A stretch of 64,000 nt of DNA from Mesorhizobium neociceri (GTDB lineage Bacteria > Pseudomonadota > Alphaproteobacteria > Rhizobiales > Rhizobiaceae), in the NCBI RefSeq assembly GCF_013520985.1, contig NZ_JACDTY010000002.1, positions 372,001 to 436,000 on the forward strand. The letters are read 5' to 3'. The notes under the pieces were generated by a model, which was given only the letters and a program-made list of their open reading frames with translations, was not told where the DNA came from and did no database searches. Shown here in pieces: positions 1 through 64,000 of this stretch. How positions within the stretch are numbered: position 1 is the stretch's first letter; the number at the start of each line of letters is the position of its first letter. The position numbers were made by a program, and so were the translations under genes.

Positions 1-426
1 CAGGCCGGGCTCCATGCCGCCGGCGAACTTGGCCAGTTCCGGCTGGCGCTGGATCATCTGCCGCGGCGGCGTCCAGGTCGGCCATTCGCGCTTCAGCGCG
101 ATGTGGGCGGTGCCGTGCCATTCAAAACCTTCGCGACCGACGCCGATGCCATAGCGGATCGCCCGGCCGTCGCCTTCGACGAAGTAGAGAAACTTGTTCT
201 GGGTATCGACGATGATGGTGCCCGGCTTTTCCGAGGTGTCGTAGTTCACCTCCTGCCGGTGGTATTTCAGCGGCACCTTCTCGATCGGAATGCGCGGCAA
301 TTGGTAGCCTGCATCATTCACCGAACCGTAGTTGTTGGTGAAGAGCTGTGAGCCGATCGTGCTGCAACCCGAGATCGCGGTCGACAACGCAAGTGCAGCG
401 ACGATTGCAAATGACTTCATGCGCAT
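1..426 (-). CDS. L,D-transpeptidase (YkuD family) lipoprotein, N-terminal part only
   Basis: The reverse strand reads 142 codons in one open frame up to the window edge, so the C-terminal part with the catalytic Cys is missing. The start has two in-frame ATGs (426 and 420). The N-terminus is a short signal sequence with a lipobox-like end (STAISGC), so the protein is probably a lipoprotein. What follows, including PGTIIVDTQNKFLYFVEGDG and a run ending in RYGIGVGREGF, is typical of the YkuD fold that makes 3-3 peptidoglycan crosslinks or attaches lipoproteins in the periplasm. Family membership is inferred from this pattern. Which L,D-transpeptidase it is cannot be told from the fragment. Confidence 0.8.
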   Translation of the reverse strand, partial: MRMKSFAIVAALALSTAISGCSTIGSQLFTNNYGSVNDAGYQLPRIPIEKVPLKYHRQEVNYDTSEKPGTIIVDTQNKFLYFVEGDGRAIRYGIGVGREGFEWHGTAHIALKREWPTWTPPRQMIQRQPELAKFAGGMEPGL

Positions 427-651
427 GAATTGGTCCGATGCCCCGCCCAGATCGAGCGGCACGTTACGGCCGCTTTTCCTGAAATCATTCATGCTGGCAT
501 TTGCTTTGCTTGCCAAGCGCGCGATGCCTATATGCAAGAGCTTACGTGCCGGTAAGCCGTCAACTATGGCATTTCGGCAACAGGGGTCACGAGATTGTGA
601 AGGAAAAACAATGGGCGGTCCTGTCGGATAGCCCGAAATAGAGGAACCACT

Positions 652-1068
652 ATGAATGTTGGCGATGCCGCGGCGCGGTCCGGCCTGCCGGCCAAGACCA
701 TCCGCTACTATGAAGAGATCGGCCTGATCGCGCCGGCGCGCGCCGGCAATGGCTATCGCGATTATTCGGGCGACGACATCCACCGGCTGGCCTTCCTGCG
801 CCGTGCCCGCAACCTCGGTTTTTCCATCGATGATTGCAGACAGTTGATGGCGCTCTACCGGGACCGCAGCCGCGCCAGCCACGATGTGCGCGAGATCGCC
901 GCCGCCCATGTCAGCGCCATCGAGGAGAAAGTGCGCGAGCTGCAGTCGATGCGCACGACCTTGCAGAAGCTGATCCACGCCTGCCATGGTGACGACAGAC
1001 CGGACTGCCCGATCCTGGATGATATTGCGGGCTCGGCGCTGGCCGCAGACAGGCCGGCCACGGCTTGA
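652..1068 (+). CDS. hmrR: Cu(I)-responsive MerR-family regulator (HmrR/CueR type)
   Basis: A 138-residue protein with an N-terminal MerR winged helix (residues 1-70, including TIRYYEEIGL), a dimerisation helix (about 75-108) and a C-terminal metal loop, Cys111-HGDDRPD-Cys119-PI. The two Cys separated by seven residues followed by Pro-Ile are the Cu(I)/Ag(I) site of CueR and HmrR. Such proteins twist promoters with a 19-bp spacer to activate copper ATPase genes, and rhizobial HmrR is the closest known type. No copper exporter lies in the window, so the target is probably elsewhere. The start is ATG; an AGGAA-like ribosome site precedes it. Confidence 0.85.
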   Translation: MNVGDAAARSGLPAKTIRYYEEIGLIAPARAGNGYRDYSGDDIHRLAFLRRARNLGFSIDDCRQLMALYRDRSRASHDVREIAAAHVSAIEEKVRELQSMRTTLQKLIHACHGDDRPDCPILDDIAGSALAADRPATA

Positions 1069-1470
1069 AAGGCTGGCGCCGGAATAGACTGGGCGTCGGA
1101 CGCGCGCGAAAACTTCGCCATAGGTCTAATATCTCGTTTGGCTAAACTACGGAACGTCCAATGGACAAGAACAGAACCAAAGCGGTTACATCAGACCTTT
1201 GCGTTCACGGCACAAGACTTTAGTCCTGCCGTCTTATAGTTAAGAACGGAAGTTGATTTGCACGACATAGGGCCGCCGCGGATCAGTACCAGACTGCACC
1301 CAGACCAAATATGGTGCGATCGCGGAAGGCGCTGGATCAAGCCGTCACCCGGGTTTGCCAACTGGATAATCGCCTAATGAGGCGCTGACGCTGGGATCAA
1401 CGTTCTGGTCAGACCATATATACCCCGTACCAGTGTGCAATCATCGCTGGAACGGGACAAGGCCGATGAA
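1069..1470. other. Intergenic stretch without a recognisable gene
   Basis: About 400 bases between hmrR and a small membrane-protein gene. Base composition is less GC-rich than in the flanking genes. The only open frames are short and have no recognisable ribosome site or protein pattern. No tRNA-like fold, transposon end or repeat stood out. Confidence 0.5.
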
Positions 1471-1671
1471 CTAACGGGTTGGAACATAGACTCCGAGAGC
1501 GACTGCCACCTGCATTTCCAGCAAAATCGACGCAAACATTACCATGACAAACAAGCGGATAAGAGATGATGGCGTGAACTTGTACCTTTGAGACAAGAGC
1601 ACGCACACGATAGTAGCGATGCCCGCTGCAACCGTGACGACTATATCAACTACAACTCCTCGCGAAAGCAT
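1471..1671 (-). CDS. Small hypothetical membrane protein
   Basis: A 66-residue protein with two hydrophobic segments (about residues 5-25 and 34-55) that would make a small helical hairpin in the inner membrane. The ATG at 1671 was chosen over an in-frame start 30 bases upstream because a very strong purine run (GGGAAGGGGGGAAC) ends just before it. No family is recognised. It sits in a low-GC patch of small hypothetical genes between hmrR and mmcB, which suggests accessory DNA. Confidence 0.5.
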   Translation of the reverse strand: MLSRGVVVDIVVTVAAGIATIVCVLLSQRYKFTPSSLIRLFVMVMFASILLEMQVAVALGVYVPTR

Positions 1672-1714
1672 AGTTCCCCCCTTCCCTAGTAGGAACCTCA
1701 TTCATAACGCGAAC

Positions 1715-1739
1715 GGCCCGCCTTTTGGAAGGGCGGGCC
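1715..1739 (-). terminator. GC-rich hairpin downstream of the 1743-1955 gene
   Basis: GGCCCGCC at 1715-1722 pairs with GGCGGGCC at 1732-1739 around a nine-base loop. It lies directly after the stop of the minus-strand gene at 1743-1955 and before the next minus-strand gene. There is no U-tract, so factor-independent termination is uncertain. Confidence 0.4.
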
Positions 1740-1742
1740 AGC

Positions 1743-1955
1743 TCAGAGCAGCAGGTGAATTGCCAGAAGCTCGATGATCAGCAAAACGGCGCATGCCGCG
1801 CCCCCAAGAGCATAACCTCGCCAATAATGGCGGACATCCTCATCGGTTTGGAATGCTTCCACCCAAAGCCCTTCAGGGGTGACGCCAAGGCAAATGGGGA
1901 TCGGCATCGTGGTTGGCACGATTGTAGCCGGAGCTGAAGCATCTCGATCCGACAT
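1743..1955 (-). CDS. Small hypothetical protein with C-terminal membrane helix
   Basis: About 70 residues: a polar N-terminal half and one hydrophobic C-terminal segment (YALGGAACAVLLIIELLAIH), suggesting a tail-anchored membrane protein. The ATG at 1955 follows a GGAGAG site; an in-frame GTG at 1973 is an alternative that adds six residues. No family is recognised. A GC-rich hairpin follows the stop. Confidence 0.4.
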   Translation of the reverse strand: MSDRDASAPATIVPTTMPIPICLGVTPEGLWVEAFQTDEDVRHYWRGYALGGAACAVLLIIELLAIHLLL

Positions 1956-2023
1956 GCACGCGGCCCTCTCCACCCGGAGAAGTCAGCATATTAGTCCTCA
2001 CTAACTAATAGAGAAAGCTCCGA

Positions 2024-2212
2024 ATGATTGCCGGCCTGTCGAGGACGAAGCGCTGCACAGAGCATCGTCGGTCCGCTCCTGGCTGGCCGTACCACAGCGA
2101 GCACTACCGCGCGCTACGTGACATCCATAAGCCGCTGTTGAAATCGATAGAGAAAATCACCGGCAAGAAGGCGGCGTTCATCCAGTGGAACGGAACGAGT
2201 CGGGTGAACTAG
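2024..2212 (+). CDS. Possible small hypothetical protein
   Basis: A 62-codon frame starting with ATG after a short purine-rich run. The product is basic, with no membrane segment and no pattern I recognise. It ends just before the better supported gene that starts at 2266. It may be a remnant or not a gene at all. Confidence 0.2.
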   Translation: MIAGLSRTKRCTEHRRSAPGWPYHSEHYRALRDIHKPLLKSIEKITGKKAAFIQWNGTSRVN

Positions 2213-2265
2213 CCCATCTGGACTCGGACCGGGCAAGAACCGCATTCTCCGGTGTGGAGCGGGGA

Positions 2266-2661
2266 ATGGCGCGAATGATCAACAAAGAAGAAATCGAAAA
2301 ACGTCGAGCTTCCGTCCGAGCAAAGGCTGAAGCAGAAGCACTCAGCGCTGGCCTGCTAGATGCGACATTCGCGATTTACCACTACAACAATTATCGTCGT
2401 CAGTTTGGGCCAATCGCTGAACAGCCGCCTCCGATTGATTGGGATGTCCTAAGATATCGCTTTTCGGAGGGCGAAATCGATGACGCAACTCACCGTGTGA
2501 TCGCGCTTTTCAGAAACGCCTACCAAGCCGGCGATGATATACGTGAGAGGCGGCTTACTTATGCGGAGACGGTCGATAGGCTCCGCCTCGATTATCCTGG
2601 CTTTTCCGACAATTGCTACGAGGAGACGATCTCTCAAGGACTGTTTGAGTCACTGTGGTGA
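2266..2661 (+). CDS. Hypothetical protein
   Basis: About 131 residues, predicted soluble and mostly helical, starting with a charged Lys/Glu/Ala-rich helix (INKEEIEKRRASVRAKAEAE). The ATG at 2266 was chosen because GTGGAGCGGGGA precedes it; the frame stays open a further 81 bases upstream. The composition (Asp, Tyr, Arg, balanced third positions) looks coding, but no family is recognised. Confidence 0.5.
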   Translation: MARMINKEEIEKRRASVRAKAEAEALSAGLLDATFAIYHYNNYRRQFGPIAEQPPPIDWDVLRYRFSEGEIDDATHRVIALFRNAYQAGDDIRERRLTYAETVDRLRLDYPGFSDNCYEETISQGLFESLW

Positions 2662-2676
2662 TCGAGTAGGTCTGTG

Positions 2677-2699
2677 AAGTATATAATCGCCCTCCAAAA
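2677..2699 (+). repeat. Copy 1 of a 23-bp direct repeat upstream of a hypothetical gene
   Basis: This 23-base stretch matches 3058-3080 at 21 of 23 positions. Both copies lie just upstream of a coding region (the 2710 gene and mmcB). A third, shorter relative with the same AAGTACA start lies at 3023-3045. It may be a duplicated promoter or operator segment. Confidence 0.6.
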
Positions 2700-2709
2700 G
2701 GACCTGAGA

Positions 2710-3009
2710 ATGTGGGGTCTGCTCTGGGAATTCTATGCGACGCCCGAATGCTTTGAGATTCGACTCTTTCGGTTGCTGCCGATCTATCGGCTGAAAACGA
2801 CGAATATCGTCGCCGCCCACGTCATCGAAGGTCGTTTCAATTTCGCCGCTATCTTGAATCTAGGCTCGCATCCTTGTAATACCGTCAGCATGGGCAATCG
2901 TTTGCCTCGAAGGTGGGTCTTAGTCGAAAAGCGGTGGTGGCCCCGGTTCCTAGCGATCACGCCGAAAAACCCGGATGAGTTCGCAGCGATGCTAATCCAC
3001 AAGGTCTAG
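2710..3009 (+). CDS. Hypothetical protein
   Basis: About 99 residues, rich in aromatic and beta-forming residues, with alternating hydrophobic patterns (WGLLWEFYATPECFEIRLFRL) that suggest a small beta fold resembling PH-like domains. That resemblance is a guess from pattern only. The ATG at 2710 has AAGGA at a good distance. An in-frame GTG at 2674 would run through the 23-bp repeat and is less likely. It sits directly upstream of the mmcB promoter region. Confidence 0.45.
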   Translation: MWGLLWEFYATPECFEIRLFRLLPIYRLKTTNIVAAHVIEGRFNFAAILNLGSHPCNTVSMGNRLPRRWVLVEKRWWPRFLAITPKNPDEFAAMLIHKV

Positions 3010-3057
3010 CACTGGGTTTGCGAAGTACAATGTCGCCTTTTATGGCTTGTGTTCGCA

Positions 3058-3080
3058 AAGTACATAATCGCCCTTCAAAA
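3058..3080 (+). repeat. Copy 2 of the 23-bp direct repeat, upstream of mmcB
   Basis: It differs from 2677-2699 at two positions. Eight bases just before it (TTCGCAAA, 3052-3059) form an inverted pair with TTTGCGAA at 3015-3022. The position 30 bases before mmcB suggests promoter function. Confidence 0.6.
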
Positions 3081-3084
3081 ACAG

Positions 3085-3099
3085 GTTCAAACCGTGAAC
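3085..3099 (+). promoter_or_regulatory. GTTC-N7-GAAC palindrome before mmcB, possible SOS-type site
   Basis: GTTC (3085-3088) and GAAC (3096-3099) are separated by seven bases and end 10 bases before the mmcB start. Alphaproteobacterial LexA usually binds the direct repeat GTTC-N7-GTTC, so this inverted version is not a consensus match. MmcB of Caulobacter is known as SOS-regulated, which is why the site is worth recording. Confidence 0.3.
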
Positions 3100-3109
3100 A
3101 AAATCTGGC

Positions 3110-3622
3110 ATGGTGACTGCCATGCCGATCATTTCGCCGATTCCCCTCAATCCCCTGATCGACGGCCGCCAGTCCGAACGCGCCATGCTGGTGCGGCGTG
3201 GTGTGCAGCGGCTGTTGATGCAAATGGGCATGCATGTGCTGCCCGAACTGTCGCTGGCCACCGGCCGGCGCGCCGATCTTGTCGCGCTGACGCGGCAGGG
3301 CGACATCTGGATCATCGAGATCAAATCGTCGATCGAGGATTTTCGCGTCGACCGCAAATGGCCTGACTACCGGCTGCATTCCGACCGCTTCTTCTTCGCC
3401 ACCCATCCCGGCGTGCCAGCGGAGATCTTCCCCGAGGAATGCGGCTTCATCCTTTCCGACGGCTACGGCGCCGAGATCCTGCGCGACGCGCCGGAGCACC
3501 GCATGGCGGCGGCGACGCGCAAGGCGCTGATGCTGCGCATTGCACGCGCCGGTGCGGCGCGGCTGCTGGCGGCGGAGCTTGCGGGCGTGGCGGTGCCAGC
3601 GCTGGAAGGGGAGAGCGAGTAA
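3110..3622 (+). CDS. mmcB: MmcB family DNA repair protein, putative endonuclease
   Basis: A 170-residue protein. The core has the layout of a PD-(D/E)xK nuclease: Asp56 (RRADLVAL), then Glu70-Ile-Lys72 (IWIIEIKSS), then the family stretch KWPDYR and SDRFFFA. In Caulobacter the MmcB family is needed for resistance to mitomycin C and is induced by DNA damage. Nuclease activity is predicted from the fold and has not been inferred from anything else here. The start is the ATG at 3110; a second in-frame ATG at 3122 is possible. A GC-rich hairpin follows the stop. Confidence 0.85.
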   Translation: MVTAMPIISPIPLNPLIDGRQSERAMLVRRGVQRLLMQMGMHVLPELSLATGRRADLVALTRQGDIWIIEIKSSIEDFRVDRKWPDYRLHSDRFFFATHPGVPAEIFPEECGFILSDGYGAEILRDAPEHRMAAATRKALMLRIARAGAARLLAAELAGVAVPALEGESE

Positions 3623-3626
3623 GCCC

Positions 3627-3642
3627 GGCGCAAATGTGCGCC
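3627..3642 (+). terminator. Perfect hairpin after mmcB
   Basis: GGCGCA (3627-3632) and TGCGCC (3637-3642) form a six-pair stem with a four-base loop, five bases after the mmcB stop. There is no U-tract, so it may be only an mRNA 3' end stabiliser. Confidence 0.4.
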
Positions 3643-3811
3643 GCAACGCCGCTGTGTCGCCGCCTGTCGATTTCGCCCGGTCAAGTTTTTTTGCGCGGGC
3701 GCTGCCGATAGCCGCGAAGATTTTTTATCCTGCACCGATGATTTCCACTCCCCTGCGCTGTCCTGATCAATAGGCGCTGGATGGTCCAGTGGCCGTAGAG
3801 CGAGGTGATCC

Positions 3812-4557
3812 ATGCGATCGTTACAAGGTCAGAATGTCGTCGTCGTCGGAGGCAGCCGGGTGTCGGCCGCTCAATCGTCGAGGCTGCGCTCGGCGAGGGC
3901 GCGACAGTGCTTGCCGTTGCCCGTGGCGCAGCGGCGCTGAAGGAGCTTTCCTGGGAGAAACAAGGCGTGAAGACTCTCGCGGTCGACGCGACAAAGGAGG
4001 CCACGCCGGAAGTGGTGTTCGACACACTTGCGCCGGATGTGCTGGTGATCTGCGCCGGCGCCCTTGCCCCCTCCGCGCCTTTGCAGGAACAGAGCTGGGA
4101 GGTCTTCTCCGCAAACTGGGAAACTGACGTCAAGGCGGCATTCCTGTTCTGCAAGGCCGCGCTCAACAATCCGCTCAAGCCGGGGAGCCGGGTTGTGCTG
4201 ATCTCCAGTGGCGCAGCCTTGAGCGGCGGACCGCCGTTCGCCGGCGGGTATGCGGGCGCAAAACGCATGCAGATGTTCCTGGCCGGTCATTGCCAAAAGG
4301 AATCGGATCGGCTTGGACTGGACCTGCGCTTTATGGCGCTGGCACCGGCTCGCATCATGCCAGGGACCGGCATAGGCGATGCCGGGCTCGATGGTTTTGC
4401 GGCTTATTTGGGCATCCGGCCTGCAGACGTCCTCGCGAGCATGACCGACCTGCAGACGCCGGCCGATGTCGGCCGCGCGGTGGTCGCGCTCGCCACCGGC
4501 AAATCGGAAGGCAGCTCCTTCACCGTCAGCGGCAGCGGGCTTGCGGCAGCGGCCTGA
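3812..4557 (+). pseudogene. Short-chain dehydrogenase/reductase, frameshifted near the N-terminus
   Basis: From the ATG at 3812 the frame reads MRSLQGQNVVVVGGSR and then breaks. From about 3861 the next frame continues with GVGRSIVEAALGEGATVLAVAR. Together these give the expected GGSRGVG cofactor motif, so one G is missing from the run at 3858-3860. The rest is intact: ICAG near residue 90, the catalytic Ser in LISSGAALSG, and Tyr-x-x-x-Lys in GYAGAK, for about 248 residues in all. It is an NAD(P)-dependent oxidoreductase of unknown substrate. An alternative in-frame start at 3805 gives a nonsense N-terminus lacking the first part of the Rossmann motif. It is either a real mutation or a sequencing error. 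The ECF sigma gene follows 42 bases later. Confidence 0.8.
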
Positions 4558-4599
4558 GGCGCTCAGGATGCAAGGCGATTTCAGCACCACAGGCTGCCT

Positions 4600-5631
4600 A
4601 TGACGGATGCTCCTGGCCCTGTTGAGCCACTGGGCCGACCGATCCTCGATCGGCCGGCCTTCGAGCGTCTCACGGCTGCCCACCGCCGCGAGCTCAAGCT
4701 CCATTGCTACCGGATGATGGGTTCGCTGCACGAGGCGGACGACCTTGCCCAGGATACGCTTTTGCGGGCCTGGCGCGGGCGGTCGCAATTCGACGCGCGA
4801 GGCTCGCTGCGCGGCTGGCTCTACACGATCGCCACCAACAGCTGTCTGAATGCGCTCAAGGCGAGGTCGGCGATGCATCGCATTCTCCAACAGCCCGAGC
4901 GTCCGCCCTCGCGCGGGCCGGCCACAGGCGGGCCGGCGCCAGAGCTCACCTGGCTGGAGCCTTATCCTGACGCGGAGCTTCCGGACCTCGTTGACGGCGA
5001 GCCCGGTCCGGAAGCGCGCTACGAAACGCGCGAGGCCGTGCAACTGGCCTTCGTCGCCGCGATCCAGCTTCTGCCGCCCAGGCAGCGGGCCGCCCTTTTG
5101 CTGTGCGACGTGCTGGGGTGGTCGGCGCTCGAGACGGCACAATTGCTGGGCGGGTCGACCGCTTCGATCAACAGCGCCCTGCAGCGGGCCCGCGCAACGC
5201 TTGGCGCGCGATACAAGCAGGGACGTCCCCTGCATCGATCGCAGCCCAGCCGCCAGGAGGCCCAGCTGCTCGAACGCTACATGCGGGCCTGGCAGGCTGC
5301 CAGTCTCGACGGTCTGATCGAACTGCTGCGCGAGGATGCCACCTATCACATGCCGCCATGGCGGGACTGGTACCAGGGACGCGAGGCGATCCGGGGTTTC
5401 TTCGAGACCGTCTGGGGCAATTTCGCCGGCTACCATGCGGTCGCCACCGGCGCCAACGGCCAGCCCGCGGTTGCGGTCTACGCGCGCCGCCACCAGGATC
5501 CCGTGTGGCGAGCCCAATCCCTGCATGTCATCGAGCCTGCCGATGACAGGATCGCCTTGCTGACGGTCTATGTCGGTTCGCTCGGCCAGGACTTGTTCAA
5601 GGCCTTCGGCCTGCCGCCTGTCTGGCCTTAA
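4600..5631 (+). CDS. ECF sigma-70 factor with C-terminal SnoaL-like domain
   Basis: A 343-residue protein. Region 2 (residues about 20-90: [24 protein letters not shown]) and region 4 (about 150-200: [41 protein letters not shown]) are clear. The last 120 residues form a SnoaL/NTF2-like domain ([29 protein letters not shown]). This is the ECF41/TIGR02960-type architecture, in which the C-terminal domain, not an anti-sigma factor, controls activity. Members often sit beside an oxidoreductase, as here with the upstream SDR gene. The stop codon overlaps that of the convergent nhaA in a TTAA. Confidence 0.85.
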
Positions 5632-6815
5632 TCCTCGTCGGTAGCCTCACCCGCCGCCGGCGCCATCAACAGCACAACGGCACCCAGCAGTGCGGCGATC
5701 AGCGAGCCCGCGAGGATGCCGACCTTGACGGCGTCCTGCAGTGCCACGTCGCTGGCGAAGGCGAGAAGGCCGATGAACAGGCTCATGGTGAAGCCGATGC
5801 CGCAGAGCAGCGAAATGCCGATCATGTGCAGCCAGCCGGCATTGACCGGCAAGTCGGCGAAGCCGAGGCGGATCGCCAGCGCGGACGAGCCGAAGACGCC
5901 GACCAGCTTGCCCAGCACGAGCCCGGCGGCGACGCCGAGCGTCAGCGGCTCGACCAGGGCGGCGGCGCTGAGGCCGGCCAGCGACACGCCGGCATTGGCA
6001 AAGCCGAAGATCGGGATGACGAAGAAGGGAACGATCTTGTGCAGGCCGTGCTCCAGCCGGTGCAGCGGCGAATGATCGAGATCGTGGCCGCTGCCGGGAG
6101 AGACCTTGAGCGGGATGGTCAGCGCCAGCGCAACGCCGGCCAGCGTCGCATGCACACCCGATTTCAGCACCAGCACCCACAGGATGGCGCCGAGCACGAG
6201 ATAGGGCGTCAGCGTCGTCACCCGCATGCGGTTGAGCCCGATGAGCACCGCGATGACGGCGAAGGCGGCGCCGAGATAGGCCAGCGACAGGCCGCTCGTG
6301 TAGAAGATGGCGATGATAATGACGGCGCCGAGATCGTCGATGATGGCGAGCGCGGTGAGGAATATCTTCAGCGAAGCCGGCACGCGGTTGCCGAGCAGCG
6401 ACAGTACGCCGAGCGCAAAGGCGATGTCGGTGGCGGTCGGAATCGCCCAACCCGAGAGCGCGGCGGAATTGTTTCGGTTGATGGCGACATAGACCAGCGC
6501 GGGAACCAGCATGCCGCCGGCGGCGGCGACGCCCGGCAGCACGCGGCGCGGCCAGGTCGAGAGCTGGCCATCGAGCATCTCGCGCTTGATCTCGAGGCCG
6601 ACCAGCAGGAAGAACACCGCCATCAGCCCGTCATTGATCCAGTGCGAGAGGCTGAGCGGGCCGAGATACGCGTGGAGTGCCGCGAAATAGGTTTCGGCCA
6701 GCGGCGAATTGGCAACGATCAGCGCAAGGGCCGCCGCCACCATCAGGATGATGCCGCCCGCAGCCTCGCCGTCGAGGAATTCGCGAAGGATGGATTTCGG
6801 CCGCTCGTCGCGCAT
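5628..6815 (-). CDS. nhaA: Na+/H+ antiporter NhaA
   Basis: A 395-residue inner-membrane protein with about twelve hydrophobic segments, close to the 388 residues of the E. coli protein. It exchanges two protons for one sodium ion. The ion-binding residues are present: Asp130 ([11 protein letters not shown]) and the pair Asp160-Asp161 ([10 protein letters not shown]), matching E. coli Asp133, Asp163 and Asp164. The ATG at 6815 was chosen because GGAGGACAC precedes it; the frame stays open upstream but into a repeat element. It is convergent with the ECF sigma gene. Confidence 0.95.
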
Positions 6816-6901
6816 GTGTCCTCCGTTGCCGGCTCGGCGTTGTTTGCGATGATGCGCAAAGCTCGACGGCAGGGCAAGCGTCACACTTGCGAAGCGTTGG
6901 C

Positions 6902-7054
6902 GCCGCCCCTCACCTGCCTGCCGGCATCCTCTCCCCGTAAACGGGGCGAGGGGCGCTTTCGCCCAGGATTTCGCCAATCGCCAGCGTTGCGGCCAGCCTC
7001 CTTCTCCCCGTCACTATACGGGGAGAAGTGCCCGGCAGGGCGATGAGGGGCGGC
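6902..7054. repeat. Rhizobial palindromic intergenic element (RIME-like)
   Basis: A 153-bp element with outer inverted arms GCCGCCCCTCA (6902-6912) and TGAGGGGCGGC (7044-7054). Inside are two hairpins, CCCCGT-AA-ACGGGG near 6933-6946 and CTTCTCCCCGT / ACGGGGAGAAG near 7001-7027. Rhizobiales genomes carry many such mosaic elements between genes. It fills the space between regA and nhaA. Confidence 0.75.
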
Positions 7055-7077
7055 GCTGACTTCGACGGTTGGAAGTC

Positions 7078-7641
7078 CTAACGCGGCGCGCGCTTGGCCA
7101 GTATGCGCTGCAGCGTGCGGCGGTGCATGTTCAGCCGGCGGGCCGTTTCGGAGACGTTGCGGTCGCACATTTCGTAGACGCGCTGGATGTGTTCCCAGCG
7201 CACGCGGTCGGCCGACATCGGGTTTTCGGGCGGGGCGGCGCGCTCGCCGGCGGTCCGGGTCAGGGCTGCAAACACATCGTCGGCATCGGCGGGCTTGGAC
7301 AGATAGTCGATGGCGCCGAGTTTCACCGCCGTCACCGCGGTGGCGATGTTGCCATAGCCGGTGAGGATGACGGTGCGGGCGTCGTCGCGCTTCTCGCGAA
7401 TGGCGGCGACGACGTCGAGGCCGTTGCCGTCGCCGAGCCGCATGTCGACCACGGCATAGGCCGGCGGATGGGCGCGCGCCTTGGCCACCGCCTCCTCGAC
7501 GCTCTCGGCAGTCTCGACCAAAAAACCCCTGGTTTCCATGGCGCGGGCCAGCCGCGTCAGGAACGGCTTGTCGTCGTCGACGATCAGCAGCGAGGTGTCC
7601 TCGCCTTCAACCATTGCACCGATTGTTTCTTCGCCAGTCAT
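7078..7641 (-). CDS. regA: Redox response regulator RegA/ActR/PrrA
   Basis: A 187-residue two-component regulator. The receiver domain holds acidic residues at about 22-24 (VDDD) and the phospho-acceptor Asp66 (AVVDMRLGDGNGLD). A short linker leads to a Fis-type helix-turn-helix at the C-terminus (NVSETARRLNMHRRTLQRIL), which is the hallmark of the RegA family. RegA with RegB controls energy generation, carbon and nitrogen fixation genes under low oxygen. The ATG at 7641 fits the family length; the frame stays open upstream. It lies downstream of regB on the same strand with an 86-base gap. Confidence 0.92.
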   Translation of the reverse strand: MTGEETIGAMVEGEDTSLLIVDDDKPFLTRLARAMETRGFLVETAESVEEAVAKARAHPPAYAVVDMRLGDGNGLDVVAAIREKRDDARTVILTGYGNIATAVTAVKLGAIDYLSKPADADDVFAALTRTAGERAAPPENPMSADRVRWEHIQRVYEMCDRNVSETARRLNMHRRTLQRILAKRAPR

Positions 7642-7727
7642 TGTCTCAAAAAATCCTGCTGCCTTAATTTTACGCAGATATAGTTCCTGAACGCCATTGT
7701 CCAATTTTGCCGGCTGCTCCCAAGGCT

Positions 7728-9059
7728 TCAGGCGGTGTCGAACATCGAGATCCCCACCGATTCCGGGTTGAGGAACACGGTGCGCGGCCACGATATCTGC
7801 ACGATGGCGCCCTCGCCCAGCCCGCTCGAATTGCGAAAATCGAGCGTGGCGCCGGAGCGTTCGAGCAAGGTCTTGGCGATGAAGAGCCCAAGACCGAGGC
7901 CGCCACCGGCTTCGTTGCCCTGGCGCGTCGACATATAGGGCTCACCGATGCGGTCGATGATTTCGGGCGGAAAGCCCGGCCCGTCATCGATGATCGAGAA
8001 GGTGACGTCGAGCTCGTCCCAGCTCCAGCGCACGGTGACCGTCGTGCGAGCGAAGTCGACGGCGTTCTCGACCAGATTGCCGAGGCCGTAAATGACGCCA
8101 GGATTGCGCCGGCCGACCGGTTCAGGGCCGATGCGCTCGCCCGGCCGCAGCTTGATCGAGATGCCGAAATCGCGGTGCGGCGCCGTCACCTCCTCGACCA
8201 GCGAGGTCAGAGGCAGGCGCGACAGATGCGCCTCACCCTCGGAGGACAGGCTGGTCAGGCGCTTCAGGATTTCACGGCAGCGCTCGCTCTGCGACCGCAA
8301 CAGCTTCACATCCTCGCCATGTTTCGGATCGTCACCTAGCGCCTTTTCCATCTCCTTGGAGACAAGCGCGATGGTGGCGAGCGGCGTGCCGAGCTCATGC
8401 GCGGCGGCGGCGGCGAGGCCATCCAGCGCCGACAGATGCTGTTCGCGCTGCAGCACCAGTTCGGTGGCGGCAAGCGCGTTGGCGAGCAGGCGGGCCTCCT
8501 CGGCGACGCGGAAGGCGTAGATGGCGGTAAAGGCGATCGACGAGAACACCGCCATCCATATGCCAGCGACATAGATGAATGGCATGGGCAGCGGCGCGCC
8601 CTCATACCAGGGCAGCGGCAGATGGAAGAACACCAGCAAGCTTGCCCCCACTATCACCAGCCCGCCGAGAATGGCGGTCAGCCGCAGTGGCAACGATGTC
8701 GCCGAGACGACCACAGGCACGGTCATCAGCAGCGAAAACGGATTGGTGAGACCGCCGGTCATGTAGAGCAGGCCGGCAAGCTGCAGGCTGTCGAAGGTCA
8801 GGATGAAGAAGGCCGGGAACGGGGTCAGCCGGTGCGCTGCCGGATAGCGGAAGGTCAGCACCAGGTTCAGCCAGGCCGAGCAGGCGATCAGTGCGAAGCA
8901 GAGGCTGACCGGCAGCGGGAATTTCAACCCATAGGCGACGACCAGCACGGTCAGACTCTGGCCGACAATGGCCAGCCAGCGCAGCCGGATCAGTGTGTTG
9001 AGGCGCAGCCGCTGGCTTTGCTGGAAGTCTGGCGCGTGCAGAATGTTGATCATGGCCAA
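7728..9059 (-). CDS. regB: Redox sensor histidine kinase RegB/ActS/PrrB
   Basis: A 443-residue membrane sensor kinase with about six N-terminal membrane helices. The quinone-binding loop GGLTNPF is at residues 102-108. The H-box AAHELGTPLATI contains His221. The redox-active Cys261 lies exactly 40 residues after it, as Cys265 does after His225 in Rhodobacter RegB. The ATPase domain follows (N-box NLVENAVDFA, DDGPGFP, GGGLGLGLFIAKTLL). It senses the quinone pool and phosphorylates RegA, encoded just downstream. Confidence 0.95.
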   Translation of the reverse strand: MAMINILHAPDFQQSQRLRLNTLIRLRWLAIVGQSLTVLVVAYGLKFPLPVSLCFALIACSAWLNLVLTFRYPAAHRLTPFPAFFILTFDSLQLAGLLYMTGGLTNPFSLLMTVPVVVSATSLPLRLTAILGGLVIVGASLLVFFHLPLPWYEGAPLPMPFIYVAGIWMAVFSSIAFTAIYAFRVAEEARLLANALAATELVLQREQHLSALDGLAAAAAHELGTPLATIALVSKEMEKALGDDPKHGEDVKLLRSQSERCREILKRLTSLSSEGEAHLSRLPLTSLVEEVTAPHRDFGISIKLRPGERIGPEPVGRRNPGVIYGLGNLVENAVDFARTTVTVRWSWDELDVTFSIIDDGPGFPPEIIDRIGEPYMSTRQGNEAGGGLGLGLFIAKTLLERSGATLDFRNSSGLGEGAIVQISWPRTVFLNPESVGISMFDTA

Positions 9060-9094
9060 GGATTATAACCGGGAAAGGACGAGCGCTACTGTTT

Positions 9095-9143
9095 GACCAT
9101 GATCTTTTCCGAAAACCGGTTTCCACTTTTCGGGATCATGGTC
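9095..9143. repeat. Short rhizobial palindromic element
   Basis: A 49-bp palindrome with perfect outer arms GACCATGATC (9095-9104) and GATCATGGTC (9134-9143) around a centre containing CCGAAAACCGGTTTCC. This short family is common in Rhizobiales. Its end touches the stop codon of hrpB, so it separates hrpB from regB and may act as an mRNA 3' end structure. Confidence 0.75.
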
Positions 9144-11722
9144 TAGGTCCCCCGCGGTTTTGCTCGCGCCGTGGCGGCGGCGAGCAGCGGATTTTCCGGC
9201 CAGACATGGCGGGGATAGCGGCCGCGCATGTCGGTGCGCACCTCGGCCCAGGAGCCGCGCCAGAAGCCGGGCAGGTCGCGCGTCGTCTGGATCGGCCGAT
9301 GCGCCGGCGACAACAGCTCCAGCGTCAGCGGCACGGTGCCGTTGGCGATAGCGGGATGGCGGTCGAGGCCGAACAGTTCCTGCACGCGGATAGCCAGCAC
9401 CGGCCATTCGCCGTCATAGCGGATCGGCACGTGGCTGCCGGACGGCGCATCGAAATGGGTCGGCGCCAGTGTGCCGATCTTGCGCTGCAATTCATGCGGC
9501 ACCAGCGCCATCAGTCCTGAAGACAGCGCGCCAGGATCGATCGATGCGAAGGACGCCTTGCCGGGCAGGAACGCCAGCAGCCAGTCGTCGAGGCGTTCGA
9601 GCAGGGCCGCGTCCGAAACATCGGGCCAAGGCGCGCCCAGGCCGCGATGCAACCAGCCAAGGCGCTGCCGCAGCGTCTCCCCGTCCTTGCCCCACTCCAG
9701 CAGCGACAGCCCGTGTTCGCGCAAGGCTTCCAATATGGCACGGTCAGCGTCAGTGCCGGTCGGCGCCGGCAGCATGCGCTCGGACAAAGTGATGGCGCCA
9801 AGCCTGGCCGTCTCGCGCACCCGCACCGCGCGCCGCTCGCGGTCGAAGCTCACCTCGCGGCGGGTCTCGATCCTGTCGGAGAGCGCTGCGCGGATGTCGG
9901 CCTCGTCGACCGCTGCCGCCGCGGTAATGCGGGCATTCTGCGCCTTGCCCTGCAGATCGGCGACGACCAGCCAGGCCTCGCCCGCCAGCGGGTCGGCGGC
10001 GTCGAGCATGGCGCCGGAGCCATTGGCCAGCACGAAACGCCCGCGCTCGCCACGCGCCTTGGCGACGCGGTCCGGCCAGGCATGGATGAGCAAAAGACCG
10101 GCGTTCTTACCCTCCCCCTTGTGGGGAGGGTCGGCGAGCATGCCTTGCGCAGCAAGGCGGGGGAGACGGGGTGGGGGTGCCGCGCTCGGCCTACCCCCAC
10201 CCCGCTCCGCTTCGCGGATCGACCCTCCCCACAAGGGGGAGGGTGAAGAGGCCTGCTTCGCCAGCCGCTCGGCAAGCTGCCTTGCCGCCACAGCACGCGG
10301 CGATTTCTCGCTGCGAAACCGCATCAGACGCCGTTCGAGGTCGGCGCCGTCACCGCCGAGGCCTCGCTCGGTGAGCAGCACGGCGAGCGTCGCCGCTTCG
10401 AGCGCGTGGCCGGTACCTGCGGCTTCAGCGACCATGTGCGCCAGCCTTACCGGCAGCGCCAGCTTGCGCATCGCGCCACCCGCCTCGGTCAGCCGTCCGG
10501 CGGCGTCGATGGCGTGCAGCGCACTGAGCAGCGCCCGCGCTTCGTTGAGCGCCGGGGTGGGCGGCGGATCGAGGAAGGAGAGGCTCGCTGGATCGGCGAC
10601 GCCGAAAGCTGCGCAGTCGAGCAGCAGGCCGGACAGATCGGCTTCAAGGATTTCGGGCGGGGTGAAGGCGGGAAGTGCCGCCGTCTGTTCGGCCCGCCAC
10701 AGGCGGATGGCGACGCCGGCTTGCGTGCGGCCGGCGCGGCCGGCGCGCTGGTCGGCCGATGCCCTGGAAACACGCACAGTCTCCAGCCGGGTCAGGCCGC
10801 TCGCCGGCTCGTAGCGCGGCAGGCGCGACAGGCCGGAATCGATGACGACGCGCACGCCGTCGATGGTGATCGAGGTCTCGGCGATCGACGTCGCCAGCAC
10901 CACCTTGCGGCGACCCGGCGGCGCCGGCTTGATGGCGGCGTCCTGCGCCCTGTTGTCGAGCTGGCCATAGAGCGGCACGATGTCGGTGTCGGCGCCGAGG
11001 CGGCCCTGCAGCCGCTCGGCGGTGCGCTCGATCTCGCGCTGGCCGGGCAGGAAAGCGAGCACGCTGCCGCTCTCCTCGGCAAGGGCGGAACGGATCGCCT
11101 TGGCCATGGCGTCTTCGATGGGGATGCCGGCTGGCCGTTCGTCGTAACGGATGTCGACGGGAAAGGCGCGGCCTTGGCTTTCGATCACCGGGGCGCCGGA
11201 CAGGAGTTTCGCAACGCGCGCGCCGTCGAGCGTCGCCGACATCACCAGCAGCCGCAGGTCCGGCCGTAGCGCGCTTTGCACATCCAGCGCCAGCGCGAGA
11301 CCAAAATCTCCGTCGAGCGAGCGTTCGTGGAACTCATCGAAAATGACTGCCGAGATGCCGGGCAGTTCGGGATCGTCGAGGATCATGCGCGCCAGCACGC
11401 CTTCGGTGACGACCAGGATTTTTGTCCGGGCCGAGGTGCGGTTTTCCATGCGCATGGCGTAGCCGACGGTCTCACCCGGCTCCTCGCCAAGCAATTCGGC
11501 CATGCGACGGGCGGCGGCGCGGGCGGCGAGCCGGCGCGGTTCGAGCAGGACGATCTTGCCGGCGCCCAGCCAGGGCGCGTCGAGCAGCGCCAGCGGCACC
11601 AGAGTCGTCTTGCCGGCGCCGGGCGGCGCCACCAGCACGGCGCTGTTGCCAACGCCGAGCGCCTCGCTCAGAGCCGGCAGTACGGCGGACACCGGAAGCT
11701 CCGGCAAGGGTCTTGTCGTCAT
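9143..11722 (-). CDS. hrpB: ATP-dependent helicase HrpB, with an in-frame palindromic insertion
   Basis: An 859-residue DEAH-type RNA helicase. Visible motifs are Walker A (APPGAGKTT, residues 33-41), DEFH (VIFDEFHERS), SAT (LLVMSATLDG), and motifs V and VI (ATSIAETSITIDGV, QRAGRAGR). The HrpB-type C-terminal domain ends with the usual Trp-Pro-rich tail. Homologues are about 810-825 residues. The extra length is explained by residues about 493-538 (SPSPLWGG to PPHKGEG), which are translated from a palindromic element at 10109-10244 rather than being native helicase sequence. The cellular role of HrpB is poorly known. Confidence 0.92.
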   Translation of the reverse strand: MTTRPLPELPVSAVLPALSEALGVGNSAVLVAPPGAGKTTLVPLALLDAPWLGAGKIVLLEPRRLAARAAARRMAELLGEEPGETVGYAMRMENRTSARTKILVVTEGVLARMILDDPELPGISAVIFDEFHERSLDGDFGLALALDVQSALRPDLRLLVMSATLDGARVAKLLSGAPVIESQGRAFPVDIRYDERPAGIPIEDAMAKAIRSALAEESGSVLAFLPGQREIERTAERLQGRLGADTDIVPLYGQLDNRAQDAAIKPAPPGRRKVVLATSIAETSITIDGVRVVIDSGLSRLPRYEPASGLTRLETVRVSRASADQRAGRAGRTQAGVAIRLWRAEQTAALPAFTPPEILEADLSGLLLDCAAFGVADPASLSFLDPPPTPALNEARALLSALHAIDAAGRLTEAGGAMRKLALPVRLAHMVAEAAGTGHALEAATLAVLLTERGLGGDGADLERRLMRFRSEKSPRAVAARQLAERLAKQASSPSPLWGGSIREAERGGGRPSAAPPPRLPRLAAQGMLADPPHKGEGKNAGLLLIHAWPDRVAKARGERGRFVLANGSGAMLDAADPLAGEAWLVVADLQGKAQNARITAAAAVDEADIRAALSDRIETRREVSFDRERRAVRVRETARLGAITLSERMLPAPTGTDADRAILEALREHGLSLLEWGKDGETLRQRLGWLHRGLGAPWPDVSDAALLERLDDWLLAFLPGKASFASIDPGALSSGLMALVPHELQRKIGTLAPTHFDAPSGSHVPIRYDGEWPVLAIRVQELFGLDRHPAIANGTVPLTLELLSPAHRPIQTTRDLPGFWRGSWAEVRTDMRGRYPRHVWPENPLLAAATARAKPRGT
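10109..10244. repeat. Palindromic element inserted in frame inside hrpB
   Basis: Outer arms of about 24 bases (10109-10132 and 10221-10244) are near-perfect inverted repeats (TACCCTCCCCCTTGTGGGGA on the left). Inner arms around 10173 and 10193 (GGGGTGGGGGT / ACCCCCACCCC) pair as well. The element is normally intergenic in rhizobia. Here it keeps the hrpB frame open and adds about 45 residues, much as Rickettsia palindromic elements do in their host genes. Confidence 0.8.
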
Positions 11723-11769
11723 CGCGTCCGCATATCAGCGGCCGCCCTTGCCGTGCAACCGCCGCTCGC

Positions 11770-12660
11770 TCACAGTCTTGTCCGCGAAAGCGGGTTCCAG
11801 CGCACCGTACCCAACCGCACTTCCTCGCGCACCATGGTCAGCAGGCCGGAAGCGCCAACCACGGCGAGGCCGACCAGGGACAGCCAGTCGGGATATTCCT
11901 GGAAGAACAGCGCGCCGAGAATCACTGCCCACACGATCTGCGAATAATGTGTCGGCGCGATGCGGTTGGCGGGCGCGTATTTGGCGGCCAGGAGTTGCAG
12001 CAACTGTCCGCAAGCTGCGAACGCGCCCGCCATCACCAGCCACAGCAGTTGCATCGCGTTGGGAAGGGTAAACGATGTGACGGCGACGCCTATGCCGTTG
12101 AACACCAGGCCATAGCCGACCAGCACGCCCAGCATGGTGGTGCGCTTTTCCTGCTGCGCCAGCGATCGGGTCAGGATGATGTTGGTGGCGGCCAGGAAGG
12201 CAACGGTGAAGGCGGCGAGGTGGCCGAGATGCAATTCGCGAAAACCCGGCCGCACCACCAGCATGACGCCGGCAAAGCCGGCAAACACCGCCAGCCAGCG
12301 CCAGGGTCCGACCTTCTCCTTGAGCACCAGCGTCGACAGAATCGTAACGCAGAGCGGCGCCAGGAAGATCAGCGCATAGGTCTCGGCCAGCGGAATGGTG
12401 GTGAAGGCATAGACGCTGAGCAAGCCCGATGCCATGCCGGCCCAGGCGCGGGCGTGCACCGCCCATGGCCGCTTCGTGCGCCAGAAACCACGCCAGCGCT
12501 CATCGGCCGGCCGGCTGAAAAACAGGAAGCCGCCGGCAAACAGCGTCACGAAGAAGGCGATCTCGAAGACGGTGAACTGTGCGCCAAGGCTCTTGATAAC
12601 GGCATCGCTGCACGAATAGCTTGCATAGGCGATGAGGGCGAGCAGGATTCCGTTCGTCAC
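11770..12660 (-). CDS. EamA/DMT family transporter
   Basis: A 296-residue protein with ten predicted membrane helices in two repeated halves (EamA domains about residues 5-135 and 145-280). The conserved end of the first half, AETYALIFLAPLCVTILSTLVLKEKV, and of the second, LGALFFQEYPDWLSLVGLAVV, are visible. DMT proteins export small metabolites such as amino acids; the substrate cannot be read from sequence. The start is GTG at 12660. It is divergent from the PIG-L gene, with only 26 bases between the start codons. Confidence 0.85.
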   Translation of the reverse strand: MTNGILLALIAYASYSCSDAVIKSLGAQFTVFEIAFFVTLFAGGFLFFSRPADERWRGFWRTKRPWAVHARAWAGMASGLLSVYAFTTIPLAETYALIFLAPLCVTILSTLVLKEKVGPWRWLAVFAGFAGVMLVVRPGFRELHLGHLAAFTVAFLAATNIILTRSLAQQEKRTTMLGVLVGYGLVFNGIGVAVTSFTLPNAMQLLWLVMAGAFAACGQLLQLLAAKYAPANRIAPTHYSQIVWAVILGALFFQEYPDWLSLVGLAVVGASGLLTMVREEVRLGTVRWNPLSRTRL

Positions 12661-12686
12661 GTTTTTCCATTTCCGGGGAGAGTGCG

Positions 12687-13385
12687 GTGAAGGTATTGGC
12701 GCTCGGGGCGCATCCGGACGACATCGAGATATTCATGTTCGGTACGCTGGCCGCCTATGCGGCGCAAGGCGCAGACCTGACTTTCGCCATAGCCACGGAT
12801 GGCGCCAAGGGCGGCAAGGGCGACCCGAGCGTTTTGGCTCGTGTCCGGCGCGAGGAAGCGACGGCCGCTGCGGCGTTGCTCGGCGCGACCCCACGATTCC
12901 TCGACTTTCCCGACGGCGAACTGGTGGCCGATGCGGCGCTGATCGGTTCGCTGAAAACGCTGATACGCGAAACCGGAGCAAATCTGGTTATCACGCATGC
13001 GGCCAACGACTATCACGCCGACCACCGCGCGCTGTCGGACGGCATGCGCATCGCGGCTTCCTTCTCTGTGCCGGTGCTGCATGCCGATACGATGGGCGGC
13101 ACTGGATTTTCGCCGACGCATTACGTCGACATTTCCGCATACCGCGATGTCAAAACGCAGGCGATCCGCGCGCACCGGTCGCAGATGCCGGAACAATATG
13201 TCGACCGAGCGCGTGTCCAGAATGAGTTTCGCGCCGGGCAGTGCAACAGCGTCCCCGGTTCACTGGCCGAGGCCTTCCGCTTCGAGCCGACATTTCCCTT
13301 CGCCGATATCCGCGCATTGCTGCCGCCGGCGCCGCCTGTCCGGCCGGTGACACCACAGACCAACGTTGTAAGAGACGCCAGCTAA
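12687..13385 (+). CDS. PIG-L family deacetylase
   Basis: A 232-residue LmbE-like zinc enzyme. The first metal motif AHPDD is at residues 8-12 (ALGAHPDDIEIFMFGTLA), and a second cluster (THAANDYHADHRALSD, about 104-119) supplies the third metal ligand. Such enzymes deacetylate N-acetylglucosaminyl compounds or similar amides in the cytoplasm. The substrate is unknown. The GTG start at 12687 follows a GGGGAGAG site. Confidence 0.85.
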   Translation: MKVLALGAHPDDIEIFMFGTLAAYAAQGADLTFAIATDGAKGGKGDPSVLARVRREEATAAAALLGATPRFLDFPDGELVADAALIGSLKTLIRETGANLVITHAANDYHADHRALSDGMRIAASFSVPVLHADTMGGTGFSPTHYVDISAYRDVKTQAIRAHRSQMPEQYVDRARVQNEFRAGQCNSVPGSLAEAFRFEPTFPFADIRALLPPAPPVRPVTPQTNVVRDAS

Positions 13386-13446
13386 ACAACTTCCGAGCGA
13401 ACCCTTCGGCAATCATTTCCCAACGATTTCAATCCTCGTTTCGTGA

Positions 13447-13462
13447 TGCTGCAACGCAGCAA
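13447..13462 (+). promoter_or_regulatory. CTGC-N3-GCAG box upstream of the transporter operon
   Basis: TGCTGCAACGCAGCAA contains a perfect CTGC-N3-GCAG. It belongs to a set of similar boxes at 33404, 43573, 43625, 52249, 55060, 55072 and 61846. PhaR/AniA of alphaproteobacteria is known to bind CTGC-N3-GCAG. That this regulator acts here is inference. Confidence 0.45.
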
Positions 13463-13476
13463 CGAATTCGCTTGCC

Positions 13477-13517
13477 TTGTTTAGTAAAAATTGCATCACT
13501 AAACAAATTACTAAACA
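13477..13517 (+). promoter_or_regulatory. Inverted repeat operator candidate before the ABC/dihydroxyacetone kinase operon
   Basis: TTGTTTAGT (13477-13485) and ACTAAACAA (13498-13506) are a perfect nine-base inverted repeat with a 12-base spacer. A third half-site, ACTAAACA, follows at 13510-13517, 12 bases after the second. This AT-rich cluster stands out in GC-rich DNA and lies about 100 bases before the binding-protein gene. It probably binds a sugar-type repressor; the regulator is not in the window. Confidence 0.5.
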
Positions 13518-13619
13518 TCTGCGACGCACCGCGCCGCCATGTTTGGGCCCTCGGAGGAGCGAGGGTTGAAGGGCTCTTGAAACCGCCATCCGGGCGCGTT
13601 TCGCAAATGGGAGGAAGGC

Positions 13620-14951
13620 ATGAAATCGAGCTTGAAACTGGCGTTGGGACTGGCCTCGGCGATTACTGCGTCGACAGCCGTCTCGAACGTTGCGCACGCT
13701 GAAGACCTGACGCTGTGCTGGGCCGCCTGGGATCCTGCCAACGCGCTTGTCGAACTGTCCAAGGACTTTACCAAGGAAACCGGCATCGGCATGAAATTCG
13801 AATTCGTGCCGTGGACCAACTATGCCGACCGCTTCCTCAACGAGCTCAACTCGCATGGCAAGCTTTGCGACCTGATCATCGGCGACAGCCAGTGGATCGG
13901 CGGCTCGGCCGAGAACGGCCACTACGTCAAGCTGAACGACTTCTTCGACAAGGAGAAGATCAGCATGGACGACTTCGTGCCGGCAACCGTCGTCGGCTAT
14001 TCCGAATGGCCGAAGAACACGCCGAACTACTGGGCGCTGCCTGCCATGGGCGACGTCGTCGGCTGGACCTACCGCAAGGACTGGTTCTCCAAGCCGGAAC
14101 TGCAGAAGGAATTCAAGGAAAAGTACGGTTGGGATCTCGGCCCGCCGACCACCTTCGACCAGCTGAAGCAGATCGCGGAGTTCTTCCAGAAGCGCGAGAT
14201 CGACGGCAAGACCGTCTATGGCGCCTCGATCTATACCGAGCGCGGCTCGGAAGGCATCACCATGGGTGCCATGGACGTGCTCTACAGCTTCGGCTTCCAG
14301 TACGAAAACCCCAAGAAGCCCTACGAGATGGAAGGCTTCGTCAATTCCGAGAAATCGGTGAAGGGGTTGGAATTCTACAAGGCGCTCTATGATTGCTGCA
14401 CCCCGCCCGGCGCGTCGAACAGCTACATGGGCGAAGGCGTCGACGCCTTCAAATCCGGCCAGGTGGCCATGCATATGAACTTCGCCTTCACCTGGCCCGG
14501 CCTGCAGAAGGACGAGAATGTCGGCGGCGACAAGATCGGCTACTTCGTCAATCCCAAGGGTCCGGACGGCGAGCAGTTCGCCCAGCTCGGCGGCCAGGGT
14601 ATTTCGGTCGTGTCCTATTCCGACAAGCAGGAATCGGCGCTGAAATACATCAAGTGGTTCGCCAACAAGGATGTGCAGGCCAAGTGGTGGTCGCTGGGCG
14701 GCTATTCCTGCCTGAACGCGGTGGTGAAGGACCCGGCCTTCCCGGCCAGCCAGCCCTACGCGCAGACCTTCCTCGACTCGATGGCGATCGTGAAGGACTT
14801 CTGGGCCGAGCCCAGCTACGCACCGCTGCTGCAGGCTTCGCAGAAGCGCTTCCACGACTATGTCGTCGCCGGCCAGGGTTCGGCCAAGGATGCGCTTGAC
14901 GGCCTGGTCAAGGACTGGACGCAAGTGTTCCAAGACGACGGCAAGATGTAA
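13620..14951 (+). CDS. ABC transporter solute-binding protein (CUT1 family, family 1)
   Basis: A 443-residue periplasmic protein with a clear signal peptide (MKSSLKLALGLASAITASTA, cleavage after AHA near residue 28). The mature part has the family-1 sugar-binding fold (LCWAAWDPANALVELSKDF, then GDVVGWTYRKDWF and a C-terminal Trp-rich binding region). It captures the substrate for the permeases encoded next. The start ATG has a strong GGAGGAAGGC site. Because the operon continues into dihydroxyacetone kinases, the substrate is probably a triose, glycerol-like polyol or a sugar metabolised through dihydroxyacetone. That is inferred from context only. Confidence 0.85.
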   Translation: MKSSLKLALGLASAITASTAVSNVAHAEDLTLCWAAWDPANALVELSKDFTKETGIGMKFEFVPWTNYADRFLNELNSHGKLCDLIIGDSQWIGGSAENGHYVKLNDFFDKEKISMDDFVPATVVGYSEWPKNTPNYWALPAMGDVVGWTYRKDWFSKPELQKEFKEKYGWDLGPPTTFDQLKQIAEFFQKREIDGKTVYGASIYTERGSEGITMGAMDVLYSFGFQYENPKKPYEMEGFVNSEKSVKGLEFYKALYDCCTPPGASNSYMGEGVDAFKSGQVAMHMNFAFTWPGLQKDENVGGDKIGYFVNPKGPDGEQFAQLGGQGISVVSYSDKQESALKYIKWFANKDVQAKWWSLGGYSCLNAVVKDPAFPASQPYAQTFLDSMAIVKDFWAEPSYAPLLQASQKRFHDYVVAGQGSAKDALDGLVKDWTQVFQDDGKM

Positions 14952-15060
14952 CCGGCTCCTCCCGAGCTACATCGACGCGTCCCGTGCCGCCCTTGGCACG
15001 GGACGCAGTTCAGATAAATTCATGACAGAGACGACCCACGTGACCGAAGCAGGACTCACC

Positions 15061-16008
15061 ATGCTCAATCGGACTGCGGAGAACGTTGCCCGGGCGACCC
15101 CGGAGCCGTTGGCCCGCAAGGTCCGGGGCATCAGCGACAAGGGCCTCGCCTGGCTGTTCATTTCGCCGACGATCCTGTTGCTCTTGGCCATCAACATCTT
15201 CCCGCTGTTCTGGGCGATCTATCTGTCCTTCACCAACTTCCGGGCAAACCGCCCGAACGAGGTAGTGAAGAATCTCGGTTTTGCCAATTACCAACGCATC
15301 CTCGGCGACCAGGACATCTGGATCGCCATGCAGACGACCGCGCATTTCGTGTTCTGGACGATCCTGCTGCAGACCCTGATCGGCTTCACGCTGGCATGGC
15401 TGATCGATCGCAAGTTCCGCGGCCACGCCTTCTGGACGACCATCATCCTGGTGCCGATGATGCTGTCGCCGGCGGTGGTCGGCAATTTCTGGCGCTTCCT
15501 CTACGAGCCGCAGATCGGCCTGTTCGCCTACGCCATCTCGTTCGTCACCCGCATCCCGCCGACCGATATCCAGATGCTGTCAAACGTGTCACTGGCGCCG
15601 TGGTCGATCATCATCGTCGACACCTGGATGTGGACGCCCTACGTGATGCTGATCTGCCTCGCCGGCCTGCGCTCCATCCCTGAATACATCTATGAGGCGG
15701 CCGAGGTCGACCGCGCCTCCAACTGGCGGCAGTTCTGGTCGATCACGCTGCCGATGGCGCTGCCCTTCATCATGCTGGCGGTGCTGTTTCGCGGCATCGA
15801 GAACTTCAAGATGTTCGACATGGTCAACCTGTTGACCGGCGGCGGGCCGGGCTCGACCACCGAGGTCGCGTCGATCACGCTGAAACGGCAGGCTTTCGAG
15901 AGCTGGCGCACCGGCTATTCCTCGGCCTTCGCCATCATCCTGTTCGTCGCCGTGTTCGGGCTGGCCAACATCTACGTCAAGGCGCTCAACAAGGTGAAGC
16001 AGAGATGA
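15061..16008 (+). CDS. ABC sugar permease 1
   Basis: A 315-residue inner-membrane protein with six membrane helices. The EAA loop that contacts the ATPase is visible (EYIYEAAEVDRASNWRQFWS, then ITLPMALP). The ATG at 15061 was chosen because GCAGGACTCACC precedes it; the frame is open for 200 bases upstream without a good site. It forms the importer channel with the next gene product and overlaps it by four bases (ATGA). Confidence 0.88.
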   Translation: MLNRTAENVARATPEPLARKVRGISDKGLAWLFISPTILLLLAINIFPLFWAIYLSFTNFRANRPNEVVKNLGFANYQRILGDQDIWIAMQTTAHFVFWTILLQTLIGFTLAWLIDRKFRGHAFWTTIILVPMMLSPAVVGNFWRFLYEPQIGLFAYAISFVTRIPPTDIQMLSNVSLAPWSIIIVDTWMWTPYVMLICLAGLRSIPEYIYEAAEVDRASNWRQFWSITLPMALPFIMLAVLFRGIENFKMFDMVNLLTGGGPGSTTEVASITLKRQAFESWRTGYSSAFAIILFVAVFGLANIYVKALNKVKQR

Positions 16009-16955
16009 GCCTGACCACCGCCCACTCCGTCGTTGCCCCGTCGGGAACAGCAAAAGGCATCGCCGGCACGATCATCGTCGCCTACGCGCTGATCTCGATC
16101 GTGCCATTGCTGTGGATTTTTGCCACCAGCTTCAAGACGCCGCCGGATTCGATCGCCTATCCGCCGAAGATCGTCTTCCAGCCGAGCATCGAAGGCTATT
16201 GCAACCTGTTCACGACGCGGACGCGGCAGACGCCGGAATACATCAACTCGCTGGGGCCGGCGACCGGCTTCTGCGACGAGACGGTGCGCAAGCGCAACAT
16301 GGTGATTGCCGGCCCGTCGAACTTCCTGCCGCGCTTCGTCAATTCGCTGATCATCGCCTTCGGCTCGACGTTCTGCGCTGTCTTCCTCGGCACGCTGTCA
16401 GCCTATGGTTTCTCGCGCTTCAAGGTGCCGCTGGCGGATGACCTGCTTTTCTTCATCCTGTCGACGCGCTTCATGCCGCCGATCGCCGTCGCTATTCCGA
16501 TCTACCTGATGTACCGCGAGCTTGGCCTGTCCGACACCGCGCTCGGCATGATCCTGCTCTACACGGCGGTCAACGTCTCGCTGGCGGTGTGGCTGCTCAA
16601 GGGCTTCATCGACGAGATCCCGCGCGAGTATGAAGAAGCGGCGATGATCGACGGCTACACCAGGCTGCAGGCCTTCTGGCGCACCGTGCTGCCGCAGGCC
16701 ACCACCGGCATCGCCGCGACCGCCATCTTCTGCCTGATCTTCGCCTGGAACGAATATGCGTTCGCAGCCCTGCTCACCTCGGGCACTGCACAGACTGCGC
16801 CGCCCTTCATCCCGACCATTATCGGCGAAGGCGGCCAGGACTGGCCGGCGGTGGCGGCCGGAACGACGATCTTCCTGGTGCCGATCCTGGTTTTCACCAT
16901 CCTGCTTCGCAAACAATTGCTGCGCGGCATCACTTTCGGCGCGGTGCGCAAATGA
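16005..16955 (+). CDS. ABC sugar permease 2
   Basis: A 316-residue inner-membrane permease of the MalG type. The EAA loop is EYEEAAMIDGYTRLQAFWRT followed by VLPQATTG. A sizeable periplasmic loop lies between helices 1 and 2 (residues about 45-100), longer than usual. The start overlaps the previous stop and its end overlaps the small gene that follows, which indicates tight translational coupling. Confidence 0.88.
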   Translation: MSLTTAHSVVAPSGTAKGIAGTIIVAYALISIVPLLWIFATSFKTPPDSIAYPPKIVFQPSIEGYCNLFTTRTRQTPEYINSLGPATGFCDETVRKRNMVIAGPSNFLPRFVNSLIIAFGSTFCAVFLGTLSAYGFSRFKVPLADDLLFFILSTRFMPPIAVAIPIYLMYRELGLSDTALGMILLYTAVNVSLAVWLLKGFIDEIPREYEEAAMIDGYTRLQAFWRTVLPQATTGIAATAIFCLIFAWNEYAFAALLTSGTAQTAPPFIPTIIGEGGQDWPAVAAGTTIFLVPILVFTILLRKQLLRGITFGAVRK

Positions 16956-17158
16956 GCCTCAGCCAGCCCACCAAACGCAAATCGCGCTGGCCGCGCTGGG
17001 CTAGGCGCGGCCTGTTGGAAAACATCGCGACCGCGATCATCGCCATCGGTTTCCTGATGCTGTTCCAGCCCTTCGCGCTGTCGCTCTACACCTACTCCTT
17101 CATCACCATGCTCGCCGGCACGGTGATGTTCATCATCGTCTCGAAATTCCCGGAATAG
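16952..17158 (+). CDS. Small membrane protein of the ABC importer operon
   Basis: A 68-residue protein with a basic N-terminus (about residues 1-24) and two hydrophobic segments (28-46 and 48-65). It overlaps the permease gene by four bases and precedes the ATPase gene by two. In the rhizobial glycerol importer GlpSTPQUV a small membrane protein (GlpU, DUF2160) occupies a similar place, with two ATPases. This one may be functionally similar, but sequence homology cannot be claimed. Confidence 0.7.
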   Translation: MSLSQPTKRKSRWPRWARRGLLENIATAIIAIGFLMLFQPFALSLYTYSFITMLAGTVMFIIVSKFPE

Positions 17159-17160
17159 TC

Positions 17161-18273
17161 ATGGCTGAAATCCGCGTCCAACATTTGAGAAAGGCCTTCG
17201 GCGATTTCGTCGCGGTGCAGGATTCCAGCTTCGTTGTCGAGGATGGCGAGTTCTTCGTCATGCTTGGTCCCTCGGGCTGCGGCAAGACGACGACATTGCG
17301 CATGATCGCCGGGCTGGAACTGCCGACCGGTGGCCAGATCCTGCTCGGCGGCGAGGACGTCACCATGCGCCGGGCGCGAGAACGCGACATCGCCTTCGTG
17401 TTCCAGCTATTCGCCCTCTATCCGCACATGAATGTGCGCAAGAACATCGGCTTTCCGCTTTTGGCGCAAGGCATGCCGTCGGCCGAGATCCGTGAGCGGG
17501 TCGAAGAGACAGCAAAGCTGCTGCGCATCGACCATCTGCTCAACAAATCGGTCTCAGGGCTTGCCGGCGGCGACCGCCAGCGCGTGGCGCTCGGCCGCGC
17601 CATCGTGCGGCGGCCAAAATGCTTCCTGATGGACGAGCCGCTCGGCACGCTCGATACCGAGTTCCGCGATTTGATGGTGCATGAGCTGCGCGAGCTGCAC
17701 AACCGCATCCACGCCACCACCGTCTATGTCACCCACGACCAGATGGAAGCGATGTCGATGGCCGACAAGATCGCTGTCATGAACCATGGCGTCATCGAAC
17801 AGTTCGGCAGCCCACGCGAAATCTATGATCGTCCCGCGACCATGTTCGTTGCCGACTTCATCGGCTCGCCGCCGATGAATTTTCTCGGCTTCAGCGGCGG
17901 GCTGGCGAAGGGCGCCAAGGAGATCGTCGTGCAGGGCGCCAAGGTGGCGGTGCCGGAGGTGCGCGAGGATATCGCGCCGGCCGACATGGCGCTTGGCATC
18001 CGGCCCGAGCACATTCGCTTCGACGATGCGTCGAAACTGCGTGGCGCCATCTACGGCACCGAGTATCTCGGCACCACGCAGATCGTGGCGGTGGAGACGG
18101 CCGATGGCATCATCAAGGCGCGGGTGCCGGCCGAGATCCGGCTCGCTGCCGGCGATCATGTCGGCCTGACCCTGAACAGCGCGCGGCTGTCGCTGTTCGA
18201 CAAGGGATCGGGCCGCGCCGTGCGCACCGCGATCCACGATACGGCCTCTCAAGGGAGAGCGCAGCATGGCTGA
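17161..18273 (+). CDS. ABC transporter ATPase 1, altered signature motif
   Basis: A 370-residue CUT1-type ATPase with an N-terminal nucleotide domain and a C-terminal OB-like regulatory domain (from about residue 240). Walker A is GPSGCGKTTT (residues 37-46) and Walker B is CFLMDEPLGTLD. The signature motif reads LAGGD instead of LSGGQ or LSGGE, and the Q-loop region reads VFQLFALYPHM. The partner ATPase has a normal signature. The two may form a heterodimer with one weakened site, as in other paired ATPase importers. Confidence 0.88.
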   Translation: MAEIRVQHLRKAFGDFVAVQDSSFVVEDGEFFVMLGPSGCGKTTTLRMIAGLELPTGGQILLGGEDVTMRRARERDIAFVFQLFALYPHMNVRKNIGFPLLAQGMPSAEIRERVEETAKLLRIDHLLNKSVSGLAGGDRQRVALGRAIVRRPKCFLMDEPLGTLDTEFRDLMVHELRELHNRIHATTVYVTHDQMEAMSMADKIAVMNHGVIEQFGSPREIYDRPATMFVADFIGSPPMNFLGFSGGLAKGAKEIVVQGAKVAVPEVREDIAPADMALGIRPEHIRFDDASKLRGAIYGTEYLGTTQIVAVETADGIIKARVPAEIRLAAGDHVGLTLNSARLSLFDKGSGRAVRTAIHDTASQGRAQHG

Positions 18274-19279
18274 CGTACACATCAAAGGCGTGACCAAGAC
18301 TTATGGCGAGCACGCCGCCGTCAGCAATCTCGACCTCCAGATCAAGGATGGCGAGTTCGTCGTGCTGCTTGGGCCGACCGGCGCCGGCAAGACGACGACG
18401 CTGCGGTTGATCGCCGGGCTGGAGCGGCCCGACAGCGGCACGATCCATATTGGCGGGCACAATGCGACCACGCTGTCGCCGGCCGAGCGCGACACCGCTT
18501 TCGTGTTCCAGCAATATTCGCTCTATCCGCATCTGTCGGTCTACGACAACCTCGCCTTTCCGCTGCGCTCGCCGGCGCGAAAAATACCGGAGGACCAGAT
18601 CCGCCGCCGCGTCGAAGAGGTGGCGAAGATGGTGCGCATCCACCACAAGCTCGCCAACCGCTCGACCAAGCTGTCGGGCGGTGAGATGCAGCGCGTCGCC
18701 ATCGGCCGCGCCCTGGTGCGCAAGCCGTCGATCTATTTGATGGACGAGCCGCTGTCGTCGCTGGACGCCAAGCTGCGCGCCGATCTCAGGCTCGAACTCA
18801 AGCGCATCCAGGCCGAGCTTGGCGCCACCATGCTCTACGTCACCCATGACCAGATCGAGGCGATGACCATGGCCGACCGCATCGGCATTCTCGCCGATGG
18901 CGTGCTGGTGCAGATCGGCACGCCGCGCACCATCTATTCGGAGCCGGCAAATCTTCATGTCGCAGCTAGGCTCGGCCAGCCGGCGATCAACTTGCTCCCT
19001 GCCGGGCTGCTGCCCGATGGCGGCGCGCCGGCGGGAACCAAGACGGTTGGCGCGCGTACCGAGCACCTGTCGATCGAGAGGGCCGCAAACGGCCACGCCG
19101 ATGGTGTCGTCGACTGGGTCGAGCATCTCGGCGACCAGAACCATCTGCATGTGACGGTCGGCCCGAAGAAACTGGTGACGCTGACCGACCCCGACACGGA
19201 TCTGGCCGAGGGTGACAAAGTGGTGATCCGCTACCGCTCACCGCTCTATTTCGGCGCCGATGGGCAAAGACTGATGTGA
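18266..19279 (+). CDS. ABC transporter ATPase 2
   Basis: A 337-residue CUT1-type ATPase. Walker A is GPTGAGKTTT, the signature is LSGGE (STKLSGGEMQRVAIGRALV), Walker B is IYLMDEPLSSLD and the switch His is in TMLYVTHDQIEAM. A C-terminal regulatory domain follows. It overlaps the first ATPase gene by eight bases, so both are made together. An importer with two distinct ATPases resembles the rhizobial glycerol system. Confidence 0.9.
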   Translation: MADVHIKGVTKTYGEHAAVSNLDLQIKDGEFVVLLGPTGAGKTTTLRLIAGLERPDSGTIHIGGHNATTLSPAERDTAFVFQQYSLYPHLSVYDNLAFPLRSPARKIPEDQIRRRVEEVAKMVRIHHKLANRSTKLSGGEMQRVAIGRALVRKPSIYLMDEPLSSLDAKLRADLRLELKRIQAELGATMLYVTHDQIEAMTMADRIGILADGVLVQIGTPRTIYSEPANLHVAARLGQPAINLLPAGLLPDGGAPAGTKTVGARTEHLSIERAANGHADGVVDWVEHLGDQNHLHVTVGPKKLVTLTDPDTDLAEGDKVVIRYRSPLYFGADGQRLM

Positions 19280-19358
19280 ATGGGGCTGATGCGAGGTTTT
19301 CGGTGTCTCGCCAAGGGCTCGGCACCGGCTGCTGATTGACGAATACAGGACGAATTCG

Positions 19359-21002
19359 ATGAAGCACTTTTTCAACCGCAGGGAAACGATCGTCACCGAG
19401 GCGCTGGACGGCCTGTTGCGGACCATCGGTTCCGGCGATCTGGCGCGCCTCGATGGTTATCCCGAGATCAAGGTTGTGCTGCGCGCCGACTGGGACAAGG
19501 CCAAAGTTGCCGTCGTTTCCGGCGGCGGCGCCGGGCACGAACCTTCGCATGCCGGCTTCGTCGGCAAGGGCATGCTGACGGCGGCGGTCTCGGGCGAGAT
19601 CTTTGCCTCGCCGAGCGTCGAGGCGGTGCTGGCCGCGATCCGCGCAGTGACCGGCCCGGCCGGCTGCTTGCTGATCGTCAAGAATTACACCGGCGACCGG
19701 CTCAATTTCGGCCTGGCTGCCGAGAAGGCGCGCGCCGAGGGGTTTCGCGTCGAAATGGCGATCGTCGCCGACGATATCGCCTTGCCATATATCAACCAGC
19801 CGCGCGGCGTCGCCGGCACCTTGTTTGTGCACAAGATCGCCGGCCATTTGTCAGAAACCGGAAGCGATCTGACGTCCATTGCGACAGCGGCTCGCGCGGC
19901 GGCAAAGGACATCGTCTCGCTCGGCATGTCGCTGTCCTCCTGCTCCATCCCCGGCCAACCGCATGAAGACAGGTTCGGCGAAAACGACGGCGAACTCGGC
20001 CTCGGCATCCACGGCGAGCCGGGCGTCGAGCGGATCGCGGTGCAAAGCGCCGACAAGCTTGTCGCGATCATGGCGGAGCGGCTTGCCGCACGGCTCGACC
20101 CGGAGGCCAGCCACGCTCTCCTGATCAACAATCTCGGCTCGGTGCCGCCGCTCGAAATGTCGCTGGTTGCCAATGCGGTGCTAGCCTCGCCGCTCGCCAA
20201 GACGGTGAAGCTTGCGATCGGCCCCGGGCCGCTGATGACGGCGCTCAACATGAACGGCTTCTCGCTGTCGCTGATCAAGCTCGATGCCGTGCGCGAGGCG
20301 GCCTTGCTGGCGCCCGTCGGCCCGCATGCCTGGATGCCGGCAAAGCCGGTTGCAGCTCCGGCCATTGTGCCGATGGCGAAGGCAGCCGGACAAAGCTCGA
20401 CGCGCAAGCCCAGCGAAAATGCAAACACCAGACGGCTTGTCGTCACGATCTGCGACCGGCTGATTGCACTCGAAGAGACATTGAACGGGCTGGACGCCAA
20501 GGCGGGCGATGGCGATACCGGCTCTACGGTGGCGAACGGCGCGCGCAGCGTGCTGGAAAAGCTCGACACGCTGCCGCTTGCCGACCCGGCCGCGACGCTT
20601 GCGGCGGTGGGCGATAGTCTGGGGGTCGCCATGGGCGGCTCCTCAGGTGTGCTGCTGTCGATCTTCTTCACTGCGGCGGCGCAGGCTTCGAATACTGGCG
20701 CGGCCGTGTCCAGGGCGCTGCTTGCCGGCCTTGACCGCATGACCTTCTACGGCGGCGCAAGGATCGGCGACCGCACCATGGTCGATGCCCTGGAGCCGGC
20801 GCTGAAAGCGCTTGATGCCAGAAGCCTGGAGGCGGCGGCGACAGCCGCCCGGCACGGTGCCGAAGCGACGGCGGCCATGGAGAAGGCGAAGGCCGGACGC
20901 TCCGCCTATGTCGGCACCAAATTGCAGGGCGTGGTCGACCCCGGCGCCCATGCCGTGGCCGAAGTGTTCGCGGCCGCCGCCGCGCTGCATGCAACGGCCT
21001 GA
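19359..21002 (+). CDS. Dihydroxyacetone kinase, fused DhaK-DhaL (ATP-dependent type)
   Basis: A 547-residue cytoplasmic protein. Residues 1-330 are the DhaK domain (VVSGGGAGHEPSHAGFVGKGML; His218 in GIHGEPG is the residue that binds dihydroxyacetone covalently). After a linker of about 25 residues comes the DhaL/DAK2 nucleotide domain (from about 360, with LDAKAGDGDTGST for Mg-ATP). Fusion of both domains is the mark of single-chain ATP-dependent kinases as in Citrobacter and eukaryotes. It makes dihydroxyacetone phosphate. It follows the transporter genes with a 79-base gap and an AGGACG ribosome site. Confidence 0.9.
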   Translation: MKHFFNRRETIVTEALDGLLRTIGSGDLARLDGYPEIKVVLRADWDKAKVAVVSGGGAGHEPSHAGFVGKGMLTAAVSGEIFASPSVEAVLAAIRAVTGPAGCLLIVKNYTGDRLNFGLAAEKARAEGFRVEMAIVADDIALPYINQPRGVAGTLFVHKIAGHLSETGSDLTSIATAARAAAKDIVSLGMSLSSCSIPGQPHEDRFGENDGELGLGIHGEPGVERIAVQSADKLVAIMAERLAARLDPEASHALLINNLGSVPPLEMSLVANAVLASPLAKTVKLAIGPGPLMTALNMNGFSLSLIKLDAVREAALLAPVGPHAWMPAKPVAAPAIVPMAKAAGQSSTRKPSENANTRRLVVTICDRLIALEETLNGLDAKAGDGDTGSTVANGARSVLEKLDTLPLADPAATLAAVGDSLGVAMGGSSGVLLSIFFTAAAQASNTGAAVSRALLAGLDRMTFYGGARIGDRTMVDALEPALKALDARSLEAAATAARHGAEATAAMEKAKAGRSAYVGTKLQGVVDPGAHAVAEVFAAAAALHATA

Positions 21003-21072
21003 TGGCATGCTTCAGTTGTCGAATGAAAATTCTTTCGATACTGCCGGCAGGACCGAAACCGGGAATTGGGAT

Positions 21073-21675
21073 ATGGCGGCGTTGGACCTTGCCAGGCTGA
21101 TCACGGCCGCCGCGGATACGATTGCCGCTCACGCGGAAGAGCTGACGGCGCTGGACCAGGCGATCGGCGACGGCGACCACGGGCTGAACATGAAGCGCGG
21201 CTTCGAGGCCGTGCGGGCCGAGGCCCAGGCGTTTTCGGCAAAGCCGCTGCCCGAGGCCCTGAAGGCGATCGGCACCAAGCTGGTGATGACGGTGGGCGGC
21301 GCTTCCGGACCGCTGTTCGGCACGCTGTTCCTGGCGCTGGGCAAGGAGATTTCGGCCACGCCGGATCGCGCCAACCTGACGGCGGCCTTCGGCAAGGCAA
21401 TCGAAGCCGTGGGCGCGCGCGGCAAATCACAAGTCGGGCAAAAGACCATGCTTGATGTGCTGCAGCCGGCATACGAGGCGCTGGTGGCGGGAAAGTCGGC
21501 GGCGGAAATCGCCGATATCGCCGATCGTGCAGCGGATGCCACCGTGCCTATGAAGGCTCTGCGCGGACGCGCCTCGTTCCTTGGCGACCGTTCCATCGGT
21601 CACATGGATGCCGGTGGGCGCTCGGTCGCGCTGCTGGTGCGGACGATCGGCGAAACGCTGGAAGGTCAGCCATGA
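21073..21675 (+). CDS. dhaL: Dihydroxyacetone kinase subunit DhaL
   Basis: A 200-residue DAK2-domain protein that holds ADP/ATP as a fixed cofactor in the PEP-dependent system. The metal-nucleotide motif is ALDQAIGDGDHGLNM and the lid region GGASGPLFGTLFL. The ATG at 21073 gives the family length; an in-frame ATG at 21007 would add 22 residues without a good ribosome site. It overlaps dhaM by four bases. Confidence 0.9.
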   Translation: MAALDLARLITAAADTIAAHAEELTALDQAIGDGDHGLNMKRGFEAVRAEAQAFSAKPLPEALKAIGTKLVMTVGGASGPLFGTLFLALGKEISATPDRANLTAAFGKAIEAVGARGKSQVGQKTMLDVLQPAYEALVAGKSAAEIADIADRAADATVPMKALRGRASFLGDRSIGHMDAGGRSVALLVRTIGETLEGQP

Positions 21676-22061
21676 GCAATGTCGGTATCGTCATCGTCTC
21701 GCATTCGCCACTGGTCGCTGAAGGCACGGCCGATATGGTGCGGCAGATGGTGGGCGACGAAGTGCCGCTTGCATGGTGCGGCGGAAACGGCCATGGCGGG
21801 CTCGGCACCAGCGTCGAGGCGATCATGGGCGCCATCGAAAAGGCGTGGTCGGAGGCGGGTGTCGCCATCCTCGTCGATCTCGGCGGCGCCGAGACCAACT
21901 CGGAGATGGCGGTGGAAATGATCGGCGAGCCGCGGGCGCAGAAGATTATCGTCTGCAACGCGCCGATTGTCGAAGGCGCGGTGATGGCCGCGACGGAGGC
22001 GTCCGGCGGCGCCTCGCTGAAGGAAGTGGTGGCGACGGCGCATGAATTGTCGCCGTCGTGA
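21672..22061 (+). CDS. dhaM: PTS-dependent dihydroxyacetone kinase phosphotransferase DhaM (EIIA domain)
   Basis: A 129-residue protein with the EIIA-Man fold. The phospho-acceptor is His11 in GIVIVSHSPLVAEG. The motif GGNGHGGLGTS is conserved in DhaM. It rephosphorylates ADP bound to DhaL, using phosphate passed from HPr. Unlike E. coli DhaM it carries no fused HPr or EI domain; those are the next two genes. Confidence 0.9.
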   Translation: MSNVGIVIVSHSPLVAEGTADMVRQMVGDEVPLAWCGGNGHGGLGTSVEAIMGAIEKAWSEAGVAILVDLGGAETNSEMAVEMIGEPRAQKIIVCNAPIVEGAVMAATEASGGASLKEVVATAHELSPS

Positions 22062-22082
22062 GTGAACGGGAATTTTGAGCGC

Positions 22083-22385
22083 ATGTCCGCATTTGCCGAA
22101 GCCACCGTCCTGATTACCCACGAGGTGGGTCTGCACGCGCGCCCTTCAGTGAAGTTCACCAAGCTTGCCAAGAGCTTTGCCGCCGAGGTGGAAATCGCGC
22201 TTGCCGCCAACGGCCCGTGGTTCGACGCCAAGAGCATCGTCAAGGTGATGGCGACCAGAGCGCCGAAAGGCACCATGCTGCATATCAGAGCCAGCGGCGA
22301 AGCCGCCACTGAGGCGGTCGGCGCGCTGGCCGAGCTGGTGCGGCGTGATTTCGACGAGGGCGCGGGCCATGCCCGAACCGCTTAG
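22083..22385 (+). CDS. HPr phosphocarrier protein of the dihydroxyacetone PTS
   Basis: A 100-residue HPr. The active His18 lies in EVGLHARPSVKF. The regulatory-serine region is present as FDAKSIVKVM. The start is ATG 22083 preceded by TGAGCG; a GTG at 22062 is an alternative. The gene overlaps the Enzyme I gene by 17 bases. As it is encoded between dhaM and EI, it most likely serves dihydroxyacetone phosphorylation and not the nitrogen PTS. Confidence 0.88.
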   Translation: MSAFAEATVLITHEVGLHARPSVKFTKLAKSFAAEVEIALAANGPWFDAKSIVKVMATRAPKGTMLHIRASGEAATEAVGALAELVRRDFDEGAGHARTA

Positions 22386-23970
22386 GCTGCAAGGCATTTC
22401 GGCCTCGGCCGGCTATGCCGAAGGGCCGCTGTTCAATCTCGACCGCGGCCCGGCGCGCTACACAGGCAAGGCGACGGCCGGCGAGGAGAAGGCCGCACTG
22501 AAAGCAGCTATCGCCAGCGCGAGTGACCGGCTCGCGACCCTGATCGAAACCGCCGATGACGAGGCCGCCGGCATTCTCGAATTCCAGCTCGCCATGCTTG
22601 AGGACGATGCCCTGACCGGACCGGCCTTTGTGGCGATCCCGTCGGGCGTGCCGGCCGACATGGCCTGGCGGCAGGCATTGGACGCCGAGATCGCCGGCTA
22701 TGAAACATCCGACCAGGACTACTTCCGGGCGCGCGCTGCCGACATGCGCGATATCCGCGACCGTGTGCTGCGCGCGCTGACGGAGGAGCAGGAGAGCGCC
22801 GCACCTGCCGGCGCCATTCTCTATGGCGAGGACATTGCGCCGACACGCTTTCTCGAGACCGACTGGAGCGCCGGTGGCGGCATCGCGCTGAGGGCCGGCA
22901 GCACCGCCAGCCACGTCGCCATGCTGGCGCGCTCGCGCGGTGTGCCTATGATCGTGGGACTTGGGGTGGTGGGGCTTGGCTCTTCGCCGGCTAATCCCAA
23001 TGGCCTGGCGCTGCTCGATGCCGAGCATGGCGGCATTGTATTGGCGCCGTCCAAGGCCGAGATCGAAACCTTCCGCCGGTCGTCGTCTTCGTTTGCGGCA
23101 CGCCGGGACAAGGCCGAAGCCTATCTGGCGAAACCGGCGGTAACTCGGGCTGGCACGACGGTGCGCGTGCAGGTCAACATCGCCGATCCGTCGGAGGTCG
23201 ACGGCATCGACATCGCAACCTGCGACGGCGTTGGGCTGATGCGCACCGAATTCCTGTTCGGCAAGGCGCCGCCGGATGAGGAGACGCAGTACCGCGCTTA
23301 CCGTAAGGTGCTGGAATGGGCAGGCGAGAAGCCGGTGACCATACGCACTGTCGATGCCGGCGGCGACAAGCCGGTGCCGGGCTTCACCGTCGAGGAGAGC
23401 AACCCGTTCCTCGGACTGCGCGGCATCAGGCTGTCGCTGGCAAGGCCGGACGTGTTTCGTGTGCAAATCCGGGCGTTGCTGCGCGCCGCCGTGCACGGCA
23501 ATCTGAAGGTCATGTTTCCAATGATCGCCGTCACGGAGGAGTACCAACGTGCCGCCGCTCTTTTCGCCGAGGAGCAGGCTGGCCTCATCGCGCGTGGCAT
23601 CGCGCAGAAAATGCCGCCGCTCGGCATCATGGTGGAGGTGCCGTCTGTGGCGATCGCGCCGGATGCGTTTGCCGATGTCGCCTTCTTCTCGATCGGCTCC
23701 AACGATTTGACCCAATATGTGATGGCCGCCGCCCGCGACAACGCCGCGGTGGCGCACCTCAATTCGGTGCGCCATCCGGCCGTGCTGCGGCTGATCGCTG
23801 CGGTGACCGCGTTCGGCTTGCGAGCCAAAATCCCGGTCAGCCTGTGCGGCGATGCTGGCGGCGACCCGGCCTCAATACCGGCGCTGCTCGAGGCCGGCCT
23901 GCGCGATCTCTCGGTGGCCCCTGCCCAACTCGCCATGGCCAAAGCGGCCATCTCAGATGTTGCGGTCTAG
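22369..23970 (+). CDS. Phosphoenolpyruvate-protein phosphotransferase (Enzyme I)
   Basis: A 533-residue Enzyme I. The N-terminal HPr-binding and swivelling domains contain the phospho-His182 (GSTASHVAMLARSRGVPMIVG). The C-terminal barrel contains GLMRTEFLF, NPFLGLRGIRL, SIGSNDLTQY and the catalytic Cys in VSLCGDAGGDP. It takes phosphate from PEP and passes it to HPr. There is no GAF domain, so it is not the PtsP-type enzyme of the nitrogen PTS. It begins inside the HPr gene, which indicates coupling. Confidence 0.92.
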   Translation: MPEPLRLQGISASAGYAEGPLFNLDRGPARYTGKATAGEEKAALKAAIASASDRLATLIETADDEAAGILEFQLAMLEDDALTGPAFVAIPSGVPADMAWRQALDAEIAGYETSDQDYFRARAADMRDIRDRVLRALTEEQESAAPAGAILYGEDIAPTRFLETDWSAGGGIALRAGSTASHVAMLARSRGVPMIVGLGVVGLGSSPANPNGLALLDAEHGGIVLAPSKAEIETFRRSSSSFAARRDKAEAYLAKPAVTRAGTTVRVQVNIADPSEVDGIDIATCDGVGLMRTEFLFGKAPPDEETQYRAYRKVLEWAGEKPVTIRTVDAGGDKPVPGFTVEESNPFLGLRGIRLSLARPDVFRVQIRALLRAAVHGNLKVMFPMIAVTEEYQRAAALFAEEQAGLIARGIAQKMPPLGIMVEVPSVAIAPDAFADVAFFSIGSNDLTQYVMAAARDNAAVAHLNSVRHPAVLRLIAAVTAFGLRAKIPVSLCGDAGGDPASIPALLEAGLRDLSVAPAQLAMAKAAISDVAV

Positions 23971-23981
23971 GTGTGGCTGAG

Positions 23982-24407
23982 ATGGTCGACAAGACACCAG
24001 AACCCGGCTCCGAAGAAGCGATCCGCGCCTACAAGACGATCCTGTCGCAGGTCATCGACCAGCGCCCGTCGGGCATGCGCCAGCGTCTTGCCGATGCGCT
24101 GGGCAAGCACCGCAGCTTCGTCACGCAGATCTCCAGCCCGGCCTATTCGATCCCGATCCCGTCAAAACATTTGCCGGCTATTTTCTCGGTCTGCCACTTC
24201 AGCCCGGCCGAGCGCGATCATTTCCTCGCCGCCTACCATCTGGCGCATCCAGGCAAGATGTCTATCGCGGCGGGCATGCGCAAAACGCGGCATGTCTCGC
24301 TGATCGTGCCCGATTTCGGTGACGACAGGCAGAATGCGGCGCTCGACCGCGCGATCAACGAATTCATCCAGAAGATCACCAGCATCACCGGCAGGAGTGG
24401 TGGCTGA
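23982..24407 (+). CDS. Hypothetical protein, possible helix-turn-helix, in the dihydroxyacetone operon
   Basis: A 141-residue protein of no recognised family. Residues about 20-75 (LSQVIDQRPSGMRQRLADAL, then GKHRSFVTQISSPAYSIPIP) look like a Cro-type helix-turn-helix that might bind DNA. The rest is helical with no membrane segment. The position between Enzyme I and dhaK, with short gaps, suggests an operon-specific regulator or partner. A GTG at 23973 is an alternative start. Confidence 0.65.
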   Translation: MVDKTPEPGSEEAIRAYKTILSQVIDQRPSGMRQRLADALGKHRSFVTQISSPAYSIPIPSKHLPAIFSVCHFSPAERDHFLAAYHLAHPGKMSIAAGMRKTRHVSLIVPDFGDDRQNAALDRAINEFIQKITSITGRSGG

Positions 24408-24434
24408 TTGTCGCGTGCCGTGTCGGGAGGACAC

Positions 24435-25421
24435 ATGAAGAAATTTATGAATTCAGTCGACACGGTGCTGACCGAAAGCCTCGATGGTTTCGTTGCCGCC
24501 CATGCCGACATTCTGGTGCTGGGTGACGAGCACAAATTCATCCGCCGCAAGGTGCTGAAGCCGGGGAAAGTGGCGCTGATCTCGGGCGGCGGCTCGGGTC
24601 ACGAGCCGCTGCACGCCGGCTTTGTCGGCCACGGCATGCTGGACGCTGCCTGCCCCGGCCAGGTTTTCACCTCGCCGACGCCGGACCAGATGCTGGCGGC
24701 TGCGGCGGCCGTCGATACCGGCGCCGGCTGCCTGTTCATCGTCAAGAACTATGAGGGCGATGTGATGAATTTCGACATGGCGGCCGAGATGACCGACGGC
24801 GTCCTGCAAATGGTGATCAATGACGACGTCGCGGTCGAGAACTCGTCCTACACAACCGGCCGGCGCGGCGTTGCCGGCACGCTGGTGGTGGAGAAGATCG
24901 TCGGCGCCGCCGCCGAACAAGGCATGGCACTGGCGGATCTCAAGGCGCTCGGCGATCGGGTCAACGGTGCGACGCGTTCGATGGGTGTGGCGCTGACCAG
25001 CTGCACCGTGCCGGCAGCCGGCAGGCCGACCTTCGACATTGGGGACGGCGAGATGGAATTCGGGGTCGGCATTCACGGCGAGCCCGGCCGGCGTCGCGAT
25101 ACGTTAAAAAGCGCCGATGTCATCGCCGAAGAGATCTGCACCGCGATTCTGGGCGATCTGGGCGACAGGGCGAAAGGCCCGGCGCTGCTGTTCATCAACG
25201 GCTTCGGCGGCACGCCGCTGATGGAGCTTTATCTGATGTACAACAGCGCTCGCACAATCTTCGAAAAGCACGGCGTGATGGTGACCCGCTCGCTGGTCGG
25301 GTCCTATGTGACGTCGCTTGACATGGCCGGCTGCTCGATCACTCTGGCCATGCTGGATGATGAGGCGACGTCATTGTGGGACGCACCGGTGCACACGGCC
25401 GCGCTACGCTGGGGGGTCTAG
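24435..25421 (+). CDS. dhaK: Dihydroxyacetone kinase subunit DhaK
   Basis: A 328-residue DhaK of the PTS-dependent type with no DhaL domain. It has GGGSGHEPLHAGFVGHGMLD, NDDVAVENSSYTTGRRGVAG with the catalytic Asp, and His214 in GIHGEPG, the covalent substrate ligand. It partners DhaL and DhaM encoded upstream. The start ATG has a strong GGAGG site. It is the last gene of the operon; the next genes are minus-strand peptide genes. Confidence 0.92.
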   Translation: MKKFMNSVDTVLTESLDGFVAAHADILVLGDEHKFIRRKVLKPGKVALISGGGSGHEPLHAGFVGHGMLDAACPGQVFTSPTPDQMLAAAAAVDTGAGCLFIVKNYEGDVMNFDMAAEMTDGVLQMVINDDVAVENSSYTTGRRGVAGTLVVEKIVGAAAEQGMALADLKALGDRVNGATRSMGVALTSCTVPAAGRPTFDIGDGEMEFGVGIHGEPGRRRDTLKSADVIAEEICTAILGDLGDRAKGPALLFINGFGGTPLMELYLMYNSARTIFEKHGVMVTRSLVGSYVTSLDMAGCSITLAMLDDEATSLWDAPVHTAALRWGV

Positions 25422-25470
25422 CGGGAAGACTTTGTGTGCCGAGACGCTGACAGGCGACCTAGCCGTCAGT

Positions 25471-25560
25471 CTATCGGGTCGACGGAACCGTGTCCGCCGT
25501 GACGCTGGACAGTTTGCCCGCCTTGCGCAGCACTGGCGTCTCATATGTTTTCTTGGTCAT
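25471..25560 (-). CDS. RiPP precursor peptide 1 (lasso-type leader, non-lasso core)
   Basis: A 29-residue peptide with leader MTKKTYETPVLRKAGKLSSV-TA and core DTVPSTR. The leader carries Tyr6, Pro9, Leu11, Gly15 and Leu17 in the spacing of lasso leaders that bind PqqD-type B1 proteins, and Thr21 in the usual penultimate position. The core has no acidic residue at positions 7-9, so a lasso ring is not possible. A purine-rich site (AGGGGGA) precedes the start. It is one of three tandem paralogues; Pro-Ser in the core is shared by all three. Confidence 0.75.
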   Translation of the reverse strand: MTKKTYETPVLRKAGKLSSVTADTVPSTR

Positions 25561-25593
25561 CGCATTCCCCCTGCTCCATGGCAGCCCTGGCGG

Positions 25594-25698
25594 TCAGCCC
25601 GACGGACCCGTCGGACCCGACGGAGCGATGACCGCCGTGACGCTGGATAGTTTTCCCGCCTTGCGCAGCACCGGCGTCTCATATCGCTTCTTGGTCAT
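25594..25698 (-). CDS. RiPP precursor peptide 2 (lasso-type leader, Gly/Pro/Ser core)
   Basis: A 34-residue peptide. The first 22 residues differ from precursor 1 only at residue 5 (Arg for Thr). The predicted core is VIAPSGPTGPSG, which contains three Ser/Thr each preceded by Pro (PSG, PTG, PSG). These are candidate sites for the kinase or nucleotidyltransferase encoded nearby. The ribosome site AGGGGGAATGCG is identical to that of precursor 1, which points to recent tandem duplication. Confidence 0.75.
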   Translation of the reverse strand: MTKKRYETPVLRKAGKLSSVTAVIAPSGPTGPSG

Positions 25699-25801
25699 CG
25701 CATTCCCCCTTTGTCGGCAAGTCCAGCAGTCACGCGCGCAACCGGTCATGCGGCCTGCCTGGCCGGCACTCCGGCTTCAGCCAAACGACGTCGCAGACGT
25801 C

Positions 25802-25891
25802 CTAAAGCCCCTTTGACGGCCCACCGGCCACCAGGCTGGACAATTTTCCCGCCTTGCGCAGCACAGGCGCCTCATATTCTTTCTTGGTCAT
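25802..25891 (-). CDS. RiPP precursor peptide 3 (lasso-type leader, short core)
   Basis: A 29-residue peptide with leader MTKKEYEAPVLRKAGKLSSL-VA and core GGPSKGL. It is the most divergent of the three: Ala replaces Thr8, and Val replaces the penultimate Thr. The Pro-Ser in the core is kept. The ATG at 25891 follows AAAGGGTG. A longer in-frame reading from 26005 exists but lacks the leader pattern at its start. It is probably the first gene of the three-peptide transcript. Confidence 0.75.
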   Translation of the reverse strand: MTKKEYEAPVLRKAGKLSSLVAGGPSKGL

Positions 25892-26016
25892 TTCCAAACA
25901 CCCTTTGAGTCCAGCGCAAAAGAATGGACGGAAACCGTGGAAAGTCAATTCGTGAGCCGGTTCCTGCCACCACGCGCTGGCTTCATGCATGCTTTTCTGC
26001 AACATACGCTCCTTTC

Positions 26017-26117
26017 AGAGCAGTTCGCCGTTTCACTGAACCGGCGGCCCGCTCTTGGTTGCTTGTTTGACGCAATTCCGGTGGGAAACCGCTACACGCT
26101 TTTCCTGGAATTGCTCT
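26017..26117. repeat. Rhizobial palindromic element, copy 1
   Basis: A 101-bp element made of two hairpins. The first begins AGAGCAGTTCGCCGTTT and closes with CCGCTCT; the second runs from GCAATTCC to GGAATTGC. A second copy of the same family lies at 55744-55845, inside the lasso B2 gene. This copy sits between the peptide genes and the nucleotidyltransferase start. Confidence 0.75.
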
Positions 26118-26142
26118 TGTGGGCGAACGTCATCCGGGTTTG

Positions 26143-27168
26143 ATGCTGCCATCTCTTGCACCTGCCGATGAAAAACTGCTGCTGACCTTCGCCGATCCGG
26201 AGGCGCCGGCTGCCGTTGGCAGTGACGTTGCTGCCAAAAGCTTGCTGGCGCTGCTCGCCAATGCCGAGTTCCACGGCGTGCTGCCGATCATGCTGCGCAA
26301 GCTCAGGGAAATCGGCGACGCCCAATTGCCGGCGGACGCAGCCTTGCAGCAGAAATTGTCGGAACTGCGCGACCAGTCGACGCTGGCAACCGGCCAATCG
26401 ATGCTGCTGCAGTATCATGGTGATCGCATCATGAAGGCATTGGCGGCGAAAGGCGTTCCGGCCCGCATCGTCAAGGGTCCGGTCTTCGCGCGCAAACTTT
26501 ACCGCCACGCCGCCGACCGGCCGTTCACCGACATCGACATCCTGGTTGAGCCGGCCAGCATCGCCGAGGCCAACACGGTGATTGCCGGATGCGGCTTCGA
26601 GCTGTGGAGCGGCGAAGCGCAGTCGCAGGATCTGCAGGAGTTCAAATGGCTGGAGAAGGAGAATACCAGCCTGCTGATCGAACTGCACGGCAACCTGGTG
26701 CATGATTCCGGTATGCGGCGGCGGTTGTCGCTGGGCTTTCGCGAATTGCAGACCATCGATGGCGGCGAGGCCGACACGCCGGCCGCGCTGCTGACCATCG
26801 CCATCGTGCACGCCGCGGGCGGCCACAAGTTCCACCGGCTGCAGCTTTGCGTCGACGTGCTGCAAGGCGTACGCGCGCTGCGCTCATCCGTGGATGAGGA
26901 CCGGTTGTTCGAGGCGGCGCGCATGAGCGGCATCGAGCTCGAACTGGCGACGGTTCTCAATGTGACGGGGCAGCTGTTTAATGCACCGCGCGCGATCGAA
27001 CTTGCTGAGCGCATCAAGCCCGACATCTCGATACGTTTGGCCAAATGGCTCATCACCGGCGATACGCTGCTCGGCGTCAATTCCAGGGACAAGATGCATT
27101 CGCGCCTGCGCCGCGACGCCTTCCGCTGGGTCCAGCGGCTTGCCCGATCCAAGCCCCATGCGGCCTGA
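26143..27168 (+). CDS. Nucleotidyltransferase family protein of the RiPP locus
   Basis: A 341-residue protein of the NTP_transf_5 type. The signature is IVKGPVFARKLYRHAADRPF followed by TDIDILVEP, with Asp130 and Asp132 as metal ligands. Homologues occur in many lasso clusters beside a kinase; the one in the pseudomycoidin cluster has been linked to modification of the phosphorylated peptide. Here it may act on the peptides encoded at 25.5-25.9 kb. The start is uncertain: ATG 26143 is given, and GTG 26119, just after the repeat, is in frame. It overlaps the formyltransferase gene by 11 bases. Confidence 0.82.
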   Translation: MLPSLAPADEKLLLTFADPEAPAAVGSDVAAKSLLALLANAEFHGVLPIMLRKLREIGDAQLPADAALQQKLSELRDQSTLATGQSMLLQYHGDRIMKALAAKGVPARIVKGPVFARKLYRHAADRPFTDIDILVEPASIAEANTVIAGCGFELWSGEAQSQDLQEFKWLEKENTSLLIELHGNLVHDSGMRRRLSLGFRELQTIDGGEADTPAALLTIAIVHAAGGHKFHRLQLCVDVLQGVRALRSSVDEDRLFEAARMSGIELELATVLNVTGQLFNAPRAIELAERIKPDISIRLAKWLITGDTLLGVNSRDKMHSRLRRDAFRWVQRLARSKPHAA

Positions 27169-28165
27169 GCAGGCATTGGACCCGGAAGCGTCGCTCTCAG
27201 CTGTCTTTGTCAGCGAAATCTCCTCTCTCACCGCACCGATGCTGGCTGCCTGGGCTGAGAAAGGTCATCGCATCGCAGCCGTTGTCGTGCCCGGCCCGCT
27301 GCCGGGCAAGCAGTCGAGCTTCAGCACCTGGCGCCGGCACCAGCGCCGTCGGCCGATTTTAAAGCGCTATCTTGGCCACGGACACCCACCCCTGATCGAA
27401 TTCGCTCCGCCCTATGATTGGGCAGAGCTGGGGCAGAAGCTAGCTGGGCTCGAGGCCGATCTCCTGATCTGCTTCGGTTTTCGTGGGCTAATCCCGCAGG
27501 CGGTGCTGACACTGTTTCCAAACGGCGGATTGAACCTTCATCCGGCGCTGCTGCCGCACTATCGCGGCCCTCATCCGATTCACAGGCTGGTCATCGACGG
27601 CAACCACGAAATCCACGGCGGAGTGACCCTTCACAAGATGACGCCGGCATTCGACCAGGGTGATATTCTGGCGCAGGTTGCGTTGCCCATCGAGGATTGG
27701 CATTCGGCAGCGACAGTCTCGGCGGCTATAGCCAGAGCAATGGCCAGGCTGGTGGTGGACGCCGCACCCGAGCATTGCCGCGGCCGGCTAACCGGCATGC
27801 CCCAGCCCAGCGGCGAGTATGTTTGGGCGCAACTGCAGCGAAGCCCGCTGATCGTTGGCGGTGAATCGTCGAGCGCGCATGTCGCCCGACTATGCCGCAT
27901 CATAGGGCCCAGCGTTGCGGTCAACGTGCTGGTAAACGGAAAACCGGTTCGACTGGCGCAGCCTATCCTGCGGCCCCGACCCGTGACCGGCAAGGCGCCG
28001 ATGCAACGATGGGGAGTTGTGGCATTTGACTGCGCAGATCGGCGCGTTGTCCACCTGGCCTACAACCGGCTAACCCGACTGCTTATGCAACTGGAGCGAA
28101 AGCTCGGGTCCGTGGGGCAGCGAAGGCCGGCGCTTCCGATACGAAAATTTGGATCTGAAGATTGA
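27158..28165 (+). CDS. Formyltransferase-like protein of the RiPP locus
   Basis: A 335-residue protein with a formyl transferase domain in residues about 100-215. The catalytic triad pattern is present: Asn and His in GGLNLHPALLPHYRGPHPIH and the Asp in MTPAFDQGDILAQ. Family members move a formyl group from 10-formyl-tetrahydrofolate to Met-tRNA, glycinamide ribotide or amino sugars. It lacks the overall length and start region of Fmt. Overlap with the nucleotidyltransferase gene suggests both work together, perhaps on a peptide or an attached amino sugar. The substrate is unknown. Confidence 0.8.
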   Translation: MRPEQALDPEASLSAVFVSEISSLTAPMLAAWAEKGHRIAAVVVPGPLPGKQSSFSTWRRHQRRRPILKRYLGHGHPPLIEFAPPYDWAELGQKLAGLEADLLICFGFRGLIPQAVLTLFPNGGLNLHPALLPHYRGPHPIHRLVIDGNHEIHGGVTLHKMTPAFDQGDILAQVALPIEDWHSAATVSAAIARAMARLVVDAAPEHCRGRLTGMPQPSGEYVWAQLQRSPLIVGGESSSAHVARLCRIIGPSVAVNVLVNGKPVRLAQPILRPRPVTGKAPMQRWGVVAFDCADRRVVHLAYNRLTRLLMQLERKLGSVGQRRPALPIRKFGSED

Positions 28166-28172
28166 GTGTGGC

Positions 28173-29162
28173 TCAGTCGGCCAGTGCGGCACGGATCAAT
28201 GTTGACGCCTCGGTCGGGTTCGCGCCGACTTCCAGAGTAAACGTCGGAACGGCTTTGACCAGCATCGCGATGGTTGCCATGCGGCGCTTCTGCGCCGGCA
28301 AAAGGCCGGTCATGCCGGTCCTGACATTGTCGGCGGCGAGCGCCACCATGGCGTCGGTCCTGGCCATCGGCACGAGCCGGGTTTGCGCGTCCGGCGAGCG
28401 GGCGAGATGAAGCAGCGCCGCAACCGGCCTGTCGGCCGTCTCCTCGATGCGGATGATCTCGGCCAGGCGCTCCAGCGAGACGGCCTGCTCGCCATTGGCG
28501 TCCCATTTGTCGCCGAGGCAGGGGGCCACGAAAGGCAGCATTGCCGCCGTGTGGCGGTGGACCTTCACCTTGCGCGGCAAACCCCAGGCCGTGATGCCGC
28601 CGCCGGACGCAAGCTTGAGGATCATGACGTCGTCCGAGCACAGGCCGAAGCCTTGCGATGCCAGCGCCAGCGACGTTGTCGATTTGCCGGTGCCGCTCGG
28701 CGCGTGGATCAGCACAAGCACCTCGCGGCCGGGCAACGTCAGGCCGGCGGTGTGGAGCATGTGCTGACCACCTGCATCGAGCGCGGCATCCAGCACCATC
28801 ATCAGCAACGTCCATTTTACCTTGGCGTCGGGATGAACGTAGATTTCAGCCCAGCCCTCATCGGCATTGATCGAGGCGGTCTGCAGGCCGGGAAAGATCA
28901 GGTGAACGATGCCGCCACCGTCGATCAGCCGGCAATGGCCGTCCTCCGGCACCTCGCCGTCGAAAGCGAGTTTTCCGGCAGGCAATTCCTGCAGCGCCGA
29001 CGTCTCGACGATGTTGACGCGGAAACCGGGCTCGACGGGTTCGGCCATACGCAGCGTGCCGAGCATGAGGTCGAAGCTCGGCCAGAGATCGGCCCGCGAG
29101 GCGGATATGCTGATGACCTGGCCCTTGAGGTCATAGCAGAAAGTGGCCGCCGAATCGCTCAA
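28173..29162 (-). CDS. HPr-kinase-like P-loop protein (peptide kinase candidate)
   Basis: A 329-residue protein with an HprK-type C-terminal kinase domain. The P-loop is HAPSGTGKSTTS (Lys160) and the following pair Asp177-Asp178 (LCSDDVMIL) matches the HprK catalytic acid region. In lasso clusters such kinases (for example PadeK of the paeninodin cluster) phosphorylate a Ser of the precursor. The TTG start at 29162 overlaps the B2 stop in TTGA. The 5' part, residues 1-120, is unlike HprK of the ManR/EI pathway, so the protein is not the usual HPr kinase. Confidence 0.82.
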   Translation of the reverse strand: MSDSAATFCYDLKGQVISISASRADLWPSFDLMLGTLRMAEPVEPGFRVNIVETSALQELPAGKLAFDGEVPEDGHCRLIDGGGIVHLIFPGLQTASINADEGWAEIYVHPDAKVKWTLLMMVLDAALDAGGQHMLHTAGLTLPGREVLVLIHAPSGTGKSTTSLALASQGFGLCSDDVMILKLASGGGITAWGLPRKVKVHRHTAAMLPFVAPCLGDKWDANGEQAVSLERLAEIIRIEETADRPVAALLHLARSPDAQTRLVPMARTDAMVALAADNVRTGMTGLLPAQKRRMATIAMLVKAVPTFTLEVGANPTEASTLIRAALAD

Positions 29163-29593
29163 GCCGCGTGCGCCTTTCCAGCATCGGCATGATGGCGATA
29201 GATCTGCACCATGCCGGGGAGGCTGTCGCTGACCACCGGCCGGCCGTCGAGGCAAACCCAGCAATGGGCGGACATGCGCGGCGCCTGCATCGACTGCGGA
29301 TCGACGCCGAAGCGCAGATCGGGATCGAAGCCGGCAAAGCGCAGGAAGCGGTGAGCCAGCAGGCCCTCGCGCAGGCATCTGCGGTCGCGCATCAGCCAGG
29401 GGTGCCGGACGGTGCGATTGACGGCAGAAACGATGTAGGCGGACGACAGGCCGCGATAAGGGGTAGGCGCGCTGAGCGGGGCCCATTTCAACACCGATTC
29501 GAAGCTGCGGCGGCCGATCAGGACCGGCATCAGCCGCGCACTTGTCCACAGGTGGACGCGAAACAGGGTGCGCAGGAGAATGCCGTCCGCCAT
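29159..29593 (-). CDS. Lasso B2-type transglutaminase-like leader protease
   Basis: A 144-residue protein of the B2 family. The triad residues are visible: Cys73 (DRRCLREGLLAHRFLRFAG), His110 (APRMSAHCWVCLDG) and Asp122, which is 12 residues after the His as in McjB; Asp116 is an alternative. B2 proteins cut leaders after the penultimate Thr region. It overlaps the PqqD-type gene (TGATG) and the kinase gene. No cyclase gene is present nearby, so here it probably releases a linear modified peptide. Confidence 0.82.
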   Translation of the reverse strand: MADGILLRTLFRVHLWTSARLMPVLIGRRSFESVLKWAPLSAPTPYRGLSSAYIVSAVNRTVRHPWLMRDRRCLREGLLAHRFLRFAGFDPDLRFGVDPQSMQAPRMSAHCWVCLDGRPVVSDSLPGMVQIYRHHADAGKAHAA

Positions 29594-29880
29594 CACGCAG
29601 CCGGGTCGGCGAGAATGCCTTCGCTCACCAGTTCGGCGGCCAGCGCCGCCATGTCCTGGTCGAGCGTGTCCTTGTCGACCTCGAACTCGTCGGAAAGCAG
29701 GACGACGATCTGGTCGAGGCTGCGGGCGCCGTCGACCTTGTCGAGAAAGGCTTCGGTGGTGCCGTTGCAGGTGTAAAGCTGGCCGCTGCGCGCCAAAAGC
29801 ACGACGGCACCGTCGCCGACATGCTGGACCGAGGCGTCGTCCGCCAGCCGCAGAACCATTTCAGAAGCGATTTGGGCCAT
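29593..29880 (-). CDS. PqqD-type leader-binding protein (RRE, lasso B1-like)
   Basis: A 95-residue PqqD-like protein with the winged-helix pattern of a RiPP recognition element (ASVQHVGDGAVVLLARSGQL, then YTCNGTTEAFLDKVDGARSL). These proteins bind the Tyr-x-x-Pro part of the leader and present it to the B2 protease. The ATG at 29880 has CTGGAGGGG in front. It is first in a three-gene operon with B2 and the kinase, all overlapping. Confidence 0.85.
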   Translation of the reverse strand: MAQIASEMVLRLADDASVQHVGDGAVVLLARSGQLYTCNGTTEAFLDKVDGARSLDQIVVLLSDEFEVDKDTLDQDMAALAAELVSEGILADPAA

Positions 29881-30233
29881 GGAGCCCCTCCAGACCATTT
29901 TCCTGGTGAGGAGATAGCGCGGCAATGCGGCGCTGTCCATTGCGCGGATGGGAGGGAGAACAGCCCGGTCTGGCCGATCTGTGGCAATCCGGCAACGGCA
30001 ACACCTCTACGACACTCCCAACCAAAACACGGTGGAGACATCCAATCCTGGGTTGTGGTAACTTCCACGCCGTTGCAGGGTGAGAGCAGGAATCCGCCCC
30101 AGAAATAGTCGGTGATCGCGCCTGAAAATCACCGCCGAAAACCGTCAAGCCGGCTGTCGGACAGGGTCAAGGTGTTGCTTTTCTTACCTTAAGTAAGCTA
30201 TGGAGTCGCCGGGGTCTTGGGAGAGCATTGGGT
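29881..30233. other. Intergenic region upstream of the B1-B2-kinase operon
   Basis: About 350 bases that should carry the operon promoter, reading leftward. The only structure seen is a perfect short palindrome, CTTAC-CTTAA-GTAAG, at 30183-30197. No protein-like frame with a ribosome site was found except the small gene starting at 30234. Confidence 0.45.
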
Positions 30234-30350
30234 ATGCGTTACAATTGGGAGCGGGCTCCGACGGCGTTCGAACGCCATCGGAAGGCATTGGCAGCCGCCA
30301 TATTGATTGCGGGTGGCGTCGGCTTGATGCTGGCGGCCTTGCCGCTTTAA
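30234..30350 (+). CDS. Possible 38-residue membrane peptide
   Basis: A short frame with a polar, basic N-terminus (MRYNWERAPTAFERHRK) followed by one membrane helix (ALAAAILIAGGVGLMLAALP). GGGAGAG lies eight bases before the ATG. No family is recognised. The N-terminus/helix layout is typical of genuine small membrane proteins, but it could be chance. Confidence 0.4.
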   Translation: MRYNWERAPTAFERHRKALAAAILIAGGVGLMLAALPL

Positions 30351-30416
30351 GTACTGATATCCGACACGAGCCCCTGTGGGGCGCATGAGCTTGCACCCTG
30401 CAAGGCAGGCTGTGGC

Positions 30417-31256
30417 TCAGCGTGCTTGGCCGGTCACGGCGATGAAGCGGCGGTCGCGTCCCTCAAAACCCTGGCTGAAGCGCTGCACCAGCACGGCCAG
30501 CACGGCCGGTTTGCCGGGCGGGGTGTATTTGTAGGATTCCGACAGGCTGTAGGAGGTCGGGCAGTTGCGCGAGCCGGGCACAGTCTTGTCCTCGTGCAGG
30601 ACCTTGAACGGTTTGCCGTCCTGCCCCTGCAGCGACAGGCGGAAGCCGAGCGCCTTGCCCGTCTTGTCCCCTTGAAGTGACTTGTCACCTTGAAGTGCCT
30701 TGTCGCCTTGCTGATCGTCCGGCTTTGTATCGTCGAAGCTTGCCGAGCAATCCGTCTTGCTGTCGGCCAGGATCTCGTCGAGCTGAATGGTCGAGATCCC
30801 TGTTTCATCATAAAATGGCGACAGCCATTTCTGTCCGGCCTGCTCGAGGCGGAAGATGTCGTTATACTCGACCGTGTCGTCCGGGAAGGTGAACCTGTCA
30901 AAGGCCGTGCGCTCACCGCGTGCGGCGATGGCATATTTGGCCAGGATGGACGCCGCCTGCTTTGCCGCCCGCGCTCGTGCCTGCTCCACCGTCGTGGTCG
31001 CCTCTTCCGATTCGTCGAGGACAAGGATCGGCTTGCCGCCGACGAACTCGTCGGTTCTCGTGTCGATGATATCGATCTCAGACCAACCGGAAACGGCGGC
31101 GTCTATCTTGCCATATTGCTCGAAGGCGAAATAATTGCCGTCGGGCGAGAAGCCGATGATGCGCCTGGCCGCGGCATCACCGGCCTGCGCGGCGGAAACG
31201 ACGGTCAGCAGCAGCGCTGCCCCGACGGCAGACCCAACCCCGTATCCCACCATCAT
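30417..31256 (-). CDS. DUF2259-type predicted secreted protein
   Basis: A 279-residue protein with a signal peptide (GSAVGAALLLTVVSAAQA) and the DUF2259 start RIIGFSPDGNYFAFEQYGKIDA. These periplasmic proteins of unknown function are common in Rhizobiales. Two adjacent Met codons at 31251-31256 give the start. Residues about 190-210 hold a short tandem repeat (QQGDKA-LQGDKS-LQGDKT), visible in the DNA as near-identical 18-base units at about 30669-30710. It is divergent from prpE. Confidence 0.75.
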   Translation of the reverse strand: MMVGYGVGSAVGAALLLTVVSAAQAGDAAARRIIGFSPDGNYFAFEQYGKIDAAVSGWSEIDIIDTRTDEFVGGKPILVLDESEEATTTVEQARARAAKQAASILAKYAIAARGERTAFDRFTFPDDTVEYNDIFRLEQAGQKWLSPFYDETGISTIQLDEILADSKTDCSASFDDTKPDDQQGDKALQGDKSLQGDKTGKALGFRLSLQGQDGKPFKVLHEDKTVPGSRNCPTSYSLSESYKYTPPGKPAVLAVLVQRFSQGFEGRDRRFIAVTGQAR

Positions 31257-31426
31257 CGCGCGCCCTGCCCCGATTTCAAACCCGGGCAATCGTGCCTGCG
31301 ATTTGCGGCCAAGGCGAGATCGACTATCCGCCAAATTTTGGGAAAGAGATGGCATTTGGGGGAAGACATGGCCGGGAAAACCCGCTTAGGCTATTGCAAG
31401 ATAGGGAATTTTCCCGGGAGGGATGA

Positions 31427-33334
31427 ATGGCGTCACGCTACCACGAGGTCTATGACGGCTGGAAACGCGACCCGGAACAGTTCTGGGCTGATGCCGCCGA
31501 GGCGATCGACTGGTATTCGCCATGGACCAGCGTATTCGATACCAAGGCAGGCGTTTACGGGCGCTGGTTCAACGGCGCCACCTGCAACACCTGCTTCAAC
31601 GCTCTCGACCGCCATGTCGCCGGCGGTCGCGCCGACCAGGTCGCGCTGATATATGACAGCGCCATCACCGGCACGGTCAAGAAATTCACCTATGCCGAGC
31701 TGAAGCGCGAAGTGGTGGCGTTGACATCGGTGCTGAAGAACCGCGGCATCGTCAAGGGCGACCGCGTCATCATCTACATGCCGATGGTGGCCGAAGCGGC
31801 GATCGCCATGCTGGCCTGTGCCCGCATAGGCGCTGTGCATTCGGTCGTGTTCGGCGGCTTTGCCTCGCACGAGCTTGCCACCCGCATCGACGATGCCAAG
31901 CCGAAGCTGATCATTTCCGCGTCCTGCGGTCTGGAGCCTGGACGCGTCGTTGCCTACAAGCCGCTGCTCGACAAGGCGATCGAGATGTCCCGCCACAAGC
32001 CGGACGCGTGCCTCATCCTGCAGCGCGACCAGCTGCGCTGCGATCTGAAGGGGCATTACGACATCGATTTTGCCGACGCGGTTGCGCGCGAGCGGGCGGC
32101 GGGCGCCAATGTCGACTGTGTTCCGGTGCTCGCCACCGATCCGCTCTACATCATCTACACTTCCGGCACGACCGGCCAGCCGAAAGGCATCGTGCGTGAC
32201 AATGGCGGCCATATGGTCGCGCTCAAATGGACGATGGAAAACGAGTTCGGCGTCAAGCCGGGCGAGGTGTTCTGGGCGGCATCCGATGTCGGCTGGGTGG
32301 TCGGCCATTCCTACATCGTCTACGGGCCGCTGCTGCATGGCGCGACAAGCGTGCTGTTCGAGGGCAAGCCGATCGGCACGCCCGACGCCGGCACCTACTG
32401 GCGGGTGATCGCCGAACACGGCGTGGTGGCCCTGTTCACGGCGCCGACCGCCTTCCGCGCCATCAAGGGGCAGGACCCCAAGGGCGAATTCGTGCCGAAA
32501 TACGACCTGTCCAAATTCCGCACTCTGTTCCTCGCCGGCGAACGCGCCGACCCCGAAACCATCAAATGGGCGGAGCAGAAACTCAATGTGCCGGTGGTCG
32601 ACCATTGGTGGCAGACCGAGACCGGCTCGCCGATGACCATCAACCCGGCGGGCCTCGGCCTGCTGCCGGTGAAATACGGCTCGCCGGGCGTGCCGATGCC
32701 GGGCTACGACATCCGCGTACTCGACGATGCCGGCCACGAAGTGCCGCGCGGCACGCTTGGCAATGTGGTGGTGAAACTGCCGCTGCCGGCCGGCTGCCTG
32801 CCGACGCTGTGGAATGCCGACGACCGGTTCCGGCAGGCCTATCTCGAGGAGTTCCCCGGCTTCTACAAGACGGCGGATGCCGGTATGGTCGACGAGGACG
32901 GCTACCTCTATGTCATGGCGCGCACCGACGACATCATCAATGTCGCCGGCCACCGGTTGTCGACCGGCGCCATGGAAGAGGTGCTTTCGGCGCATCCCGA
33001 CGTCGCCGAATGCGCCGTCATCGGCATCGCCGATCAGATGAAGGGCCAGGTCCCGCTCGGCTTCGTCGTGCTCAATGCCGGCGTCGCGCGGGACACTAGC
33101 GCCATCGAAGGCGAGGTGGTTTCCCTGGTGCGCGAACGGATCGGCCCGGTCGCCGCCTTCAAGACGGTGGTGACGATCAAGCGCCTGCCCAAGACACGCT
33201 CCGGCAAGATCCTGCGCGGCACGATGCAGAAGATCGCCGACAAGGAAGAGTGGACGATGCCGGCGACCATCGACGATCCCGTCATCTTCGACGAGATCAC
33301 CGCGGCGCTCAAAGCCCGCGGCATCGGGGTCTGA
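31427..33334 (+). CDS. prpE: Propionyl-CoA synthetase
   Basis: A 635-residue acyl-CoA synthetase of the ANL superfamily. The ATP motif is YIIYTSGTTGQPKG, the core motif DHWWQTETGSPM, and the C-terminal domain carries the catalytic and acetylation-prone Lys in RLPKTRSGKILRGTM. The start YHEVYDGWKRDPEQFWADAA is typical of PrpE and not of acetyl-CoA synthetase. It activates propionate to propionyl-CoA in the cytoplasm. It is a single gene, preceded by GGGAGGG before the ATG. Confidence 0.92.
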   Translation: MASRYHEVYDGWKRDPEQFWADAAEAIDWYSPWTSVFDTKAGVYGRWFNGATCNTCFNALDRHVAGGRADQVALIYDSAITGTVKKFTYAELKREVVALTSVLKNRGIVKGDRVIIYMPMVAEAAIAMLACARIGAVHSVVFGGFASHELATRIDDAKPKLIISASCGLEPGRVVAYKPLLDKAIEMSRHKPDACLILQRDQLRCDLKGHYDIDFADAVARERAAGANVDCVPVLATDPLYIIYTSGTTGQPKGIVRDNGGHMVALKWTMENEFGVKPGEVFWAASDVGWVVGHSYIVYGPLLHGATSVLFEGKPIGTPDAGTYWRVIAEHGVVALFTAPTAFRAIKGQDPKGEFVPKYDLSKFRTLFLAGERADPETIKWAEQKLNVPVVDHWWQTETGSPMTINPAGLGLLPVKYGSPGVPMPGYDIRVLDDAGHEVPRGTLGNVVVKLPLPAGCLPTLWNADDRFRQAYLEEFPGFYKTADAGMVDEDGYLYVMARTDDIINVAGHRLSTGAMEEVLSAHPDVAECAVIGIADQMKGQVPLGFVVLNAGVARDTSAIEGEVVSLVRERIGPVAAFKTVVTIKRLPKTRSGKILRGTMQKIADKEEWTMPATIDDPVIFDEITAALKARGIGV

Positions 33335-33403
33335 CCGCTTGCGTTGCCGATCCCGACGCGACATAGAGGCGTCGCGGCAAAATCATCCCGCACTGCAATC
33401 GCC

Positions 33404-33423
33404 TGTTGTGCAATGCAGCAACA
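33404..33423 (+). promoter_or_regulatory. TTGTGCAATGCAGCAA box upstream of the acyltransferase
   Basis: TGTTGTGCAATGCAGCAACA is a near palindrome with GTGC-N3-GCAG at its centre and matching TGTTG/CAACA ends. It lies about 40 bases before the acyltransferase start. It belongs to the box family described at 13447. Confidence 0.45.
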
Positions 33424-33464
33424 GACTTTAGAATTTGCGCGGGGGGTCATTCCGAAGGTACGGC

Positions 33465-34544
33465 ATGACTCAGCACAAGACGACATTCGGCGGTGTCGAC
33501 ATATTGCGTTTTCTCGCCGCCGTCATGGTGATGTTCTATCACTATGGCTTCTGGGTGTGGGCGTTTCCCGGCGGCATTTCGGCCCGCGCCACCGGCGGCA
33601 TTCCGCCCCATCCTGAAATGGCCTTTGTCGGTTCCGGCTGGGTCGGCGTTCAAATCTTCTTCGTCATCAGCGGCTTCGTCATCGCCTTCAGCGCCGAGAA
33701 GTCGACGCCGTTGCGGTTCTTCGAGGCAAGGGTGAAGCGGCTGGCGCCAGCGGTCTGGGTCTGCGCGCCGATCACCGCTGTCGTGCTGCTTTATCTCGGC
33801 CTCAGCTGGCCGACAGACGCGGTGGTCCGGCTCGTGCGGACCGGACTGTTCGTTCCCTTCGAACCGTGGGTGGACAGCGTCTACTGGACGCTCGGCATCG
33901 AGATCGCCTTCTACACCATCGTCTGGACCTTGCTGCGACTCGGCCGCTTCGATCTGATGGAGACCGTGGCTGTTGTCATCGGACTGGTCAGCACGCTGTT
34001 CTGGTGCCTGTACTATCCGCTCGATCTTTCCAACCTCGCAGAAACGCGCTGGCTACAACTGACGCTGGTGCATCATGGCGCCTTCTTTGCGCTCGGCGTC
34101 CTGTTGTGGCTGATGCGGTTCAAGGCTGTGACCCCAGTTCGGCTCGGCTTCTCTGCATTGTTCCTGCTGGGCGGCGCGCTGCAGATCATGAGTTCCGTGG
34201 ACGTGCACGCCATCAAGGTCGAGGCGGCGATGCCCTATGCGACGCCGATCGTCATCTTCCTCGCGGCGATAGCGCTGATGGCATGGTCGTTGCGGCTCGA
34301 TTTGTCCTGGTCCGGCTGGCGCCGCATCGGCCTGATGACCTATCCGCTCTACCTGATCCATGACGTCGTCGGCGCGGCGATGATCGGCGCTATGATGCGC
34401 GCCGGCGTGCCCTACCTGCTTTCGATCGCCGTTGCCGGGGCGACGATGATTGCCGCGAGCTGGCTGGTGGCGATCGAGGCCGAGCCGCGCATCCGGCTGC
34501 TGCTCGACCACACCGTCTTCCGCTACCGCCTCAAGGCCGCCTGA
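33465..34544 (+). CDS. Acyltransferase family 3 membrane protein (polysaccharide O-acyl transfer)
   Basis: A 359-residue integral membrane protein with about ten helices. The family starts with GGVDILRFLAAVMVMFYHYG, containing the catalytic-type His, and continues with GWVGVQIFFVISGFVIAFSA and the Arg in FEARVKRLAPAVW. Such proteins (OafA, NodX, ExoZ types) add acetyl or succinyl groups to surface sugars. Its place beside the exo locus suggests modification of exopolysaccharide. The ATG at 33465 follows CCGAAGGTACGGC. Confidence 0.85.
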   Translation: MTQHKTTFGGVDILRFLAAVMVMFYHYGFWVWAFPGGISARATGGIPPHPEMAFVGSGWVGVQIFFVISGFVIAFSAEKSTPLRFFEARVKRLAPAVWVCAPITAVVLLYLGLSWPTDAVVRLVRTGLFVPFEPWVDSVYWTLGIEIAFYTIVWTLLRLGRFDLMETVAVVIGLVSTLFWCLYYPLDLSNLAETRWLQLTLVHHGAFFALGVLLWLMRFKAVTPVRLGFSALFLLGGALQIMSSVDVHAIKVEAAMPYATPIVIFLAAIALMAWSLRLDLSWSGWRRIGLMTYPLYLIHDVVGAAMIGAMMRAGVPYLLSIAVAGATMIAASWLVAIEAEPRIRLLLDHTVFRYRLKAA

Positions 34545-34744
34545 TCGCCAAGCTGAGTGGACGGCCGCGAAAGCAGTCGGTCGCCGTTATGGAATTTCCA
34601 ACGCCTGCCCTGTATCCACGGTTCTGCGGTGCGCCACGACGGCGTAGCGTGAAAACGAAACCCGATTTTCGGCAGGCATCGAGCCCAGTGGCCTTGTTTC
34701 AGCGATCCAGACCCCCTCGGCCGACGCCGCGCGAGCGCCTGGAA

Positions 34745-35452
34745 ATGGATATGGAGGACACGGTCGTCTATGCGGTCGGCGACGTGCATGGCTGCTACAA
34801 GGAACTCAAGTCGCTGGAAGAGAAGATAGCGCTCGACGCGCGGCAATTCAGCGGGCGCAAGATCATCGTCATGCTCGGCGACTATATCGACCGCGGGCCG
34901 CAATCGGCGCGCGTGATCGATCATCTGCTGGCGCTGCCGCCAGAGGGCTTCCTGCGCGTCTGCCTGGCGGGAAACCACGAAGTCGCGATGCTCAACTATC
35001 TCGACGGCTATCTGTCGCGGGACCGCTGGTTGGCGGTCGGCGGCCGCGAAACGCTGTTTTCCTATGGCGTCGATCCGGCGCGGCTTGCAAGCATCTATCC
35101 CTCGAGCGACGAGGTCGACCGGCGTGTGAAGGAGGTCATCCCGGCCAGCCATATCGACTTCCTGCGCAGCCTGCCGGTGTTGCTCTGTTCGGACAAATTC
35201 GTCTTCGTCCATGCCGGCATCAGGCCGGGCATCGACCTCGTGGCGCAGGATGAGCAGGACCTGCTCAACATCCGCGACGAGTTCTTCGACGCCGCCCATC
35301 TGCTCGACCGCTTTGTGGTGCACGGGCACACGCCGGTCGACATCCCCAGGCTCGACGGGCGAAGGCTCGACATCGACACCGGCGCCTTTCACAGCGGCCG
35401 GCTGACCGCCGTCAGGATCGCCGACAAATTCGGCAAGCTGATCTTTTCCTGA
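34745..35452 (+). CDS. Metallophosphoesterase, serine/threonine phosphatase type
   Basis: About 235 residues with the calcineurin-type motifs GDVHGCYKEL, GDYIDRGPQS and CLAGNHEVAML, then late His residues in FVHAGIRPG and VVHGHTPVD. These bind two metals and dephosphorylate proteins or small molecules. The ATG at 34745 was chosen near GDVHG; the frame extends upstream with a sequence that does not look like the family. Regulation of EPS synthesis is possible by position only. Confidence 0.8.
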   Translation: MDMEDTVVYAVGDVHGCYKELKSLEEKIALDARQFSGRKIIVMLGDYIDRGPQSARVIDHLLALPPEGFLRVCLAGNHEVAMLNYLDGYLSRDRWLAVGGRETLFSYGVDPARLASIYPSSDEVDRRVKEVIPASHIDFLRSLPVLLCSDKFVFVHAGIRPGIDLVAQDEQDLLNIRDEFFDAAHLLDRFVVHGHTPVDIPRLDGRRLDIDTGAFHSGRLTAVRIADKFGKLIFS

Positions 35453-35497
35453 GCGCAGAAAACGACTGGCGATTCGCTATCGCATGCTTCCACGCCG

Positions 35498-35860
35498 ATG
35501 GTGTGTTCGGTGTGCGAAGGCGCCATGCTGCTTGCCGCCGCAGGATTGCTGGACGGATATCATGCGACCACGCATTGGGCCTTCGTTCCCTGCTTTGCCG
35601 AGCGCTTTCCCAAAGTCATCGTCGCCGAGGGCAATCCGCGTTTCATCCTCGACCGCAACCGCCTGACAGGCGGCGGGATTTCGTCGGGACTGGACGAAGC
35701 GCTGATGCTTATCCAGCTGTTGAAGGGAACGGTTGCCGCGCAGGCGGTTCAACAGACGACGCAGTACTATCCGAACCCGCCGGTCAGCAGCGCGATACCG
35801 CCGGCGCCGGCAAGCTGTCCCATTCCACAAGCAAAGGCGTCAAAGCAGGCCAGCGTCTAA
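35498..35860 (+). pseudogene. DJ-1/PfpI family remnant, N-terminal half missing
   Basis: The frame encodes VCSVCEGAMLLAAAGLLDGY, then HATTHWAF, and SGLDEALMLIQLLKG. This is the second half of a DJ-1/PfpI protein (about 190-230 residues), beginning at the nucleophile-elbow Cys. The first hundred residues are absent, and the 45 bases before the ATG do not encode them. About 30 residues of unrelated tail follow. It is probably a decayed fragment. Confidence 0.65.
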
Positions 35861-35893
35861 CACTGGCCTGCTTGAAGTCGTTCTGCGCCGACT

Positions 35894-38272
35894 CTAGGCA
35901 GCCGTCTTGGCGCGCAGGTCGGACTTCTCGAGATAATAGGTCGAATAGCGGTCGAAGAACTTTTCCGAGCCGCCGAGCGAGCCGTATTTCGCCAGCTTCT
36001 TCAGGTCGACCTTGTTGAGCACGGCGCCGACGACCTTGTTGGCGACGTAGGGTTCCTGCTCCAGCAGCGAGCGCACCATGGCGCGCGGCGTGCGGCCCCA
36101 TTCGGCAACCAGTACGAAACCGTCGACCAGCGGCGCGAAGGCTTTGGCGTCGACCACGGGGCCGAGCGGCGGCAGGTCGACGACGATGTACTCGAACGTC
36201 TCCTTGGCGTTGTCGATAAAGCGCCGCATGCCGGCCGACGAAAGCAGCTCGCTGGTGTGCGAGAATTGCCCGCGCAGCACGGCCGGGATGATCGCCAGCT
36301 TGGTCTGCCGGTCGACCTTGCCGACTGACTGCCAAGTCTGGCCGTTGACCACGGCTTCCATCAGCCCTTGCTCGGCCTCCATGCCGAGGTTACGGCTGAG
36401 GCCCGGATTGCGCAGATCGGCGTCGATCAGAAGGGTTTTCGAGCCGTTGGCGGCCAGCAGCCCGGCCAGATTGGCCGCGACCGTCGACTTGCCCTCGCCA
36501 GGCAGGACCGAGACCACGCCGATGACCCGGCTGCCTTGACCTTCCATGACGACATCGAAGGCGATCTTGGCGTTGCGCAGCGTCTCCGAGAACATCGATG
36601 CCGGAGCATCGACGCTGACCCGCATGCGCGCCCGTTTTTCGGCCGCCGACAATGTGTTAGTGCTTTTGGCATCCGCCGCATCATCGTCGCCGTCCTTGCC
36701 GAGCCTGCCGCCGATCGTCGGCAAATAGCCGAGGAATTTGAGGCCGACGCGATCGCGAATGTCCTCGCCGGTCCTGAAGAACCGTTCGTTGAACTCGTTC
36801 AGGCCACCAAAGCCGGCGCCGAGCAGCACGCCAAGCACCAGCGACAGCGCCAGAACCCTGGAGGTGCGCGGGCTGGAGGCGGAAAGCGGCGCTGAGGCAT
36901 CCGAGATGATGCGGACCTTGCCGACCGGGAAGGACTGCTGCTGCGAGGCTTCCTCATAGCGACCGAGGAAGGTCTGGTAGAGCGTGGTCAGCGCCTGCGC
37001 CTGTTGGTCGAGCTCGCGCAGCTTGACTTGGCTCTGGTTGTCGACGGAGCTCTTGCCGGCCGCGTCGGCGATCTTCTGCCTCAGCGACGTCTCGCGCGAC
37101 AGAGCGACTTCATATTCGTTGCGGTAGCTTTCAGTCAGCTGCTTCAACTCGCCGAAAATCTGCGTCGACAGATCGGCCTTCTCCTTAGCCAGCGCCACCG
37201 CTTGCGGATGTTCGGCGCCGAAATTGGCCGTCACATCCTGCAGCCGCTTGGCGACGGTGAGATAGCGGGTCTTGAGCGTTGCAATGACGGAACTCGCCGG
37301 CTGGTCGCTCGATATGGCGGAATCGTTGAAGGCGTTGTCCGAACCGCTGTCCACGATGGTCTTGTATTGCTGATAGCGGGCGCTGGCGCGCGCCGTATCG
37401 GCCTGTGCAACGATCAGCTGAGCGGTAAGGTCGGCGATCTGCTTGTCGCTGATCAGCTGGCCATCGCTGTTGGCGGCCAGTCCATGTTCAGAGCGGAATT
37501 TTTCGACCGCCAGAGCGGCCGCCTGCGAGTTCTGCCGAAGCTCGGTCAGCCGGCCCTGCAGCCAGACCGCCGCGCGCTCGGTGGCGTCGAAGCTGGCGTT
37601 GAGCTGGTCGGCGAGATAGGCGTCGGCATAAGCCTTAGTGATGGCGGTGGCGAGCGCCGGATTCGACGACTGGTAACCGATGGCAAGCACATAGCTGCGG
37701 CCGTTGCGCTGCGCCAGCACCTCGCTCTGCAGCTTGAGCACGGCGTAGTCGTGGCGCGCCGTCTGCATCATGGCCTGGCGTGTCGCCTCATCGACGTTTT
37801 CCATGCCGGGAATCTGGTCGGCGGAACTGCTACGGAAATAGCCGACCACACCGCGCACGAAGCCGATGCCCTTGGCTAGGGCCGATTGCGGCGGGTTCAT
37901 GAACTCTTCGTTCTGGTCGAGCTTCAACTTGTCGACCACCACCGAGGCCAGCCGCGCCGAGGTGATGATTTCGATCTGGCTGAGAAGGGCGGCATCGGTC
38001 TGCATGGTGACGGACGCAGCCGAGATATCGTCGACGACCTTGTTCAGGCCTTCATCGATCAGCACGCTGGCAACCGACATGTATTGCTTGGGCGTGGTCT
38101 GAAGATAAAGCACGCCCAGGAACAGGCCGATGATGGCGCAGACCGCCACCACCTTGACCTGACGCGCCGCCATGCCAAGCAAGCGCTCGACGTCGATGAA
38201 GTCTTCACCCTTTTCCTGATCGGTGTTGGGCAATGGCATCCTCTTGTCGAGAGGAAAGCTGGCATAGTTCAT
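35894..38272 (-). CDS. exoP: Exopolysaccharide co-polymerase and tyrosine kinase ExoP (Wzc type)
   Basis: A 792-residue inner-membrane protein. A Wzz domain begins near residue 25, with membrane helices at about 40-60 and 470-490 around a large coiled periplasmic part. The cytoplasmic kinase domain has Walker A SVLPGEGKSTVAANL near residue 590, Walker A' TLLIDADLRNPG and Walker B YIVVDLPPLG. The C-terminus carries the autophosphorylation Tyr cluster (KFFDRYSTYYLEK). It controls chain length and export of succinoglycan-type polymer. It is followed upstream on the same strand by exoN. Confidence 0.92.
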   Translation of the reverse strand: MNYASFPLDKRMPLPNTDQEKGEDFIDVERLLGMAARQVKVVAVCAIIGLFLGVLYLQTTPKQYMSVASVLIDEGLNKVVDDISAASVTMQTDAALLSQIEIITSARLASVVVDKLKLDQNEEFMNPPQSALAKGIGFVRGVVGYFRSSSADQIPGMENVDEATRQAMMQTARHDYAVLKLQSEVLAQRNGRSYVLAIGYQSSNPALATAITKAYADAYLADQLNASFDATERAAVWLQGRLTELRQNSQAAALAVEKFRSEHGLAANSDGQLISDKQIADLTAQLIVAQADTARASARYQQYKTIVDSGSDNAFNDSAISSDQPASSVIATLKTRYLTVAKRLQDVTANFGAEHPQAVALAKEKADLSTQIFGELKQLTESYRNEYEVALSRETSLRQKIADAAGKSSVDNQSQVKLRELDQQAQALTTLYQTFLGRYEEASQQQSFPVGKVRIISDASAPLSASSPRTSRVLALSLVLGVLLGAGFGGLNEFNERFFRTGEDIRDRVGLKFLGYLPTIGGRLGKDGDDDAADAKSTNTLSAAEKRARMRVSVDAPASMFSETLRNAKIAFDVVMEGQGSRVIGVVSVLPGEGKSTVAANLAGLLAANGSKTLLIDADLRNPGLSRNLGMEAEQGLMEAVVNGQTWQSVGKVDRQTKLAIIPAVLRGQFSHTSELLSSAGMRRFIDNAKETFEYIVVDLPPLGPVVDAKAFAPLVDGFVLVAEWGRTPRAMVRSLLEQEPYVANKVVGAVLNKVDLKKLAKYGSLGGSEKFFDRYSTYYLEKSDLRAKTAA

Positions 38273-38463
38273 CTTCGGTCCAATTCTAGGTTACAGGCGC
38301 CGGAGCGAGACGGGGTCAGGCCCCACCTCGTCCGAAGCTGCGGAGATCGGGGGCAAAGCATGCAACGCAAGCCTCATGCCATCTGGCGCCGGACCTGAAC
38401 GGCCAGGCGCGCAGGCATGGGCTGCGCCATCGTCCAAACGCATATGCCCTCGAAACATGGACA

Positions 38464-39360
38464 TTATGCGGCCACTTCCTGACGCTCATGCGACCGCACG
38501 AACGCCTGAAGCATTTCAAGCACCGGCCCCTTCATGTCGTCGCGCGCCAGCGCGAAGGCGATGGTGGCCTCGATGAAGCCTTCCTTGGAGCCGCAGTCGA
38601 ACATGCGGCCGTTGAAAGGCTGGGCAAAGAAGGACTGGCTTTTCGCCAGGCGGACCATGGCGTCGGTGAGCTGGATTTCGTTGCCGGCGCCGCGCTGCTG
38701 GTTGCCCAGCAGCGAGAATATCTCGGGCTGCAGGATGTAACGGCCGTTGATGTAATAGTTCGACGGTGCGTTGGCCGGCGCCGGCTTTTCGACCATGGCC
38801 GTCACCTCGAAACCGCTGCCGGCCTCAGCGCCACGGCCGACAATGCCGTATTTGCTGGTCTCGGACGGATCGCAGCGCTCGACGGCGATGACGTTGCCGC
38901 CGGTCTGCCGGTAGAGATCCATGGTCTCGGCGAGGCAGCCGCGGCCGCCGAAGGACACCATGTCGGGGAGCAGCAGGGCAAACGGCTCGTCGCCGATGAC
39001 CTCGCGCGCGCACCACACCGCATGGCCGAGACCTTGCGGCGACTGCTGGCGGATGAAGCTGGTGGCGCCGGCCACAGGCAGCATGCTTTCGAGCGCCTCG
39101 AGCTGGGTCTTCTTGCCGGTCTGTTCCAGCGTTCCGATCAATTCAGGATGCAGGTCGAAATAGTCCTCGATGACAGCCTTGTTGCGGCCGGTGACGAACA
39201 CAATGTGCTCGATGCCGGCTTCGAAGGCCTCGTCCACCGCATATTGGACGACGGGCCGGTCGACCACGGGCAGCATTTCCTTCGGCATCGATTTGGTCGC
39301 CGGCAGGAACCGTGTTCCAAGCCCCGCCACCGGGATGACTGCCTTCCTGACTTTCTGCAT
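38464..39360 (-). CDS. exoN: UTP-glucose-1-phosphate uridylyltransferase
   Basis: A 298-residue GalU/ExoN enzyme with the nucleotide motif [20 protein letters not shown] and the active-site region [19 protein letters not shown]. It makes UDP-glucose, the donor for the glycosyltransferases and for Ugd encoded in this locus. The ATG at 39360 has AAGGAAT at a good distance. It lies 191 bases from exoP; that gap holds no recognisable gene. Confidence 0.92.
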
Positions 39361-39426
39361 CTGGTATTCCTTCTGAGAGAAACGATTTTCCAACTATCGC
39401 CGGCTGTTAAATTTGGCCTGCATGCT

Positions 39427-40377
39427 TCATCTCCCCGTCCCCACGGCAAACTGTGCCGCAACCCTTCTGAGCCGGACGGCGATCGGCATCGACATATGCC
39501 TGACTGCCGCCGGATCACTTAGCGCGGTGCGTATCGCCTTCAACGGCGAACGCGCCTTGATGTGCTGGACCAGCGACAGGAACGATGCCGCCTTGCGCAG
39601 GCTGCGGGCGCGCCTGGCGAAGGCGGCCGCGGCAGCCGCGTCCATGGAATTGGTCTCGGCGAAGACTGCATCGGCCTTGCGCATCGCCTCGACATGGTGA
39701 AGCTCGAGCACACGCGAGATCGAGCCTGTGCGGATGTGGTAGATATAGCCGGTCGTCGGCTCGACCACGCATTTGCCGCCCTTGGCCAGCGCATTGGCGA
39801 GCAGGAGATAATCCTCGCCGATGCTCAGATTTTCATCATAGCGGAGCCCGTTTTCGGTCAGGAAGCGGCGCTGGAAGATCGGCTTGAGATAGCCAAGATT
39901 GAATGTGGATTCGAAAACGATGTTGCCGGCGATGTAGTCGGCGAGTGTGATCTCGCGCAGGCCTTCCAGATATTCGGCGGGAAACATCGTCGCTTCGGCA
40001 ACGCCGTCCTCGCGTATCACCTGGAGATTGTCGACGGCTATGACAGCGCCCGCTTTCTCCGCCCGCGCAATCATGGCGGCAAGCCGCCCGGGAAGGACGG
40101 CATCGTCGGAATCGAGCACCGCGACCCAGCGGCCGGAGGCCAGCTCAACGCCGGCATTCCGGGCGCCGCCAGGGCCGCGATTTGCCGGCAGCGCAATCAC
40201 TTTGACGACATCTTCGGGATAGGCTCTTGCGACGTCGAGCGTGTTGTCGCGCGACTGGTCGTCGACGACGATGATCTCGACGCTGACATCGCGCTGGGCG
40301 ATGGCGCTGACGATCGCCCGGTCGAGCGTGGCCGCGGCATTGTAGGCGGCGATGACAAAGGAGACGTCAGGCTGCAC
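39427..40377 (-). CDS. Glycosyltransferase family 2 (ExoO/ExoW-like)
   Basis: A 316-residue cytoplasmic glycosyltransferase with the GT-A start VSFVIAAYNAAATLDRAI, the UDP-sugar motif AVLDSDDAVLPG and the ED motif GLRYDENLSIGEDYLL. The GTG at 40377 was chosen because AAGGAGGCAAGC precedes it. It overlaps the exoM gene by 11 bases. The gene at 52357 encodes a paralogue with the same layout. Each probably adds one sugar to the lipid-linked octasaccharide unit; the exact step is not clear. Confidence 0.85.
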   Translation of the reverse strand: MQPDVSFVIAAYNAAATLDRAIVSAIAQRDVSVEIIVVDDQSRDNTLDVARAYPEDVVKVIALPANRGPGGARNAGVELASGRWVAVLDSDDAVLPGRLAAMIARAEKAGAVIAVDNLQVIREDGVAEATMFPAEYLEGLREITLADYIAGNIVFESTFNLGYLKPIFQRRFLTENGLRYDENLSIGEDYLLLANALAKGGKCVVEPTTGYIYHIRTGSISRVLELHHVEAMRKADAVFAETNSMDAAAAAAFARRARSLRKAASFLSLVQHIKARSPLKAIRTALSDPAAVRHMSMPIAVRLRRVAAQFAVGTGR

Positions 40378-41314
40378 GCTTGCCTCCTTGCTGTGGAGAA
40401 GGCAGGCCGTATTGGCGAATCTCGCTGATACCGACCAGGCCGCTGACGACGCCGACATGCATGATGCCGCGCAACACGTTGCGGTTGCGGCGGACCGGGC
40501 TGATCACGGTCAGCGCCGCCATGCCGAAACAGTAGGCGGCCTTGGCCGAGGCAAGGCCGACATCCTTCGTGCGTCTGACAATACCGGCATTTTGACCGAT
40601 GAGGTGGCCGTGCGTCTGGCCGAAGCGGAAGCGGCGACGGCGCAGCCAGTCGAACGCTGCTCGCGAACGCGGCACGACTTCCTCGACCCAGGCCTGCGGC
40701 GCAAAGGCGATGCGGCCGCCTTCCTTAACCATGCGATCGAAGAATTCGGTGTCCTCGCCGCCGCTCTGGCCGCGCGCCAGGCTGAAACGCCGGTCGCGCA
40801 GGCTGCCGGCACCCATTCTGAGAAGCACGTTGCAGGTGTAGCCGGTGCGGATTTCGCCCTGCACCCAGACCGGCAAGGTCGAATGGAAATCGCCCTCGCG
40901 CATCCAGTCCGGCGCATCCGGGCGATAGAGCGCTCGCACCGGACCAAGCACGGCCTCGGCGCCGCTTGTCTGCGCCGCAGCGACCAGTTCGGCCAGCCAT
41001 TGCGCGGAGGCGGTTTCATCGTCATCGATGAAGGCGACAAAATCCGCCGTGCTGGCGTCAAGACAGGCGTTGCGGGCGACCGAGATGTTGCGCGCCGGGG
41101 CATGTCGGTAGCGGACCAGCAGCTTCAACTCCCGCGCCAGTTCGGTCACCAGCGCCTGTGCAGTCGGCTCGTCGTCATTGTCGGCGACGATGACGCCGAT
41201 GCCGAAGCCGGCAGGCATGTTCATGGCAGCGAGCGAGCGCAGCGTATCGGCCAGTTCCGGCCGTCGGAACGTGCAGACACAGATGTCGATGCGGCGATCC
41301 CTGGCCATGCTCAT
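40367..41314 (-). CDS. exoM: Glycosyltransferase ExoM-like
   Basis: A 315-residue GT2 protein. The N-terminus IDICVCTFRRPELADTLRSL and VIVADNDDEPTAQALV are characteristic of ExoM, which adds a beta-1,4-glucose in succinoglycan assembly. The DxD-type motif is FVAFIDDDETAS. Hydrophobic C-terminal segments suggest membrane association. The start overlaps the exoA stop (TGATG) after AAGGTGG. Confidence 0.82.
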   Translation of the reverse strand: MSMARDRRIDICVCTFRRPELADTLRSLAAMNMPAGFGIGVIVADNDDEPTAQALVTELARELKLLVRYRHAPARNISVARNACLDASTADFVAFIDDDETASAQWLAELVAAAQTSGAEAVLGPVRALYRPDAPDWMREGDFHSTLPVWVQGEIRTGYTCNVLLRMGAGSLRDRRFSLARGQSGGEDTEFFDRMVKEGGRIAFAPQAWVEEVVPRSRAAFDWLRRRRFRFGQTHGHLIGQNAGIVRRTKDVGLASAKAAYCFGMAALTVISPVRRNRNVLRGIMHVGVVSGLVGISEIRQYGLPSPQQGGKRAA

Positions 41315-42309
41315 CACGCCACCTTGCGCTGCGATCGCGCCCCGAGCAGCTGCAGCCAAAACCCGACCGACCAGCCGAGATGCATGACCATCGCCGAAAT
41401 GCCGGCCAGCACATTGTTGGGATTGCGCTGGGCAATCGCGGTCCACACGCCATAGCCGAGACACACCGAGGCCCAGACCAGCAGCGGCACCGCCGCCAGC
41501 CAGTGGATGAAGGAGAAAGCCGCGAGAAGGACCACCGGCGCCACCAGCAGCGGGATCATCTGCCGTACCTTCGGGATCATGCGGTGCTTGAGCACATTCT
41601 TGGCGCGGCCGCGGCCATAGCCGAGATACTGGAAATAGAGGCCTTTCAGCGATGAGCGCGGATAGTAGACCATCTGCGTCTTGCCGCTCATCCAGATGCG
41701 GTAACCGGCCTGGCGCAGCCGGTAGTCGAGCTCGGCATCCTCATTGTGACTGAAGGTCTCGTCATAGCCGCCGACCGCGGTGAAGGCCGAAATCCGGATC
41801 AGCGCGTGATGGCCATGGTCGACCCATTCGCCGGCCGAGAGGTGCCTGTGCTTGGAGCCGCCGGTGCCGAGCTTGGAATTCTGCGCCGCCGCCACCGCTT
41901 TCTGCACCGCGCCGCTGCCGCTGGTCAGCATCGAGACGACGACCGAATCGGCACCGGTAGCCAGCGCCTCGTCGACCAGCCGGTCGCAGTAATCGGCGGG
42001 ATAGCCGCCATGGGCGTCGATGCGGATCAGATACTCAGCGCCGGCGCCGAAGCTGGCGACGGCGAGGTTGATCGCCGCACTCTGGATGCGCTTTGGGTTG
42101 TGCAGGAGGATGATTTGGGGATCCTGAGCGGCAATCGCCTCGACAATGGCCAAAGTACCGTCGGTGCTGCCGCCATCGGCAACGACGATGCGGGCGTCGA
42201 GCCTTAGCGAGGCTGGCCTGAGCTGGTCGAGCAGCGCACCGATATGCGCCGCCTCGTTGAGGCAGGGAATGACGATCAGGCTTGGCGGAAGCGCTCCGGT
42301 TTGCGTCAT
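41314..42309 (-). CDS. exoA: Succinoglycan glycosyltransferase ExoA
   Basis: A 331-residue GT2 protein with the N-terminal motif VIPCLNEAAHIGALLDQL, DGGSTDGT, and the conserved SHNEDAELDYRLRQAGYRIW. Three or four C-terminal membrane helices (from about residue 250) are typical of ExoA, which adds the beta-1,3-glucose early in the repeat unit. The ATG at 42309 has GGGAAGA before it. It overlaps exoM. Confidence 0.85.
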   Translation of the reverse strand: MTQTGALPPSLIVIPCLNEAAHIGALLDQLRPASLRLDARIVVADGGSTDGTLAIVEAIAAQDPQIILLHNPKRIQSAAINLAVASFGAGAEYLIRIDAHGGYPADYCDRLVDEALATGADSVVVSMLTSGSGAVQKAVAAAQNSKLGTGGSKHRHLSAGEWVDHGHHALIRISAFTAVGGYDETFSHNEDAELDYRLRQAGYRIWMSGKTQMVYYPRSSLKGLYFQYLGYGRGRAKNVLKHRMIPKVRQMIPLLVAPVVLLAAFSFIHWLAAVPLLVWASVCLGYGVWTAIAQRNPNNVLAGISAMVMHLGWSVGFWLQLLGARSQRKVA

Positions 42310-42353
42310 CGGTGTCTTCCCATGCTGTGCACTTTTCCCATCACCAGCCATCC

Positions 42354-43526
42354 CTACGCCAGTGCCTCGGTGACGAAGGGGCCGGGTGAAACCGCCAGTC
42401 CCCGCAGTCTGTCGACAAAGGCGCGACAGTCGCTGCGGTCGTAGCTCCACGTCCTTGGATTGCGGGCCAGCACGCGCGCCTTGGCCTTGCCAAAGCGCTC
42501 CTGGTCCATGCGGCCGAGCGTGGTTTCCAGCATCTCGGGCGTGGCATCCGAGAGCAGGACGCCGATGTCCTGCTGGTTCAGGAATCGCCCGGTCTCGGTG
42601 TTGCCCATCGAGATCGGCACGGCGCCGAAGCGGCAGCCCTCATAAAGACGGTTGGGCAGCAGCCATTCCGAATTCTGCCCTTCCTCGAAGAAGTCGATGG
42701 CCCAGGAAAAATGCACTTCACCGTAGATTGCCGCCATGTCTTCCGGGTTGCGGTAGGGGCCGCGGAAGGAGAGATAGGGCTCGGCTTCGACAAAAGCGTG
42801 GAAATCCGGGAATTCCGACAATGCCGGACGGCCCCTTAGGACGACTTCGAAGCGCCCGCCCTGGCGGCGGGTGAAGTCGGCCAGCAGCTCCAGCGAGCGG
42901 CGGCAGCGCAGCGCGCCGAACCAGCCGATGCGCCATGGCGGTGCTGCAGGGTTTTCGGCCTTCAGCCGGTCGTCCACGGTCATTGGCGCAGTTTCGAAAT
43001 ATTTGTTTTCGACCAGTTCCACCGGCGCCGCGACTTGTCCGAACGGCTTGAAATAGTTGGCGATGAAGGCTGGCGAGCTGGTCACCAGAAGCTTCACGTC
43101 GCGGGCGAGATAGCGTTCGGCGGTGCGCAGTGCCTTGCCCAGCAAGTCGTTGCGCAGCACCAGGCGGTGGATGTCGAGGCATTCGTAGACGATCGGCACG
43201 CCGCCGCGAAAGGCGGCCTTGGCGCGCCTCGCCAGCGCCAGCATTTCCAGATTACGCGCGATGATGAGGTCGGGCTTCGGCATTGCCGCAAGCTTCGAGC
43301 CGATCGACAGCGCCGCCTTGGCGACCGCCGCCAGACGCTGGCCGAATCGGCCGTCACGCGTCGCGCCAAGGTCGATCGGCTGCAGCCCCTCGACGTCGGG
43401 AACAGCATTTGTGGTCCGACGGAAGCCGGCCAATGTGACCCGCGCGCCGCCTGCCCTGAGCATTATGATCCGCCGGCGCACTGCCGGGTCGGAGACGTCG
43501 TGCACAAGGTACAAGACATGCAGCAT
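42354..43526 (-). CDS. exoL: Glycosyltransferase, ExoL-like
   Basis: A 390-residue protein with a GT-B style fold. It begins HVLYLVHDVSDPAVRRRI and has a C-terminal nucleotide-sugar region (SEWLLPNRLYEGCRFGAVPI). The length and the neighbours exoA and exoM match ExoL, which adds a beta-1,4-glucose. It is divergent from the flippase gene, with the shared 194-base promoter region carrying two TTGC-N3-GCAA boxes. Confidence 0.7.
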   Translation of the reverse strand: MLHVLYLVHDVSDPAVRRRIIMLRAGGARVTLAGFRRTTNAVPDVEGLQPIDLGATRDGRFGQRLAAVAKAALSIGSKLAAMPKPDLIIARNLEMLALARRAKAAFRGGVPIVYECLDIHRLVLRNDLLGKALRTAERYLARDVKLLVTSSPAFIANYFKPFGQVAAPVELVENKYFETAPMTVDDRLKAENPAAPPWRIGWFGALRCRRSLELLADFTRRQGGRFEVVLRGRPALSEFPDFHAFVEAEPYLSFRGPYRNPEDMAAIYGEVHFSWAIDFFEEGQNSEWLLPNRLYEGCRFGAVPISMGNTETGRFLNQQDIGVLLSDATPEMLETTLGRMDQERFGKAKARVLARNPRTWSYDRSDCRAFVDRLRGLAVSPGPFVTEALA

Positions 43527-43572
43527 GAAAACTCGACCGCTGTTGGCCCACCCACGGGAATGCTAACCCAGC

Positions 43573-43641
43573 TTTTGCTGCATCGCAACATTTTTGGTGC
43601 GGCGTAGCAATGGGTGCACGTTTTTTGTTGCACTGCAAAAA
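43573..43641. promoter_or_regulatory. Two TTGC-N3-GCAA boxes between exoL and the flippase gene
   Basis: TTTTGCTGCATCGCAACA at 43573-43590 and TTGTTGCACTGCAAAAA at 43625-43641 are near palindromes of the box family described at 13447. The centres are about 50 bases (roughly five helical turns) apart, which could allow cooperative binding. They lie between two divergent genes. Confidence 0.5.
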
Positions 43642-43720
43642 CGTATTGCTGTAGTTTGTTGATGGCGGCGGGCGCCGGTCATGACGATGTCGGACCGGCG
43701 TAAAATCAGGAATCCTGAAT

Positions 43721-45217
43721 TTGGAAACCAGTGCATTCGATCCGCCCGAGGGCTCACTGCGCAAATCGGTCGGACGCGGCGCTGTCGTTACCGCCATGGC
43801 GCAAAGCGTCCGGGTCGCAACGCAGATCGTCTCCGTTGTCGTGCTGTCGCGGCTTCTGTCGCCGCAGGATTTCGGCGTGGTGGCGATGTGCGCGCCAGTG
43901 CTTGCCTTCATCGCGCTGTTTCAGGATTTCGGCCTGACCCAGGCGACGATCCAGAAGACCGGCATCCGGCACGAAGAGGTCAACTACCTCTTCTGGGTCA
44001 ATGTCGCCGTCAGTGCGGTGCTGGCCTGCGTGCTTGTGGGTGCAGCGCCGCTGGTTGCCGCATTCTATGGCGAACCGCGGGTGACGGGCCTGGTGGCCGC
44101 GTTCGGGCTGCAGATCATGGCCTATGGTCTCGGCGCCCAGCATCTGGCGCTGTTGACACGCCGCATGCAGTTTGCCCGGCTGGCGGCAATCGATGTGGCA
44201 AGCGCCGTCATTGGGCTCGCCGTCTCAATCGCCTGGACCTTCATCGACCGCTCCTATTGGGCGCTGTTTGCCGGTACGCTCACAGGTGCCGTGCTGCCGA
44301 CGCTTTGCTACTGGGCAAGCTCGCAATGGCGCCCCGGCCTGCCGCGCAAGGTCGACGGCATAAGGGCGCTGATCAATTTCGGCGCCGGCATTACCGGCTT
44401 CAACTTCGCCAATTTCTTTGCCCGCAACCTCGACAATGTGCTGATCGGCAAATATTGGGGCGAAGCCCAGCTCGGCCTCTATGACCGCGCCTACAAATTG
44501 CTGTTGTTTCCGCTGAGCCAGATCACCAATCCGCTGTCGAAAGTGATGGTGCCGGCACTGTCCAGGCTGAAGGACGAGCCGGACCGCTATCGCAGCGCCT
44601 ACCTGCGCGTCATGCCGCTGATCCTCTTGGTGGCACTGCCGGGCGTTGCCTTCGCCACCGCCATGTCCGACGTGCTCATTCCGTTCGTGCTTGGCGAACA
44701 GTGGCGTGCAAGCGCCTCGATCTTCCTGGCGCTCGGCTTTGCCGGGCTGTTGCAGCCGCTCAACAATCCGGCGGGATGGCTGTTCGTCAGCCAGGGCCGC
44801 TCCGGCGACTTCATGCGCTGGGGCATCGTCACGGCGGTGACATCGGTGATCGCCTTCGCCATCGGCCTGCCCTATGGCGCGTTCGGCGTCGCGGTCGCCT
44901 ACGCGGTCAGCGAATATCTGCGGACGCCGTTCCTGTGGCTCTATGTCGGCAAAAGCGGTCCGTTGCAGGCGCGCCATGTCCTGTACGCGGCAGCACCTTT
45001 CGTGCTTGGCGCGCATCTGGCGCTGGCCGCCGTGTGGTTCGCCAAGCCGCTGCTACCGGCACAGCCGGTCATCGCGCTGGCTGCCGGGGCCATGCTCGCC
45101 TACGCCATCACCATTCTCGTCTCGCTTTTGTTCGGCGCCGGCCGTGAGGCGCTCCGGGAGGCGGTGAAATTGATACCCGCACGGGGTTTTGCCCCGGCAC
45201 CCAGCGAGGCGAAGTGA
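43721..45217 (+). CDS. Polysaccharide flippase, Wzx/ExoT type
   Basis: A 498-residue membrane protein with about 12-14 helices and the MOP-superfamily start RGAVVTAMAQSVRVATQIVS followed by LSRLLSPQDFGVVAM. Such proteins flip lipid-linked repeat units to the periplasm. The TTG at 43721 follows an AGGAATCC site and gives the usual N-terminal length; no better ATG is near. It is divergent from exoL and is followed by the phosphoribosyltransferase-HAD gene after 36 bases. Confidence 0.88.
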   Translation: METSAFDPPEGSLRKSVGRGAVVTAMAQSVRVATQIVSVVVLSRLLSPQDFGVVAMCAPVLAFIALFQDFGLTQATIQKTGIRHEEVNYLFWVNVAVSAVLACVLVGAAPLVAAFYGEPRVTGLVAAFGLQIMAYGLGAQHLALLTRRMQFARLAAIDVASAVIGLAVSIAWTFIDRSYWALFAGTLTGAVLPTLCYWASSQWRPGLPRKVDGIRALINFGAGITGFNFANFFARNLDNVLIGKYWGEAQLGLYDRAYKLLLFPLSQITNPLSKVMVPALSRLKDEPDRYRSAYLRVMPLILLVALPGVAFATAMSDVLIPFVLGEQWRASASIFLALGFAGLLQPLNNPAGWLFVSQGRSGDFMRWGIVTAVTSVIAFAIGLPYGAFGVAVAYAVSEYLRTPFLWLYVGKSGPLQARHVLYAAAPFVLGAHLALAAVWFAKPLLPAQPVIALAAGAMLAYAITILVSLLFGAGREALREAVKLIPARGFAPAPSEAK

Positions 45218-45253
45218 CCATGCCGGTCGCGCGCCGATTTAAGGGCTAAGAGC

Positions 45254-46276
45254 ATGAATTACCGATCAATCTCCGACATGAACGACGCCATCCTGCGCAA
45301 TTTGCACCGGTTGCCGCGCGACATCGACCTGGTGGTGGGCGTTCCCCGCAGCGGCATTCTCGCGGCGACGCTGGTCAGCCTGACGGCCAACATCCCGATG
45401 ACCGATCTCGACAGCTTTCTCGCCGGCAGGATCTACACGTCGGGCATCACCAAGCGGCGCGCCGCGCTCGACCGGCAGCATGGCGACATGCGCAAGATCC
45501 TGGTGATCGACGACAGCATCGCCGGCGGCAATGCGATACGCGACGCCCGTACCAAGATCGCTGCCGCCGGTATCCAGGGCGATTTCGTCTACGCTGCGGT
45601 CTTTGGCCTGCAGCCCGAGCATCAGGAGACCGACATCGTGCTGGAGGTCGTGCCGCATCCCCGGATGTTCCAGTGGAACTTCATGCACCACATCTTCCTG
45701 GAACAGTGCTGCGTCGACATTGACGGCGTGCTCTGTCTCGACCCGACCGAGGAAGAAAACGACGACGGGCCGATCTACGAGAAATTCCTGGCCGAGGCGC
45801 GGACGCTGCTCGGGCCGACCCGCAAGATCGGTTGGCTGGTCACCAGCCGGCTGGAAAAATACCGCAAGCTGACCGAAGCCTGGCTCGCCAAACACGAGAT
45901 CAAATACGACCACCTGATCATGCTCGACCTGCCGAGCAAGGCGGAGCGGCAAAGGCTCGGCGCGCATGGCAGCTTCAAGGCCGAGTTCTACCGCAAGTCG
46001 AATGCCATCCTGTTCATCGAGAGCGAGCATGAGCAGGCGCTCAAGATCGCCAAGCTGTCGGGCAAGCCGGTGCTGTGTGTCGAAACCAACATCGTCAGCT
46101 TCCCCGACGCGCTGTCGCTGCCAGCGCTGGAGCAGGCGGCGCGCAACCTGCCGGCCAGGCTGCGCCAGATCAATTCGCCCGAGGGGCGCAAGTCTGTGGT
46201 CAAGAAGGCGGCGCGCACGCTGCTGGGCGAGCGCGGCTACGAGACGTTGAAGAACCGGGTCAAGCGGCCAGCTTAA
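45254..46276 (+). CDS. Phosphoribosyltransferase-HAD fusion protein
   Basis: A 340-residue protein. Residues 1-130 are a type I phosphoribosyltransferase with the PRPP loop ILVIDDSIAGGNAI and the dipeptide region VVGVPRSG. Residues about 150-290 resemble a HAD hydrolase (CVDIDGVLCLDPT, with the nucleophile-type Asp, then GWLVTSRLEKYRKLT). The pair suggests release or transfer of phosphate on a ribosyl or sugar compound. It follows the flippase gene on the same strand. Its role in EPS is unknown. Confidence 0.75.
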   Translation: MNYRSISDMNDAILRNLHRLPRDIDLVVGVPRSGILAATLVSLTANIPMTDLDSFLAGRIYTSGITKRRAALDRQHGDMRKILVIDDSIAGGNAIRDARTKIAAAGIQGDFVYAAVFGLQPEHQETDIVLEVVPHPRMFQWNFMHHIFLEQCCVDIDGVLCLDPTEEENDDGPIYEKFLAEARTLLGPTRKIGWLVTSRLEKYRKLTEAWLAKHEIKYDHLIMLDLPSKAERQRLGAHGSFKAEFYRKSNAILFIESEHEQALKIAKLSGKPVLCVETNIVSFPDALSLPALEQAARNLPARLRQINSPEGRKSVVKKAARTLLGERGYETLKNRVKRPA

Positions 46277-46295
46277 AGTCCGTCGACACAGCGTG

Positions 46296-47375
46296 CTACG
46301 CGGCTCGGCGCGGCCTCTGTTGCGCCGCCCGGTCGATCAGCGAGAAGAAGGTCGCGAACTGGGCTTCGGGGTTGAGCGCCGGCCGCTCCGAGAAGGTCCG
46401 CGCTGCCGCTGATATCCGCGTGTATTCCTCAGCGTCGTTCCACAGCCGCCTGACCGCCGCTGCCCAGTCGGCGAGCGGCGCGTCATAGTCCAGCACCACG
46501 CCGCCGGAGCCGATTGCTTCGGGCAGGCCGCCGCGGCGCGAACCGACCACGGGAATGCCGCTGCAATGGGCCTCCGACGCCACACGGCCCCAGGCCTCTT
46601 CCCACTTTGAGGGGGCCAGCAGGATCTTTGTGCGGCCATAAACGGTCTTCATGTCGCTGGTGCGGCTCTCCAGCGTGACGTTGCCGAGCGGCGCGATGGT
46701 CGCCTCGATGCGGGCGCGATGGTCGTCTTCCAGCTTCCAGCTTTCAACGAACAGGAACGAAATTTCGGGGCAGGCGCCGGCAATGCGCACCGCAAGGTCG
46801 AAGCCTTTTTCCTCATAGGGATTGATCAGCGTGACGAATTCGCCGGTCGTCGGCGTCGCATAATGCGCCGGGTTGATCATCGGCGGAATGACGGTGGCAT
46901 CGATGCCGAATTTTTCCTTGTAGGTGCGCGCAGTGAATTCGGAATTGGCGATGTAAAGCGCCGAATCCAGTTCGCGCAGGTCGCCGGCCAGTTCGTGGAA
47001 TTCGACATTCCTGAGATAGACGACCAGCGGCACACCCTCGACCTGCAGCGCCTTGCCGATCGGAACCGAGTTGTGGCACTGGACCACGGCGACATCCGGC
47101 TTGAGCTTCTTGACGGCAAAGCCGGCCGCCTCCCAGGGATACCAGGCCCGCACCACGGGATAGCCGAGGTGGGAATCGATGGCGCCGCGCTGCCGCAGGA
47201 GCTTCATCTTGGCGCGCGCCTTGAGGCCGAACATGCCATCGCCGAACAGCGCGGCCAGCACCGAGGCTTCGTGGCCATGTTCGAGCAACTGCTCGGCCAG
47301 ATGGTGCGTGCTGGACTGGACGCCGCCGCTGAATTCGGGCGGATAGCCGCTGCCGCCTGCAAAAAGCACTTTCAT
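46296..47375 (-). CDS. Glycosyltransferase family 4
   Basis: A 359-residue GT-B enzyme with the glycine-rich acceptor loop GGSGYPPEFSGGVQSSTHHL and the donor-site motif APSKWEEAWGRVASEAHCSG with the E-x7-E pattern. It uses a nucleotide-activated sugar in the cytoplasm. AAGGAG lies nine bases before the ATG at 47375. It is convergent with the phosphoribosyltransferase gene, with a 19-base gap. Confidence 0.85.
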   Translation of the reverse strand: MKVLFAGGSGYPPEFSGGVQSSTHHLAEQLLEHGHEASVLAALFGDGMFGLKARAKMKLLRQRGAIDSHLGYPVVRAWYPWEAAGFAVKKLKPDVAVVQCHNSVPIGKALQVEGVPLVVYLRNVEFHELAGDLRELDSALYIANSEFTARTYKEKFGIDATVIPPMINPAHYATPTTGEFVTLINPYEEKGFDLAVRIAGACPEISFLFVESWKLEDDHRARIEATIAPLGNVTLESRTSDMKTVYGRTKILLAPSKWEEAWGRVASEAHCSGIPVVGSRRGGLPEAIGSGGVVLDYDAPLADWAAAVRRLWNDAEEYTRISAAARTFSERPALNPEAQFATFFSLIDRAAQQRPRRAA

Positions 47376-47431
47376 CGGACTAGGCTCCTTGTCGTTATTC
47401 TGGATGGCGACAGACGCCGCTGTTGCCGGGC

Positions 47432-47881
47432 TTACGCGACCTTTGGCGGCTCCAGATTGGCGAATGGATTGGTGCATGACTGCCACCCGGTGAAGCGGAT
47501 CGGGTCGTTCGGCGAGCTGCGCCAGGCATAGTCGGTCAGCATGTGGAATTCAGCCAGCACGACGCGGTCGAAATGCCTGAGATAGCGCCTTTTCTCCCGC
47601 GGCAGCAGCTGGCGCGCCTCACCTAGTCTCGCCGTCTCGAGCAGGGTGATGGCGTCGCCCAGGTTTCCGCCCGGGGATATCCAGGGATTGCGGTTTTGAA
47701 ATTCCAGCACGAACTGCTGCAGATGTTCTACGCGTATGTTCAATTTGCCGAGGTATTTTTCGAGCGTGATCAGGACCAGATCCTCGTCCGAGAAGGAGGA
47801 CACGGCGGCATAGGCGATGCCGGTCGAGGCAACCCCGCCGGCGACGAAGGCCAGTGCTGCACGTCGTGATATCTTCGTCAT
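47432..47881 (-). CDS. Tat-exported small subunit candidate (gluconate 2-dehydrogenase subunit 3-like)
   Basis: A 149-residue protein with a twin-arginine signal (KISRRAALAFVAGGVASTG). The remainder is helical and soluble. It is encoded 14 bases after the GMC oxidoreductase gene, an arrangement found for small subunits of membrane-bound GMC dehydrogenases, where the small subunit carries the Tat signal for export of the pair. The family assignment is from position and layout and is tentative. AAAGGAG precedes the ATG at 47881. Confidence 0.6.
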   Translation of the reverse strand: MTKISRRAALAFVAGGVASTGIAYAAVSSFSDEDLVLITLEKYLGKLNIRVEHLQQFVLEFQNRNPWISPGGNLGDAITLLETARLGEARQLLPREKRRYLRHFDRVVLAEFHMLTDYAWRSSPNDPIRFTGWQSCTNPFANLEPPKVA

Positions 47882-47895
47882 TCCGGCAGCTCCTT

Positions 47896-49344
47896 TCATG
47901 CCGCTATCCGGCTTGCCGCACGCAAGGAGAGCGCTGCCGCTGTCAGGCTCGGATTGACACAGGAACAGCTCGGATAAGAGCTGGTGCCGACGACGACCAG
48001 GTTCCTCACCTGGTGGTGGATCATGTCGCGGTCGATCACCGAATCGGCCGGACCCGTGCCCATTCGCAACGTGCCCTGGACATGCGATTCGGTCGGCCGG
48101 ATGCCACGGTCGAAGATCCTTTCCACCGGCAGGGGGCCGAGCAGCGCCGGCAGCTTGTCCAGCGCTTTCGCCATACCCTTGACGGCGTAGTCGGACGCCC
48201 CCTTGAAAGAGACGAAGGCATTCTCGTCCTTGTCGAGGACGACGAGATTTTCCGGGTCGAGCAGGTTCTCCGTCACCATGACGATCGGCAATGTCTGCCG
48301 CAGCCGTCCCTTCTCCGCCCGCATGCCGTGCTGCCAGCGGTTTTCGAAATAGACGAGCGCCGCCCCGTGCTCCGCCCTGTGCGGCCCGTCATAGAGGCCG
48401 AAGTTCAATCCGGTGGTGATGGTGGAGCCGTCGAAATTGTCGATGCCGTCGAGATAGACCTCGAAGTTCCAGCCATAGGATTCATGCAGGCCGAGGCCGA
48501 CGAATTCACCGCCCAGCCCGGAGCGCAGCATGATCGCCGGGCTCTGGATGGCATTGGCGCCGAGCACGAACAGGTCGCCGCTGACCGTGTACTCCTTGCC
48601 GTCATGCATGAACGTCACCGAACGCACGGAACCACCGACATGATCGAGCCGCCGCACTTCCGCGCCGAGGCAGACCGAAACGTCGGGATGCTCGAAGACG
48701 TGCATGAGGCCATTGTTGACGGTGAATTTCGCATCGGCCGGACAGAGCCAGCAACGCAGATTGGCGCAGCACGATGTGCGCTGCGACGTCGGCACCCGGG
48801 CGCGGGCGGTCGGCATGACGAAATGCTGGCCCGGCTGCGCCGCCTTCATCATCCGGTCCGGCGTCGACATGCGATGCGGCGGCTGCGGAAACGGCTTTGA
48901 GCGCGGCAGCATCGTCGCCATGTCGGGATCGCCCGAGATCGACATGACCTCCTCCGCCTCGCAGTAGAAAGGCTCGAGCTCGTCATAGGAGATCGGCCAG
49001 TCATTGCCGATGCCGTAGAGGCTTTTCAGGCGGAAGTCGTTGGGGTGGAATCGTGGCGTCTGCGCAAACCAGCAATTGGTGCCGCCGCCGAGCCCGATCG
49101 TGTAGTTCCACGGCTTGTCGGCATTGTCGGTCTTGTAGGTCGTCTCGTCATCGATGTCGGTGTTGGCATTCTGCTGGAGCTGCCATTCATGCGTGTTGTG
49201 GCGGCCCCACTCCAGCACCAGGATGCGCGCCTTGCGCCGCTGGGCGAAGGCATGCAGGAAGAAGGCCGATCCGAAACCGGAGCCGATCGCGACGAGATCG
49301 AAATGCTCGTTGGCGATTTGCTCGGGCTTGACGTCCAGCACCAT
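47896..49344 (-). CDS. GMC family oxidoreductase (FAD-dependent sugar or polyol dehydrogenase)
   Basis: A 482-residue flavoprotein. The FAD motif is VAIGSGFGSAFFLHAF, and the GMC stretch is TIGLGGGTNCWFAQTPRF. The C-terminus has SHVQGTLRMGTGPADSVIDR and ends SYPSCSCVNPSLTAAALSLR. A Cys-rich patch near residue 185 (SCCANLRCWLCP) is unusual. No signal is present, so export may depend on the Tat subunit encoded next. It may oxidise a sugar in the periplasm; its link to EPS is positional. Confidence 0.8.
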   Translation of the reverse strand: MVLDVKPEQIANEHFDLVAIGSGFGSAFFLHAFAQRRKARILVLEWGRHNTHEWQLQQNANTDIDDETTYKTDNADKPWNYTIGLGGGTNCWFAQTPRFHPNDFRLKSLYGIGNDWPISYDELEPFYCEAEEVMSISGDPDMATMLPRSKPFPQPPHRMSTPDRMMKAAQPGQHFVMPTARARVPTSQRTSCCANLRCWLCPADAKFTVNNGLMHVFEHPDVSVCLGAEVRRLDHVGGSVRSVTFMHDGKEYTVSGDLFVLGANAIQSPAIMLRSGLGGEFVGLGLHESYGWNFEVYLDGIDNFDGSTITTGLNFGLYDGPHRAEHGAALVYFENRWQHGMRAEKGRLRQTLPIVMVTENLLDPENLVVLDKDENAFVSFKGASDYAVKGMAKALDKLPALLGPLPVERIFDRGIRPTESHVQGTLRMGTGPADSVIDRDMIHHQVRNLVVVGTSSYPSCSCVNPSLTAAALSLRAASRIAA

Positions 49345-49444
49345 CAGATCCTGCCTTCTTTCACGACTGGCGCATTCAACCGGTGGCCTCGTTGTCGCTC
49401 GTCGAGGCCCAACCGGTCGGTCAATCTGTTTTCGCTGCCTGTCT

Positions 49445-50776
49445 TCACGCCGCCATCCTGCCGATCGAGAAATACTCGATGCCGTGGCGGGCGATGACCT
49501 TGGGATCGTAGAGGTTGCGGCCGTCGAAGATGACCGGCGTGGTCAGCGCATCCTTTACCGCGTCGAAGGACGGGGCGCGGAAACTCTTCCACTCGGTGGC
49601 GATCAGCAACGCGTCGGCGCCGCGTAGCGCCGCCTCCTTGGTGCCGCACAAAAGCAGATCGTCGCGCAGGCCATAGATGGCCTGGCATTCCTGCATCGCC
49701 TCGGGATCATAGGCCTGCACCTTGGCGCCGGCCTGCCACAGCGCTTCCATCAGGACGCGTGCCGGCGCCTCGCGCATGTCGTCGGTGTTGGGCTTGAAGG
49801 CGAGGCCCCAGAGCGCGAAAGTCTTGCCCTTGAGGTTGCCCTTGAAGTAGCGGTTCACCTTGTCAAACAGCACCGACTTCTGCGCGTTGTTGCGCTCCTC
49901 GACGGCACGCAGCAGCTTGGCGTCGAACTTGACCCCCTCGGCGGTCTTGATCAACGCGCGCACGTCCTTGGGGAAGCACGAGCCACCATAGCCGAGGCCG
50001 GGATAGATGAAGTGGTAGCCGATGCGCGGATCCGAGCCGATACCCTTGCGCACCTCCTCGATGTCGGCACCGAGTTCCTCGGCCAGATTGGCCATCTCGT
50101 TCATGAAGGAGATCTTGGTCGCCAGCATGCAGTTGGCGGCGTATTTGGTGAATTCGGCGCTGCGCACGTCCATCACGATCATCTTCTCGTGGTTGCGGTT
50201 GAACGGCGCGTAGAGCTCGCGCATCACCGCCTCGGTGTCCTCGCTGTTGGTGCCGACGATGATGCGGTCCGGCTTCATGCAGTCGGCGACGGCGGAGCCT
50301 TCCTTGAGGAATTCCGGATTGGAGGCCACGTCGAAAGCCAGGTCCTCGCGTCCGCGCGCCTTCAGCGTCTCGGCGATTTTGGCCTTGACCTTTTCGCAGG
50401 TGCCGACCGGCACGGTCGACTTGCCGACGACGATCTTGGGCGAGTCCATCTCGCGGCCGATGGTCTCGGCCACCGCCAGCACGTATTTGAGGTCGGCTGA
50501 GCCGTCCTCGCCGGGCGGCGTGCCGACCGCGATCATCTGGATCTCGCCATGCTTGACGCCGGCCGCGGCGTCGGTGGTGAACTTGATGCGGCCGGCGGCG
50601 TGGTTCTCCTTGACCAGGGCCTCCAGTCCCGGCTCGAAAATCGGCACCAGGCCCTGGTTGAGCCGCTCGACTTTCTTTTCGTCGACATCGACGCACACCA
50701 CCTGGTGCCCGACTTCCGCCAGCACCGCGGCCTGCACGAGACCGACATAGCCAATTCCAAAGACCGTCAAATTCAT
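49445..50776 (-). CDS. ugd: UDP-glucose 6-dehydrogenase
   Basis: A 443-residue enzyme with NAD motif [20 protein letters not shown], the catalytic Cys near residue 266 in [15 protein letters not shown] and the C-terminal domain [19 protein letters not shown]. It makes UDP-glucuronate from UDP-glucose (product of exoN). Its presence suggests that the polymer or LPS contains uronic acid. The rhizobial name rkpK is also used. Genes on both sides are transcribed in the same direction. Confidence 0.93.
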
Positions 50777-50831
50777 TCGGGTTAATTCCTGTTCACGCCC
50801 TTTGGCCTGATATGGCCGAGCCGGTTCAGAT

Positions 50832-51713
50832 CTACTTTATGCTGCTTACACTACATGCCAGCGATTCCGGAAACTGGCACGGCTGGCCGAGCGCGGTGAA
50901 GGCGACGCGCTGCACCTGCATCGACACCTGGCGGCCGGGATCCGAAAAGGCGCCCATCCAGTTTTTCAGCGTGTCACTGCCCCAGAGGCTGAAGAATATC
51001 TTCTGCGAATGGGTCGGCAATTGCTCGGGATCGGTGACTTCCTGGACCAGCTTGCCGTTGACGTACCAGCGCAGCCGGTCCTTTTCCCAGATGAAGGCGT
51101 AGTCGTTGAAGCCCTTGTCGGTGCCGCCTTCGACTTCGGCCAGCTTCTCGTTCTTGGGCTTGCCGGCGATATAGCTGTTGACCTGGACCTTTGAGGTGTC
51201 CTTGGTCAGGACCTCGAAGTCGATCTCGTACCAGGGCTGTTTGTCGGCCGGGCCGATATAGGTGAAGAACGCGGCGTTGAGGCCCGAGCCGGTGTCGGTC
51301 TTCATCCGCGCCTCATAGGTTCCGTAGCCAAAGCGCTGCTTGGTCTGGATCTCGGCGCAGGCGAACTCGCGGTCCTTCAGCTTGCGCTTTTCGAAGCCGA
51401 GCGTCAGCATGTTGTCGGAAAGTTTGACCAGGCTCTTCGACCAAGTGCAGTTCTGGTGATTGCCGTTCGACCAGCCGTCGGAGACATACCAGCGCGAGCG
51501 ATCGAAACTTTTGAAATCGTCGACGAAGGACGGGGCGCTTTGCATCTCCGGGGAAGCGTCCTGGGCGCGCGCGGGCTGCGCGGCGCCGAAAAGAGCTGCG
51601 GCCGCCGCCAGCAGAAGCGCGCCAACGGAGAGAAGACGCATTTGCCGATTTGGCTGCGCCGAAATCATGGCATCGACTGCCACGCTGGGGGTCGTCTTCG
51701 GATCTGCGTTCAT
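50832..51713 (-). CDS. exoK: Endo-beta-glycanase ExoK, glycoside hydrolase family 16
   Basis: A 293-residue secreted enzyme. The signal peptide is the run [20 protein letters not shown] ending ARA near residue 50; a start at an internal ATG (residue 16 or 25) may be the true one. The GH16 catalytic motif E-x-D-x-x-E is in [11 protein letters not shown] near residue 166. ExoK of Sinorhizobium cuts nascent succinoglycan to low-molecular-weight forms. It lies next to ugd on the same strand. Confidence 0.88.
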
Positions 51714-51834
51714 ATCAATTCACCTTTGTGCTGTTCCGCCCCAACCCAAAGTCACCGACTGGCCCACATCCCAACGGGCCGATCCCGATCCTCCGTCCCC
51801 TCGAACTTTCTTGTTTGTGCCTCGTATGACGGCT

Positions 51835-52230
51835 TCAGCCGAAGCGGCCTGCGGATTTGACGTGTTCGGCCTGCGAATCAGAACCCTTGCCATTCTCGTC
51901 GACGATCGCGTCGAGTGAATGACGCAGTTCCTTCATCCGGCTGGTCTGGCGCACCAATTCGGCGATGCGGTGTTCGCAATTCAGGATCGATTTCGTCAAC
52001 TCGCCGACCTCAAACTGCTTGCTCGCCGACGACGAGCCATTCTCCATCGACTCGACGAGGAAGGCCGCGTTGGTGGATTTCGACCGATAGCGATTCTCCA
52101 GCCCGGTTTTCTCGGCCGCGATCTCGGCTGTGATCTGATCCAGCAGCTTTGCCAGACGATCGAAGCGTGCCAGATCGGTCTGTTTGTCCCGGGCCGGGTC
52201 TCTCGACCTGAAGCCGAAAATCGAAGCCAT
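51835..52230 (-). CDS. Hypothetical coiled-coil protein in the exo locus
   Basis: A 131-residue soluble, charged, helical protein with heptad-like stretches (FDRLAKLLDQITAEIAAEKT, then ELTKSILNCEHRIAELVRQT). No family is recognised. GGAAGG precedes the ATG at 52230. A TTGC-N3-GCAA-type box lies 20 bases upstream of the start, so it may be co-regulated with exo genes. Confidence 0.65.
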   Translation of the reverse strand: MASIFGFRSRDPARDKQTDLARFDRLAKLLDQITAEIAAEKTGLENRYRSKSTNAAFLVESMENGSSSASKQFEVGELTKSILNCEHRIAELVRQTSRMKELRHSLDAIVDENGKGSDSQAEHVKSAGRFG

Positions 52231-52248
52231 TCGGTTGGCCTTCCAAAA

Positions 52249-52264
52249 TTGCTGCACCGCAACA
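52249..52264. promoter_or_regulatory. TTGCTGCACCGCAACA box
   Basis: CTGC-N3-GCAA near palindrome in the leader or promoter region of the coiled-coil gene. It belongs to the box family described at 13447. Confidence 0.45.
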
Positions 52265-52356
52265 TACAGTGCCATCGTCGGAGCGCGTAGGCAACCTCCG
52301 AGTTTCAGAAAGGTAATTTTTTCAGCCTCACGGCGGTTGTCCGAGGCTAGTGTACT

Positions 52357-53373
52357 CTACTTTTCCGTCGCCGTGCTGGTGCCAGCCATGAGGAAGCGCA
52401 AGGGCGGCACCGGCTGCTGCCGTGGGGACAGACCGGCGTGGCGAAACAACGCATCCAGCTTGTCCGAGGCCACACCGCGAACGATGGGAATGAGGTTCGA
52501 CTGGCTGGCCAGCGCATAGGCGGCGGCCGAAGCCATGCCGCGCTCGGCCTTCACGTCGAGGAAATTGCGCAGCCGGTATTTGTCGCGCACATGCCGCTCG
52601 TGCTTGCGCAGCACGGCCTTTGACCCCTCGGGCAGACTATCGATCTTCAGTAGCGCCAGATCGGCATCGGCCAGACGCTTCAGGTCCTGCGTCTTGTGCC
52701 GGCCGCTCAGCGAATCGGCGCGCACGATTGCGCCATAGCCGCAGGACCGGATGACCTTGAAGCGCGCACCGCGGGCAAAGGCGCGGGCATAGAGTTCATA
52801 GTCTTCGCCCAGGCGCAGATTTTCGTCATAGCGCAGCCCATGCCTGTCGAGAAAAGCCCTTGATATGACCGGCTTGAGGAAGCCGAGTTCGCCGCGCTGG
52901 ACGCGCCGCCTTGAAATGTTGCCCTCGATGAAACGCTCGAAATCGAGGAATTCCGGGTCAGCCGAAAAGGTCGGGGCGACGATCTTGGAGACATCGGTCG
53001 CCGTATCGTCTCGGATCAGCATGATGTTGTCGGCGGCGAAATCCCAATCGGCGCTGGCAAACAGCTGGCGGAACCGGCCCTCAAGGAAGAAATCGTCGGC
53101 GTCGAGAATGCTGATGAAGGGCGATTTCGACCCGGCAATGGCGGCATTGCGGGCAAAGGACGGTCCACGATTGACGTCAAGGCGGATGACCGAAAGCCGG
53201 CCGCTGCCATCATCGGCGGCAGTGGCGACTTTTGCGGTGTCGTCGGTGGAGGCATCGTCGACGACGACGACTTCCGCCACCTCCGGCTCGCGCAGCGCCG
53301 AGGCGATGGCCGCGGGAATAGTCCGGGCCGCGTTGCGGGCCGCGATGATCACGCAGACCTGGGGTACTGTCAT
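52357..53373 (-). CDS. Glycosyltransferase family 2 (ExoO-like)
   Basis: A 338-residue GT2 protein starting with VCVIIAARNAARTIPAAIAS, with SILDADDFFLEGRF as the metal motif and GLRYDENLRLGEDYELYARA as the acidic motif. It is a paralogue of the 39427 gene. The ATG at 53373 follows AAAGGCA. It lies between the coiled-coil gene and the nucleotidyltransferase of the lasso cluster, all on the minus strand. Confidence 0.85.
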   Translation of the reverse strand: MTVPQVCVIIAARNAARTIPAAIASALREPEVAEVVVVDDASTDDTAKVATAADDGSGRLSVIRLDVNRGPSFARNAAIAGSKSPFISILDADDFFLEGRFRQLFASADWDFAADNIMLIRDDTATDVSKIVAPTFSADPEFLDFERFIEGNISRRRVQRGELGFLKPVISRAFLDRHGLRYDENLRLGEDYELYARAFARGARFKVIRSCGYGAIVRADSLSGRHKTQDLKRLADADLALLKIDSLPEGSKAVLRKHERHVRDKYRLRNFLDVKAERGMASAAAYALASQSNLIPIVRGVASDKLDALFRHAGLSPRQQPVPPLRFLMAGTSTATEK

Positions 53374-53515
53374 GGGGATGCCTTTCGATTGCACAGATGG
53401 TTGCTGACTTCCCCGCCCTTGGCCTGTCCGGAGCCCAACCCATCCTCCCATGATCCGTCGCCACCCAACCGGGACGGAACCGTCTCTGCCTGCTGCCGTT
53501 CCGCGATAGCCATCG

Positions 53516-54655
53516 TCACTGGCTTTCCGGCCGTTCGAAAATCCGCCGGCTGAGATCGGCGGACGCGGCCCAGCCAGCCTCGGTCAGGTAGCGGACAGGT
53601 TCGCGACCGCACAGTTCCCACAAAACGGTGCGCCGTTGCGGCCACTTCAGCGACGACAGCCACGGCGCGATGACCATGTGGAACAGGTCTTCATTGCCGA
53701 TGCGTGACAGGATCCTGGTGGCCCGATCCGAGAGCAGCGTGCCGGCGCCGCCAAGCAGCACGTCGGCGGCGCGCAGGCCCAGCAGCAACGTGTCGGCCAG
53801 CCCCTGCTCGGCCGCGTAGTCGAGCACATTCTGCTGCTCGGCCTCGCTCAGGCGGCTGGCGGCGGCCCTGATATCGCAGACATAGCCCGCGCAAGGTTCG
53901 CGGTTGAACAACGCCTTGGCGACACTGATGCAGGACAACAGCAAAGTGTCGGAAGCCGAGATGAACGGCACGCTGGAGCCGGCGATCGCAAGCGAGCGCT
54001 TGCGGCGCAGGAACCCGTCCGTGTCGCGCGGGCTCGGCGATCCCGGCTGCTGCAGCCGATAATGGAGATCGACAGTGGACGATTTTAGGCCCTGACGGCG
54101 AACCATGTGCTGCTCGCCCAGAAAGCGCACCCACCAGACGGAGCGGGACTTGCCCGCGACCTCGTAGCCGATCGAGCGCAGCGCATCACGGGCTTTGAAG
54201 AAACCGGCCGGCGACACCAAGATGTCGACATCGCCAGACGGCTTCATGAAGTGGTCGCCATAGAGCAGCTGCTGTTGGAACGGTCCCTTCAGGAAGACGA
54301 AATCGATCCGCCTGTCGCGCAGCGCCTTGTCGATGGCCATTGAATCCATAATGCCGGACGAGTTCATCGCAATGGTGCGCCGGCGATAGGTGTCGAGCCA
54401 CTCGAGCAGCCCCGGCGGCGTCTCGCCTGCCGGTGGGCGCAACAAGGCCTTCAGGACGAAGGTTGCGACCTTGTTCAGCCTGGCGATGTCGCAAACATTG
54501 GCAACGGAGATGGCCGGCGCAGGCGCGGTGCTGGCGCTCGCCTCCGAATTGAAGAATAGCCGCAGGCACGCCTGCACATAGGCCACTTCGTCGGCGCAGC
54601 CGGCGGCGCGCAACCTCTCGAAGGTCCCTTCCTGCAAGGCCATATGCTGCAGCAT
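53516..54655 (-). CDS. Nucleotidyltransferase family protein of the lasso cluster
   Basis: A protein of at least 379 residues of the NTP_transf_5 type, with FVFLKGPFQQQLLYGDHFMK and GDVDILVSP (Asp142 and Asp144). It is a distant relative of the protein encoded at 26143. The start is uncertain: the frame stays open to 54844 and the sequence from GTG 54781 looks partly coding, giving up to 421 residues. It is divergent from the lasso operon. Such enzymes with a kinase are known in some lasso clusters and may modify the peptide tail. Confidence 0.8.
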   Translation of the reverse strand: MLQHMALQEGTFERLRAAGCADEVAYVQACLRLFFNSEASASTAPAPAISVANVCDIARLNKVATFVLKALLRPPAGETPPGLLEWLDTYRRRTIAMNSSGIMDSMAIDKALRDRRIDFVFLKGPFQQQLLYGDHFMKPSGDVDILVSPAGFFKARDALRSIGYEVAGKSRSVWWVRFLGEQHMVRRQGLKSSTVDLHYRLQQPGSPSPRDTDGFLRRKRSLAIAGSSVPFISASDTLLLSCISVAKALFNREPCAGYVCDIRAAASRLSEAEQQNVLDYAAEQGLADTLLLGLRAADVLLGGAGTLLSDRATRILSRIGNEDLFHMVIAPWLSSLKWPQRRTVLWELCGREPVRYLTEAGWAASADLSRRIFERPESQ

Positions 54656-55044
54656 CTCCGCAAAAAATTTCGTGAGGCGCGTTATATTGCACGTGCGAAG
54701 CAAAGCATCGCCAAAATCATCTGCCGCGTCCAGTTTTTCCTTCGGCGGCAATTGTCCTGCAACCTGGACGGTTAACAACACAATCGCGCAACGGAGCGCA
54801 AGACGCTGCCGGAATCGGGCCTGTCGCCGGCACGCCTGCAGCAATTTTTTGCGAATGTGGCCGCGCCTAAAAGGCAGGCATACCAGGTGAAAAATTTAGT
54901 ATAATTAAATCAGTTGCTTAATCAAGCACCACGGAGACCGTGTTGAATTCTTCCGGGATGCGCGGTTAAAGTGCAGATGCAAGCGTTTTGATCACCATTG
55001 AAGGCAGCCGCAACCGAGAATTGATTAACGGCGGGTAAATCAGG

Positions 55045-55089
55045 CTTGACTCATAAATGCTGCCATGCAGCTATTGCGGTGCAGCAATA
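55045..55089 (+). promoter_or_regulatory. Lasso operon promoter with two overlapping CTGC/TTGC-N3-GCAG boxes
   Basis: CTTGAC at 55045-55050 is a good rhizobial -35 element. CTGCCATGCAG (55060-55070, perfect CTGC-N3-GCAG) lies in the spacer, and TATTGCGGTGCAGCAATA (55072-55089) covers the probable -10 and start site. The -10 itself (CTATTG, 55071-55076) is weak and its spacing is long. Boxes in this position would fit repression. The box family is described at 13447. Confidence 0.5.
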
Positions 55090-55141
55090 GGTCGCTGCCG
55101 GCAATCGACAGGCCGCTTCCAGTCCATAAGTGGAGAGTAAA

Positions 55142-55294
55142 ATGGAACAGAATGTTGAAAAGCATGAGTACGAAACCCCAAGCCTGACGGTCCACGGCTC
55201 GATCGAGACCATCACGCAAGGCGGTAGCGGCACCACGGCACTCGACGCCTCGTTTCCGGCACATACGCCGGTCGGCGAACTCACCTTCTCCTGA
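55142..55294 (+). CDS. Lasso peptide precursor (A)
   Basis: A 50-residue precursor. The leader contains YETPSLTVHGSIETITQ, with Tyr, Pro, Leu, Gly and the penultimate Thr in lasso spacing. The predicted core of 24 residues starts GGSGTTALD: Gly1 would be joined to Asp9 in a nine-residue macrolactam ring, leaving a 15-residue tail ASFPAHTPVGELTFS. Phe12, His15 or other bulky tail residues may serve as plugs. The C-terminal Ser is a plausible phosphorylation site for the kinase in the cluster. GGAGAG lies seven bases before the ATG. I do not recognise this core as a described lasso peptide. Confidence 0.88.
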   Translation: MEQNVEKHEYETPSLTVHGSIETITQGGSGTTALDASFPAHTPVGELTFS

Positions 55295-55356
55295 GACTCT
55301 TCTCGTTGGGGTGACAAAGTCCGGACTCTGAAACAGAGCGCACTAAGGGCACTAAG

Positions 55357-55384
55357 GAGAGTCGGGGCTTAAACCCCGGCTCTC
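55357..55384 (+). terminator. Hairpin between precursor and processing genes
   Basis: GAGAGTCGGGG (55357-55367) pairs with CCCCGGCTCTC (55374-55384), 10 of 11 Watson-Crick pairs plus one wobble, around a CTTAAA loop. It stands between A and B1. In lasso clusters such a hairpin lets precursor mRNA outnumber enzyme mRNA by partial termination or 3' end protection. The run after it is not a clean U-tract. Confidence 0.6.
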
Positions 55385-55445
55385 GCGCCTTGTTTGGAAT
55401 TGCCGAAGCGTTGGTGTTGTAAGCAGTGTGTGAGCGAGGTTTAGG

Positions 55446-55745
55446 ATGGACTGGAACCCCTCGGAGCGTGATCGGGTGAGCGCGAGCAAGGATGCCGTGG
55501 CCTGCGAATTCGGCAACGGCTTGGCGCTGCTCGATATGCAGTCCAACATCTATTACAGCCTGAACAGCGTCGGGGCCTATATCTGGGAACTGATCCAGGA
55601 GCCGAAGCCGATAGCGGAAATCCGCAGCGCCGTGCTCGAGCGCTACAATGTCGAGCCCGAACGCTGCAGGGCCGATGTTGACGGATTGTTGAAAGGCCTG
55701 GCGGACGCCGGGCTTGCGAGGCTCCACGATGAGGAACTTGTCTAG
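55446..55745 (+). CDS. Lasso peptide B1 protein (PqqD-type RRE)
   Basis: A 99-residue PqqD-like protein with the RRE pattern DAVACEFGNGLALLDMQSNI then YYSLNSVGAYIWELI. It binds the leader through its Tyr-x-x-Pro region and delivers it to B2. AGG lies just before the ATG at 55446. Its stop codon TAG falls at the first bases of the palindromic element at 55744, so the present C-terminal end may have been set by the insertion. Confidence 0.88.
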   Translation: MDWNPSERDRVSASKDAVACEFGNGLALLDMQSNIYYSLNSVGAYIWELIQEPKPIAEIRSAVLERYNVEPERCRADVDGLLKGLADAGLARLHDEELV

Positions 55746-56247
55746 AGCGTTTCACCGTTTCACAGAAACGGCGAACCGCTCTATCTCTTTGTTTTCACGC
55801 AATTCCGGACGGGAAAACCGCACACACTTTCCCTGGAATTGCTCCAGGGTTCTCTCGCTGAGCGGGCCGGAGATGCTCTTTCTCGCCCACTGCCTCGCGG
55901 TGGTCGTCGCGGTGCGGTTGGGTCTTACCCTGCTTTCCTACAACAAAATGCGCCGCATGGTGACGCGGCTCGACGCGCACGAGCCGGCCGGCATCGGCGA
56001 TCTCAGACGTGTCGCCTGGGGCGTTGCCGCCGCGGCCCGGCTGGTGCCCGGTGCCACCTGCCTTACCCAGGCGCTTTCGGGCCAATATCTGCTTGCCCGC
56101 CAGGGCAGCGCTTCGAAGATCCGCATCGGCATCGAGCGCGACACCGGCACCGAGTTGAAGGCGCATGCCTGGCTGGTCAGCGGCGACCACATCGTGCTTG
56201 GCGGCTCGCTCGGCAGGTTTACCCATCTCGTCGACCACGGCCAGTGA
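55729..56247 (+). CDS. Lasso peptide B2 leader protease with an element-encoded N-terminus
   Basis: A 172-residue protein of the B2 transglutaminase-like family. The triad candidates are Cys111 (VPGATCLTQALSGQYLLA), His146 (KAHAWLVSGDHIVLGG) and Asp153. The family-like sequence starts at about residue 41 (VLSLSGPEMLFLAHCLAVVV). Residues about 6-39 are translated from the rhizobial palindromic element at 55744-55845 and are not native. The ATG at 55729 overlaps the end of B1. An internal ATG at 55873 would drop the element but also part of the native helix. The protein probably still folds, with an extra N-terminal arm. Confidence 0.82.
   Translation: MRNLSRAFHRFTETANRSISLFSRNSGRENRTHFPWNCSRVLSLSGPEMLFLAHCLAVVVAVRLGLTLLSYNKMRRMVTRLDAHEPAGIGDLRRVAWGVAAAARLVPGATCLTQALSGQYLLARQGSASKIRIGIERDTGTELKAHAWLVSGDHIVLGGSLGRFTHLVDHGQ
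55744..55845. repeat. Rhizobial palindromic element, copy 2, inserted in the lasso B1/B2 junction
   Basis: A 102-bp element of the family also seen at 26017-26117. It starts AGAGCGTTTCACCGTTT, has CCGCTCT closing the first hairpin, and a second hairpin from GCAATTCC to GGAATTGC. It has no stop codon in the B2 frame, so B2 remains open. Confidence 0.78.
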
Positions 56248-56250
56248 CCG

Positions 56251-58170
56251 ATGAGCGGCGTCGCCGGAATTCTGCTCAGGCAGGAAGGCAAGCCCGCCGC
56301 TGCGGCCGACATCCAACGCATGCTTGCCCGCATGCAGCATCGCGCGCCTGACGGCAGTTCGTGGTGGATGGACGCAAGCGTCGTTCTTGGCCACGCCTGG
56401 CTCAACACCACCGATGAGGCCGGCCCCGGCCCGCTGACCATGGCCGGCGGCAAGCTCGCGATCACCGCCGACTGTCGGCTCGACAATCGCGACGAATTGC
56501 TGGCCAGGCTCGGCATCCGGGACAGTTCGGTTGCCGACGCCGTGCTTCTAATGCGCGCCTATCTGCGCTGGGGCGAAGCCTGCCCCAAACATCTGCAAGG
56601 CGATTTTGCCTTTGCCATCTGGGATGGCGAGCGCCAACAGCTGTTTTGCGTGCGCGACCATTTTGGCGTCAAACCCTTCTACTACCATTCGAGCGACCGG
56701 CGCTTTGTCTTTGCCTCGGAGATCGGACCGATCCTCGATGTCGGCGGCGTCGACATGCGCATCAGCGAACACCAGATTTCCGGATTTCTCGCCGGGCTGC
56801 CGGACGATCCGCAATCGACAGCCTATGCCGATATCTTTCGCCTGCCGGCGCGCCACAGCCTGACGGTGACCGGCAACCAGGTGGTGCTGCGCCGCTACTG
56901 GCAGATCGAGCCGTCGCAAAGGCCGATGCGGTCGGACGCGGCCGAAGAGTTCCGCCATCTGTTTTCGCAATCGGTGCGCAACCGCATGCGCGGCACGCCG
57001 GCGGTCGGTGCGATGCTGAGCGGAGGGCTCGATTCCTCTTCGATCGCCTGCGTGGCTGGCTTGCAGAATGCTGCGCAGCGAAAGCCGAGGTTGCCGACCT
57101 TTTCGCTGGTGTTCGAAAAGGGCTCGCCAATGGACGAGCGCCCCTTCATCGAGGCGGTGCTTGCGCAGCAGAAGGTCGACGGCACCCTCATCAGCGTTGG
57201 CAACTACGCGCCCTTCGCCGAGTTCGAACGCATTCTGGAAGAGCAGGAAGAAACGTTCCTGGCGCCTGGCCTGTCGCTGACCCGCGATATCTACAGGACC
57301 GCCGGCGCCAAGGGCATGAAGGTGCTGCTCGACGGTCATGGCGGCGACGAGGTAGTTTCGCAGGGCCACGGCCATCTGCATGAACTCGCCGATGCCGGCA
57401 GATGGATGGAGCTGTGGCGGGAACTGCGCAGCGCTTCCAACACCTATGGCGACGGCATGCTCGGCCTGTACTATCAGTTCCTCACCCTTTACGGGCCGGC
57501 CTGGCGCCTCGCCAAAATCAAACGGCTGGCAAACCGCGCGATCAACAAATTGCGGCGCCGTCCCACTGGGCGGCCGGCGACGAGCTGGCGCGGGCTGATC
57601 AATCCCGATCTGGCGATGCGCACGGACCTCGTCGAGCGGTTTCGCCGGGCCGGCTATATGCCGCCCGCGGTCAGCGCCAGCGAGACCTTGACCCATCGCT
57701 GGCTGCTGTCGAACGGCATGGTGCCGCACGCTTTCGAGGTTCTCGACAAGGCCGCCGCCAATTTCGGCGTCGAGCCGCGCTACCCCTTCTGGGACAAGCC
57801 GCTGGTCGAGTTCTGCCTGGCGCTCCCCGGCGCGGAAAAGCTGAACCAGGGTTTTGGCCGCTCGGTGCTGCGCCGGGCCATGGAAGGAATTTTGCCGCCG
57901 GCGGTGCAGTGGCGGCGCGACAAGATCGATTTCACCTCCAACCTGGTCAAAGGCATGCTCGGCAATCATCGCGATCTCCTCGACAAGGTGCTGGTGGCGG
58001 ATGCGGCCCTGATCGCACCTTACGTCAACCTGCCCGAAGTGACCGCCGCCTATGGCCGGATCTCGCGGCAACCGGAGGCGGCCACCTTGCCCGATGTCCA
58101 GTATGTCTGGCGCTCGATCGCGCTGTCGCTGTGGCTAAGGCAAGTGCAACTGCGCGGGAGCCACGCATGA
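56251..58170 (+). CDS. Lasso cyclase (C), asparagine synthetase-like
   Basis: A 639-residue protein. The N-terminal glutaminase-like domain lacks the catalytic Cys2: it begins MSGVAGI where true asparagine synthetases begin MCGIAGI, so no glutamine use is expected. The C-terminal domain has the ATP-binding PP motif SGGLDSSS at residues 257-264 and LLDGHGGDEV. It activates the core Asp side chain as AMP ester and forms the bond to the Gly1 amine. It starts three bases after B2 and overlaps K by four bases (ATGA). Confidence 0.9.
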   Translation: MSGVAGILLRQEGKPAAAADIQRMLARMQHRAPDGSSWWMDASVVLGHAWLNTTDEAGPGPLTMAGGKLAITADCRLDNRDELLARLGIRDSSVADAVLLMRAYLRWGEACPKHLQGDFAFAIWDGERQQLFCVRDHFGVKPFYYHSSDRRFVFASEIGPILDVGGVDMRISEHQISGFLAGLPDDPQSTAYADIFRLPARHSLTVTGNQVVLRRYWQIEPSQRPMRSDAAEEFRHLFSQSVRNRMRGTPAVGAMLSGGLDSSSIACVAGLQNAAQRKPRLPTFSLVFEKGSPMDERPFIEAVLAQQKVDGTLISVGNYAPFAEFERILEEQEETFLAPGLSLTRDIYRTAGAKGMKVLLDGHGGDEVVSQGHGHLHELADAGRWMELWRELRSASNTYGDGMLGLYYQFLTLYGPAWRLAKIKRLANRAINKLRRRPTGRPATSWRGLINPDLAMRTDLVERFRRAGYMPPAVSASETLTHRWLLSNGMVPHAFEVLDKAAANFGVEPRYPFWDKPLVEFCLALPGAEKLNQGFGRSVLRRAMEGILPPAVQWRRDKIDFTSNLVKGMLGNHRDLLDKVLVADAALIAPYVNLPEVTAAYGRISRQPEAATLPDVQYVWRSIALSLWLRQVQLRGSHA

Positions 58171-59141
58171 TGCCGGCCAACATGCCACTCGCCGCCGATT
58201 CGAACCCCGATGCCGGTCAACCCAAGGCTCGCGCGCAGCGCTTCTACAAGGCTTATGGCCTGACGATCGCTTCGCAGATCGAATTGCCCGAGCTGGAGCC
58301 GAGCGCGCCGGCTGCTGTCGATGTGCTGATCACCGTCGGCGCGATCGATCTGCCAAAACCCTCGCCCGAGACCGGAACTGCTTTCCGCTTCGAGCCTCGG
58401 CAGCAATATCTGGCATGGCAGACGGTCGGCGCCTTCCTGATCACCGACGCTTGCCGCATCAAGGTGGAGCCGGCACCTGATGTGGACGATGCGCTGCTGG
58501 CGTTTCCACTGCTCGGTCCGGTCATCGCGCTGCTCCTGCATCAGCGCGGCCTGCTGATCCTGCATGCCAGCGCCATTGCCGTCGGCGGCAAAAGCGCCGT
58601 CTTCATGGGCGACAAGGGCGCCGGCAAATCGACGACGGCGAGCGCAATGCTCCGTGACGGCCATCGCTTGCTGACCGATGATGTCGTGGCGCTCGATCTC
58701 GCCAGCCAACCGATGATCGTTCCGGGCTTTCCGCAGTTGAAGCTCGCCGCCGATGCCGCCGCCGCTATCCCGATCCAGGCGGAAATACGCCCGCAGGTGC
58801 ATCCGGCGATCGACAAGATGCAGCATCGCCTTCACGGCGGGTTCTCAGGCGGTGCGGTGCGGGCGACCCGGATCTATATCCTCGAGCGCAGCGACAAGGC
58901 AGCGATTACACCGCTGCCGAGCGTGGCCGCCCTGCCGGCAATCATCAAATTCTCCTATGTGACGCGTTTCGGCCGCCCGGCCCTGGTCGGCGATTTTGCC
59001 GCGACGCATCTTCGCCAGTGCGCGGCCCTGGCCAACCAGATCGGCGTCTGCCGCCTCGAAGTGCCGACCGGGCTCGACCGTATCGGCGAAGCCGTCGCCC
59101 TGATCGAAAACGATCTGGCGGCCGACAACGGGCCGCGGTGA
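58167..59141 (+). CDS. HPr-kinase-like peptide kinase (K) of the lasso cluster
   Basis: A 324-residue protein with an HprK-type domain. The P-loop is FMGDKGAGKSTTASAM (Lys154) and Asp171-Asp172 follow in LLTDDVVALD. Kinases of this type in the paeninodin cluster phosphorylate the C-terminal Ser of the precursor. The precursor here ends in Ser, which makes that reaction likely. The start overlaps the cyclase stop, and the exporter gene starts seven bases after its end. It is a relative of the 28173 protein. Confidence 0.85.
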   Translation: MMPANMPLAADSNPDAGQPKARAQRFYKAYGLTIASQIELPELEPSAPAAVDVLITVGAIDLPKPSPETGTAFRFEPRQQYLAWQTVGAFLITDACRIKVEPAPDVDDALLAFPLLGPVIALLLHQRGLLILHASAIAVGGKSAVFMGDKGAGKSTTASAMLRDGHRLLTDDVVALDLASQPMIVPGFPQLKLAADAAAAIPIQAEIRPQVHPAIDKMQHRLHGGFSGGAVRATRIYILERSDKAAITPLPSVAALPAIIKFSYVTRFGRPALVGDFAATHLRQCAALANQIGVCRLEVPTGLDRIGEAVALIENDLAADNGPR

Positions 59142-59148
59142 GCCGAGC

Positions 59149-60984
59149 ATGTCGGTGTCGAAGATCCTGCAACTGTCGTTTTACCTAGATGTCGCCGGAC
59201 TTGGCGCGGCCATGGCCCGGATCGGCGGGCGCAGGACGCTGACGGCATTGCTGTTTCTGATCCTGGGAAGCCTGACCGAAGGCATCTCGATCCTGCTACT
59301 GGTGCCGCTGCTGCATCTGGTTGGGCGCCCCGAGCAGAATTTCGCGGTCAAGCTGCCGAACAACGACTTCGTGCGCTGGCTGGCGCCGGATGGGACGCTG
59401 CAATTGACCACAGTGCTGTGTCTGCTGGTCGGGCTTGTCGCGCTGCAGGCGGCGTTCAATCGCTACAAATCCGTCTACATGGCCAGGTTGCTGCTCGATT
59501 TCATCAACCGCCTGCGCATGAACCTGTTCGAGAGCATCGGCAAAGCACGCTGGGGGATTTTTGCGCGCATGCGCAGCTCCGACCTCGACCACGCGCTGAC
59601 CGGCGACATCGACCGCGTGCAGTCGGCGGCCTTCTCGCTGCTGATGCTGGTGCAGATCGCCGTGCTTCTGGCTGGCTATCTCGTGGTTTCGCTGTTCATT
59701 TCGCCCGTCATGACGGCGTTCGCCATCGTCGTCGGCATCGTCACGTTCCTGGCCCTGCAGCCGTTTCGCGCGCGGGCCAGCGCCTTCGGCCGGGTTTTGA
59801 CCACCAATCGTCAGGAGCAATACCGCACGGTCTCGGAGTTCCTCGGCGGCATCAAGGTGGCCAAGAGCCTGAATGTCGAGGCGACCTACTATGCGCAGCT
59901 TCGCGCGACGCTGGAAAAGATGAAGGCCGACAACATCAACTATGTGCGCAACAGCACCATCGGCACCGCTTTGTTCCAGGTCGCCAGCGTCATCGGCCTC
60001 AGCCTGTTCATCTATGTCGCTCTGGTCCGCTTTCATCTTTCTCTGGCCGAGATCGTCGTGCTGCTTCTTGTGTTCATGCGCATTGCGCCGCGCTTCATGG
60101 ATATGCAGATGCAGGCGCAGCAGGTGCTGATCAACCTGCCCGCCTATGCCTCGATGCGCGACATGCAGGCGCGTTTCGATGCCGAGCGCGAACCGGCGAA
60201 TCTCGAATCCGCGGCCAAGCTGACGCTCGATATCGGGCTCAACATCCGCAACGTCTCCTTTGCCTATGAGGCCGGCGGCAAGCCTATGGTGAGCGACGTC
60301 ACCTTCGGTCTTCCCGCCGGCAAGGTGACGGCGTTGATCGGCCCGTCAGGCTCGGGCAAGAGCACGCTTGCCGACATGCTGCTTGGCCTGCTGGAACCCA
60401 GCGAAGGCAAGATCCTGGCCGACGGCGTCGAAATCACTGCTGCCAACCGGCGGCACTGGCGCGACCAGGTGGCCTATGTGCCGCAGGATGTGTTCCTGCT
60501 GCACGACACGATCGCCGCCAATTTGCGGCTTGCCGCGCCGCAAGCCAGTGACGCGGAGCTGTGGACTGCACTTCGCGCGGCGCATGGCGCCGACTTCGTC
60601 GAAAGACTGGAGCTGCGGCTCGACACGGTGGTCGGCGATCGTGGTGTGCGGCTTTCAGGCGGCGAACGCCAGCGCATTGCGCTGGCGCGTGCGCTGCTGC
60701 GCAAGCCCTTGCTACTCATTCTCGACGAGGCGACCAGCGCGCTCGACTGGCAGAACCAGTCTCTGATCGCCAAATCGATAGACGGGTTGCGCGGATCGAT
60801 GACCATCCTGACCATTGCGCATAGGCCATCGATGATCGCCTTCGCCGACTGGGTGGTTGCAGTCGAAAACGGACGGATCGTCGAAGTCGGGCAATATCAG
60901 AGGTTGAAAGCGAAGGCCGGCAGCCGCCTGTCGAAAATGCTTTCAGGCGAGCAATCGGAACCGGAGCCGGCCGAAGCAAGCTGA
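59149..60984 (+). CDS. Lasso peptide exporter (D), ABC transporter with fused domains
   Basis: A 611-residue half-transporter: six membrane helices (residues about 30-330) and an ATPase domain with Walker A GPSGSGKSTLADMLL, Q-loop YVPQDVF, signature LSGGERQRIALARALL and Walker B LLILDEATSALD. No peptidase C39 domain is present, as expected when B2 removes the leader. It would export the finished peptide and give self-immunity. It is the last gene of the operon and is convergent with the exoX-like gene. Confidence 0.9.
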   Translation: MSVSKILQLSFYLDVAGLGAAMARIGGRRTLTALLFLILGSLTEGISILLLVPLLHLVGRPEQNFAVKLPNNDFVRWLAPDGTLQLTTVLCLLVGLVALQAAFNRYKSVYMARLLLDFINRLRMNLFESIGKARWGIFARMRSSDLDHALTGDIDRVQSAAFSLLMLVQIAVLLAGYLVVSLFISPVMTAFAIVVGIVTFLALQPFRARASAFGRVLTTNRQEQYRTVSEFLGGIKVAKSLNVEATYYAQLRATLEKMKADNINYVRNSTIGTALFQVASVIGLSLFIYVALVRFHLSLAEIVVLLLVFMRIAPRFMDMQMQAQQVLINLPAYASMRDMQARFDAEREPANLESAAKLTLDIGLNIRNVSFAYEAGGKPMVSDVTFGLPAGKVTALIGPSGSGKSTLADMLLGLLEPSEGKILADGVEITAANRRHWRDQVAYVPQDVFLLHDTIAANLRLAAPQASDAELWTALRAAHGADFVERLELRLDTVVGDRGVRLSGGERQRIALARALLRKPLLLILDEATSALDWQNQSLIAKSIDGLRGSMTILTIAHRPSMIAFADWVVAVENGRIVEVGQYQRLKAKAGSRLSKMLSGEQSEPEPAEAS

Positions 60985-61031
60985 GTCCGACTGCAAGATG
61001 ATCCGAGGCCGACGTCGCGGCCTCGGACCAT

Positions 61032-61304
61032 TCAATGCACGCTGCGCCTGGCCGAGAGCTTCTCGCCTTCAGCCGCCTTGTCGGCGCCGAGGCTTCTTTC
61101 GGCGTCGCGAGCCCGGTCGGCCGATGTCGGCGCGCTCCTGGCGATCATCACATAGACCAGCAGGAAATAGCCGATCTGGATGAGGACAGCGCAGCCGATG
61201 ACGCGAAGCACCGTTGTGGTGAACGTTGCGCCGTCGACATAGGACCACGCGACCACGATCGCGAGGGCGAAGACCATTCCAATGACGAATTTTGGTAACG
61301 ACAT
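61032..61304 (-). CDS. Exopolysaccharide production repressor-like small membrane protein (ExoX/SyrA type)
   Basis: A 90-residue protein with two membrane helices (residues about 4-24 and 31-55) and a charged C-terminal tail, starting MSLPKFVIGMVFALAIVVAW. This resembles ExoX and SyrA, small inner-membrane proteins that change EPS output by acting after transcription, ExoX by opposing ExoY. exoY lies just downstream in the window, in the opposite direction, as in other rhizobia. The ATG at 61304 has no strong ribosome site; upstream in-frame starts are possible. Confidence 0.75.
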   Translation of the reverse strand: MSLPKFVIGMVFALAIVVAWSYVDGATFTTTVLRVIGCAVLIQIGYFLLVYVMIARSAPTSADRARDAERSLGADKAAEGEKLSARRSVH

Positions 61305-61389
61305 GTTCGGCGGCCCGTCAACCGGCCCGAGCATGCAAAAGCGATGACTTACCCACCCGAGTATCTCCCCATTCGCCATGCGAGCTTAT

Positions 61390-61845
61390 TCAGCTGCTCT
61401 TTTTCGGCCGGTTGCTTCCGGCCTTCCCAACCCATCCAGACTCTAACAGGAATAATTTGCGACTCTATTAAGGCGCGAAACTGACGGCAAGGGCAACCTG
61501 CGATAATTTTCAGTCTGCCAACGCGTTCGACTCTGCCATGCTGCGATGCACACGCATGGGTGGTGGCCTAACTCGTCAAACGATTCCTACTTCAGTAGAA
61601 TCTACAATGTTGATTAGTATTTTATTTGAATAATTTGGCAAAACAAGTGATTCGAAAATCAGTTAAAGCCATTCCCTCTGCGGTTAAGGACGATTCGCCC
61701 AAAATTGGCCGGAAAAAGGCATTACATTTCCTGACGTTGCTAATTATTCGTCACAAACTTGCCATAAAGGGCAAAATTTGGGCAGGGCGCGTTTATTATT
61801 TAGTCAATTCATGACGTGACTATTTCACTCGTATGGGAAATTGTG
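61390..61845. other. AT-rich divergent promoter region between the exoX-like gene and exoY
   Basis: About 450 bases that are clearly richer in A and T than the rest of the window, as expected for a regulated, possibly MucR- or Ros-type controlled exo promoter. A 62-codon TTG frame at 61626-61814 is basic but has no good ribosome site and is probably not a gene. Confidence 0.55.
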
Positions 61846-61861
61846 TGTTGCGCTGCAGCAT
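61846..61861 (+). promoter_or_regulatory. TTGC-N3-GCAG box upstream of exoY
   Basis: TGTTGCGCTGCAGCAT contains TTGC-N3-GCAG and lies 50 bases before the exoY start. It is the last member of the box family described at 13447. Confidence 0.5.
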
Positions 61862-61910
61862 TTTTTTGGTATCGTGCCATAAACCATCCGTTCAACGTAT
61901 GGAGCTTTGC

Positions 61911-62588
61911 ATGAGGGACGTTGCCAAGTCGGCCAATGCGGCATTTTCGCAGGTCGGCGTTGATTTTCCGCCACCGATCGGCGGGCTGCTGAAGCGCAGT
62001 TTCGATATTTTCGGTTCACTTTTCGGCCTGGTGGCGCTCAGCCCACTGTTCCTGATGGTGGCTCTTCTGGTCAAGCTTTCCGACGGTGGCTCGATCTTCT
62101 ACGGACACAAGCGAATCGGACGCGGCGGGCGGATTTTCCCCTGCCTCAAGTTCCGCACCATGGTCGAAGACGGCGAACGCGTGCTGACCGCTTATCTCGC
62201 GGCCAATCCGGAAGCCAACGCCGAATGGATCGCGACCCGCAAGCTGAAGAACGATCCGCGCGTCACCCGCGTCGGCGCCGTTCTCCGCAAGCTCAGCCTC
62301 GACGAGCTGCCGCAGATCATCAACATCCTGCAGGGTGACATGAGCCTTGTCGGGCCTCGTCCCGTGGTGCGCGACGAGCTTGAAATCTATGGCAGCGCCG
62401 CGGTTTACTATTTGAAGTCGCGGCCGGGCCTGACCGGGCTCTGGCAGGTCAGCGGACGCAACGATGTCTCCTATGACAGCCGCGTCGCGTTCGACCGCCA
62501 CTATGTCGAGAACTGGTCGCTGTTCGAAGACGTTCGCATCATCCTCAAGACCGTACCTGCGGTGTGGATGTCGCGCGGTTCCTACTGA
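61911..62588 (+). CDS. exoY: Priming glycosyl-1-phosphate transferase ExoY
   Basis: A 225-residue enzyme of the bacterial sugar transferase family, the same length as Sinorhizobium ExoY. One membrane helix (about residues 28-50) is followed by the catalytic part: [30 protein letters not shown] and [12 protein letters not shown], then [19 protein letters not shown]. It transfers galactose-1-phosphate to the lipid carrier and starts EPS synthesis. The ATG at 61911 follows GGAGC at seven bases; an in-frame ATG at 61899 is possible. Confidence 0.93.
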
Positions 62589-62751
62589 CCGACCGGAACT
62601 GGTCAGCAATCGGGCCGGTCCGGCCCGAAGCCAATCCGGCCCAAAGCCATTCGGCGATGGGCCGGCCTTGCATTGCAGCCGCGGTGCTCAATCAGCATTC
62701 GGCAGCAGGCCTATCGGGCGGATGGGGCCAAAACGGATCGGAAACGTTCAG

Positions 62752-64000
62752 TTGAAAACAGACATATCAGCCTATTTTCGCGTTGCCGGCCCGATGCGGC
62801 CCGCACGGCTCGTCGCCACGTGCCTCGCACTGTCGCTCACGGTTCCGGCCATGGCCGACGAATACCGGCTCGGCTCGCAGGACAAGCTCAACATCCGCGT
62901 CGCCGAATGGCAGACCGTCGAAGGCACATTCCGTGACTGGTCGGCGGTGAACGGCGAATATTCGGTCGGCCCGGCCGGCAATTTGTCGGTGCCGTTCGTC
63001 GGCGAATTGCCGGCCGCCGGCAAGACCACGTCGGAGATTGCGGCCGCCATCAGCGTCGCCCTGCAGCGCAAGCTCGCCTTGTCAGACAAGCCGGAAGCCT
63101 CGGTGGAAATGGTGCAGTTCCGGCCGTTCTATATCTCCGGCGAGATCCAGACGCCTGGCCAATTCCCCTATGTGCCTGAGCTGACCGTGCTGAAGGCGAT
63201 CAGCATCGCCGGCGGTATAAGGCGCAATTCCGACTTTGGCTCGCAGCTCGGCAAGGACCTGGTGACCGCCAAGGGCAATTTCGACATTTATGACGACCAG
63301 CGCGTCCGGCTGATCGTCAGGCGCGCCCGCATCGACGCCGATCTCGCCGGCCAGGTGAGTTTCGAAGCGCCGAAGGAGGTCGAGGGCGATCCGCGCTTGC
63401 CAACCATCGTCGCCGACGAAATGCAGATCCTGACCTCCGACCAGAAAGCGCTGAAGCTGAAGCTGCAGGCGCTCGATGATCTGAAAGGTGTGCTGCAGGG
63501 GGAAATCGACGCGCTGCAGAAAAAGATCGTCAACCAGCAGAAGCAGGTCGAGCTGGCACAACAGCAGGCGGACAGCATCGGTCCGCTGGCGCAGAAGGGC
63601 CTGATCGCCAACGCACGCCTGCTTTCCTCGCAGCAATCGGTTACCGACCTGCAAGGCAAGATCCTGGACTATGAGACAGCGATCCTCACCGCCAAGCAGT
63701 CGGTCAGCAAGGCGACGCAGGACGCCATCGACGCCCAGAACACGTTGAGTTCAAGCCTTGCCGCCGACCGGCAGCAGGTCGAAGCCGACCTCAACGAGGC
63801 GGCACTCAGGGTCAACATGCAGAAGGGCCTGATGGCCCAGGCATCGGACCCGGCCACGACCGCCGCCATCACCAACAACAGTGAAGAGCCGACCCTCATC
63901 TATTCACTGGTGCGCGTTACCGACGGCAAGACCAGCGAGATCGACGCCAAGGAAGATACGCCGGTGCTGCCGGGCGACGTCATCAAGGTGAAGCTGGCGC
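62752..64000 (+). CDS. exoF: Outer-membrane polysaccharide export protein ExoF, C-terminus cut by window
   Basis: 416 residues are visible before the window ends. A signal peptide (MRPARLVATCLALSLTVPAM, ending ADE) leads to a Poly_export domain (YRLGSQDKLNIRVAEWQTVE), SLBB-like repeats (ISGEIQTPGQFPYVPELTV) and a long coiled coil (about residues 240-360). This fits ExoF, which with ExoP carries EPS across the periplasm and outer membrane. The TTG at 62752 is given; ATG 62794, directly before the signal, is an alternative. It follows exoY by 163 bases. Confidence 0.85.
   Translation, partial: MKTDISAYFRVAGPMRPARLVATCLALSLTVPAMADEYRLGSQDKLNIRVAEWQTVEGTFRDWSAVNGEYSVGPAGNLSVPFVGELPAAGKTTSEIAAAISVALQRKLALSDKPEASVEMVQFRPFYISGEIQTPGQFPYVPELTVLKAISIAGGIRRNSDFGSQLGKDLVTAKGNFDIYDDQRVRLIVRRARIDADLAGQVSFEAPKEVEGDPRLPTIVADEMQILTSDQKALKLKLQALDDLKGVLQGEIDALQKKIVNQQKQVELAQQQADSIGPLAQKGLIANARLLSSQQSVTDLQGKILDYETAILTAKQSVSKATQDAIDAQNTLSSSLAADRQQVEADLNEAALRVNMQKGLMAQASDPATTAAITNNSEEPTLIYSLVRVTDGKTSEIDAKEDTPVLPGDVIKVKLA

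Follow-up and report, generated by a model that had tools for sequence, protein, structure and literature searches.

A cyclase-free gene set with lasso-type leader peptides in Mesorhizobium neociceri, a probable hub of linear phosphopeptide biosynthesis

Genes of locus 1 and of the lasso cluster nearby

Mesorhizobium neociceri is a bacterium of soil and root nodules. The window analysed here, a 64,000-nucleotide stretch of its genome, contains at positions 25471-29880 a compact gene group (locus 1), which comprises three lasso-leader peptide genes, a PqqD-type RRE protein (B1), a B2 leader peptidase, an HprK-type kinase, an NTP_transf_5 protein and a formyltransferase (Table 1). A purine-rich stretch lies 5' of each peptide gene, and the three peptides score 17.6-18.4 bits against the NCBIfam lasso leader model, slightly below its cutoff of 19. 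The peptides, B1, the kinase and the NTP_transf_5 protein had all been named in an initial annotation, and the family and structure comparisons bear each of them out. The predicted structure of the kinase matches the PEPCK/HprK superfamily, and its profile matches solved HprK (E 3.7e-5), while its matches to the HprK models are all below the model cutoffs. The predicted model of the NTP_transf_5 protein matched no fold in the PDB at E <=0.001. The B2 protein was described earlier as a Cys-His-Asp protease; Cys and His are kept in all five aligned locus-1-type B2 proteins, whereas two of the five lack the Asp in the 'DG' motif.

The initial annotation also stated that no cyclase is present, which is true of the 4.4 kb locus but false for the window, where a complete canonical lasso cluster (locus 2, 55142-60984) had been overlooked. 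Locus 2 lies 26 kb from locus 1 and consists of precursor, B1, B2, cyclase, kinase and ABC transporter, with a second NTP_transf_5 gene beside it; the two loci flank one polysaccharide gene region. They have gene families and a YxxP leader in common, whereas a cyclase and an ABC transporter are present in locus 2 and not in locus 1, and the B2, kinase and NTP_transf_5 proteins of locus 2 match those of locus 1 at 25-37 bits only. As noted before, the locus-1 cores lack an acceptor residue: none of the three has Asp or Glu at core position 7-9.

Table 1. Features of locus 1 and locus 2 in the window (peptides of locus 1 given as leader / core)
Feature	Position	Strand	Details
Precursor peptide 1	25471..25560	-	MTKKTYETPVLRKAGKLSSVTA / DTVPSTR
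Precursor peptide 2	25594..25698	-	MTKKRYETPVLRKAGKLSSVTA / VIAPSGPTGPSG
Precursor peptide 3	25802..25891	-	MTKKEYEAPVLRKAGKLSSLVA / GGPSKGL
NTP_transf_5 protein	26143..27168	+	PF14907, 98.6 bits; invariant KG and DxD
Formyltransferase, accessory	27158..28165	+	PF00551, 82.1 bits
HprK-type kinase K	28173..29162	-	invariant His137, Lys160 (P-loop), Asp177, Asp178
B2 leader peptidase	29159..29596	-	NF033537, 67.4 bits (cutoff 33); Transglut_core3
B1 PqqD-type RRE protein	29593..29880	-	PF05402, 42.8 bits, above cutoff
NTP_transf_5 paralogue, locus 2	53516..54844	-	for comparison; outside the cyclase-free system
Canonical lasso precursor, locus 2	55142..55294	+	core GGSGTTALD..., Asp at core position 9
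B1, locus 2	55446..55745	+	
B2, locus 2	55714..56247	+	ORF opens upstream of first ATG
Lasso macrolactam cyclase C, locus 2	56251..58170	+	Asn_synthase and GATase_7
HprK-like kinase, locus 2	58167..59141	+	
ABC transporter, locus 2	59149..60984	+	

Conservation of the enzymes and distribution of the peptides

B1, B2, kinase and NTP_transf_5 stand in identical order in 41 of 41 Mesorhizobium loci examined. Because this order is kept and the peptide leader is under purifying selection, as judged from codon changes (below), locus 1 is a real gene set and not a chance assembly. Among 80 loci chosen by kinase match, on which the following counts are conditional, B1 and B2 were each found in 80 and NTP_transf_5 in 79. 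The homologous loci were also checked for a cyclase, and none of the 80 carries one at 150 bits or more; a single locus (L254) has a 107-bit Asn-synthase-like match below this threshold. No dedicated exporter was recognised at the locus: in none of these 80 loci does an ABC transporter reach 250 bits against the lasso one, and the generic ABC matches that exist are weaker. The formyltransferase, listed earlier among the locus components, is genuine but optional (5/41 Mesorhizobium loci and 14/80 kinase-selected loci). Similar loci occur in Devosia, Ancylobacter, Oricola, Prosthecomicrobium and Rhodobacteraceae-labelled genomes; lasso-leader peptides are found in 11 of the 13 loci distinct from the Mesorhizobium ones, upstream of B1 in nine of these.

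The peptides share the leader consensus MKKTYEKPxLxKRxKLSxVTA with the lasso-type spacing Y-17 xx P-14 x L-12, followed by a hypervariable core. Among 114 parsed peptides, position -1 is Ala in 112 and position -2 is Thr in 81 or Val in 31, while the cores are 6-18 aa long (6-9 residues in 68). All 114 cores contain Ser, which is concentrated at position 4-5 and appears first at position 5 in 67; Ser is likewise present in 91/91 cores from peptides outside model building, most of which were still retrieved with those models. Asp or Glu occurs at core position 7-9 in 10 of the 114 and anywhere in the core in 35. Codon changes in the leader gave an N/S of 0.32 versus a neutral expectation of 2.96 (pairs not independent), indicating purifying selection. 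Some peptide genes form tandem arrays, while scattered ones adjoin unrelated genes; six scattered peptides were scanned, of which two exceed the NCBIfam lasso leader cutoff. Several of all the peptides scanned fall below it, and one scattered peptide is annotated as 'putative RiPP precursor'.

The peptides were expected to occur always near the enzymes. This does not hold at the level of the locus, since a precursor gene lies inside it in only 15/41 Mesorhizobium loci, but it does hold genome-wide. Up to 29 precursor matches were found per genome, most of them unlinked to the locus, on the chromosome and in some cases on plasmids. According to a survey of 146 Mesorhizobium genomes, leader-model peptides are present in 97/97 kinase-positive genomes, mostly off-locus, and in 4/49 kinase-negative ones (G112, G113, G168 and G177, 1-2 copies each), in which no kinase match was found at E 1e-10. 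Kinase status is sharp: the 97 genomes score at least 394 bits with the family profile, and the next match in any genome is 64.5.

When the genomes are divided by both genes, peptides are found in 92/92 with kinase and cyclase, 5/5 with kinase only (6, 6, 8, 6 and 16 copies), 4/11 with cyclase only (1-2 copies) and 0/38 with neither. The cyclase is elsewhere in the genome for 92 of the 97 kinase-positive genomes and was not found in the other five, one of which (G172) is 79% complete. Peptide copies number 12 and 7, respectively, in G131 and G147, two genomes whose cyclase match is split in two pieces. Peptide presence is correlated with the cyclase as well (96/103 cyclase-positive and 5/43 cyclase-negative genomes), because the two loci usually co-occur; kinase and cyclase are separated in only 16 of the 146 genomes. 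The Fisher tests of co-occurrence ignore relatedness among genomes. Mapped onto a tree of 41 genomes that have the cyclase, kinase status requires five changes, four of them forced by strong branches; independent changes are few (4-5). The state '3 or more peptides' tracks the kinase in 4/4 independent pairs, too few for significance, and for 'any peptide' the pairs gave means of 2.2 in the same direction, 0 opposite and 1.8 without difference. In kinase-negative genomes, the absence of B1 and B2 applies to the stretches examined in G046 and G035. Altogether, the peptides track the kinase rather than the cyclase.

Proposed pathway and alternative explanations

What the computational analysis shows is the gene content, its conservation, the co-occurrence patterns, the regular features of leader and core, the folds and the lack of a linked cyclase. 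On this basis, locus 1 is probably the enzymatic hub of a cyclase-independent, lasso-derived alphaproteobacterial RiPP system that works like the linear polyphosphorylated peptides (LPPs). We infer each chemical step, their order, the action in trans, export and the biological role. Precursors would be recruited in trans to locus 1, where B1 would bind the YxxPxL leader and the HprK-type kinase would attach phosphate, perhaps more than once, to the conserved Ser at about position 5 of the short core. The Ser phosphate may then be elaborated by the NTP_transf_5 protein with a sugar or nucleotidyl group, and B2 would cut after Ala -1, releasing 6-18 residues as a linear peptide. In loci that encode it, the formyltransferase may place a formyl group on the new N-terminus or on an attached amino sugar.

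A linear, leader-cleaved, phosphorylated peptide from a cyclase-free lasso front end, as the initial annotation proposed, is well supported by comparative genomics; the putative substrates extend beyond the three peptides next to the enzymes, and the enzyme set seems to cleave and phosphorylate many tiny peptides from genes scattered over the genome. Opinion is evenly balanced on a fuller picture, in which one cyclase-free RRE/B2/kinase/NTP_transf_5 set would act in trans on 3-29 mostly unlinked micro-precursors per genome and yield short linear phospho(glyco)peptides, perhaps for signalling linked to the surface or exopolysaccharide.

The alternative that survives best, although unlikely, keeps the same RiPP system with a defining modification other than Ser phosphorylation: the NTP_transf_5 protein would nucleotidylate or glycosylate the core directly, or the kinase would have another partner. 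This is consistent with the NTP_transf_5 gene beside the kinase in 79/80 loci, with the KG and DxD invariant throughout its family, and with PsmN, which adds a hexose in pseudomycoidin according to the accessible part of that study (PMC9266682). However, Ser is present near the same position in every parsed core, and the kinase motif fits phosphorylation, with His, Lys, Asp and Asp invariant across the family; these residues are reported in the same source to be essential in lasso kinases (PMC9266682). In the LPP system, moreover, core Ser3 of a linear precursor is phosphorylated by LppK, as far as the report details it (PMC13381572).

It is improbable that the role of locus 1 is to tailor and process the canonical lasso peptide made by locus 2, as an annex to that cluster, an idea suggested by the position of both loci around one polysaccharide region and by the kinase and NTP_transf_5 genes in both. 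Locus 2 is equipped with its own B1, B2, kinase and NTP_transf_5, and the locus-1 proteins are much nearer to the cyclase-free loci of other genera (B2, 106-118 bits, versus 25 for locus 2; kinase, 118-160 bits for full-length proteins, versus 37); besides, the locus occurs without cyclase in five genomes and the cyclase without kinase in 11. We give slightly less credence still to orphan lasso precursors, that is, ordinary precursors that the cyclase 26 kb away would close into rings in trans, locus 1 contributing no more than additional processing enzymes. The lasso-type leader, the working-looking lasso cluster in the window, the joint presence of kinase and cyclase in 92/146 genomes and the peptide-cyclase correlation would agree with it, but acceptor residues are rare at core 7-9 (10/114), 68/114 cores are too short to leave a tail, all five kinase-positive, cyclase-negative genomes hold 6-16 peptides, seven of the 11 with the opposite genotype hold none, and G131 and G147 retain theirs despite a broken cyclase match. 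Least credible is a reading of the peptides as small proteins of another, unrelated kind (regulators or antitoxin-like proteins) that merely resemble lasso leaders, as the scattered genes with unrelated neighbours and the sub-cutoff scores might suggest, given the near-perfect co-occurrence with the kinase locus, the YxxPxL leader under apparent purifying selection before a hypervariable core, the tandem arrays, the placement upstream of B1 in other genera, and the two of six scattered peptides that pass the cutoff and the one annotated as a RiPP precursor.

RiPP mining usually seeks precursors adjacent to enzymes. Most precursor genes here are unlinked, and tools confined to enzyme neighbourhoods or cyclases would miss them; if the hub reading is true, this is an alphaproteobacterial RiPP class whose product range is unreadable from any gene cluster. 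The analysis provides a concrete candidate set of small phosphopeptides in legume symbionts, and cyclase-positive/cyclase-negative genome pairs are now at hand for experiments.

Comparison with known systems

Like lasso peptides, the locus-1 system has a YxxPxL leader, Thr at -2 (81/114) and B1 and B2, whereas Asp or Glu at core 7-9 is the exception (10/114) and a linked cyclase is lacking. One enzyme set serving many precursors with a common leader, some of them unlinked, as proposed for locus 1, is known from the prochlorosins, which are lanthipeptides made by a LanM enzyme and whose chemistry is unrelated to locus 1. Paeninodin/pseudomycoidin-type clusters, as far as described in the accessible text, share B1, B2, the His-Lys-Asp-Asp kinase and a nucleotidyltransferase with locus 1, but have a cyclase, an Asp/Glu acceptor and a phosphorylated C-terminal Ser, while in locus 1 no cyclase is linked and the Ser lies inside the core (PMC9266682).

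The closest system is the LPPs of Bacillota, a cyclase-free class published in May 2026 by Popov et al., in which, according to the accessible part of the report, the cyclase-free logic and the kinase action were demonstrated experimentally and LppN had no detectable effect (PMC13381572). The LPPs contradict the earlier statement that the front-end genes always occur with a cyclase (PMC13381572). Both systems have a discrete RRE, an HprK-type kinase, an NTP transferase and no cyclase, together with a YxxP leader and Ser near the core start, and both often lie beside a phosphorylated-type lasso cluster in a polysaccharide locus (PMC13381572). By the same partial account, they differ in the leader peptidase (SipW-like signal peptidase LppS in LPPs, B2 cysteine peptidase in 80/80 of our loci), in the transporter (MsbA-like in LPP clusters, whereas none of the 80 cyclase-free loci matches the lasso ABC transporter with at least 250 bits) and in the formyltransferase, which sometimes joins the alphaproteobacterial locus, unlike LPPs (PMC13381572). 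LPP precursors number 1-3 per cluster with 35-200 aa, whereas those of Mesorhizobium have cores of 6-18 aa, reach 29 per genome and are mostly unlinked; the LPP leader motif YxxPxVLxHQxIxFETxxS is absent from the Mesorhizobium peptides, which carry their own consensus (PMC13381572).

Should the proposed chemistry prove correct, lasso-derived RiPPs would have a phosphopeptide branch that is not limited to Bacillota, to which LPPs were described as restricted in that source (PMC13381572), and that uses two leader peptidases of unrelated type (SipW-like and B2); the evolution of lasso biosynthesis would thereby become directly testable. A separate RiPP class was suggested at the outset; because very similar cyclase-free LPPs have already been published (PMC13381572), locus 1 looks like an alphaproteobacterial, B2-type variant of LPP-like systems with dispersed precursors rather than a wholly separate discovery.

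Genes of the cyclase-free locus and the lasso cluster

Locus 1 encodes three peptides with the common leader MTKKxYExPVLRKAGKLSSxxA, beside genes for a B1, a B2, a kinase, an NTP_transf_5 protein and a formyltransferase. Family scans identified B1 as PqqD and B2 as lasso B2 (above the model cutoff), and the kinase scored below the HprK cutoffs. The AlphaFold model of this kinase (pLDDT 93) matched PEPCK (E 1e-8) and L. casei HprK (E 1.9e-7), both of the PEPCK/HprK superfamily, and the kinase profile matched solved HprK at E 3.7e-5. An alignment of 19 kinases, including partial ones, shows His137, Lys160, Asp177 and Asp178 to be invariant. The NTP_transf_5 model (pLDDT 92) gave no firm match to the PDB in Foldseek (best E 0.019), many of the weak structural matches being nucleotidyltransferases. 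The formyltransferase is distantly similar to Fmt, ArnA, PseJ and the LgrA chain. Locus 1 showed no dedicated exporter gene.

Coordinates of the features (window positions, except where a fetched locus is named)
Feature	Position	Strand	Remark
Locus 1 precursor peptide 1	25471-25560	minus	29 aa
Locus 1 precursor peptide 2	25594-25698	minus	34 aa
Locus 1 precursor peptide 3	25802-25891	minus	29 aa
Locus 1 NTP_transf_5 protein	26143-27168	+	PF14907 (family scan)
Locus 1 formyltransferase	27158-28165	+	PF00551 (family scan)
Locus 1 B1-B2-kinase operon	29880 to 28173	minus	convergent with NTP_transf_5 and formyltransferase
Second NTP_transf_5, with lasso cluster	53516-54844		
Locus 2 lasso precursor	55142-55294		Asp at core position 9
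Locus 2 cyclase	56251-58170		
Other locus 2 genes	to 60984 (ABC transporter)		B1, B2, kinase, ABC transporter
About 400-aa neighbour of precursors	L103:4747-5946, L108:3423-4688, L113:4841-6076, L115:1307-2608, L117:6340-7542		

The absence of a cyclase, stated in the initial annotation, holds for locus 1 and fails for the window, which carries one in a canonical lasso cluster (locus 2). Glycosyltransferase genes and a polysaccharide flippase-type gene sit between the two loci. Proteins from cyclase-free loci of other genera are much closer to the locus-1 proteins than the locus-2 paralogues are, so locus 1 did not arise by recent duplication of the lasso cluster and represents an old, separate lineage.

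Among the flanking genes, only dhaK and DUF2259 were assigned by scanning; dhaL, ptsI, acs and wzc are presumptive labels taken from sequence. The gene run directly before locus 1 (19359-25421) contains DhaK, together with what we take to be HPr-like and enzyme I-like genes beside the dihydroxyacetone kinase, and the proximity of an HprK-type kinase to an HPr-like gene is probably a coincidence. A palindromic intergenic repeat, ending ...GCAATTCCGG...GGAATTGCTC, was seen by eye at 25997-26120, before NTP_transf_5, and at 55740-55850; also by eye, it makes up some of the first ~45 codons of the locus-2 B2. Matches to residues 11-45 of the same B2 flank dhaK on either side in the fetched locus L198, a pattern suggesting a repeat element fused into this coding region.

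Distribution of the locus within and outside the genus

Forty-one same-genus loci were compared: that of the window, and 40 fetched out of the 44 further genomes in which the kinase match was strong. B1, B2, the kinase and NTP_transf_5 are present in the same order in all 41, and genome G046 (L198) has dhaK followed by DUF2259 genes and the presumed acs, with these four enzymes absent there and the lasso cluster retained (L197). For G035, the two fetched stretches (L194, L195) cover the acs flank as well as the lasso cluster, and none of the four is present in them. Peptides lie inside the locus in only 15 of the 41 (10 beside NTP_transf_5, seven upstream of B1, two both), which rules out that they always adjoin the enzymes.

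One genome for each of 84,980 species was scanned for the kinase, with two short patterns as a prefilter. Of the 92 relatives obtained we retained 80, made up of 67 Mesorhizobium-like ones and a set of 13 placed apart from these; L242, in the latter set, is itself near Mesorhizobium, its kinase being 77% identical. B1 and B2 occur in all 80 loci and NTP_transf_5 in 79, whereas no cyclase was found in any of them at 150 bits or more, the one Asn-synthase-like match (107 bits) being in the Roseovarius locus L254. The formyltransferase, found in 5/41 same-genus and 14/80 kinase-selected loci (9/67 Mesorhizobium-like, 5/13 set apart), is therefore rejected as an essential part. Counted by eye, lasso-leader peptides lie in or near 11 of the 13 set-apart loci, upstream of B1 in nine, for instance three in one Devosia and five in another, four in Oricola and five in an Ancalomicrobiaceae MAG; none was seen in or near L232 and L242. 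A few ORFs in L266, L273 and L242 that lack the leader pattern were discounted by eye as chance, and the Phycisphaera label of one MAG (L266) is probably wrong.

An order-wide peptide profile search (397 genomes, 141 genera; E 1e-4) matched 14 genomes in five genera, eight outside the genus, seven of these having 2-11 peptide matches, some in tandem arrays of up to six. Loci L180-L185, from other families of the order, show arrays of 3-6 precursors, with leader ends such as KLDRIAA or KLEDITA and paired Cys in several cores.

Scattered precursors and their co-occurrence with the kinase

A first profile, built from 14 local peptides, revealed more peptides elsewhere in the genomes, and a second, of 46 peptides, was run on 146 same-genus genomes, our own included. 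Of these genomes, 101 have peptides (E 0.01 or better; 1-29 matches per genome), 97 have the kinase (E 1e-30) and 103 the cyclase (E 1e-60). When the kinase was sought again with a family profile at E 1e-10, the same 97 genomes scored 394 bits or more and all remaining matches were at or below 64.5 bits, so that kinase status is independent of the threshold; a divergent locus-1 kinase hidden in the negative genomes is likewise rejected (best 61.4 bits).

All 92 genomes with kinase and cyclase have peptides, as do all five with the kinase alone (G040, G109, G130, G172, G174; G172 is just 79% complete), compared with 4 of 11 with the cyclase alone (G112, G113, G168, G177; 1-2 copies) and none of 38 with neither. 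Every kinase-positive genome has at least three matches. This split, and the presence of Asp or Glu at core positions 7-9 in only 10 of 114 peptides, rejects the peptides as lasso cyclase substrates. Fisher values for the co-occurrence take no account of phylogeny. A cyclase tree was built for 41 genomes, 11 without and 30 with the kinase, selected from the 103 that have a cyclase; on it kinase status needs five changes, four of them forced by strong branches. The trait "three or more peptides" tracks the kinase in 4/4 independent pairs, and "any peptide" averages 2.2 pairs the same way, 0 opposite and 1.8 without difference, pairs too few for sign tests to reach significance. G131 and G147 each have the cyclase match divided into two parts (the gene being broken or split) and retain the kinase, together with 12 peptide matches in G131 and 7 in G147.

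The substrates had been taken to be the local peptides, which overlooked the scattered ones: our own genome has 11 matches, of which three are local and the other eight are spread over seven contigs (a scattered precursor is, for example, MKKTYEKPSLEKRQKLSSVTAVAAPSAGEL). In G009 the kinase (0.24 Mb) and the listed peptides (0.93, 2.46, 3.08, 3.11, 3.14 and 3.21 Mb) share one 7.2 Mb contig. Related peptides were found with one query on Mesorhizobium plasmids in 3 of 72,556 records, one annotated "putative RiPP precursor" and two whose best match has no annotated gene; the class of at least one peptide had thus already been guessed by annotation, and no paper tying these peptides to enzymes was found.

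Ten neighbour proteins of seven scattered peptides in our own genome belong to unrelated families or to none. A protein of about 400 aa with a hydrophobic N-terminal stretch (and an SdrD_B-like domain in L103) recurs beside precursors in 17 of the 113 loci fetched, a count that includes overlapping ones. One own-genome precursor is followed directly by a sigma factor whose sigma2 domain is of the PhyR type (L101:6193-7050), a hint of stress regulation.

Peptide anatomy, predicted maturation and known systems

The leader pattern parsed 114 distinct peptide and upstream combinations from the fetched loci, with cores of 6-18 aa. Position -1 is Ala in 112, and -2 is Thr in 81 and Val in 31. Ser occurs in all 114 cores, first at position 5 in 67 and position 4 in 18; Asp or Glu occurs anywhere in 35 cores and at least two Cys in 21. 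Since the search models contain the Ser, 91 cores of peptides outside both models were checked, and all have Ser (74 at position 4-5), a partial check because most were still fetched via the models. Among codon changes in the leader, synonymous ones predominate (N/S 0.32 vs 2.96 expected; pairs not independent). Three NCBIfam lasso models at E 0.1 match 22, 15 and 8 of the 46 model peptides, and the lasso_leader_L3 cutoff is passed by two of nine singly scanned peptides, both among the six typed and none among the three of the window.

LppK adds up to four phosphates to Ser3 of the LPP core with no cyclase present (PMC13381572), and the paeninodin/pseudomycoidin systems have a kinase, PsmN adding a hexose (PMC9266682). 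By analogy with these systems, the B1-guided kinase would act on the core Ser, NTP_transf_5 would elaborate the phosphate, and B2 would cleave after Ala -1. That the formyltransferase formylates the newly freed N-terminus or an amino sugar is our guess from the distant similarities noted above. The original idea of a linear, leader-cleaved phosphopeptide appears largely right.

For Proteobacteria, a literature search that lay outside most subscription papers and all bioRxiv preprints turned up nothing but the LPP paper on Bacillota (PMC13381572), the text of which contains no word starting Proteobacteria, Pseudomonadota, Mesorhizobium or Alphaproteobacteria. The present system differs from the LPPs in its phylum, its leader peptidase, its very short cores and its dispersed precursors; as the LPPs are already in print, we rate it a variant rather than unprecedented.
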